The translations under genes were made by a program, and so were the position numbers. Shown piece by piece: positions 1 to 32,045 of a stretch of 32,045 nt of DNA. Under the pieces are notes generated by a model. The model saw only the letters and a list, made by a program, of their open reading frames with translations. It was not told where the DNA came from and searched no databases. Each line of letters begins with the position of its first letter. The first letter of the stretch is position 1. This DNA is from an uncultured Rhodospirillales bacterium (lineage in GTDB: Bacteria; Pseudomonadota; Alphaproteobacteria; Acetobacterales; Acetobacteraceae). The stretch is taken from positions 1 through 32,045 of the forward strand of contig CAMFLK010000014.1 of NCBI GenBank assembly GCA_945957135.1. The letters are read 5' to 3'.

Positions 1-90
1 CCGGCCAAGACGAATTGACCTGATTTCCCCTTGGGACCCGTTCCCGAGGCGCCGCCGCATGTACAAACCAAAACGAATAAAGTCTTTTTG

Positions 91-114
91 CTTCTTTTTC
101 TTCAGAAAAAGAAG
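91..114 (-). terminator. Terminator-like hairpin downstream of eipB
   Basis: A 10-bp perfect inverted repeat (91-100 and 105-114, arm CTTCTTTTTC, 4-nt loop) lies 20 bases past the eipB stop codon. Read on the minus strand it is preceded by a GGAAGGAAG leader and followed by an A-rich then T-rich tail. Two similar hairpins with the same leader occur at 22406 and 22494 on the plus strand. It lacks a classical GC stem with a U-tract, so a terminator role is inferred from position and recurrence. Confidence 0.55.
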
Positions 115-133
115 ACGCTTCCTTCCTTTTTCC

Positions 134-937
134 TCAGCACCCCGGCTTCGGCACCGTCAGTTCGCTGATCTTCCCCGACATGGTGAAGTCGCCGAAATCC
201 ATCGAGAGGTTGTCGGCGATGCCGTTGTCCCAGTAGCGCATGCCCACTTCGTAGTCCGGTTCCGCTTCCTTGGTGGCGCGGTCGAAGAAGGCGATGTGGA
301 CGGCGGCGCTGGGCAGTTTGGCCAGGGCCGGCCATTTGTTGGCGGCGGGCGGGGTCCAGCCGGCGATGGCGACGGAGGAATCCTGGGCGCCTTCGGCCCC
401 GGTGCCGTCGAACAGCGGCAGGGTGATGAAGCGTTTGCCGGCGCGGGCGGCGACCAGGATTTCCGTGGTGTGGGCCATGGGGAACATGGTGCCGGCCGGC
501 AGTTTCTTGGTGCTGTCGTCCGGCGTGGTGTAGTGGACCTCGCCGCTGCCGCCGCTGTGGTCCAGCACCGCTTCGCCGGCGAGGTCGCTGGTCACGTTGT
601 CGTCGGTGGTCTGGCGCAGGCGGAAGCGCAGCTTGGTGCCGTCCTTGCTTTCCCAGGTGGTGTAGTCGGACAGCATGTCCACGTCCTGGCCGTCGCGGTT
701 GGTGATGGTCATCTGCAGGCGCTGGCGCACGGCCCAGGCGTCGCAGGCATCCGTCACCTCGTAGGCCATGGTGCCGTTGGCGGCGATCACGTCGCCGCGC
801 GCCGCTTCCAGGCTGAGGGTGTACAGCGCCTTGTGGGCCGCGAGGTGGATGGGGGCGGGCGCCGGGGGGGTGGCCGGGCCGGCGCCGCCGGTGAGGGCGG
901 CGAGAAGCAGAACGACCGGAACGGCCAGACGACGCAT
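134..937 (-). CDS. eipB: Cell envelope integrity protein EipB (DUF1849 family)
   Basis: This 267-aa protein is the periplasmic EipB/DUF1849 family, a beta-spiral protein needed for envelope integrity in Brucella and conserved in alphaproteobacteria. An N-terminal signal peptide is visible (residues 1 to about 20, hydrophobic VPVVLLLAALTGG). The body carries family-like strings such as AAHKALYTLSL near the mature N-terminus and the metabolite-independent beta-rich pattern with WESKDGTKLRFR in the middle. Two cysteines remain in the mature part, one in DACDAW and one as the last residue (KPGC), matching the family's conserved disulfide pair. It is the last gene of a minus-strand string (lipase, acyl-CoA synthetase, enoyl-CoA hydratase, eipB), with 71 bases separating it from the hydratase gene, so co-transcription is possible but not shown. 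Identification is by recognised sequence pattern. Confidence 0.85.
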   Translation of the reverse strand: MRRLAVPVVLLLAALTGGAGPATPPAPAPIHLAAHKALYTLSLEAARGDVIAANGTMAYEVTDACDAWAVRQRLQMTITNRDGQDVDMLSDYTTWESKDGTKLRFRLRQTTDDNVTSDLAGEAVLDHSGGSGEVHYTTPDDSTKKLPAGTMFPMAHTTEILVAARAGKRFITLPLFDGTGAEGAQDSSVAIAGWTPPAANKWPALAKLPSAAVHIAFFDRATKEAEPDYEVGMRYWDNGIADNLSMDFGDFTMSGKISELTVPKPGC

Positions 938-1008
938 GCGCGAACTCTCCAGGGGCGAGAGACCAACATAGGAATGTCACGGTCCCCGCGCCAGCGTGGC
1001 CGGTGGGA

Positions 1009-1779
1009 TCAGGTGCCGTGGAAGACCGGCGGGCGTTTTTCCAGGAAGGCGGCCTTGCCTTCCGCGTGGTCGGCGGTGAGGAACATCGCGCTCTGCGCCG
1101 TGCGTTCCCATTCCAGCGAATCGGCCAGGCCCTGGGCCAGGAAGGATTTGGTCATGGCGATGGGCAGGGGGGCGGCCTGTTCCAGCGCCTTCGCCAGGTC
1201 CAGCGCCACGGCCAGCGCGCCGCCCGGCGGGGCCAGCCGGTCCACCAGGCCGATGCGCTCGGCTTCCGGCGCGGCGAGGGCGGTGTTGTGGATCAGCATC
1301 TGCCGCGCCCGGCCCTCGCCGATGCGCCGGGGCAGCGTGTGGAGCAGGCCGAAATCGGCGACCAGCCCGATGCGGCCGAACCCGGCCATGAAGCTTGCGT
1401 TCTCCGCCGCGACGATGCTGTCGCAGCACAGCGCCACGCCGAACCCGGCGCCCACCGCCCAGCCCTCGACGGCGGCGATGACCGGCTTCGCGCTTTCGAT
1501 GAGCATGCGCACCAGCCGGTGCGAGGTGCGGAAGCGCTCGCGGCCGGCGGCGAAGTCGGTGGCGTCCATGTCGGTGATGTCGCCGCCGGCCGAGAAGGTG
1601 CCGCCGGCGCCGGTGATCACCACCGCGCGGATGGCGCGGTCGGCCTCGACGCGCTCCAGCGCCGCGACGAATTCCGCGCGCAGCGCCATGGAGAGCGCGT
1701 TGCGGCGGGCCGGGCGGTCGATGGTCAGCAGGGCGGTGGCGCCGATGCGATCCAGGCGCAGCATCGGGTCATCCGGCAT
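1009..1779 (-). CDS. Enoyl-CoA hydratase/isomerase family protein
   Basis: This 256-aa crotonase-fold protein has the family's usual length. The oxyanion-hole strings are present (SAGGD at residues 63-67 and GWAVGAGFG at 106-114). Aligning to classical enoyl-CoA hydratase, the two catalytic glutamates are replaced by Gly114 and Phe134. Instead it has RIGLVADFG with Asp142, the position used by PaaG-type enoyl-CoA isomerases, so an isomerase or another crotonase reaction is more likely than hydration. The gene overlaps the 3' end of the acyl-CoA synthetase gene by 11 bases, so the two are translationally coupled and probably act on the same acyl-CoA. Substrate is unknown. Confidence 0.88.
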   Translation of the reverse strand: MPDDPMLRLDRIGATALLTIDRPARRNALSMALRAEFVAALERVEADRAIRAVVITGAGGTFSAGGDITDMDATDFAAGRERFRTSHRLVRMLIESAKPVIAAVEGWAVGAGFGVALCCDSIVAAENASFMAGFGRIGLVADFGLLHTLPRRIGEGRARQMLIHNTALAAPEAERIGLVDRLAPPGGALAVALDLAKALEQAAPLPIAMTKSFLAQGLADSLEWERTAQSAMFLTADHAEGKAAFLEKRPPVFHGT

Positions 1780-3874
1780 CGTCGGGGTCCAGTTCGATCA
1801 CGGCGTCCGCCACCAGGCAGCCATCGGGCCGGGCGAAGACCGGGTTGAGGTCGATCGAGCGCAGCCTTGGGCCGGCGCCATGGGCCAGCAGGGAGAGGCG
1901 CGAGAGGGTGGCGGCCAGGGCGGCGATGTCGCAGGGCGGGCGGCCGCGGGCGCCGGTCAGCAGCGGGGCGGCGCGGATGGAGCGGATCATCGCCTCCGCC
2001 TCCGCCGGGCCGAACGGGCAGCGGCGCAGGGCGACATCGCCGAGGATTTCGACGAACACGCCGCCCAGGCCGAACAGGGCGACGGAGCCGAAGACGGGGT
2101 CGCGATGGATGCCCATGATGCATTCCACCCCCGCGACCTGGCGGGCAACGAGGATGCCCGGCTCGCGCAGCCCGGCGGCCCGGCCGCGGGCGATCAGCGT
2201 GGCGTGGCCGGCGCGGACGGCATCGGCATCGGCGATGTTCAGCAGCACGCCGCCGATTTCCGATTTATGGGCAAGCTCGGGCGAGAGCAGCTTCATCACC
2301 ACGGGGAAGCCGAACGCCTCGGCCGCCGCCACCGCTTCCTGCTCCGTGGCGCAGGCCGCCTCCTCCACCGCGGGAATGCCGGCGGCGGCGAGCAGGCGCT
2401 TGGCCTGGTGCTCGTCCGGGTTGGTGGCCGGCCAGGGGATGGTGGGGAAAGGCGGCAGGGGCGCGGGCGGCGGGGCGGCGAAGGCGGCCCCCAGCCGGCC
2501 CATGGCGGCCAGGGCATTCACCGCGCGGGTGGGGTCCTCGAACACCAGGAACCCGTCCGCCTCGTACTCGCGATGCACCTGGGGCGGGCCGATCAGCGAG
2601 ACGGCCATCAGCCGGTCGGGATGGCGGTCCAGCACCGCGCGAAGCTGGGCGCGGGCGGCCGGCCCCATGCTGGGCGCGGCGCCCATGCCGGAGAAGAAGG
2701 CGAGGATGGAGGCGTAGCCGCCCTGCTCCACCATCGCGTCGGCGAAGCGGCCGACCAGGGTGATGTCGTTGAAGATCTGCGCCGTGCAGTCCACCGGGTT
2801 GCGTGGGGCGGAGAACGGCACGGCTTCCTTCAGCGCGGCCTGGGCGGCTTCGGGCATGTCCGGCATCGCCAGGCCCACGGCCTCGGCCGCGTCGCTGATC
2901 AGCACGCCGGCGCCGCCGCTGATGGTGATCACGCCCAGCGTGTTGCGGGCGGGGGTGATGCGGCGCGTGGCGGCATAGGCGATGTCGATCAGCTCCTCCG
3001 TGGTGCGGGCACGGATGGCGCCGAACTCGGCCAGCACCGCGTCGATCACCCGATCGTCACCGGCGATGGCGCCGGTATGGGATCGGGCGGCCGCGCTGCC
3101 CCGCGCGCTGCGGCCGACCTTCATCATCACCACCGGCTTGCGCGCGGCGCGGGCGGCGGCGAGCGCGGCGATGAAGCCCGGCCCGTCGGCGATGCCCTCG
3201 GCATAGGCGGCGATCACCTCGGTCTCGGGGTCCTCGGCCATCCAGCCGATCACGTCGGCCAGGGTGACCTCCGCCTCGTTGCCGGTGGTGACGCAGAGCT
3301 GGGCGCCGATGCCCCGGTCGCGCATCGCGCCGAACACATGGGTGGCGAAGGCGCCGGACTGGCTGGCGATGCCGATCGGGCCGGGGACGGGCCAGCCATT
3401 CTCCAGCGAGGCGGAGAACATCGGGTAGAAGCCGATGCGGTCGTTGAACAGGCCGAGGCAGTTCGGGCCGAGCAGCCGCATGCCCGCTTTCCGGGCGATC
3501 GCCACGAGCCGCGCCTGGGCGGCCGCCCCCGCTTCGTCCACCTCGGCGAAACCGGCGCTGAGGGCGATGACCGTCTTCACCCCCGACGCCGCCAGCTCAC
3601 CCATCGCCGCCTCGGCCAGGCTGGCGGAGAGGGCGAGGATGGCGACGTCCGGCACCTCCGGCAGCGCCGCGACGCTGGGCCAGGCCGGCAGGCCCTGCAC
3701 CTCCGCCCGGTTCGGATTCACCGGCAGGATGCGCCCGGCGAAGCCCCGCCGCTTCATATAGGCGATCGGCCGCCCGCCGATGCGCGTGGGGTCGGTGGAC
3801 GCGCCGAGGATCGCCACCGAACGCGGCGCGATCATCGGCGTGAGCGAGGCGAAGTGGGCGGGAGACTCGTTCAT
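1769..3874 (-). CDS. Acyl-CoA synthetase, NDP-forming (acetate-CoA ligase family, fused alpha/beta)
   Basis: This 701-aa protein joins the subunits of NDP-forming acyl-CoA synthetases in one chain: a CoA-binding Rossmann domain (about residues 12-135, VAILGASTDPTRIGG), succinyl-CoA-ligase-like domains (about 160-450), and a C-terminal ATP-grasp domain (about 480-695, with FPVVMKLLSPELAHKSE). His266 in AAARSHTGAIAG fits the phosphohistidine site. The family makes acyl-CoA from a carboxylate, CoA and ATP, or runs in reverse. Overlap with the crotonase-fold gene suggests the two handle consecutive steps on one organic acid. The start ATG at 3874 is preceded by a weak GCCAGG. The lipase-like gene ends 40 bases upstream on the same strand. 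The acid substrate cannot be read from sequence. Confidence 0.9.
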   Translation of the reverse strand: MNESPAHFASLTPMIAPRSVAILGASTDPTRIGGRPIAYMKRRGFAGRILPVNPNRAEVQGLPAWPSVAALPEVPDVAILALSASLAEAAMGELAASGVKTVIALSAGFAEVDEAGAAAQARLVAIARKAGMRLLGPNCLGLFNDRIGFYPMFSASLENGWPVPGPIGIASQSGAFATHVFGAMRDRGIGAQLCVTTGNEAEVTLADVIGWMAEDPETEVIAAYAEGIADGPGFIAALAAARAARKPVVMMKVGRSARGSAAARSHTGAIAGDDRVIDAVLAEFGAIRARTTEELIDIAYAATRRITPARNTLGVITISGGAGVLISDAAEAVGLAMPDMPEAAQAALKEAVPFSAPRNPVDCTAQIFNDITLVGRFADAMVEQGGYASILAFFSGMGAAPSMGPAARAQLRAVLDRHPDRLMAVSLIGPPQVHREYEADGFLVFEDPTRAVNALAAMGRLGAAFAAPPPAPLPPFPTIPWPATNPDEHQAKRLLAAAGIPAVEEAACATEQEAVAAAEAFGFPVVMKLLSPELAHKSEIGGVLLNIADADAVRAGHATLIARGRAAGLREPGILVARQVAGVECIMGIHRDPVFGSVALFGLGGVFVEILGDVALRRCPFGPAEAEAMIRSIRAAPLLTGARGRPPCDIAALAATLSRLSLLAHGAGPRLRSIDLNPVFARPDGCLVADAVIELDPDDAG

Positions 3875-3914
3875 CCTGGCCGGATGCTTCGCATGCCGGC
3901 CGCCGGCCGTGAAG

Positions 3915-4583
3915 CTACATGTTCTGGCGGGTGATGAAGGCCATGGCCGGATTGTCCTTCCAGCTCGACCGTTCGACCGATTTCATGAAGGCGTCGCCGG
4001 TATGGGCGTTGAAGATGTTCATGCCGTAATGCGGAATGGTGATCAGCGGGCCGACATGCTGGCCGGGCGCGCGGCTGACCGGGTCCCAGTTCACCCGCAG
4101 GTTCACGCCCTTCTTGAACTTGTGCACCGCCCGCCCCTTGAACGCGTCGCCGGCCGGGGGCGCGTTGTAGGTGATGAAGGCCATGTCGCACTCCACGCCG
4201 ACCACCTGGGCCAGGTAGCCGCCCAGCGAGTGGCCGGCGATCAGGATGAACGAATCGGGATACTGCCATTTCAGCTGCTGGGCGTATTTGATGCAGTCGC
4301 TGGCCCGATCGACGGTCATCGAGCGGGCGATCTGCACGTCGTCCACCTTCCAGTCCTTGCCGCCCTTGGAGCCGCGGAAGCTGAGGATGTACTGCTTGGG
4401 CGAGGTGTTGAACTTGTAGATGCCGCCGGACCCGCCGCCGGCATCGCCTTCCTTGGCCCAGCCCAGCCGGTCGTCGTTCTTCGGGTCGAAGAAGCCGCCG
4501 AGCAGGGTGAAGTTCTCGAAATCGTTGTTCTTGTAGATGGATTTCGCCGCGGCCGCGGTGTTGAAGACGGTCATCAGTGCCAT
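3915..4583 (-). CDS. Lipase-like alpha/beta hydrolase (class 3 type)
   Basis: The reading frame is open much further upstream, but the ATG at 4583 gives a 222-aa protein that begins just before the conserved part, so I place the start there. The nucleophile elbow is AGHSLGGYLAQ with Ser119, typical of class 3 lipases. RVNWDPVSRAPGQHVG fits the family's Asp region, and a histidine in the C-terminal part (AHTGDAFMKS) could complete the triad. YILSFRGSKGGKDWKVD matches the strand and oxyanion region that precedes the active serine. No signal peptide is visible, so it is probably cytosolic. It lies upstream of the acyl-CoA synthetase on the same strand, so it may release the acid that the synthetase activates, which is inference. 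The region between it and the Nudix gene must hold divergent promoters. Confidence 0.75.
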   Translation of the reverse strand: MALMTVFNTAAAAKSIYKNNDFENFTLLGGFFDPKNDDRLGWAKEGDAGGGSGGIYKFNTSPKQYILSFRGSKGGKDWKVDDVQIARSMTVDRASDCIKYAQQLKWQYPDSFILIAGHSLGGYLAQVVGVECDMAFITYNAPPAGDAFKGRAVHKFKKGVNLRVNWDPVSRAPGQHVGPLITIPHYGMNIFNAHTGDAFMKSVERSSWKDNPAMAFITRQNM

Positions 4584-4709
4584 GCTGCGTCTCCGATGCC
4601 CGGTGGGTCCGGGCGCGATGCGCGGCCAAGCTGCCATGCCATTCGTATCCAACTCGATAACGCCGCCGGGAGTTGTGCGACGGCGACGCGCGAACCAGGG
4701 TAGGCGGCG

Positions 4710-5309
4710 ATGAACGACGCGCCCGCCCCCGCCCGCCCCGCCGCCAGCCTGCTGGTGCTGCGCCGCGCCCCCACGCCCCAGGTGCTGATGGGGTTGCGCG
4801 GCGCCGGCCACCGCTTCATGCCGAACCGGCTGGTCTTTCCCGGCGGCGCCGTCGATCCCGAGGATCATGCCGCCGAACCGGCCTCCGCCGTGGCCGGCCA
4901 TGTCGCAAGGCTGCTGGAGCTGGGCACCGAGGCCGCGCTGGCCCGCGCCCTGCCGGTGGCCGCCGCCCGCGAGCTGGAGGAGGAGACGGGGCTCACCCTC
5001 GGCCGCCCGCCGCATCTCGCGGGCATCGACTATCTCTGCCGCGCCATCACGCCGGAAACCTCGCCGGTGCGCTTCGACGCACGCTTCCTGATCGTCGCGG
5101 ACAGCGCGGTTTCCGGCACGCTGGCCGGGTCCGGCGAGCTCGAGGATCTGCGCTGGTACGGGGTGGAGGAGGCGCTGGCGCTCGACCTCGCGCATGTCAC
5201 GAGCGAGGTGCTGCGCCAGTTCCAGTCCTGGCTGGCCACGCCGCCGGAGGCGCTGCCCGCCCGCCGCTTCGTGCCGGTGATGCGCGGGATGCGCTGGGGA
5301 GAAACCTGA
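4710..5309 (+). CDS. Nudix hydrolase
   Basis: This 199-aa protein has a Nudix box split by an insertion: VFPGGAVDPEDHA near residues 42-54, then ARELEEETGLTLG near 85-97, giving the REXXEE metal-binding core. The long insertion between the GG and the RE half resembles the coenzyme A/NUDT7-NUDT19-like and related Nudix branches. Family members hydrolyse nucleoside diphosphates linked to another group; the exact substrate is unknown. The ATG is preceded by GGTAGGCGGCG. Divergent from the lipase gene; a small secreted protein gene starts 30 bases after its stop on the same strand. Confidence 0.88.
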   Translation: MNDAPAPARPAASLLVLRRAPTPQVLMGLRGAGHRFMPNRLVFPGGAVDPEDHAAEPASAVAGHVARLLELGTEAALARALPVAAARELEEETGLTLGRPPHLAGIDYLCRAITPETSPVRFDARFLIVADSAVSGTLAGSGELEDLRWYGVEEALALDLAHVTSEVLRQFQSWLATPPEALPARRFVPVMRGMRWGET

Positions 5310-5338
5310 TCTTCATTCCCGCCGACTAGCCTGGGGCG

Positions 5339-5644
5339 ATGGGTCGCCTCCTGCTCCTCCTGCTGCTGCCCTTCCCCGCCCTGGCGGCGGACTGCCCGGC
5401 CCGGCCGAACGGCCCGCCGATGGATATTGACGTGTTCGCCCCCCTGCCCGGCCAGCCCGGTTTCGCCGGCATCGGCCTGCAGGGCATCCCCTCCACCGGC
5501 ACGACCTGCGGCAGCCCGCCGCCGGAGGTGACCGACGTGCTGCGCGGCCCACCCGCCCCCAAGGGCTTGCTGCGCGGCGACGGCCCGCGCGACGTGCTGC
5601 ACAACCGGCCGACCGGCACCGTCACGATCAGCCCGGCGCCCTGA
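5339..5644 (+). CDS. Small secreted protein of unknown function
   Basis: A 101-aa product begins with a clear signal peptide (MGRLLLLLLLPFPALAA, probable cleavage after ALA). The mature part of about 84 residues is rich in Pro and Gly and contains two cysteines (ADCPARP and TTCGSP), which could form one disulfide. I recognise no domain. It sits between the Nudix gene and the M20 amidohydrolase gene with short gaps on both sides. The signal peptide and a frame that exactly fills the gap support a real gene. The ribosome binding site is poor. Confidence 0.6.
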   Translation: MGRLLLLLLLPFPALAADCPARPNGPPMDIDVFAPLPGQPGFAGIGLQGIPSTGTTCGSPPPEVTDVLRGPPAPKGLLRGDGPRDVLHNRPTGTVTISPAP

Positions 5645-5703
5645 TCTGGACTCCCCCTGCCGGCCTCGCTACTCCCACGGGGTATGCGGGAAAGGACAGG
5701 CCG

Positions 5704-7152
5704 ATGAGCGAACGCCCCAACACCGAACAAGTCTGGCGCGACGTCGATGCGCACCGCCCGGAATTCGAGGCGCTGAGCGATCGGGTCTGGGGCATGCCGG
5801 AGACCTGCTACACCGAGACCCGCTCCGCCGCCGAGCACCAGGCGGAGCTGGAGCGCCAGGGCTTCCGCGTCACCACCGGCATCGCCGGCATTCCCACCGC
5901 CATGGTCGGCGAGGCCGGCGAGGATGGGCCGGTGATCGCCATTCTCGGCGAATACGACGCGCTGCCCGGGCTGAGCCAGGAGGCCGGGGCCACCGAGCAC
6001 CGGCCGCTGGAGGCCAACGGCAACGGCCATGGCTGCGGCCATAACCTGCTCGGCTCCGCCGCGATGCTCGCGGCCACGGCGGTGAAGGACTGGATGGCGC
6101 GCGAGGGCATCAAGGGCCGGGTGCGCTACTACGGCTGCCCGGCCGAGGAGGGCGGCGGCGCCAAGGCGTTCATGGTGCGGGCCGGCGCGTTCGACGATGT
6201 GGACATCGCCATTTCCTGGCACCCCGAGAGCTTCACCGAAGTGCTGCAGGCGCATTCGCTGGCGAACATGCGCGTCGATTTCCACTTCACCGGCCGCGCC
6301 TCCCACGCCGCCGCCTCGCCCCAGCTCGGCCGCTCCGCGCTCGACGCGGTGGAGCTGATGAATGTCGGCGTGAACTATCTGCGCGAGCACATGCCGAGCA
6401 CCGCGCGGGTCCATTACGCCATCATCGACAGCGGCGGCATCGCGCCCAACGTGGTGCAGGCGCAGGCCTGCGTGCGCTACTCCATCCGTGCCCAGACCCT
6501 GCCGGAGCTGACGCCGCTGGTGGAGCGGGTGAACGACATCGCCCACGGCGCCGCGCTGATGACCGGCACCAAGGTGCGCATCGAGGTGCTCAGCGCCGTC
6601 TCCAACCTGCTGCACAACGAGGCGCTGGCCAGCACGATGTTCGGCGCCATGCAGCATCTCGGCCCGCCCCAGTTCGACGAGGCCGACCGCGAATTCGCGC
6701 GGAAGATCCAGGCCACGCTGAGCCCGGAGGACATCGCCTACACCTACCAGCGCGTGGGCCTGGCGCAGGACGAGACCTCCGGCGACCCCGCGATGTGCAG
6801 CATCATCGTGCCGCGCGACGTGCCGCGGATTCCGCTGATGGGCTCGACCGATCTCGGCGATGTCAGCTGGGTGGTGCCGCTGGTGCAGTTGCAGGGCGCG
6901 ACCTGCGCGGTGGGCACGCCGTTCCATTCCTGGCAGCTCACCGCCCAGGGCAAGAGCCCCGGCGCCAAGAAGGGCATGGTGCATTCCGCCAAGGTGATGG
7001 CCGCCACCGCCGTGGCCGCGTTGCAGGACCCGGCGGTGATCGCCCAGGCCAAGGCGGAGCTGAAGCAGCGGACGGCGCGCACGCCCTATGTCAGCCCGAT
7101 CCCCGAGGGCACCGAGCCGCCGCTGAAGGCGATGGGCGGGGTCGGTGCCTAG
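5704..7152 (+). CDS. M20 family amidohydrolase, AbgB type
   Basis: This 482-aa protein is an M20D-type amidohydrolase most like AbgB, the subunit of p-aminobenzoyl-glutamate hydrolase. Metal-site strings are visible: NGHGCGHN (Cys111, His113), PAEEGGGAK (Glu148 and Glu149) and SWHPES (His173), plus a distal FHSW. The dimerisation part follows near FTGRASHAAASPQLGRSA. Family members cleave N-acyl amino acids and related amides. AbgB normally works with AbgA, which is absent here, so the substrate may differ. The ATG is preceded by GGAAAGGACAGG. It is followed by a long palindrome and then a convergent gene. Confidence 0.87.
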   Translation: MSERPNTEQVWRDVDAHRPEFEALSDRVWGMPETCYTETRSAAEHQAELERQGFRVTTGIAGIPTAMVGEAGEDGPVIAILGEYDALPGLSQEAGATEHRPLEANGNGHGCGHNLLGSAAMLAATAVKDWMAREGIKGRVRYYGCPAEEGGGAKAFMVRAGAFDDVDIAISWHPESFTEVLQAHSLANMRVDFHFTGRASHAAASPQLGRSALDAVELMNVGVNYLREHMPSTARVHYAIIDSGGIAPNVVQAQACVRYSIRAQTLPELTPLVERVNDIAHGAALMTGTKVRIEVLSAVSNLLHNEALASTMFGAMQHLGPPQFDEADREFARKIQATLSPEDIAYTYQRVGLAQDETSGDPAMCSIIVPRDVPRIPLMGSTDLGDVSWVVPLVQLQGATCAVGTPFHSWQLTAQGKSPGAKKGMVHSAKVMAATAVAALQDPAVIAQAKAELKQRTARTPYVSPIPEGTEPPLKAMGGVGA

Positions 7153-7160
7153 TGTCCTGC

Positions 7161-7197
7161 CCCCGAAATTCGTTGTCCTTCACAACGAATTTCGGGG
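7161..7197. terminator. Perfect 16-bp palindrome between convergent genes
   Basis: The arms CCCCGAAATTCGTTGT (7161-7176) and its exact complement (7182-7197) flank a 5-nt loop. It begins 9 bases after the M20 stop codon and ends 21 bases before the stop of the convergent small gene. There is no T-run on either side, so a bidirectional terminator role is inferred from position; it could also be a copy of a dispersed palindromic repeat. Confidence 0.55.
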
Positions 7198-7218
7198 ACA
7201 AGCAGGCCACTGCAAACA

Positions 7219-7482
7219 CTAGAACAGCTTCCCGAACAGCCAGAGCAGCGCGAGGATCACGATCACCCCGCCGGCGCTGGAGGCCTTGCGGCCGCCGATC
7301 GCCTTGAACATGTCGAAGCTTGTGCGGGAATAGATGCGGTTGTAGGCGGCGCGGCGTGGGTCGGTGAGCCAGCCCAGGCCGCGCGGCGCCTTCAGCCCAA
7401 GCGAGTGCCGCACATAGCGCTTCCACGAGGTGCGGGCGGCGATGCGTTTCTCGAAGCTTGGAATGCGCGGGCCGAAGCGCAT
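7219..7482 (-). CDS. Small C-terminally membrane-anchored protein
   Basis: The 87-aa product starts at the ATG at 7482, chosen because GAGGGA lies 6-11 bases upstream and the longer frame runs into the hpnK coding region. The N-terminal two thirds are very basic (KRIAARTSWKRYVRHSLGLKAPRG). The centre has LTDPRRAAYNRIYSRTSF, a pattern I associate with small unknown proteins in several phyla. The last 18 residues form one hydrophobic segment (GGVIVILALLWLFGKLF). It probably sits in the inner membrane with the basic part in the cytoplasm. It follows hpnK by 10 bases and is likely co-transcribed. Function unknown. Confidence 0.65.
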   Translation of the reverse strand: MRFGPRIPSFEKRIAARTSWKRYVRHSLGLKAPRGLGWLTDPRRAAYNRIYSRTSFDMFKAIGGRKASSAGGVIVILALLWLFGKLF

Positions 7483-7492
7483 GGCGTTTCCC

Positions 7493-8362
7493 TCAGGCTG
7501 ATGCAGCGAGATCGCCATAGCCGATCCGCGCGATTCCCGCCGCATCCAGCGCGGCGGCGACGGCGGGGCTGAGCAGGGCGGCCAGCTCCTCCTCATGCCG
7601 GTACTCCGGCATCAGCACATCGAGCGTGGCGTCGCGGCCGGCGGCGGGGTGGAAATAGAGTTCGCTGACGCCGGACGGCAGGCGGGGAATCAGGCGCAGC
7701 ATCCGCGCCTCGGTCATCGCCCCGGTCCAGGCGAGGCCGAACACCGCGTCGTTCGCCGCCATGCCAGCGCGGCGGATCTGGTTCCGGAGCAGCCGCGTCC
7801 AGACATGCAGGGCACGGGCGCCGAAACCGGGCGCCTCACCGCAGTCCCGCATCACCGCCGGCGGTTCGGCCGGCACGCGCACGGCGCGCAGGCCGAATTC
7901 GCGGCCGGTCTCCACCAGCAGCCGCCCCACGGTGGGATGCAGGTGCATGTGCTTGTGCGCGTCGGCATGGTCCAGCACCAGGCCGGTGGCGGCGAAGGCG
8001 GCGAACTGGGCGCGGATTTCGGCGGCGAGCTGGCGGCGGATGCGCGGGCGGAAGAAGTAGTTCACGCCCAGGCGCCGCTGGCCCGAGGGGAACATCCTCT
8101 GCCCGTCCACCAGATCGGGGATTTCCGCCGGCGCCAGCACGGACGGTCCCTCGATCACCACAAGGTGCAGCCCGACGCGCAGCCCCGGCAGCCGCTTCGC
8201 CCGTGCCACCGCGTCCGCGGCCGCCGCGCCCGCCACCATCAGGCTGGCGGCGCCGAGCACGCCGTCGCGATGGGCGCGCTCGATGCCCTCGTTCACCGCC
8301 ACCGACAGGCCGAAATCATCGGCGGAGAGAATGGCGCGGCGGGAGGGGTGCGAAGGCGGCAT
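7493..8362 (-). CDS. hpnK: ChbG/YdjC-type deacetylase, hopanoid-associated HpnK
   Basis: This 289-aa protein belongs to the YdjC/ChbG carbohydrate deacetylase family. The metal-binding strings ILSADDFGLS near the N-terminus and DHADAHKHMHLHPTVG in the middle are intact. Strings such as ERAHRDGVLGAASLMVAG and LPGLRVGLHLV, and FFRPRIRRQLAAEIRAQF, match what I know of the HpnK subfamily found with hopanoid biosynthesis genes, where a sugar-deacetylation step on hopanoid head groups is suspected. I chose the ATG at 8362 because it directly precedes the family's first strand; upstream codons lack family character. It is divergent from the ABC binding-protein gene and followed by the 87-aa gene. 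No squalene-hopene cyclase or hpnA-J gene is seen nearby; hpnN lies about 9 kb away. Confidence 0.78.
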   Translation of the reverse strand: MPPSHPSRRAILSADDFGLSVAVNEGIERAHRDGVLGAASLMVAGAAAADAVARAKRLPGLRVGLHLVVIEGPSVLAPAEIPDLVDGQRMFPSGQRRLGVNYFFRPRIRRQLAAEIRAQFAAFAATGLVLDHADAHKHMHLHPTVGRLLVETGREFGLRAVRVPAEPPAVMRDCGEAPGFGARALHVWTRLLRNQIRRAGMAANDAVFGLAWTGAMTEARMLRLIPRLPSGVSELYFHPAAGRDATLDVLMPEYRHEEELAALLSPAVAAALDAAGIARIGYGDLAASA

Positions 8363-8405
8363 GGCGGCCCACCATGGCCGGGAAGTCGCGGGCCCTGTCA
8401 ATCCA

Positions 8406-8436
8406 TTGACGCCTTCCCGAGGCGGTGTCAGCGTTA
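8406..8436 (+). promoter_or_regulatory. Candidate promoter of the ABC transporter operon
   Basis: A TTGACG hexamer (8406-8411) lies in the 118-base divergent gap between hpnK and the binding-protein gene. A weak -10 candidate (GCGTTA, 8431-8436, spacer 19) follows, next to a tandem AGCGTT repeat. The -10 fit is poor, so this is only a candidate. Confidence 0.25.
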
Positions 8437-8480
8437 GCGTTATCAGCACCGAAAAAAGCACCTCTGGGGAGGGGGCAACC

Positions 8481-10403
8481 ATGCTGCTCAAGATGTCTCG
8501 CCGCGCCATCCTGGCCGCCACGGTGGCCTTGCCCTTCGCCACTGCCGCGCTGGCCCAGCCCTATCAGCAGGCGCCGATGTTCGAGGAGCTGGTGAAATCC
8601 GGCAAGCTGCCGCCGGTGGCCGAGCGCCTGCCGGCCAAGCCCTATGTGGAAAAGCCGTTCGACCGGGTGGGCAAGTATGGCGGCACCTGGCGCATGGCCG
8701 TGCTGGGCGGCGGCGACAACTACAATTTCGTCCGCACCATCGCCAACGAGAACCTGATGCGCTGGACGCCGGACTGGACCGCCACCGAGCCCAACGTGGC
8801 CGAGAGCGTGACCGTCAACGCCGACGCCACCGCCTTCACCTTCAAGCTGCGGCCGGGCATGCGCTGGTCGGACGGCGCGCCGTTCAACGCCGACGACATC
8901 ATGTTCTGGTACGAGGACGTCTTCTCCAACCCGCAGCTGACGCCGAGCAAGCCCTCGATCTTCACCGCCGGCGGCCAGCCGGTGAAGGTGGAGAAGATCG
9001 ACGACACCACCGTGGTGTTCCGCTTCGTCCGTCCCTACGGCCTGTTCCTGCAGCAGCTCGCCAACGGGTTCGGCCAGCTGCCGACGATCTATCCCAAGCA
9101 TTACCTCAAGCAGTTCCACGTCAAATACAACAAGGACGGCATCGACAAGATGCTGGCCGCCGACGCCTCGGCGAAAGACTGGGTGCAGCTGTTCAACTCC
9201 AAGATCACGCCGAACTACCTCACGGTGTTCTGGCAGAACACCGATTTGCCGACGCTGTTTCCCTGGGTGATGACCAACAAATACGGCTCGGTGGAGCGCG
9301 TGGTGGCGCAACGCAATCCGTATTACTGGAAGGTCGATCCCGCGGGGAACCAGCTTCCCTATATCGACCGCGTCACCTGGGACCAGGTGAACGACGTGCA
9401 GCTCGCGCTGCTGAAGGCGATCAACGGCGAGATCGACTACCAGCTGCGCCATATCGGCCAGGTGGCGTTCAAGTCCACGCTGTTCGACAACCAGAAGCGC
9501 GGCAATTATCGTTTCTTCGACGTGGCGGACCACCCGGCCAACGACGCGGTGCTGCTGTTCAACCTCAACATCGCCGACCCGGTGAAACAGGCCATCTTCC
9601 GCAACAAGGATTTCCGCATCGGCGTGTCGCTCGCCATCGACCGGCAGGAGATCATCGACAGCGTCTATGTCGGCCAGGGCGACCCGGTGCAGGTCTCCGT
9701 GCGGCCGGACAACCCGCTGTACAACGAGCGGCTGGCCAAGCAGTACAGCCAGCGCGACCTGAAGAAGGCCGGCGAATATCTCGACAAGGCCGGGCTGGAC
9801 AAGACGGATTCCGAGGGCTTCCGCCTCGGCCCGGATGGCAAGCGCTTCAGCATCATCTTCATGGTGGCCGACGTGTACGGGCTGCAATACCCGGACGTGA
9901 TGCAGCTGGTGCAGCGCCAGGCCAAGCAGGTGGGGCTGGACATCCAGATCCGCACCACCGACTGGTCGCGCCTGACCTCGATGCAGGCGGCCAACGAGCA
10001 GGAAGCCTATCTGTGGAACTGCGTGGGCGGGGAGAGCGACGTCTATACCGACCCGCGCTGCTACTTCCCGTTCCAGACCGAGGCGATCTTCTTCGCCCGC
10101 AAATGGGCGCAGTGGTACGCCGACCATTCCACCGGCGAGGAGCCGCCGGCCGAGGTGAAGAACCTGATGGGCCTGTACGACAAGGTGAACGAGGCGGTGA
10201 CGGACGAGGCGCGCACCAAGGCGATGAAGACCTTCCTGGATGCCTCGGCCGACCAGTTCTTCGTCATCGGCATCGTCCAGGGGCCGGACAAGTTCGGCAT
10301 CGTCAAGAACGACATTAAGAACATTTATCCCAAGCCGCTGCCGCAATCCGGCTCGATGTGGGGGCCGGCGCCGATGATGGTGCAGATGTTCTTCGACAAA
10401 TAA
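8481..10403 (+). CDS. ABC transporter substrate-binding protein, family 5 (peptide/opine type)
   Basis: This 640-aa periplasmic binding protein belongs to the SBP_bac_5 (DppA/OppA) family. It is longer than the usual 520-550 residues. The start ATG at 8481 follows a strong purine-rich GGGGAGGGGG. The signal peptide holds a twin-arginine-like SRRAILAA string, followed by hydrophobic residues and ALAQ, so Tat export is possible. Family strings include FKLRPGMRWSDGAPFNADDIMF (residues 100-130), FRNKDFRIGVSLAIDRQEI and the lobe strings near LDIQIRTTDW. It is the first gene of a transport operon with two permeases and two ATPases. Ligands in this family include peptides, opines, glucuronides and other oligosaccharides; the downstream dehydratase favours a sugar-acid-containing ligand. 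Confidence 0.92.
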   Translation: MLLKMSRRAILAATVALPFATAALAQPYQQAPMFEELVKSGKLPPVAERLPAKPYVEKPFDRVGKYGGTWRMAVLGGGDNYNFVRTIANENLMRWTPDWTATEPNVAESVTVNADATAFTFKLRPGMRWSDGAPFNADDIMFWYEDVFSNPQLTPSKPSIFTAGGQPVKVEKIDDTTVVFRFVRPYGLFLQQLANGFGQLPTIYPKHYLKQFHVKYNKDGIDKMLAADASAKDWVQLFNSKITPNYLTVFWQNTDLPTLFPWVMTNKYGSVERVVAQRNPYYWKVDPAGNQLPYIDRVTWDQVNDVQLALLKAINGEIDYQLRHIGQVAFKSTLFDNQKRGNYRFFDVADHPANDAVLLFNLNIADPVKQAIFRNKDFRIGVSLAIDRQEIIDSVYVGQGDPVQVSVRPDNPLYNERLAKQYSQRDLKKAGEYLDKAGLDKTDSEGFRLGPDGKRFSIIFMVADVYGLQYPDVMQLVQRQAKQVGLDIQIRTTDWSRLTSMQAANEQEAYLWNCVGGESDVYTDPRCYFPFQTEAIFFARKWAQWYADHSTGEEPPAEVKNLMGLYDKVNEAVTDEARTKAMKTFLDASADQFFVIGIVQGPDKFGIVKNDIKNIYPKPLPQSGSMWGPAPMMVQMFFDK

Positions 10404-10409
10404 ACGAAG

Positions 10410-11396
10410 ATGCGCGACTACGTGCTCCGGCGGCTATTGTATATGGTGCCGACGATCTTCCTGATTTCGGTGATCGCCTTCATCATCATCCGGCTGCCGC
10501 CGGGGGACTACCTCACCACCGTCATCGCGGAGATGTCGGCCAACGGCGCGCCGGCGGACAGCGGCACCATCGCCTCGCTGCGCGCGCGCTACGGGCTGGG
10601 CGATGCCGCCTACATCCAGTATTGGCGCTGGATCAGCGGCATCGTGCTGCGCGGCGATTTCGGCCTGTCCTTCGAACGCAACGTGCCGGTGACCAGCCTG
10701 ATCTGGGGGCGGCTGGGGGCGACCTTCGGCATATCCCTCACCACGCTGCTGTTCATCTGGGTGCTCGCCTTTCCCATCGGCATCTACTCCGCGGTGCGGA
10801 AATACTCGATCGGCGACTACGTCGTGACGTTCTTCGGATTCCTCGGCCTGGCGACGCCGAACTTCCTGCTGGCCCTGGTGCTGATGTACGTCTCCGTGCG
10901 CTATTTCGGCCAGAGCGTGGGCGGGCTGGTCTCGCCGGAATATCTCGACCAGCCCTGGACGCTCGACAAATTCGCCGATCTCGCCGCCCATGTCTGGCTG
11001 CCGGTGGTGGTGATCGGCGCCTCCGGCATGGCCGGGCTGATCCGCATCATGCGCGCCAACCTGCTCGACGAGCTCTACAAACCCTATGTCGTCACGGCGC
11101 GGGCCAAGGGCATGTCGGAATTCCGGCTGCTGCTGAAATACCCCGTGCGGGTGGCGCTCAATCCGTTCCTCAGCACGGTGGGCTGGATTCTGCCCACGCT
11201 GGTCTCGGGCGAGATCATCGTCTCCGTCGTGCTCAGCCTGCCCACCACCGGCCCGCTGCTGCTGCGCGCGCTGCTGGTGCAGGACATGTACCTGGCCGGC
11301 AGCATCATCATGCTGGTCAGCATGCTCACCGTGGTGGGCACGCTGGTCTCGGACATCCTGCTCGCCTGGGTCGATCCGCAGATCCGCTACCAGTGA
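10410..11396 (+). CDS. ABC transporter permease, DppB type
   Basis: This 328-aa inner-membrane protein has the DppB/OppB pattern: an N-terminal membrane segment (MRDYVLRRLLYMVPTIFLISVIAF), a periplasmic stretch with RYGLGDAAYIQYWRWISGIVLRGDFGLSF, then five further membrane segments. The cytoplasmic EAA-like loop that contacts the ATPases is YVVTARAKGMSEFRLLLKYPVRVALNP. It starts 6 bases after the binding-protein stop codon, and its own stop overlaps the GTG start of the next permease. It forms the translocation channel with the following gene product. Confidence 0.93.
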   Translation: MRDYVLRRLLYMVPTIFLISVIAFIIIRLPPGDYLTTVIAEMSANGAPADSGTIASLRARYGLGDAAYIQYWRWISGIVLRGDFGLSFERNVPVTSLIWGRLGATFGISLTTLLFIWVLAFPIGIYSAVRKYSIGDYVVTFFGFLGLATPNFLLALVLMYVSVRYFGQSVGGLVSPEYLDQPWTLDKFADLAAHVWLPVVVIGASGMAGLIRIMRANLLDELYKPYVVTARAKGMSEFRLLLKYPVRVALNPFLSTVGWILPTLVSGEIIVSVVLSLPTTGPLLLRALLVQDMYLAGSIIMLVSMLTVVGTLVSDILLAWVDPQIRYQ

Positions 11397-12511
11397 GCGC
11401 CGTGGCCGAAACCCTGGATGCGGGCGACGAACCCCGAATCGTCGTCGCCGGGCAATGGAAGCTGTTCTGGTGGAAGTTCCGCAAGCACCGCCTGGCGATG
11501 GCGAGCCTGGTGGTGCTGGGCATGATGTATTTCGTCGGTGCCTTCGCGGAGTTCTTCGCTCCCTTCCCCGTCGATCTGCCGAACACCCGCTACACCTACG
11601 CCCCGCCGCAGATGCTGCATTTGTTCCAGGACGGACGGCTCGCCCCCTACGTCAATGGCTACAAGGTGCAGATCGACCGCGTGGCCATGCGCCGCACCTT
11701 CGTCACCGACGAGGCCGTGCGCATTCCCGTGCATTTCTTCGTGCAGGGCGACCCCTACCTGCTCTGGGGCCTGTTCCCGATGCGCACGCGGCTGATGGGG
11801 GTGGAGCAGCCCGGCCAGCCGCTGTTCCTGATGGGGGCGGACCGGCTGGGGCGCGACATGCTCAGCCGGGTGATCCATTCCACCCGCATCTCGCTGTCCA
11901 TCGGGCTGGTCGGCGTGGTGATCAGCCTCAGCCTGGGCGTGCTGCTGGGCGGCGTGTCCGGCTATTTCGGGGGCGCGGTGGACACGCTGATCCAGCGGCT
12001 GATCGAGTTCGTGCGCTCGGTTCCCACCATTCCCCTGTGGATGGGCATGGCCGCCGCCGTGCCCACGCAATGGCCGCCGCTGCGCACCTATTTCATCATC
12101 ACGCTGATCATCTCGCTGATCGGCTGGACCAGCCTGGCGCGCGAGGTGCGCGGCAAGTTCCTCGTGCTGCGCAACGAGGATTTCGTCACCGCCGCCCAGC
12201 TCGACGGGCTGTCGGACCTCGCCATCATCTACAAGCACATGGTGCCCTCCTTCCTCAGCCACATCATCGCCGCCTGCACGCTGGCCATTCCCGGCATGAT
12301 CCTGGCGGAGACCGCGCTGAGCTTCCTCGGCATCGGGTTGCAACCGCCGATCGTCAGCTGGGGCGTGCTGTTGCAGGAGGCGCAGAACATCCGCGCCGTG
12401 GCCTCCGCGCCCTGGCTGCTGTTCGCGCCGGGCATCGCGGTGGTCTCGGCGGTGCTGGCGCTCAACTTCCTCGGCGACGGGCTGCGCGACGCGGCGGACC
12501 CCTATGCCTGA
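11393..12511 (+). CDS. ABC transporter permease, DppC type with long periplasmic insertion
   Basis: I start this 372-aa protein at the GTG overlapping the stop of the DppB gene (GTGA), which gives MSAVAETLDAG; a second GTG lies 9 bases downstream. The N-terminal cytoplasmic part and first membrane segment (MASLVVLGMMYFVGAFAEFF) are followed by roughly 100 residues before the conserved LMGADRLGRDMLSRVIHSTRISLSIG. Usual DppC proteins of about 290-300 residues have a much shorter stretch there, so this insertion is distinctive and may contact the large binding protein. The EAA-like loop is EDFVTAAQLDGLSDLAIIYKHMVPS. It overlaps the next ATPase gene by 8 bases. Confidence 0.92.
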   Translation: MSAVAETLDAGDEPRIVVAGQWKLFWWKFRKHRLAMASLVVLGMMYFVGAFAEFFAPFPVDLPNTRYTYAPPQMLHLFQDGRLAPYVNGYKVQIDRVAMRRTFVTDEAVRIPVHFFVQGDPYLLWGLFPMRTRLMGVEQPGQPLFLMGADRLGRDMLSRVIHSTRISLSIGLVGVVISLSLGVLLGGVSGYFGGAVDTLIQRLIEFVRSVPTIPLWMGMAAAVPTQWPPLRTYFIITLIISLIGWTSLAREVRGKFLVLRNEDFVTAAQLDGLSDLAIIYKHMVPSFLSHIIAACTLAIPGMILAETALSFLGIGLQPPIVSWGVLLQEAQNIRAVASAPWLLFAPGIAVVSAVLALNFLGDGLRDAADPYA

Positions 12512-13514
12512 GGCCCCGCTTCTCAAGGTTTCAGACCTGCGCACGCATTTCTTCACCGACGAAGGGGTGGTGAAATCGGTCGATGGCGTGGACTTCGCCG
12601 TGGAGCAGGGCCGCACGCTGTGCGTGCTGGGCGAGTCCGGCTGCGGCAAGTCGGTCACCGCGCGCTCCATCCTGCGCATCGTCGATCGGCCCGGCCGCGT
12701 GGTCTCCGGGCGGATCGAATGGCGGCGCAAGGACGGCAGCGTGGTGGACATCGCCACCCTGCCCGTGGCGGGGCGGGAGATGCGGCGCATCCGCGGCGGC
12801 GAGATCGCCATGATCTTCCAGGAGCCGATGAGCTCGCTGGGGCCGATCCACTCCATCGGCGACCAGATCATCGAAACCATCCTGCTGCACCAGGACCTTT
12901 CCAAATCCGCGGCGCGCGATAAGGCGATCCAGGCGCTGCGGCGGGTGGGCATGCCGGATGCCGAGCGGCGGCTGGCGCTGTATCCGTTCCAGCTCTCGGG
13001 CGGCATGCGCCAGCGCGCGATGATCGCGCTCGCCCTGTGCTGCGAGCCGCGGCTGCTGATCGCCGACGAGCCGACCACGGCGCTGGACGTCACCACCCAG
13101 GCCAACATCCTCGACCTGATGAAGGGACTTCAGGACGAGTACCGCATGGCCATGCTGTTCATCACCCACGATCTCGGCGTGGTCGCGGAAATCGCCGACG
13201 AGGTGGTGGTGATGTATCTCGGCCGGGTGGTGGAGCGCGGCACGGTGGACGAGATTTTCCACGCGCCGCGCCATCCCTACACGCAGGCGCTGCTGCGCTC
13301 GGTGCCCAAGCTCGGCAGCCGGGGCGAGAACCGGCGGCTCGCGGTGATCCGCGGCTCCGTGCCGCATCCCTTCGCGCGGCCTGCCGGCTGTGGCTTCGCG
13401 CCGCGCTGCGAACAGGCCATCGCCGGGCGCTGCGCCACCATCCAGCCGGAGCTGACGACTTTGGCGGACGGGCACCAGGTGCGCTGCCTGCTCTATTCGG
13501 ACCAGGCGGCATGA
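12504..13514 (+). CDS. ABC transporter ATP-binding protein, DppD type
   Basis: This 336-aa ATPase has all motor motifs: Walker A GESGCGKS, signature [12 protein letters not shown], Walker [13 protein letters not shown] and the switch histidine in LFITHDLG. The C-terminal oligopeptide-transporter extension ends in the cysteine-bearing [14 protein letters not shown], which in this family can carry an iron-sulfur cluster. It overlaps the permease upstream by 8 bases and the second ATPase downstream by 4 (ATGA). It pairs with that second ATPase to energise import. Confidence 0.94.
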
Positions 13515-14542
13515 CCGAACCCACCACCCTGCTCGACGTGCGCGACCTCAAGGTGCATTTCCCCATCCAGAAGGGCGTGTTGCGCCGGGTGGTGGGGCAT
13601 GTGAAGGCGGTGGATGGGGTCAGCTTCGCCATCCGCGCGGGCGAGACGCTGAGCCTGGTCGGCGAATCCGGCTGCGGCAAGACCACGACGGGCCGCGCGG
13701 TGCTGCGAATCCTCAAGCCCAGCGCTGGGGAAATCCTCTACCATCCGAAGGACGGCCCGCCGGTCGATCTCGCCGGGCTCGACAAGCGCGCCCTGCGCCC
13801 CTACCGGCGCGACATCCGCATGATCTTCCAGGACCCGCAATCCTCGCTGAACCCGCGCCTGCCGGTGCTGGAGATCGTCGGCCAGTGCCTGCGCACCAAC
13901 GGCATCGCCAACGGCACGGAGCTGGAGCATCGCGTCGCCGACCTGCTGCGCCGGGTGGGGCTGCGGCCGGAATATCTCCGCCGCTACCCGCACGCCTTCA
14001 GCGGCGGCGAGCGCCAGCGCATCGGCATCGCCCGCGCCCTCGCCTTGTCGCCGCGCCTGGTGGTGGCGGACGAGGCTGTCTCGGCGCTGGACGTGTCGGT
14101 GCAGGCGCAGACGCTGAACCTGCTTCAGGATCTGCAGGCGGAATTCGCGCTGACCTACCTGTTCATCGCCCACGACCTCTCGGTGGTGGAGCACATCTCC
14201 GACCGCATCGCCGTGATGTATGTCGGCCGCATCGTGGAATTGGCCGACACCGCCACGCTGTTCGCCCGCCCGGCGCATCCCTATACCGAGGCGCTGCTCT
14301 CCGCCGTGCCGATCGACGATCCGCGCCTGCGCGGCAGCCGGGCCCGCATCCGCCTGGGCGGCGAGGTGGCGGACCCCGCGCGGCCGCCGCCCGGCTGCGC
14401 CTTCCATCCGCGCTGCGCCCATGCCGATGCGCGCTGCCGGGCGGAGATTCCGGTGCTGCGCGAGGTGGTGCCGGGCCATCAGGCGGCCTGCCATCATGCC
14501 GAATCCCTCACGCTGCGCGGCATCCTGCCCGAAGCGGCGTGA
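13511..14542 (+). CDS. ABC transporter ATP-binding protein, DppF type
   Basis: The start is the ATG at 13511 that overlaps the preceding stop (ATGA), giving 343 aa; the upstream extension of the frame is inside the previous gene. Walker [14 protein letters not shown]-loop [12 protein letters not shown], signature [15 protein letters not shown] and C-terminal [17 protein letters not shown] are intact. The Walker B end reads [10 protein letters not shown], where most relatives have DEPVSALD, a mild change that keeps the catalytic Glu. It is the fifth gene of the transporter operon, and the dehydratase gene starts 24 bases after it. Confidence 0.94.
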
Positions 14543-14566
14543 TCCGTTTCCCCGAGGAGAGCTGCC

Positions 14567-15721
14567 GTGAAGATCACCGCCATCACCGCCTATCCCGCCT
14601 GGATCGGCATCCGCAACCAGCTGCTGGTGAAGGTGGAGACCGACGAGGGCATCACCGGTTGGGGCGAATCCGGCCTGTCCGGCCGCGAGAAGGCGGTGGC
14701 CGGGGCGGTGGAGCACTACGCCCAGTTCCTGGTCGGGCGCGACCCGATGCGGGCCGGCGCGCTGTGGCAGGAGATGTATCGCAGCCAGTATTTCGAGGGC
14801 GGACGCGTGCTGACCGCGGCGATCTCGGCGATCGACATCGCGCTGTACGACATCAAGGGCAAGGCGCTGGGCGTGCCGGTCTATCAGCTGCTCGGCGGCA
14901 AGCAGCGCGACCGGGTGCCGAGCTTCGCCACCACCCATGCGCCCCCCGGCGAGGAGATGATCGCGCAGGCGCGCATGCTGATCGCGGCGGGCTGGAACTG
15001 CATGCGCCTGTCCTGCGCCAACCACGAGAGCAAGACGATCTACGAGCCGCGTGAGTCGTTGGCGGAGACCGCGCGCTGGCTGGTGCGGGCGCGCGAGGCG
15101 CTGGGCGACACGGTGGTGCTGGGCGTGGACTACCACCATCGGCTCAGCGTGGCGGAGGCCGCGAGCTTCTGCCAGAGAATGCCCAAGGGCACGCTGGATT
15201 TCCTCGAGGAGCCGATCCGCGACGAGAGCCCGGAGGCCTATGCCTCGCTGCGCACGATGACCGACATTCCCTTCGCCATCGGCGAGGAATTCAGCAGCAA
15301 GTGGCAGTTCCTGCCCTATATCGAGCGCGGGCTGCACCAGTACAACCGCATAGACATCTGCAATGTCGGCGGCTTCACCGAGGCGATGAAGGTGGCCGGG
15401 TGGAGCGAGGCGCATTACGTCGATCTGATGCCGCACAACCCGCTCGGCCCGATCTGCACCGCCGCCACGGTGCATTTCGCCGCCGCCGTGCCGAATTTCT
15501 CCTGGCTGGAAACGCGGGCGTCGCCGGCGGAGACGCATCTGGGCTTCGATTCCAGCGAGTTCTTTCCGGTGCAGGTGAAACTCGAAGGCGCGGACTATCC
15601 CGTTCCCGAAGCCCCCGGTTTGGGCGTGGAGGTGGACGAGGAGCGCATCAAGCGCGAGGCGTTCCGCTTCTGGGAAGCCCCGCATCTGCGGCGGCGCGAC
15701 GGCTCCTACACGAACTGGTAG
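14567..15721 (+). CDS. Enolase-superfamily dehydratase, D-galactonate dehydratase (DgoD) type
   Basis: This 384-aa mandelate racemase/muconate lactonizing enzyme-family protein aligns along its length with E. coli DgoD. The DgoD metal ligands and catalytic histidines appear with a constant offset of five: Asp188 and His190 in VDYHHR, Glu214 in FLEEPI, Glu240 in IGEEF, and His290 in MPHNPLGPI. Asp263 in RIDICNVGG matches the barrel Asp. These residues support acid-sugar dehydration, yielding a 2-keto-3-deoxy acid. DgoD's LSHAGG is CNVGG here, so the substrate may not be galactonate. Its position as last gene behind the ABC importer suggests it acts on the imported compound. The start is preceded by GAGGAGAGC. 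Confidence 0.88.
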   Translation: MKITAITAYPAWIGIRNQLLVKVETDEGITGWGESGLSGREKAVAGAVEHYAQFLVGRDPMRAGALWQEMYRSQYFEGGRVLTAAISAIDIALYDIKGKALGVPVYQLLGGKQRDRVPSFATTHAPPGEEMIAQARMLIAAGWNCMRLSCANHESKTIYEPRESLAETARWLVRAREALGDTVVLGVDYHHRLSVAEAASFCQRMPKGTLDFLEEPIRDESPEAYASLRTMTDIPFAIGEEFSSKWQFLPYIERGLHQYNRIDICNVGGFTEAMKVAGWSEAHYVDLMPHNPLGPICTAATVHFAAAVPNFSWLETRASPAETHLGFDSSEFFPVQVKLEGADYPVPEAPGLGVEVDEERIKREAFRFWEAPHLRRRDGSYTNW

Positions 15722-15849
15722 GGGGCGCCTGCCTTCTTCGAGGATGGCGCCGTGCTCGGTGTCGTCCTGGGCATGCTTGCTCAAGGGCCTTGACGACACC
15801 TGCGCGCGGCGCCTTTGGAGTGGAAGGCCGGGTCGAGGAAAGGCGCCTT

Positions 15850-16013
15850 TTCAGCCGATCAAGGAAAGCGGAAGGGCTCACTCCCGTCCCTTCCCTTCTT
15901 CGCATGTCAGCAGGCGCTTCGTCGTGGGGGACGGAGTCAAGGCTCTTGAGCGAAGCGTGCCTTGACGCCGTCTCCCGCAACGCGAGCATAATCGCAAGAA
16001 GCGAAGGAGCCCG
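15850..16013. repeat. Dispersed intergenic repeat, copy A
   Basis: Within the gene-free stretch 15722-16145, the bases 15918-16013 match 26653-26749 closely over about 96 positions in the same orientation, with shared blocks such as GTCAAGG, CTTGAG, CCGCAACGC and AGGAGCCCG. Weaker similarity extends left to about 15850 (shared AGGAAA, GGAAGGG, TCACT and GCATGTC). It contains an imperfect 18-bp inverted repeat (15928-15945 against 15959-15976 approximately). A further inverted match, 15775-15794 against 15936-15956, lies partly outside. No coding frame of family character was seen here. Confidence 0.65.
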
Positions 16014-16016
16014 GCT

Positions 16017-16055
16017 CTCATATCAAGGGCCATGAAGAATGACCCTTGATATGAG
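16017..16055. terminator. Bidirectional terminator-like hairpin
   Basis: Perfect 13-bp arms CTCATATCAAGGG (16017-16029) and CCCTTGATATGAG (16043-16055) flank a 13-nt loop in which CAT/ATG can also pair. TCTTTGTTT follows on the plus strand, giving a short U-rich tail. It lies between the convergent dehydratase and methyltransferase genes, so it may terminate both transcripts. It is directly adjacent to repeat copy A. Confidence 0.6.
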
Positions 16056-16145
16056 TCTTTGTTTGGCGCGCCGCCGCCCACCAACCCGGCGCGCGATACC
16101 GCCGTCCCTCCGCGATGGAAGAGTCATCGCTTCGTGCCGCCGGTA

Positions 16146-17285
16146 TCAGACCGAGCCCCATACCTCGCGCGCCACCTCAACGCACAGTTCCAGCTTGCGC
16201 CATTGCTGATCCTCGGTCAGCAGATTGCCTTCCTCGGTGCTGGCGAAGCCGCATTGCGGCGACAGAGCGAGCTGTTCCAGCGGCAGGTATTTCGCCGCCG
16301 CGTCGATGCGCCGCTTCAGCTCGTCCTTGCTCTCCAGCTCGCCGGTCTTGCTGGTGACCAGGCCGAGCACCACGATCTTGTTGCCGCGCGGCACCAGGCG
16401 CAGCGGCTCGAATCCTCCGGCGCGGTCGGTGTCGTATTCCATGAAATAGGCATCGACATCGATGGCGTTGAACAGCACCTCGGCCACCGGCTCGTAGCCG
16501 CCGGTGGCGATGAAGGTGGAGCGGAAATTGCCGCGGCACAGATGCATGGAAATCACCATGTCCTCCGGCCGGCCGGCAATGGCGCGGTTGATGAGGTCGG
16601 CGTAGATTTCCAGCAGCCCCTCCACATGCTCGCCGCGCTTCTTCAGCCCCTCGATCTGCTCGGGGTCGCAGAGATAGGCGATGTTCACCTCGTCCAGTTG
16701 CAGGTAGCGGCAGCCGGCGGCGGCGAATGCGCGCACCGCGTCGCGATAGGCGGTGCCGAGATCGTCGAAGAAGGGTTGCAGATCGGGATAGACGTTGCGG
16801 TCGATCGCCTGCCGCCCGCCGCGGAAATGCACCACGCTGGGCGAGGGAATCGTCTGCTTGGCCACCACGCCCGGCGCCACCTGGCCGGCGACGAAGCGGT
16901 AGTCGTCGAGGAACACCGGCTCCTTCCAGGCGATGCGCCCGTTCACCCGCAGCACGTGCGGCAGGGCCACGCCGCCCTTGAACTCCACCTTGCTCTCGGG
17001 CGTGTAGAGCTCGCAGCCCTCCAGCCGGGCGATGAAATCGTAGTGCCAGTAGGCGCGGCGGTATTCGCCGTCGGTCGCGGCGCGCAGGCCGATCGCCTCC
17101 TGCCGGCGGATGGCATCGGCGATGGCGACGTCCTCGATCTCGCGCAGCCCGGCGGCGGCCAGGGTGCCGGCGGCACGGGCGGCCCGCGCCTCGCGCAGGG
17201 CGGGCGGGCGCAGCAGGCTGCCGACATGGTCGGCGCGGAAGGGCGGACGGGTGCGGACGGGGATGGCGGCTGCGAGTTCGCTCAT
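16146..17285 (-). CDS. Cobalamin-independent methionine synthase C-domain-like methyltransferase
   Basis: This 379-aa protein resembles the catalytic C-terminal half of MetE and stand-alone relatives such as Bacillus YxjG/YxjH. The zinc site is complete: His248 and Cys250 in SMHLCRGN, Glu283 in YFMEYD and Cys345 in SPQCGFAS. RADHVGSLLRP at the N-terminus and QLDEVNIAYL are also typical. Relatives transfer a methyl group to homocysteine or a similar thiol. The N-terminal MetE domain is absent, so the methyl donor may differ from methyltetrahydrofolate. The start is well supported by AGGAGG (17294-17299 on the plus strand as CCTCCT), 8 bases from ATG. It is divergent from hpnN. Confidence 0.88.
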   Translation of the reverse strand: MSELAAAIPVRTRPPFRADHVGSLLRPPALREARAARAAGTLAAAGLREIEDVAIADAIRRQEAIGLRAATDGEYRRAYWHYDFIARLEGCELYTPESKVEFKGGVALPHVLRVNGRIAWKEPVFLDDYRFVAGQVAPGVVAKQTIPSPSVVHFRGGRQAIDRNVYPDLQPFFDDLGTAYRDAVRAFAAAGCRYLQLDEVNIAYLCDPEQIEGLKKRGEHVEGLLEIYADLINRAIAGRPEDMVISMHLCRGNFRSTFIATGGYEPVAEVLFNAIDVDAYFMEYDTDRAGGFEPLRLVPRGNKIVVLGLVTSKTGELESKDELKRRIDAAAKYLPLEQLALSPQCGFASTEEGNLLTEDQQWRKLELCVEVAREVWGSV

Positions 17286-17356
17286 GGGACGGTCCTCCTG
17301 GCGGGGGTTTTGAACCCGGCTCGCGGCTTCGTCAAAGGGCCGCGCGGCCGCCCGGC

Positions 17357-19987
17357 ATGGACCAAGCGGACGGGACCGATTATGCCCCTCACCCCATGAT
17401 GCTCTCCCGCCTGTTGGCCGCGCTCGTCGCGCGCAGCACCCGCCATGCCGTTCTGTTCGTCCTCGCCGGGTTGCTGCTGGCCGGGCTCGCCGGATTCGCC
17501 GCCTGGTCCCGCCTCGGCGTCAGCACCGACACGGACACGCTGTTCGCCCAGGACCTGCCGTGGCGCCAGCGCAAGGTGGCGTTCGACCGCGCGTTTCCCC
17601 AGTTCCAGGATTTGCTGGTGGCGGTGGTGGACGGCGCGACGCCGGAGCAGACCGAGGCCACCGCCGCCGGCCTCGCCGCCGCGCTCGCCGCCGACCCCGC
17701 CCATTTCCGCGACGTGCGGCGGCCGGATGCCTCGCCCTTCCTGGAGGCCAACGGCCTGCTGTTCCTGGACGAAAAATCGCTCGGCGACCTGCTCGACCAC
17801 ATCATCGACGCCCAGCCCTTCCTCGGCCAGCTCGCCGGCGACCCCAGCGCGCGCGGGCTGTTCGCCGCGCTGAGCCTGGTGGCGATCGGGGTGGAGAAGG
17901 ACCAGGCCAATCTCGCGCCCTTCGCCGGCTCGCTCCAGGGCTTCCACGAGGCGCTGTCCCGCGCCGCCGCCGGCAAGGCCGAGCCGCTGTCCTGGCAGGG
18001 GCTGCTGGCCGGCCAGCTCTCCGACCTCGCCGGCCGCTACCGCTTCGTGCTCGCCCGCCCGGTGCTGGACCACACCGCGCTGGAAGCGGGCGGGGTGGGG
18101 ACGAAGCTGATGCGCGAGGCCGCCGCGCGGCTGGAATTCGTGCGCGACGGCAGCGCCCATGTGCGCATCACCGGCCCGGTCGCGCTGTCGGACGAGGAAT
18201 TCGCCACCGTGGCGGAGGGAGCGGTGACCGGCACCATCGCCAGCGGGGCGCTGGTGGTGCTGTGGCTGCTGCTGGCGGTGCGCTCGCCGCGGCTGATCGT
18301 GCCGATCGTGGCGACCTTGCTGCTCGGCCTGCTGCTGACCACCGCCTTCGCGGCGCTGGCGGTGGGCACGCTGAACCTGATCTCCGTCGCCTTCGCCGTG
18401 CTGTTCGTGGGCATCGCCGTCGATTTCGCCATCCAGTTCAGCGTGCGCTACCGCGAGCAGCGCCTCGCCGTGCCCGATACGCGCGCCGCCCTGGTGGCCA
18501 CGGCCGGCGAGGTGGGGCCGCAGATCCTGGTGGCGGCCACGGCGGCGGCGGCCGGCTTCCTCGCCTTCGTGCCCACCGATTTCCGCGGCGTGGCGGAGCT
18601 GGGGCTGATCGCCGGCGTGGGCATGCTGATCGCCTTCGCCTGCACCATGACCTTCCTGCCCGCCCTGCTCACCCTGCTGCGGCCGCGCGGCACCGACCGC
18701 GAGATGGGCTTCGCCTGGGCCGGCGCCCTGGAACGCGGGTTGCTGCGGGTGCGCCTTCCGGTGCTGGCCGGGTTCGGCGTATTCGCCGTGCTCGGCATCG
18801 CCCTGCTGCCCCGCCTCGCCTTCGACAGCGACCCGCTGAGCACCAAGAACCCCAACACCGAGGCCATGCGCACCCTGCGCGACCTGATCAGCGAGCCGCT
18901 GACCAACCCCTACACCGCCGACATCCTGGTGCCCGACGCCCAGGCCGCCGACGCGCTGGCCGCCAAGCTGAAGGCGCTGCCGGAAGTGGCCCAGGTCCTC
19001 ACGCTGGACAGCTTCGTCCCCGGCGACCAGGGGCCGAAACTCGCGCTGCTGGCCGACGCCAACACCATCCTCAGCGCCACCCTCGCCCCCCGCGCCCCGG
19101 CCGCCCCGGTCAGCGCCGAGGATATCCGCCTCGCCGCCCGCTCCACCCTGGCGCAGATCGACCGGGCGCTGCCCAAGCTCTCCACCGACAACCCCCTCGC
19201 CCCCATCGCCGCCGACCTCAAGGCACTGGCCGACGCGCCGGATGCCACCCTGCTGGCCGCCAACGCCGCCCTCACCCGCTTCCTGCCGGACCAGCTGGCC
19301 CGCTTGCGCCGCGTGCTCGCCGCCCATCCGGTGACCGCCGCCGACATCCCCGCCGACATCACGCGGGACTGGCGGCTGCCGGACGGGCAGGTGCGGGTGC
19401 AGGTGCTCTCCACCCCCGCGGCGCGCGAGCCGGCCGGCCTGCGCGCCTTCGCCAACGCCGTGCGATCCGTGGCCCCCTCGGCCGGCGGGTCGGCCATCAC
19501 CATCACCGAGACCGCCAACACCATCGTCGGCGCCTTCCGCACCGCGGCGATCGGGGCGATCGGCGCGATCTTCCTCATCCTGCTGCTGGTGCTGCGCCGC
19601 GTGCTGGACGTGTCGCTGGTGATGGCCTCGCTGCTGCTCTCCGCCCTGCTGACCGTGGTGGTGGCGGTGCTGCTGCCACTGCCGCTGAATTTCGCCAATA
19701 TCATCGCCTTGCCGCTGCTGCTGGGGGTGGGCGTGTCGTTCAACATCTATTTCGTGATGAACTGGCGGGCGGGGGCGCGCAGCTTCCTCGGCTCGGCCAC
19801 GGCGCGGGCCATCCTGTTCTCGGCGCTGACCACCTCCACCGCCTTCGGCTCGCTGGCGCTGAGCAAGCATCCGGGCACGGCCAGCATGGGCGAGCTGCTG
19901 CTGCTGAGCCTGGGCTGCACGCTGCTGGTCACCATGATCTTCCTGCCCGCGCTGCTGAGCGAACTGCGCGGCCCGGCCGAACGATGA
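17357..19987 (+). CDS. hpnN: Hopanoid biosynthesis-associated RND transporter HpnN (MMPL family)
   Basis: This 876-aa inner-membrane RND/MMPL protein fits HpnN, which moves hopanoids toward the outer membrane. Segments follow the RND plan: membrane helix 1 near residues 28-50, a large periplasmic loop to about 275, five helices to about 450 (including NLISVAFAVLFVGIAVDFAIQFSVRYREQR), one helix near 475, a second loop to about 715, and a final five-helix bundle ending in LLVTMIFLPALLSEL. The GIAVDFAIQF motif matches the MMPL GxxxDF/Y relay region. The start is uncertain: ATG at 17357 or the ATG pair at 17396/17399, none with a clear ribosome site. It is coupled to the glycosidase-like gene by ATGA. 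Confidence 0.86.
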   Translation: MDQADGTDYAPHPMMLSRLLAALVARSTRHAVLFVLAGLLLAGLAGFAAWSRLGVSTDTDTLFAQDLPWRQRKVAFDRAFPQFQDLLVAVVDGATPEQTEATAAGLAAALAADPAHFRDVRRPDASPFLEANGLLFLDEKSLGDLLDHIIDAQPFLGQLAGDPSARGLFAALSLVAIGVEKDQANLAPFAGSLQGFHEALSRAAAGKAEPLSWQGLLAGQLSDLAGRYRFVLARPVLDHTALEAGGVGTKLMREAAARLEFVRDGSAHVRITGPVALSDEEFATVAEGAVTGTIASGALVVLWLLLAVRSPRLIVPIVATLLLGLLLTTAFAALAVGTLNLISVAFAVLFVGIAVDFAIQFSVRYREQRLAVPDTRAALVATAGEVGPQILVAATAAAAGFLAFVPTDFRGVAELGLIAGVGMLIAFACTMTFLPALLTLLRPRGTDREMGFAWAGALERGLLRVRLPVLAGFGVFAVLGIALLPRLAFDSDPLSTKNPNTEAMRTLRDLISEPLTNPYTADILVPDAQAADALAAKLKALPEVAQVLTLDSFVPGDQGPKLALLADANTILSATLAPRAPAAPVSAEDIRLAARSTLAQIDRALPKLSTDNPLAPIAADLKALADAPDATLLAANAALTRFLPDQLARLRRVLAAHPVTAADIPADITRDWRLPDGQVRVQVLSTPAAREPAGLRAFANAVRSVAPSAGGSAITITETANTIVGAFRTAAIGAIGAIFLILLLVLRRVLDVSLVMASLLLSALLTVVVAVLLPLPLNFANIIALPLLLGVGVSFNIYFVMNWRAGARSFLGSATARAILFSALTTSTAFGSLALSKHPGTASMGELLLLSLGCTLLVTMIFLPALLSELRGPAER

Positions 19988-22395
19988 AGCGCCTCGCCCT
20001 CGCCGCCATGCTCGCCAGCAGCCCGGCCCTCGCGGATTCACTCACCTTCTCCGCCCCGTCCTACGAACGCGGGGGCACCGCCACGGCCACCTACCGCGCC
20101 GAGCCCCCCGCCCCGTTCGGCGCCACGCTCGCGGTGGAATGGACCGACAGCCTGGGCCGCACGGTGGAGCGCCGCACTATGCAAGTCGCCGGCCCCCAGC
20201 CCGTGACCATAACGCTCGACCTGCGCCGGGCCGTGGCCACCGCGAACACGCTGCGCGCCACCCTCCAGGCGCCCGGTCTGTCCCGCCCGATCGAAACCCC
20301 CTTCATCGCCAGCCCGCAGCCCGAGACCTGGCGGGACTACCGCGTCATCATGTGGCAGCCGCAGACCGCCGAGCGCTACCGCGCCCTGCGCCGCCTGGGC
20401 ATCACCGCCGGCAACATCATCGGCCTGCGCGAGGGCGAGCTCACCGCCGCGCGCTTCGCCCCGCTCACCGCCAACCTGCTGGCCGCGGACATGCGCTGGT
20501 ACGTGGAGAACATCGCCACCGATTTCTACGCCCCCTACCATCGCTGGACGCCCGAACACCCGCGCGACGTCGCCTGGCTGTTCAAGCAAGCCCAGGCAAG
20601 CTACCGCGCCAACCCGGCCGACCCCGCCGCCGTCACCCGCACGCCCAGCCTGTCCGACCCCGAATGGCGCGCCCGCATCGCCGCCCGGCTGCGCGACACC
20701 GCCCTGGTGCAGCAACCCTTCCGCCCGCTCTATTTCAGCCTGGGCGACGAGATCGGCATCGGCGACCTCGCGGCCAACTGGGATTTCGACTTTTCCCCCG
20801 CCGCCCTCGCCGGCTTCCGCACCTGGCTGCAACGCCTCTACGGCAGCCTCGCCGCCCTCAACCAGCAATGGGACAGCGACTTCGCGGACTGGAACGCGGT
20901 GATGCCCATGCGCACCACCCAGGCCATGGCCCAGCCGCGCGACAATTTCTCCGCCTGGGCCGATTTCAAGGCCTATATGGACGCCAGCTTCGCCGACGCC
21001 ATCCGCGCCGGCACCGACGCCGTCCATGCCGGCGACCCCACCGCCTTCGCCGCCATCGAGGGCGCCCAGGTGCCCGGCTGGGGCGGGTTCGACTACGCCC
21101 GTCTCGCCGACGCCGTCGATCTGATGGAGATGTACGACCGCGGCGGCAACGTGGAGATCGTCCGCTCGCTCAACCCCGCGCTCCCCGTGCTCACCACCTC
21201 GTTCAACGCCGGCCCGGGCGAGAACTGGCGCATCTGGCACGAAGCCATGCTCGGCGGCCGCGGCCTGATCATCTGGGACGGCGACGGCAAGTTCCTCGGG
21301 CCGGACGGCACACCCGGCCCGCGCGCCCAGGCCATGGCGCCGGTGTTCTCCGCCCTCACCCACGGCCTCGCCGCCCAGCTCATCGCGGGCACCCCGCATG
21401 TCGATCAGGTGGCGATCCTCTACTCGCCCGCCAGCCAGCGCACCCATTGGCTGCTCGACAACCGGGCCGGCGGCGATGCCTGGATCAACCGCGACGCCGA
21501 GCGTGAGCACGAGGAGGAAACCCCCACCCGCCTCGCCCGCGCCCACGCCGCCCGCGTGCTGAACCAGCTCGGCCTGCAACCGCAATGGCTCACCCAAGCC
21601 CAGATCGCGGCGGACGCCCTGCGCACCCGAGGCATCCGCGCCCTGCTGCTGCCCCAGGCCATCGCCCTGTCGGCCGCCGAGGCGGCGTCCCTGCGCCATT
21701 TCGTCCGCGGCGGTGGCCTGCTGCTGGCCGAGGGCCCGGTCGGCCTGTTCGACGACCACAGCCGCCGCCTCGCCGCCCCCGCGCTGGAGGGCGTGGCGAT
21801 CGGCCCGCTCGGCAATGCTTCGGAGGTCGGCAAGCTGCTCACCGCCCGCGGCATTGCCGCCGGCTTCCGCCTGCTCGCCACCGACGGCACTCCCGCCCCA
21901 GGCGTGGACGTCCGCGTCTGGACCAATGGCGGCGTCACCCTGCTCGGCCTGCACACCGCCGCCCCCACCGCCGTGCCGGATTTCGACCTGGCCCTGCCCC
22001 GCCCCGCCTGGATCCGCGACCTCGCCGGCGGCACCGCCCAGCGCGCCGGCCGCCTGCGCCTGCACCTGGACCCGATCCGCCCCACCATCCTGGCGATCAT
22101 GCCCACCCCCCTGCCCCGCCTGACTCTCTCCGCCACCCACGACCCCGGCGAGCCCGGCCTGGCCCACATCGCCCTCGCCACCCCCAGCACCGCCGCCGCC
22201 CACGCCATCCGCCTGGAAGTACGCGACCCCGCCGACCATCTCGTGGACGCCTATTCCGGCAACCTGATCCTGCGCGGCCGCACGGAAACCTGGCCCCTGC
22301 CCTTCGCCGCCAGCGACCCACCCGGCCGGTGGACCATCCGCGCCACCGACCTGCTCAGCGGCGCCAGCGCGAGCGCGGCGGTTGATTTGAAGTAA
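19984..22395 (+). CDS. Secreted GH42-like (beta-galactosidase type) glycoside hydrolase
   Basis: The ATG at 19984 overlaps the hpnN stop (ATGA) and gives 803 aa. A signal peptide is visible (MKRLALAAMLASSPALA), so the product should be periplasmic or secreted. A beta-rich domain (about 20-108) precedes a barrel with GH42-like strings: YFSLGDEIGIG (Glu256 is a candidate acid/base) and LYGSLAALNQQWDSDFADWNAV. Then comes a flavodoxin-like trimerisation-type domain (about 465-600, VAILYSPASQRTHWLLDN, HFVRGGGLLLAEGP) and a C-terminal beta domain. The usual GH42 acid/base pair is Asn-Glu, while here it reads Asp-Glu. The nucleophile is uncertain; Glu359 in AAIEGAQVPGWG is one candidate. Coupling to hpnN suggests an envelope role, which is inference. 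Confidence 0.75.
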   Translation: MKRLALAAMLASSPALADSLTFSAPSYERGGTATATYRAEPPAPFGATLAVEWTDSLGRTVERRTMQVAGPQPVTITLDLRRAVATANTLRATLQAPGLSRPIETPFIASPQPETWRDYRVIMWQPQTAERYRALRRLGITAGNIIGLREGELTAARFAPLTANLLAADMRWYVENIATDFYAPYHRWTPEHPRDVAWLFKQAQASYRANPADPAAVTRTPSLSDPEWRARIAARLRDTALVQQPFRPLYFSLGDEIGIGDLAANWDFDFSPAALAGFRTWLQRLYGSLAALNQQWDSDFADWNAVMPMRTTQAMAQPRDNFSAWADFKAYMDASFADAIRAGTDAVHAGDPTAFAAIEGAQVPGWGGFDYARLADAVDLMEMYDRGGNVEIVRSLNPALPVLTTSFNAGPGENWRIWHEAMLGGRGLIIWDGDGKFLGPDGTPGPRAQAMAPVFSALTHGLAAQLIAGTPHVDQVAILYSPASQRTHWLLDNRAGGDAWINRDAEREHEEETPTRLARAHAARVLNQLGLQPQWLTQAQIAADALRTRGIRALLLPQAIALSAAEAASLRHFVRGGGLLLAEGPVGLFDDHSRRLAAPALEGVAIGPLGNASEVGKLLTARGIAAGFRLLATDGTPAPGVDVRVWTNGGVTLLGLHTAAPTAVPDFDLALPRPAWIRDLAGGTAQRAGRLRLHLDPIRPTILAIMPTPLPRLTLSATHDPGEPGLAHIALATPSTAAAHAIRLEVRDPADHLVDAYSGNLILRGRTETWPLPFAASDPPGRWTIRATDLLSGASASAAVDLK

Positions 22396-22405
22396 GGAAG
22401 AAAGC

Positions 22406-22428
22406 GGTTCTTTTTTGAAAAAAGAACC
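22406..22428 (+). terminator. Terminator-like hairpin after the GH42-like gene
   Basis: Arms GGTTCTTTTTT (22406-22416) and AAAAAAGAACC (22418-22428) are exact complements around one base, so the real loop takes up the innermost A/T pairs. A GGAAG leader precedes it and CCAAAAACC follows. It starts 11 bases after the stop codon. It resembles the hairpins at 91 and 22494. Confidence 0.55.
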
Positions 22429-22439
22429 AAAAACCGAAG

Positions 22440-22462
22440 TGGCCGGGCTCTTGTCCCGGCCA
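22440..22462. repeat. Short palindromic repeat (TGGCCGGG type), copy 1
   Basis: Arms TGGCCGGG (22440-22447) and CCCGGCCA (22455-22462) are perfect around a CTCTTGT loop. The sequence matches the CCGGGCTTGTCCCGG-type intergenic palindromes common in alphaproteobacterial genomes. Related copies lie at 22596 and 22821. Confidence 0.6.
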
Positions 22463-22493
22463 TCCACGCGGCAAAGGAAGTAAGGAAGGAAGT

Positions 22494-22517
22494 GGTTCTT
22501 TTTTGAAAAAAAGAACC
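22494..22517 (+). terminator. Second terminator-like hairpin, near-duplicate of the first
   Basis: Arms GGTTCTTTTTT (22494-22504) and AAAAAAAGAACC (22506-22517) repeat the hairpin at 22406, again after a GTAAGGAAGGAAGTG leader. It is followed by AAAAAACTTTTACTATTTTT, which gives T-rich stretches. Only about 88 bases separate the two copies. Confidence 0.55.
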
Positions 22518-22595
22518 AAAAAACTTTTACTATTTTTCGTACTCTGATTTACCGCCTTGTCCGGACTCTCCACTTCCCCCTTGTCTCTCCTCGTC

Positions 22596-22618
22596 ATGGA
22601 CGGGCTTGACCCATCCAT
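22596..22618. repeat. Short palindromic repeat, copy 2
   Basis: Arms ATGGACGGG (22596-22604) and CCCATCCAT (22610-22618) pair with one mismatch around CTTGA. It is a degenerate relative of copy 1 in the gene-free stretch 22396-22829. The rest of that stretch contains no frame of protein-like character that I can support. Confidence 0.55.
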
Positions 22619-22820
22619 CCCGCCGCGACCCCTTGTCGCGGCAGCCGTGACGCGCCGCCGGCCGTCGGGAGAGAGCAAAAACGGGCAGACCCCCGCCAAA
22701 TCCGCGCCTACGCACGCATACCGGCGCGCCGTACACGCGCCATCGCCTCGGGAATGACCCAAGGTGAAAAATCGAAATAGCCAGGGTTGAAGGTGAACGA
22801 ACGCGGGCGTGCTTGTCGTG

Positions 22821-22841
22821 TGGCCGGGTTCATCCCGACCA
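22821..22841. repeat. Short palindromic repeat, copy 3, covering a stop codon
   Basis: Arms TGGCCGGG (22821-22828) and CCCGACCA (22834-22841) pair with one mismatch. It contains the stop codon and last codons of the minus-strand hypothetical gene ending at 22830. Confidence 0.5.
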
Positions 22842-23270
22842 TTCGCCAACCCGCGGCACGGCCAGTTCCCGCCGCTTCACCCTCGGCCCGACCTGCACCG
22901 CGAAGGGGCGCACCGCGAAGCGGACCGCCACCGCCCGGCGCATCGGCCGATCAGCTTCCTGCGGCGCGATGTCCTCCCGGCCGCGCGGCGCGGGGAAGAA
23001 CGCAAGCCCACGCACGCGGCGCGGCTGCCCGGCGACCGGCTTGCGAACCGCCACTTGGCGCGGCTCCGGTTCGGGCGGCGGAGGCGGCAGCGTGCCGGCC
23101 TTCCACATCGCGAAGATGTCGTCCAGCCGGCCCATCGTGCCATGCAGCTTGGCGAAGAAGCTCTCCATCATCGCCCGCTCCTCCCGCCCGAGGAACAGCC
23201 GCATCCACCAGCTCATCAGCGCGGCGGCGAAGCTCTGCGCGAAGAGGGTGAAAGGGCCGGGCGGAGGCAT
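22830..23270 (-). CDS. Hypothetical protein with amphipathic N-terminus and basic tail
   Basis: The 146-aa product starts at the ATG at 23270, which sits 24 bases after a plausible promoter. The first 60 residues look protein-like and helical (FTLFAQSFAAALMSWWMRLFLGREERAMMESFFAKLHGTMGRLDDIFAMW), with one weakly hydrophobic segment. A proline run (TLPPPPPEPEP) follows, then a low-complexity Arg- and Val-rich tail without recognised domain. The tail may be read-through into non-conserved DNA, and the last codons lie inside a dispersed palindrome. No relative is recognised. It is isolated on the minus strand between the GH42-like gene and a primase fragment. Confidence 0.5.
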   Translation of the reverse strand: MPPPGPFTLFAQSFAAALMSWWMRLFLGREERAMMESFFAKLHGTMGRLDDIFAMWKAGTLPPPPPEPEPRQVAVRKPVAGQPRRVRGLAFFPAPRGREDIAPQEADRPMRRAVAVRFAVRPFAVQVGPRVKRRELAVPRVGEWSG

Positions 23271-23300
23271 CGGAAATCTCGTTGGAATGAACGAATTTGG

Positions 23301-23330
23301 AACATACCGACAGGTCCGCCGATAATGCAA
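23301..23330 (-). promoter_or_regulatory. Candidate sigma70-type promoter for the 146-aa gene
   Basis: On the minus strand TTGCAT (23330-23325) and TATGTT (23306-23301) are separated by 18 bases in an AT-rich pocket, about 30 bases before the ATG at 23270. The sequence between them includes GACCTGTCGG, which could bind a regulator. Position and hexamer fit support it; activity is inferred. Confidence 0.4.
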
Positions 23331-23376
23331 GAGGAAAATCACGCCAGTTCTGATTTTCTTTCTGCATCGACCGGAC

Positions 23377-23646
23377 TCATCGAGAACGAGCCTTGGCATA
23401 GGGATTAGGGCGCAGCAGGCTGAGGAACGAATGCGCCTCATCGGCAACGTCCTTGAAGCCGACCAAGCCGCAGCTTTTGCGGATCATATCGAGCAGATCC
23501 CCCTGCTTGCCGGTGGCGGCGTCGGTCCAGCTGCCGGCGGCCCCTTTCACCGATTCCTGAAGCCGGACGACCATCGAGCAGCCCGCCGCATTGCGTATAT
23601 CGCCTACCAGCCAATCGTCACTGCGATGCCGGCCGGGGCAGCGCAT
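23377..23646 (-). pseudogene. Fragment of a DUF7146/Toprim-type mobile-element primase
   Basis: The 89-residue frame contains WLVGDIRNAAGCSMVVRL, KGAAGSWTDAATGKQGDLLD and KSCGLVGFKDVADEAHSFLSL, strings I associate with the N-terminal domain of Toprim/DUF7146 primase-like proteins carried by integrative elements and plasmids. Full proteins run to several hundred residues with a Toprim domain; here the frame stops just after the first domain, and the usual residues before it are also missing, with an in-frame stop 9 bases upstream of the ATG. I therefore call it a gene remnant. It marks the edge of a past mobile insertion. Confidence 0.6.
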
Positions 23647-23734
23647 CGCCCGCCCTCAACGTACTAGACACCAACCAACTCTCTGGAGCTTAACCGCGGT
23701 TGACTCCTGTCCATGCCATCTTAAGGTCTGAGGC

Positions 23735-23827
23735 ATGAGCTTTCCGCTGTTCACCGTCGTAAGCCGACGCCGACGCTGCTTCTCAGCGGCGGCTTGCGTG
23801 GCTGCGTGCAGATCGACTCCTTCTTAG
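23735..23827 (+). CDS. Possible leader peptide with four consecutive Arg codons
   Basis: A 30-codon frame (MSFPLFTVVSRRRRCFSAAA, then ten more residues) opens with AAGG 8 bases upstream of its ATG and stops at 23827. It lies 57 bases before an intrinsic terminator that itself precedes the acetyltransferase start. CGA CGC CGA CGC is a run of four arginine codons followed by TGC. The order leader frame, terminator, gene resembles transcription attenuation. It could be chance in an otherwise gene-free stretch. Confidence 0.3.
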   Translation: MSFPLFTVVSRRRRCFSAAACVAACRSTPS

Positions 23828-23883
23828 TGGTGCTTGGCCCATCCAGGCCACACCAGTCAGAGAGGTCCCTGGCCAGCGCTCAG

Positions 23884-23921
23884 AACCCCCGCAGCCCCCC
23901 CAGCTCCGGGGGTTTTTCTTT
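23884..23921 (+). terminator. Intrinsic terminator or attenuator before the acetyltransferase gene
   Basis: AACCCCCG (23884-23891) pairs exactly with CGGGGGTT (23907-23914), and an inner CCCCC/GGGGG pairing is an alternative. TTTCTTT follows directly. This is the best-formed intrinsic terminator of the window. It ends about 12 bases before the AGGAG of the next gene, so it sits in the 5' leader of that gene rather than after a recognised gene. Confidence 0.7.
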
Positions 23922-23943
23922 GCCTGACCGTCAGGAGAACGCC

Positions 23944-24492
23944 TTGCAAAGCCATGATCCCATGTCGCCTGCTTCCACCCTTGCCCAACCTTCGGCGCAC
24001 CAGCGGTACATCGAGATACGCCGCGCCTTGCCAGGAGACGCCGCTTCCGTCCGCGAGCTGACGCGGGCAGCCTATGCAAGATGGGTTTCAGTCATTGGCC
24101 GCGAGCCAGGGCCCATGACCGCAGACTACGATGCAGCCGTGCGGGAAAATTTGGTGGATCTGCTGTACGAAGACGGCCGGCTGATGGGACTGATCGAGAT
24201 GCGGTCTGAAGCTGACCACCTGCTGATCGTGAACGTTGCGGTTGCGCCCACGTCCCAGGGCCAGGGTCTCGGCCGCACCCTGCTGACACACGCCGAGCGG
24301 GTTGCAGAGTCGCTCGCTCACGGAGAAATACGGCTCTACACAAATGGGAGCTTCACCGACAACCTGCGCCTCTACAGCCGCATCGGCTATCAGGTGGACC
24401 GTCAGGAGATGCATCCACTGTTCGGCATGACCGTGTACATGAGCAAGCGCCTCGGCGTTCATGGCGTCGTGCGCGCGCCGGCCCCCGGCTGA
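23944..24492 (+). CDS. GNAT family N-acetyltransferase
   Basis: I start at the TTG at 23944 because AGGAG (23933-23937) lies 6 bases before it; the first ATG in frame, at 23962, has no such site. The product has 182 aa. The acetyl-CoA motif is VAVAPTSQGQGLGRTLLTHAE, with the Q-G-Q-G-L-G pyrophosphate loop. IRLYTNGSFTDNLRLYSRIGYQV matches the final strand-helix-strand of the fold. The acceptor amine is unknown. It is followed by a LysE-family exporter gene 49 bases downstream. Its codon choice is visibly less GC-biased than the chromosomal genes around, which suggests recent acquisition. Confidence 0.85.
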   Translation: MQSHDPMSPASTLAQPSAHQRYIEIRRALPGDAASVRELTRAAYARWVSVIGREPGPMTADYDAAVRENLVDLLYEDGRLMGLIEMRSEADHLLIVNVAVAPTSQGQGLGRTLLTHAERVAESLAHGEIRLYTNGSFTDNLRLYSRIGYQVDRQEMHPLFGMTVYMSKRLGVHGVVRAPAPG

Positions 24493-24541
24493 TGTGATCT
24501 TGCATGCGTGTTCATCCGAAACAGAACTGGGGCTTCGGCCG

Positions 24542-25165
24542 GTGATCTACGCAACGATCCTTGGAGGTATTGCTGGGGTTTTCCTACTGGTTTGCTTGAG
24601 TCCGGGGCCGTCTTTCATCGTCATATCATCAACCGCGATTTCAGCCTCCCGCCGGGCCGGCATATTCATGGGCGTGGGCGTGGCGGCGGCAACTCTGACT
24701 TGGGCAACGGCAGTCATGCTAGGGCTGGGACTACTGCTGTCACAGGTAACCTGGCTCTATAACACCATCAAGTTCGCAGGTTCTGCTTACCTGTTGTATC
24801 TCGGGCTTCGGATGATTCTGGCTGCCCGCCATGGGCAGGCGTCGGTGGGGGTGAAGCCAGTCCCCCCTATGACGGCCGTGCGCTATGTCCGAAAAGGTTA
24901 TCTGGTGGCCGTCAGCAATCCGAATGCCGCCATCTTCTTCGGCTCGGTGTTCTCAGCCATGTTGCCACCGGCAGCGCCGACCTGGGTGTATTTGGCTGCC
25001 ATTGGCCTCGTTACAGGGGTGTCGGCAAGCTGGCATTGCGGCATCGCGATCGCCTTCAGCATCAGCCCAATCCAAACAGCATACCGTAGCATGAAGAGTG
25101 GCATCGACATCTTGGCGGGGGCATTGCTGGTTCTGCTAGGTTTGCGACTTGCTACGTCCCGCTGA
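24542..25165 (+). CDS. LysE/RhtB family amino-acid exporter
   Basis: I start at the GTG at 24542, which yields 207 aa, the usual length of this family, and places the first membrane helix at the N-terminus. IAGVFLLVCLSPGPSFIVISSTAISASRRAGI is the family's first helix with the PGP motif. FAGSAYLLYLGLRMILAAR and GYLVAVSNPNAAIFFGSVFSAMLP are further signature regions. About six membrane segments are visible. No convincing ribosome site precedes the GTG, so the start is not certain. Pairing with an acetyltransferase suggests detoxification or export of one amino compound, which is inference. Confidence 0.85.
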   Translation: MIYATILGGIAGVFLLVCLSPGPSFIVISSTAISASRRAGIFMGVGVAAATLTWATAVMLGLGLLLSQVTWLYNTIKFAGSAYLLYLGLRMILAARHGQASVGVKPVPPMTAVRYVRKGYLVAVSNPNAAIFFGSVFSAMLPPAAPTWVYLAAIGLVTGVSASWHCGIAIAFSISPIQTAYRSMKSGIDILAGALLVLLGLRLATSR

Positions 25166-25318
25166 CACCATCGGCATGGCGGGAAGGACGCATCGGAGCG
25201 ACAGCATCGTATCGATGCCCTCGCCGGCCGCCATGACTTCACCCGCCACGCCAGAGCGAACAGCGCGACCGAGCAGGTCGCCCATCGCTCACTGACGTGC
25301 TCCCCATCTTGGTACCGG

Positions 25319-26209
25319 TCAAAAGCAGAGTCCGCCCCTTTCATGGTGGTTGTTTGAATTGATGGCAACGTGTCCGGGGGCATGCCCCCGGACACGTTGG
25401 CCGGCGACCTCGGCGGGGGTCTTCCCGCCGAGCTTCGAGTGTGGCCTGACCGTGTTGTAGTCGCGCCGCCACCGGGCCAGTTCGGCCCTGGCGTGGACCA
25501 TCGTGGTGAACAACGTCTCGTTCAAGCACTCGTCCCGCAGCCGGCCGTTGAAGCTCTCGACGAAGGCGTTCTGCGTCGGCTTGCCAGGGGCGATGTAGTG
25601 CCACTCGACCCGATGCTCCTGCGTCCAGCGCAGGATCGCCGACGACGTCAGCTCCGTGCCGTTGTCACTCACCACCGTCAGCGGCTTGCCGCGCAGCCCG
25701 ATCAGGAGGGTCAGTTCCCGCGCAACCCGTGCGCCCGACAGCGACGTGTCCGCCACCAGCGCCAGGCACTCCCGCGTGAAGTCATCGACCACGCACAGGA
25801 CGCGGAACCGACGGCCGCAGACCAGGCTGTCCGAGACAAAGTCGAGCGACCAGCGCTGGTTCGACCCGTCCGGCAATACCATCGGAGATCGCGTCCCCAG
25901 AGCCCGCTTGCGGCCGCCACGGCGGCGGACCCGAAGCCCCTCCTCGCGGTAGAGGCGCAGCAGCTTCTTGTGGTTGGGTGCCATCCCCTCCCGAGCCAGC
26001 AAGTAGCCCAGCCGACGGTAGCCAAACCGGCGCCGCTCACCTGCCAGTTCGCGAAGTCGCTGCCGCAAGGCCGTATCGTCCGGCCGGCGCGACCGATACC
26101 GGACCACGCGGCGGCTCACGCCAACCAAGCCACACGCCCGACGCTCGCTCAGCCCATGATGCTCACGGGCATGGGCAACGGCTTCTCGCCTCGCGCCGGG
26201 CGTCACCAT
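25319..26209 (-). CDS. IS3-family transposase OrfB (DDE integrase core)
   Basis: This 296-aa protein carries the rve-type DDE catalytic core: Asp in [11 protein letters not shown], Asp in [11 protein letters not shown] and Glu in [19 protein letters not shown]. An N-terminal HTH_21-like domain ([25 protein letters not shown]) precedes it. It overlaps orfA by 7 bases in the -1 frame; an A7 run on the coding strand (26215-26209) allows programmed -1 frameshifting to make the OrfAB transposase. It appears intact, so the element could still be active. Confidence 0.93.
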
Positions 26210-26469
26210 TTTTTTGTGGCCAGGTCCTTCAGCACCGCATTGTCGAGCATCGCCTCGGCCAGCAACTTCTTCAGCCGGGCGTTCTCCTCCTCAAGCGAGC
26301 GCAGGCGCCGCGCCTCGGACACCTCAAGCCCGCCAAACTTCGACTTCCACTGGTAGAACGTCGCAGGGCTGATGCCATGACGGCGGCAGACCTCCGCCGT
26401 CGCCATCCCGGCCTCCTGCTCCTTCAAGACCCCGATGATCTGCTCTTCGCTGAACCTGCTGCGCTTCAT
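26203..26469 (-). CDS. IS3-family transposase OrfA (helix-turn-helix, leucine zipper)
   Basis: The start is the ATG at 26469, giving 88 aa that open with [21 protein letters not shown]. The HTH ([23 protein letters not shown]) binds the terminal repeats. A leucine-zipper-like helix ([21 protein letters not shown]) follows and mediates oligomerisation. It ends in TKKW at the A7 slippery run, where ribosomes can shift into orfB. Confidence 0.93.
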
Positions 26470-26557
26470 CCGTCCGACTCCTCTCCGTCGGACTCTACCC
26501 AAAAACGGTTACATTTCAGGGGAGCACGTCACCCTGTTCGCGCGTGGCGTCGTGGTC

Positions 26558-26602
26558 GATCCCTTCCCGAAATCAGGCCGAGCGAGGAAATGGGAAGGGA
26601 TC
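26558..26602. repeat. Inverted repeat at the left edge of repeat copy B
   Basis: Perfect 11-bp arms GATCCCTTCCC (26558-26568) and GGGAAGGGATC (26592-26602) enclose 23 bases. It begins 27 bases beyond the insertion-sequence end and leads into the dispersed repeat. Confidence 0.55.
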
Positions 26603-26749
26603 ACTGCCCAATTGTTTGCATGTCCGGCAGGCTTTGCCTGCCTGGCACTTGTTTCGTTGCGGGGGATCGGGTCAAGGTCCTTGAGTGAAGTTCGCCGAGG
26701 AAGCCGGCCACCGCAACGCAAGCACGATCGCGAGAAGCGCAGGAGCCCG
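26572..26749. repeat. Dispersed intergenic repeat, copy B
   Basis: Bases 26653-26749 match 15918-16013 nearly continuously, and similarity extends left to about 26572 with an extra CGGCAGGCTTTGCCTGCCTGG segment absent from copy A (itself a palindrome, GGCAGGC/GCCTGCC). The inner inverted repeat seen in copy A is degraded here. The stretch 26532-26763 otherwise contains no gene I can support. Confidence 0.65.
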
Positions 26750-26763
26750 CGCGACGACAGAAG

Positions 26764-26958
26764 TCAGTCGAGCGGCCGCGCCTCGTCCGGCAGCATGATG
26801 GGAATGCCGTCGCGGATCGGATAGGCCAGCTTCGCCGACCGGCTGACCAGCTCGTTGCGCACCCGGTCGAACTCCAGCGGTCCCTTGGTCAGCGGGCACA
26901 CCAGGATTTCCAACAGCCGCGGGTCCACCGGCACGTGCGGCAGGGTTTCATCCGTCAT
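26764..26958 (-). CDS. Trm112-family small protein
   Basis: This 64-aa protein is of the bacterial Trm112/YcaR family: [17 protein letters not shown] at residues 15-31 and [18 protein letters not shown] near the C-terminus are the two conserved stretches. Only one cysteine of the zinc-type knuckle remains (VCPLTKG), as in many bacterial members. Trm112 proteins act as small activator subunits of methyltransferases in other organisms; the bacterial partner is unclear. It overlaps the LON-domain gene by 4 bases (ATGA) and is the last gene of a three-gene operon. Confidence 0.9.
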
Positions 26959-27605
26959 GAAGTCCTCCTCAGGGTCGCCGGCGCCGCCGTCTCATGCGCG
27001 GCCATTTCCAGCAGCGCCCGCAGCACGCCGGCCCGCGCCGCCGGGTCCGGCGCCTCCAGCAGCGCCTGCTTCTCCGCCGGCGCGAAGGGACAGGCCATGC
27101 ACAGGGTCACCACCAGCGCGTCGTCCTCCATCCGCTCCACCGCCTCGCGCTTCACCGGAAAGCCGCGCCGCCCGGCATAAGCGACCAGCGCCGCCAGCAG
27201 CCCCGCGCGATCCAGCCCCGGCACCGCTGGCGGCGCGAGATCGTCCGCGAAGGGCGCCAGCGCCGCACGCACGCGCCGGTAGCCGCGGCGCATTTCCAGC
27301 TCCGCCTCCACCCGGAAGCGGATCAGGCCGGAGAGCGCGATGAGGTAGCGGCCGTCCCCCGTTTCCTCGAAGGAGGTCAGCCGGCCCAGGCAGCCGGTGC
27401 GGTACAGCCCCTCCCCCGCCTCGTGCTCCGGCTGGATCATGCCCAGCACGCGCGGCCCGGCCAGCACGTCGTCGGTCATCGCCAGGTAGCGCGGCTCGAA
27501 GATGTTCAGCGGCAGCACGCCCCAGGGCAGCAGCAGCGCGCCCGCCAGCGGGAAGATCGGAAACTCCGTGGGCAGATCGTCCAGCCGGCGGGCGGGTTGC
27601 GGCAT
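26955..27605 (-). CDS. LON peptidase substrate-binding-domain protein
   Basis: This 216-aa protein consists of a stand-alone LON N-terminal domain, beginning [62 protein letters not shown] is the second typical region. No ATPase or protease part is present, as usual for these short proteins. Its start shares one base with the cnoX stop (TGATG) and its end overlaps the trm112 gene, so the three are coupled. A role in protein quality control beside CnoX is plausible. Confidence 0.92.
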
Positions 27606-28555
27606 CAGCTAAAGAGCATGGCCGACAGGCGCCGGCGCGACGCCATCGTCACCGGGTCGTCCATGCCCCAGGCCTCGAAGAATTTCAGCAGTTGCAGCCG
27701 GGCCGCGTCGTCGTTCCAGCCGCGCGCGCGGCGGATGATGTCCAGCAGCGCGTCCGCGGCCTCCTCGCGCCGGTCGAGCGCGTTCAGCGCGGTGGCCAGA
27801 TCGTAGCGCGCCTGGTGGTCGGCCGGGTCGGCGGCCAGCCGCGCCTCGTAGCTGGCGAGCTCGGACTTGGCCTTGCGCCCTTCCTCGGCCAGCGCCAGCA
27901 GGCTGCGGGCACCGGCGATCTCGGCATGCTCGGCGATCTTGGCCGGCACCTGGGCCAGCGCGTCATGCGCCTGATCCTCCTGCCCCAGCGCCATCAGCGC
28001 GCGGATCAGCCCGCCCCAGGCCTCCGGATTCTCCTGCTCCTGCTGCAGCACGGCGCTGAACAGCTCGCCGGCCTCCTGCGCCCGCCCCTCCTCCAGCGCC
28101 GCCTTGCCCTCGGCCACCAGGTCGGTGGCGGGCATGGCGCCGCCGGCCATCTTCAGCAGGGTCTCGACGAAGCGCTTCACCTCCGATTCCGGCAGCGCCC
28201 CCTGGAACAGGTCGGCGATCTGCCCCTGCCAGAATGCCGCCACAGTCGGCACGGATTGCAGCGGCAGCCCGAGCTGCACCAGCTGCTGCACCAGCCCGCG
28301 ATTCTGGTCGATATCGATCTTGACCAGCTTCACCCGCCCGCCCGCGGCCGTGACCACCTTCTCCAGCGTCGGCGTGAGCGTCTTGCACGGCCCGCACCAC
28401 GTCGCCCAGAAATCGACCAGCACGGGCATGCTGCGCGAGGCATCCACCACCTCCTGCATGAACGTGCGCTCATCGCCATCGACGATGAACGCTCCCCCCG
28501 CCGGCCCGGCCCCTTCCTGCCCGGCGCGCGGCTTCTGCCCGATGATCATGTCCAT
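27605..28555 (-). CDS. cnoX: Thioredoxin-like chaperedoxin CnoX (YbbN)
   Basis: The start ATG at 28555 gives 316 aa and has GGATGAGGG upstream; a longer frame to 28642 lacks family character. The N-terminal thioredoxin domain holds WCGPC (Cys54, Cys57). The C-terminal part is a set of TPR-like helices (AEGKAALEEGRAQEAGELFSAVL, DPADHQARYDLATALNALDRREEAADALLDIIRRARGWNDDAARLQLLKFF). E. coli CnoX has lost the CXXC pair, whereas many alphaproteobacterial relatives keep it, so thiol-disulfide activity is likely here. CnoX holds substrates for GroEL under oxidative stress. Confidence 0.9.
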   Translation of the reverse strand: MDMIIGQKPRAGQEGAGPAGGAFIVDGDERTFMQEVVDASRSMPVLVDFWATWCGPCKTLTPTLEKVVTAAGGRVKLVKIDIDQNRGLVQQLVQLGLPLQSVPTVAAFWQGQIADLFQGALPESEVKRFVETLLKMAGGAMPATDLVAEGKAALEEGRAQEAGELFSAVLQQEQENPEAWGGLIRALMALGQEDQAHDALAQVPAKIAEHAEIAGARSLLALAEEGRKAKSELASYEARLAADPADHQARYDLATALNALDRREEAADALLDIIRRARGWNDDAARLQLLKFFEAWGMDDPVTMASRRRLSAMLFS

Positions 28556-28667
28556 GCGGCGGCCCTCATCCTTCCATCTCCTGAAGAAGATAGATGTTGC
28601 GCGTGAAGCTGCGCACAAGCCACGATTTCGGCGCCCGGGCAAGCCGTTGCGTGGGGGACTGGGGGAA

Positions 28668-28714
28668 TGGTGCCGACGCCCGGGATTGAACCGGGGACCT
28701 ACTGATTACGAATT
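28668..28714 (-). tRNA. 3' half of tRNA-Thr(CGT), attachment-site remnant
   Basis: Read on the minus strand the sequence ends in CGTCGGCACCA and contains the T-arm CCCCGGTTCAATCCCGGG and an anticodon loop TTCGTAA with anticodon CGT. The 3' strand of the anticodon stem (ATCAG) is present, but the bases that should form its 5' strand (CTGAT) read GGAAT. No D-arm or 5' acceptor strand GCCGACG follows. The match therefore breaks at the anticodon loop, the usual crossover point of tyrosine integrases. I read it as one end (att) of the integrated element to its right. Confidence 0.8.
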
Positions 28715-28741
28715 CCATTCAGCACTCCAGGCAAACCGCCG

Positions 28742-28860
28742 TGTCCGGACAGGGTTCAAAAAATCTCGCGACATTTCCGCCGCTTATTGCGACGTTCCCT
28801 GACTTTTCTTGACACACGCCGACAGAAAACGTCAAATGCGTGCGGACACGGTGCGGACAC
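28742..28860 (+). promoter_or_regulatory. Integrase control region: promoter, tandem repeat and palindrome
   Basis: TTGACA (28809-28814), 17 bases, then TCAAAT (28832-28837) forms a good promoter about 40 bases before the integrase ATG. GTGCGGACAC occurs twice in tandem (28840-28849 and 28851-28860), just downstream of the expected start of transcription. A related palindrome TGTCCGGACA lies at 28742-28751. The repeats could be arm-type integrase sites or operators for autoregulation. The stretch is also poorer in GC than the surrounding genes. Confidence 0.5.
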
Positions 28861-28875
28861 AAAGGGATTCTGATT

Positions 28876-30144
28876 ATGGCGGAGAGGCTCACGGACACGG
28901 CTGTGAAGGCCCTTCCGGCTCCCGATTCCGGAAATCGCATCACCTATGACGACGAAATAAAGGGTTTCGGTGTCCGCGTTACCTCGGCAGGGGCCAGGGC
29001 GTTTGTCCTGAATTACCGGACCGGCGGCAGGGAGCGGCGCATCACCATCGGCGCTTTTCCCGACTGGACCGTGAAGGCGGCACGGGAGGAAGCCAAGACG
29101 CTCAAGCGCCGCGTCGATGTCGGCGCCGACCCCATGGCGGAGCGGCACGCCGACCGTGGCGCCCCGACCGTCAATGCCCTGGCCGACAGGTTCGAGCGGG
29201 AGCATGTGACGAAGAAACGGCCGGCGACGCAGGTCGATTACGCGTCCATCCTTCGCCTCTACGTCCGGCCGGAGCTGGGGACCAGAAAGGTTGCCGAGGT
29301 TCGCCACGCCGACATCGAGCGGCTGCATCGGCGCATCGCGGCAACGGCACCCTACCGGGCGAACCGGACCGTGGCGGTGTTGTCCAAGATGTTCAATCTC
29401 GCCGTGAAATGGGAACTGCGCTCGGATAACCCGGCGAAGGGCATCGAGCGGGCGCAGGAGGAAAAGCGGGAACGCTTCCTGGCCCCGGCCGAGCTAACCC
29501 GACTGGCCGAGGCGATGGCCAACCACAATCAAAAGACGAGCGCCAACGCGCTGCGGCTGCTGCTGCTGACGGGTGCCCGGCGGGGCGAAATGCTGGCGGC
29601 GAAGTGGGACGAGATTGATTTCGGGGGCGGCGTATGGGTCAAGCCCAGCGCGCACACGAAACAGAAAAAGCTGCATCGCGTGCCTTTGTCGGCGCCGACT
29701 TTGGCCCTGCTGCGCCAGATGCGGGCCGAAGCCGCCGGCAACCCGAAGGGGAGCGAGTACGTGTTCCCCGGCTTCTCGCGGGACGGCAAAGCCACCGGCT
29801 TGCGCGAGGTCCGAAAGACATGGCTCTCGGTTTGCAGGATGGCCGGCTTGGCTGTTGAGGTGGAGAAGACCGGACGGGACGGCAAGCGCGTGCTGGATAA
29901 GGACGGGCTGCCCGTCATGGTGTGGAAGGCTACCCTTCGCATTCATGATTTGCGGCATTCCTACGCGTCCATCTTGGCAAGCGCCGGCCTGTCCCTGCCG
30001 ATCATCGGCGCGCTGCTGGGCCACACGCAGGCGGCGACCACGGCGCGGTATGCTCACCTGCTCGATGACCCGCTGCGCGACGCGACGGAGCGCGTGGGGG
30101 TGCTGGTGCAAGCCGCGATGGTCACCAAAGGTGGCGTGCAATGA
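28876..30144 (+). CDS. Tyrosine recombinase/integrase of the tRNA-targeting island type
   Basis: The ATG at 28876 gives 422 aa starting MAERLTDTAVKALPAP, the usual opening of these integrases. An N-terminal DUF4102 arm-binding domain (about 1-90) contains RITIGAFPDWTVKAAREEAKTL. A core-binding domain (about 100-190) follows, then the catalytic domain with Arg235 (TGARRGE), His357 and Arg360 (HDLRH), His383 (LLGHTQ) and the nucleophile Tyr392 (ARYAHL). All catalytic residues are present, so it should be active. The next gene overlaps it by ATGA. It integrates or excises the element at the tRNA-Thr 3' end. Confidence 0.95.
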   Translation: MAERLTDTAVKALPAPDSGNRITYDDEIKGFGVRVTSAGARAFVLNYRTGGRERRITIGAFPDWTVKAAREEAKTLKRRVDVGADPMAERHADRGAPTVNALADRFEREHVTKKRPATQVDYASILRLYVRPELGTRKVAEVRHADIERLHRRIAATAPYRANRTVAVLSKMFNLAVKWELRSDNPAKGIERAQEEKRERFLAPAELTRLAEAMANHNQKTSANALRLLLLTGARRGEMLAAKWDEIDFGGGVWVKPSAHTKQKKLHRVPLSAPTLALLRQMRAEAAGNPKGSEYVFPGFSRDGKATGLREVRKTWLSVCRMAGLAVEVEKTGRDGKRVLDKDGLPVMVWKATLRIHDLRHSYASILASAGLSLPIIGALLGHTQAATTARYAHLLDDPLRDATERVGVLVQAAMVTKGGVQ

Positions 30145-30686
30145 GTTCCGCCCGCGTGATTCTGGAGTTGCTGATCAAGCGGCTGGAAGCGCGCATCGGT
30201 CCCGATGACGAGAAACTTGTGCGCGGCTACTGGGGCGAAGAGCCGCCGGAGGAGTTTCGTAAGGCCATGCTCCAGGGGAAAAGGCACTTCCAGCAGGCTC
30301 TGCACATGGCCCGCGCCGCTTTGAAGTCGGGGGATGAAACGCAAATTCTGACCGCTGCGCTTCATTGCCCGCCTTTCGAACGGCTCGGCCTAGAAAAGGC
30401 TTTGACCTATGCCGAAAATGAGCTGCGAAAAAAGGGGGGAGCGATCCGCGGCGAACAGCAGCGCACCCGCGCTCGCGAACAGGCACACGAATGGATCGAG
30501 ATATACGAAGCGCAGTTGGCAAAGGGCAATCCTCCCGCCATAGCTTTCAACGAAGTAAGCAAAGCAATGGACCGCAGATGGGAAGGTGACCCGCCGCTGG
30601 ATAAGAATAAGAAGCCGATCCCCCGCCCGGCGAATGGGACGGTTCGACGCTGGATTCGACAAAGAAATAGTTGTTCACCAGCTTAA
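30141..30686 (+). CDS. Unknown protein coupled to the integrase
   Basis: The 181-aa product starts within the integrase stop (ATGA), so the two are translationally coupled. It appears mostly helical and soluble: a first part (SSARVILELLIKRLEARIGPDDEKLV), a middle with ALHCPPFERLGLEKALTYAENELRKKGG, and a charged helix (RGEQQRTRAREQAHEWIEIYEAQLAKG). The C-terminus (PRPANGTVRRWIRQRNS) has the look of the end of a helix-turn-helix. I recognise no family. Coupling suggests it supports or controls integration, which is inference. Its stop codon is within a perfect palindrome. Confidence 0.75.
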   Translation: MSSARVILELLIKRLEARIGPDDEKLVRGYWGEEPPEEFRKAMLQGKRHFQQALHMARAALKSGDETQILTAALHCPPFERLGLEKALTYAENELRKKGGAIRGEQQRTRAREQAHEWIEIYEAQLAKGNPPAIAFNEVSKAMDRRWEGDPPLDKNKKPIPRPANGTVRRWIRQRNSCSPA

Positions 30687-30696
30687 GCTGGTGAAC
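30673..30696. promoter_or_regulatory. Perfect 24-bp palindrome, candidate operator
   Basis: The half-site GTTCACCAGCTT (30673-30684) is followed at once by its exact complement (30685-30696), without spacer. It spans the last three sense codons and the stop of the 181-aa gene and lies 64 bases before the helix-turn-helix gene. A dyad of this length fits an operator for a dimeric regulator; an RNA hairpin with a TTAA loop is also possible, but no T-run follows. Confidence 0.5.
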
Positions 30697-30760
30697 CCAC
30701 ACCCTGCGACATCTCGGTCATGGTGGCGACGCCCTCAAAAGGACGGAGCCAACCCCGAAG

Positions 30761-31063
30761 ATGACCGCCCCCACCATTGAAGCGACACCTCCCGCTTCTT
30801 CTCCGCCTGCACCGCCCGGTGTCATGCCGGCCGATATTCGCAGCGCTATCTTCGGCGATCTCGCAACCGTGGAAGCGTTCGCCGCTGCGACTGGGCTGAG
30901 CCCGAGGACCATCCTGCGATACATCGCGGCCGGCCGGGTGCCGATGACGCGAGTGGGAAAAACCCCATACATCATCATCAGCAAAGCCCGCGAGGCGCTG
31001 ATGACGCCGCAGCCGCGGCATGAACAGCCCCGCCGGGGCCGCCCCCGCAAGCACGCCGCATAA
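30761..31063 (+). CDS. Small DNA-binding protein: helix-turn-helix plus AT-hook
   Basis: The 100-aa product has a proline-rich disordered start (1-22), then a helix-turn-helix of the excisionase/AlpA type (TVEAFAAATGLSPRTILRYIAAGRVPMTRVGKTPYIIISKARE, residues 36-78). The C-terminus is PRRGRPRKHAA, a canonical AT-hook (RGRP core) for the minor groove. The combination suggests a recombination directionality factor or regulator of the element. GGACGGAG lies upstream of the ATG as a modest ribosome site. It sits 64 bases after the 24-bp palindrome, a possible target. Confidence 0.75.
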   Translation: MTAPTIEATPPASSPPAPPGVMPADIRSAIFGDLATVEAFAAATGLSPRTILRYIAAGRVPMTRVGKTPYIIISKAREALMTPQPRHEQPRRGRPRKHAA

Positions 31064-31068
31064 CGAAA

Positions 31069-31097
31069 CCCCTCACCGCGCCAGCACGCGGGAGGGG
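31069..31097 (+). terminator. GC-rich stem-loop after the helix-turn-helix gene
   Basis: CCCCTC and CCGCG (31069-31074, 31076-31080) pair with CGCGG and GAGGGG (31087-31097) around a CCAGCA loop, with one bulged A. It lies 6 bases after the stop codon. There is no T-run, so the terminator call is tentative. The 126-base gap that follows has no other feature I can support. Confidence 0.4.
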
Positions 31098-31189
31098 CAT
31101 CGAGCAGTCGTATCGATGTGGTCGGCACCCATCTTTTACTGATCTGCGCGGGCTTCTTCAAGCGTGCTGGCGTCTCAGACGAGATCGCC

Positions 31190-31375
31190 ATGCGAAAAAA
31201 ACTTTCACCCCTGGCCCGAGTTCGAACCGGAGAACGCGATCTAATCCGGGATCATCGCCGCGCGAAGGCCGCGCTGCTCGACCGCCTCGCCGACGCCGAA
31301 ATAATGCAGGGGCACATCGCTCAGGCCGAACGCTTGGCCCATCGGGCCGAAGAACTCCGCGAGGCGGCACGATGA
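31190..31375 (+). CDS. Small helical protein of the integrated element
   Basis: I start at the ATG at 31190 (MRKKLSPLARVRTGERDLIRD), giving 61 aa; the longer frame to 31118 begins with a hydrophobic stretch that lacks support. The product is nearly all charged helix with heptad-like leucines (AALLDRLADAEIMQGHIAQAERLAHRAEELREAAR), so a coiled coil is probable. It overlaps the next gene by ATGA. Function unknown. Confidence 0.6.
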   Translation: MRKKLSPLARVRTGERDLIRDHRRAKAALLDRLADAEIMQGHIAQAERLAHRAEELREAAR

Positions 31376-31698
31376 GCGCCGCCGACACCCCGCCCGCGTT
31401 CGCGATCGATAAGGTATCGATCGGGCTGAACAATTCCGGCCACCTCGGCGAGCGGACGTTCGCGCAGGCGAGCGTGACCGTCGGCCCCTTCTCGTTCGAT
31501 TGCTACTTGCTCCCCGACGGCCGGGTGTCGCTGCCGATGACGCTGCGAGACGAGCGGCTGCGGCTCGCGATCTCCGAAGTGCTGCGTGAGATGGTTGTCG
31601 AGGAAGCGGCCGAGCGGTGGACGCTGATCTCCGAGTACGAGCGCCGGCAATTCGAGAAACGCCAGGCAGAGCGCCAGGCGCACCGGCGCGGGCGGTGA
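31372..31698 (+). CDS. Unknown 108-aa protein, SpoVG-like in outline
   Basis: It starts inside the preceding stop (ATGA). Residues 13-75 read as beta strands followed by a helix: AFAIDKVSIGLNN, RTFAQASVTVGPFSFDCYLLPDGRVSLPM, then LRLAISEVLREMVVEE. The order (a strand with Ala-Ser-Val-x-Val, a Gly-Pro-Phe turn, a strand ending in Ser-Leu-Pro, then a helix) recalls SpoVG-like DNA- or RNA-binding proteins, some of which occur in mobile elements. The resemblance is visual only. The C-terminus is a charged helix (YERRQFEKRQAERQAHRRGR). Confidence 0.65.
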   Translation: MSAADTPPAFAIDKVSIGLNNSGHLGERTFAQASVTVGPFSFDCYLLPDGRVSLPMTLRDERLRLAISEVLREMVVEEAAERWTLISEYERRQFEKRQAERQAHRRGR

Positions 31699-31702
31699 TG
31701 CA

Positions 31703-32045
31703 GTGAGCGCCAGCCTCGCGGACCAAATCGCCCGGCGCCGCATCGCCGACGGCTTCGCGCTTGCCCTTGCCGAAGACTGGCCGGCCCTGCGCGACCTCGC
31801 CACCCATCTCGATGATGACGAAGGCGACCGTTTCGCCCGTGGCGTCACGAGGCTTCTTATGAGGGCGGCGCACATCACCAAGAACTGGGCACCGTACTTC
31901 GACAGCCAATGGGCACTCCCCAGTTCGTCGTGGCGCCAGGCCTGCCGGGAGTTCGGCGATCGCGTCGCGGCCTGGGCGGTGCCGGCCAAGCCGAAGGCGG
32001 AGACACCGCGTCGCCAGCTCGGCCGGCTCGCCATCAGGCTGGTGC
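31703..32045 (+). CDS. Unknown protein, incomplete at the window edge
   Basis: A frame opens at the GTG at 31703 (MSASLADQIARRRIADGFAL) and runs without stop to the last base, giving at least 114 residues. It begins 4 bases after the stop of the 108-aa gene, so the string of small genes continues. The visible part is helical and rich in Trp (DWPALRD, KNWAPYFDSQWALPSSSWRQACREFGDRVAAWAV). No family recognised. Confidence 0.6.
   Translation, partial: MSASLADQIARRRIADGFALALAEDWPALRDLATHLDDDEGDRFARGVTRLLMRAAHITKNWAPYFDSQWALPSSSWRQACREFGDRVAAWAVPAKPKAETPRRQLGRLAIRLV

Follow-up and report, generated by a model that had tools for sequence, protein, structure and literature searches.

What kind of DNA lies behind a tRNA gene broken in its anticodon loop and followed by a tyrosine integrase gene? 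The question is raised by a 32,045-nt stretch (the window), contig C14 of an uncultured Acetobacteraceae genome (G000), which ends inside the element in question. Judged from the assembled sequence, the broken tRNA gene and the integrase mark where, on the left, a complete mobile element of 14,529 bp begins. The element is probably a parasite of bacterial viruses, belonging to a previously unrecognised family with a few virion genes (for a capsid protease and a tape measure, the ruler of tail length) and without a capsid of its own.

Attachment site and extent of the element

The 3' half of a tRNA-Thr(CGT) gene, which starts ATTCGTAATCAG and finishes GGCACCAT, occupies 47 bp on the minus strand (Table 1). 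This segment has exactly two copies in the 4.4-Mb genome (E 9e-18), a match well beyond chance level; exact 32-mer matches to it number two in the genome and none in the control. The second copy (G000:C4:11155-11201) is the 3' part of an intact tRNA-Thr(CGT) gene called by ARAGORN at C4:11156-11230. ARAGORN makes no tRNA call in the window, as expected since only half a tRNA gene is found there. The original prediction had placed one attachment site at about 28668-28714 and expected the segment to be repeated directly, and the tRNA-Thr(CGT) gene to be whole, beyond the right edge, within 150 kb. The 47 bases at 28667-28713 do recur once, in such a tRNA gene, and at 14.5 kb the separation lies inside this limit. 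The location can be stated more precisely: contig C14 stops at the window edge, so that "beyond the right edge" means another contig, C4.

Sequence identity between the two copies starts where the 5' anticodon stem has its final base. Integrases from the clade of this one adjoin genes for tRNA-Lys(CTT), tRNA-Lys(TTT) and tRNA-Thr(CGT) that are each broken at the same anticodon-loop position. Both observations fit the predicted crossover in the anticodon loop, at a position known to within the identical 47-bp block. Conservation of the half tRNA and its gene order in all relatives, named beforehand as the pattern that would speak against integration, is not what is found: in most family members the tRNA-Thr(CGT) gene is present in intact form only, and the half copies present in some are linked to different elements. 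The sampled relatives' loci have intact tRNA-Thr(CGT) genes, none with the flanking genes of this genome.

Contigs C14 and C4 share 4 nt where they meet (window 32042-32045 = C4:1-4), and this overlap falls within ORF F. The joined ORF F aligns without gaps to an intact ORF of the same genome (G000:C11:8948-9385), with 60% identity over 146 aa spanning the junction. The direct repeat and this gap-free join therefore define an entire element of 14,529 bp, lying between two copies of the tRNA-Thr(CGT) 3' half, with the integrase at one end and the intact tRNA at the other.

Table 1. Features of the left end of the element (window coordinates).
Feature	Position	Strand	Remarks
attL core: displaced tRNA-Thr(CGT) 3' half	28667..28713	-	47-bp direct repeat of G000:C4:11155-11201
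Element, left 3.3 kb	28714..32045	+	continues without gap on C4:5-11154
Inverted single arm-type motif TGTCCG	28742..28747	-	similar place in L011, L012, L014, L177; weak alone
Putative tandem arm-type integrase sites GCGGACA-N4-GCGGACA	28842..28859	+	same pair at C4:11072-11089, the other arm
Tyrosine integrase	28876..30144	+	Arm-DNA-bind_3 and Phage_int_M domains
181-aa protein	30141..30686	+	overlaps integrase stop by 4 nt; no Pfam or PHROG match
100-aa helix-turn-helix protein, candidate excisionase/regulator (Cox/AlpA-like)	30761..31063	+	weak profile matches
61-aa small protein	31190..31375	+	homologue in satellite G018b, 63% over 35 aa
108-aa protein	31372..31698	+	no Pfam or PHROG family match
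ORF F, 5' part (114 of 161 codons)	31703..32045	+	completed by C4:5-147

Gene content

The half tRNA-Thr, the nearby tyrosine integrase and the co-directional small genes (at least five were announced) are all confirmed. The integrase ATG lies 163 bases past the tRNA break and opens an uninterrupted frame whose product matches PF00589 (5e-24), PF13356 (Arm-DNA-bind_3, 9e-21) and phrog_1 (1.5e-67) and carries the motifs ARRGEM, HDLRH, LLGH and ARYAHL. Five small ORFs follow in the same direction, the last running to the window edge. The putative tandem arm sites are the sole match to their pattern in the window (0.02 expected) and in the 20 kb of C4 searched (0.04 expected), and the pair is kept ahead of the integrase in loci L011-L014 and L177. 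The helix-turn-helix protein gives weak hits to HTH_17 (6e-4) and to the Cox-like phrog_575 (1e-4); its homologues are found near related integrases in L011, L012 and L014.

Besides the integrase and this HTH protein, the cargo consists of an AAA ATPase of the AAA_25 type, a candidate small terminase (gene H), the genes I, J and K, annotated without function, a prohead protease and a tape-measure/tail lysozyme protein. The product of gene H matches phrog_83 (6e-14) and TIGR01558 (2e-4), but Pfam Terminase_4 only weakly (0.02); its counterpart in an element of genome G205 matches Terminase_4 at 1.7e-12. None of the annotated ORFs of the element has a family match to large terminases, and Pfam and PHROG profile searches found neither portal nor major capsid genes in it. 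In a genome-wide capsid search that covered the HK97 type (PF05065), the only such gene lies on contig C11, outside the element, as does the only portal gene (PF04860). The element falls short of the full module set of a complete prophage (TerL, portal, capsid, tail, lysis), and its cargo does not amount to one. Its C4 part has no near-identical copy in phage records.

Matches of the protease to NF045541 and phrog_617 raised the possibility of a truncated protease-capsid fusion. This was rejected: the alignment reaches the C-terminal end of the separate protease of phage phiKM1, and the final Trp is conserved in 6/6 aligned satellite proteases. Loss of a phage scaffold tail was likewise discarded, as the C-terminal extensions of the satellite proteases measure 63-136 aa versus a phage median of 98 (p = 0.47).

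A conserved gene block in related elements

The block I-J-K-protease is found in five further elements from three genera (two in G018, one each in G205, G281 and G308). A partial block, J and protease, is present in viral contig L180, which was recovered through alignment of the protease and not of J; as single queries against viral contigs, neither J nor the element's protease gave a match. Identity of the block among elements is 24-52%, with different structural genes behind it. The slot that follows the protease holds the tape measure here, and a tail chaperone, baseplate hub, portal or gp10-like gene elsewhere. A large terminase is also found in G308, and a portal in L180; the degree of stripping thus varies within the family. 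Capsid genes of the PF05065 family are missing altogether from the genomes of G018 (100% complete, with two elements), G205 and G308. The G205 element is bounded by a 45-bp repeat at a tRNA-Glu anticodon loop and has no near-identical copy in plasmids.

J occurs in 5 of 397 genomes of the family and in no other genome among 385 sampled across the class. Among the loci scanned in the 29 family genomes with this tape measure, the protease lies within 1.5 kb only in the present genome, G018 and G205; phage records show several kb between them (11 kb in phiKM1). The tape measures and proteases of the satellites are placed at more than one position among those of phages.

The best reading of these data is a new phage satellite family with I-J-K as its signature, and we consider it rather likely from the gene content that the element is a complete integrated satellite. 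The main rival, to which we assign a low probability, is a decaying phiKM1-like prophage whose head and tail genes were mostly deleted, leaving protease and tape measure side by side by chance. It draws on the resemblance to phiKM1 of the tape measure (42% over the first 303 residues) and the protease (35%), on the tape measure of G018b, reduced to its C-terminal end, and on a ParB-like reading frame that is disrupted (C4 about 2490-2904), from which it follows that some decay of the element has occurred. Against decay, six elements with different tRNAs and different integrases keep the I-J-K-protease order with intact frames at the divergence given above, and I and J are absent from all 50,697 phage records, so they are not phage leftovers. 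Random deletion would moreover not yield four mapped elements of nearly equal length (14,529 bp here, 14,510 bp in G205, 14,734 and 15,329 bp).

A genomic island moved only by its own integrase, in which genes of virion origin were domesticated (protease and tape measure might, for instance, form a module for defence or one resembling a bacteriocin), appears quite improbable. The small size and precise att sites would suit it, as would an HTH-M78 peptidase gene whose product resembles RmrA-type proteins (PADLOC 7.5e-15) and which comes with a PIN-like gene, as in toxin-antitoxin or defence cassettes. The small-terminase-like gene, the prohead protease, the replication-type ATPase and the conserved near-SaPI size instead suggest packaging, and a tailocin is contradicted by the lack of tail tube, sheath and baseplate genes. 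A canonical or capsid-forming PICI of a described type is very improbable: the order int, regulators, replication, terS and the size near 15 kb agree with one, and a second element on C11 and a 10-kb element of G016 do have capsid, protease and portal genes, but the defining genes of cf-PICIs (capsid, portal and large terminase) are missing from the present element, and protease plus tape measure are not named for cf-PICIs or SaPIs in the available parts of PMC10690885 and PMC6893505.

Possible role of J and K and a model for the satellite

J and K are all or mostly helical and conserved alongside I across the family. The structure model of J (244 aa, pLDDT 84) includes a 75-residue helix. J has no significant PDB sequence or Foldseek match, and I none to known structures. 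Helix content, length and position make J a candidate helical scaffold, and the same features underlie the candidate role of J and K together, for which Foldseek and sequence searches gave no relative.

For the satellite family we tentatively put forward, as a possibility short of an even chance, that I-J-K provide an unrelated scaffold redirecting capsid size, and that the tail is remodelled along with the head. Behind the fixed position of the protease the family would have acquired anew, from different phages, exchangeable helper-type parts (tape measure, tail chaperone, baseplate hub, portal) that fit the borrowed virion or retune it. In the mechanism that goes with the more likely satellite reading itself, the integrase would bind the tandem arm sites at both ends and recombine at the anticodon loop, rebuilding the tRNA so that the host keeps it. 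The helper would probably be a phage of Acetobacteraceae type with a contractile tail and a length of about 43-52 kb, such as phiKM1 or phiAP1. On its entry or induction, the HTH protein may aid excision and the AAA ATPase may act in satellite replication, while the satellite small terminase would direct the helper large terminase onto satellite DNA. The J and K scaffold would divert helper capsid protein into small capsids of about 15 kb capacity, matured by the satellite protease, and the slot genes would be helper-type virion parts exchanged between lineages. If J and K are a scaffold, redirection of capsid size would have been invented independently once more; should the products of the slot genes act in the virion, satellites would be altering the tails of their helpers. 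Being short, complete and precisely bounded, the element lends itself to direct tests of both ideas.

Relationship to known satellites and phages

Phage satellites are best known in Enterobacterales, Vibrio and Gram-positive bacteria. In the open-licence PMC papers searched, nothing matched a satellite with tape measure and prohead protease, and no description was found of one in this alphaproteobacterial family or with its own tape measure; the guess that the unseen cargo would hold something undescribed was a fair one. Like the element, SaPI1 and the PICIs have an integrase at one end, replication genes, a small terminase (a candidate one in the element), a partial virion set and a size of about 15 kb. 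They are helper-dependent, as the element is in our model only. It differs from them in its prohead protease and tape measure, in its attachment at a tRNA anticodon loop and in the lack of detectable sequence relation for capsid-redirecting genes. The cf-PICIs, which according to PMC10690885 encode capsid, portal, connectors, protease, TerS, TerL and HNH, are likewise satellites with head genes beside the terminase that borrow helper tails (as proposed for the element), whereas the element has just the TerS-like protein and the protease, plus a tail gene.

The P4 scaffold Sid is an all-helical protein of 244 aa with very long helices (PMC7552001). J has the same length, is all-helical in its model and is a candidate functional analogue of Sid, with no significant structure or sequence match between them. 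No P4 genes, and no Sid homologue, were found in the element; in the P2/P4 system the protease is the helper's gpO, in contrast to the satellite-borne protease here. The external scaffold TcaP of the Vibrio cholerae PLE was missed by homology searches until its function was shown (PMC10945586); PLE is unrelated to the element, with another gene set, another host and ICP1 as helper. Phages phiKM1 and phiAP1 (Komagataeibacter, Acetobacter), complete myophages with capsid, sheath and baseplate and without I, J and K, are the closest named phages for the tape measure and the likely helper type; phiKM1 is also the closest for the protease and TerS.

Element boundaries and contig join

The assembly holding the window, which is its entire contig C14, comprises 4.4 Mb in 422 contigs and is 97% complete. 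On the minus strand, positions 28667-28713 (plus strand ATGGTGCCGACGCCCGGGATTGAACCGGGGACCTACTGATTACGAAT) correspond to a tRNA-Thr 3' half that begins at the final base of the 5' anticodon stem, takes in the CGT anticodon loop and ends with CCA, in agreement with the original observation of a tRNA half broken at this loop. The 47 bases have one further copy in the genome, in identical orientation, at 11155-11201 of contig C4, within an intact tRNA-Thr(CGT) (11156-11230) that is followed by tRNA-Gly; the intact tRNA and direct repeat anticipated at the far end are found here (C4:11155-11230). The element must therefore consist of window positions 28714-32045 and C4 up to 11154.

The end of C14 and the start of C4 share GTGC. 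ORF F, joined through it, has 161 codons and stops just within the start of the following gene. It aligns gap-free, with 60% identity over 146 residues, to an intact ORF elsewhere in this genome, on contig C11. Since the junction (F residue 114/115) lies inside this alignment, C14 and C4 abut directly, and the starts of the two repeats are 14,529 bp apart, which is the length of the element.

Gene content

The integrase and at least five small co-directional genes noticed initially are present (see table). The HTH-M78 peptidase and PIN-like genes (C4:7794-9351) are possibly a toxin-antitoxin or defence pair. C11 is the only contig of this genome with HK97-type capsid and portal genes, which there belong to another element, ending at tRNA-Phe. 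The nearest named phages are Komagataeibacter phiKM1 and Acetobacter phiAP1; by these alone, the bacterial family would probably be Acetobacteraceae.

Features of the element and of the second, cf-PICI-like (capsid-forming satellite) element on C11
Feature	Location	Strand	Evidence
Integrase, then five small co-directional ORFs	C14: start 28876		
AAA_25 ATPase	C4:140-1333		2e-32
Small-terminase-like	C4:1714-2100		phrog_83 6e-14
Protein I	C4:2079-2498		
ParB-like fragment between I and J, broken by frame change	C4: about 2490-2904		phrog_21315 3.5e-15
J	C4:3132-3866		
K	C4:3866-4354		
Prohead protease S78	C4:4351-5010		1e-12
Tape measure with Phage_lysozyme2	C4:5023-6888		phrog_9570 1e-82; Phage_lysozyme2 2e-24
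Protein of unknown function, possibly membrane protein	C4:7287-7766	minus	inspection
HTH-M78 peptidase	C4:7794-8936		resembles RmrA-type defence proteins, PADLOC 7.5e-15
PIN-like	C4:8923-9351		inspection only, no Pfam match
Ribbon-helix-helix	C4:9394-9603	minus	
Small ORFs	C4: to element end		
Second satellite-like element, with F homologue and integrase-like ORF	C11: about 7500-19141		
HK97 capsid	C11:15133-15966		
Portal	C11:16661-17644		
tRNA-Phe end	C11:19066-19141		

Integrase and target site

The integrase belongs to the Arm-DNA-bind_3 (DUF4102) type. The tandem GCGGACA-N4-GCGGACA has one match in the window, at 28842 just ahead of the integrase (expected 0.02). A search of 20 kb of C4 likewise gave one match, at 11072, where it precedes the right core by 66 bp (expected 0.04). 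Related integrases at loci L011-L014 (56-59% identity) and L177 (65%) are preceded by this pair, unchanged or slightly altered. Those of L011-L014 adjoin half tRNAs broken at the identical position, with anticodons, read from sequence, of Thr(CGT) in L014, Lys(CTT) in L012 and L013, and Lys(TTT) in L011: a single clade with several targets, one cut position and common arm sites. Together these loci support anticodon-loop recombination as a property of the clade.

tRNA-Thr(CGT) is an integration hotspot in this bacterial family; displaced halves are also found in five other genomes (G014, G015, G016, G023 and G028), mostly with other integrases. A 10-kb element at this tRNA in G016 (contig C1, 3591-13810) carries genes that by their sequence resemble those for capsid, protease, portal and primase, and its integrase adjoins the intact tRNA, opposite to the arrangement here. 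In the window, two overlapping minus-strand ORFs (25319-26502; integrase-core and helix-turn-helix), 2.2 kb left of the half tRNA, look from their sequence alone like an IS3-type transposase pair.

Mode of action

Beyond the boundaries, integrase, intact tRNA, gene content, block conservation and size, which sequence establishes, the element would depend on a helper phage, redirect packaging through its small terminase and occupy small capsids, with J/K as putative scaffold and its own tape measure in use. J is modelled as an all-helical 244-aa protein with a 75-residue helix (pLDDT 84), and its fold had no match in structure comparison. P4 Sid likewise has 244 residues, with a 100-Å helical stem (PMC7552001); PLE TcaP, like J, escaped homology detection, until its structure was known (PMC10945586). 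These likenesses are analogy, not membership.

A family of I-J-K elements

J occurs in five genomes, this one included, among the 300-400 searched in the family, whereas a sample of 384 other genomes across the class yielded no J; 50,697 phage records contained neither I nor J. The genes I, J, K and protease follow one another in this order also in G018 (two copies, a and b), G205, G281 and G308, the last identical in DNA to viral contig L179; viral contig L180 has J and the protease. Block proteins share 24-52% identity with those studied here. The protease is followed by a tape measure here and in G205, a TAC_7 chaperone and tape measure in G018a, a Mu gp44-type baseplate hub and tape-measure end in G018b, a gp10-like gene in G281, and portal and hub in L180; in G308 a large terminase precedes I. 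PF05065 capsid was not found in G018, G205 or G308.

Tape measures of this element, G018a and G205 are not monophyletic in a tree of 34 (at least two changes forced by starred branches), and the seven proteases fall into two groups, each of which also contains proteases of ordinary phages (three or more forced changes). The phage contigs in these groups (L186, L192, L249 and L251) were judged ordinary from neighbouring ORF sequences, not family searches. Given this scatter, I-J-K appears to be the core of the satellite, and the genes for protease and tail seem to have been replaced from phages, in a number of swaps that the long branches leave uncertain.

Size was measurable for four elements: besides the present one, G205 (14,510 bp; 45-bp repeat ending in the tRNA-Glu(CTC) anticodon loop), G018b (14,734 bp) and G018a (15,329 bp), the last two with 17-bp repeats at tRNA-Ser genes. 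The G018b element starts (contig C147, 3703-6478) with two integrase genes pointing apart, one of them split in two; the site may hold two elements.
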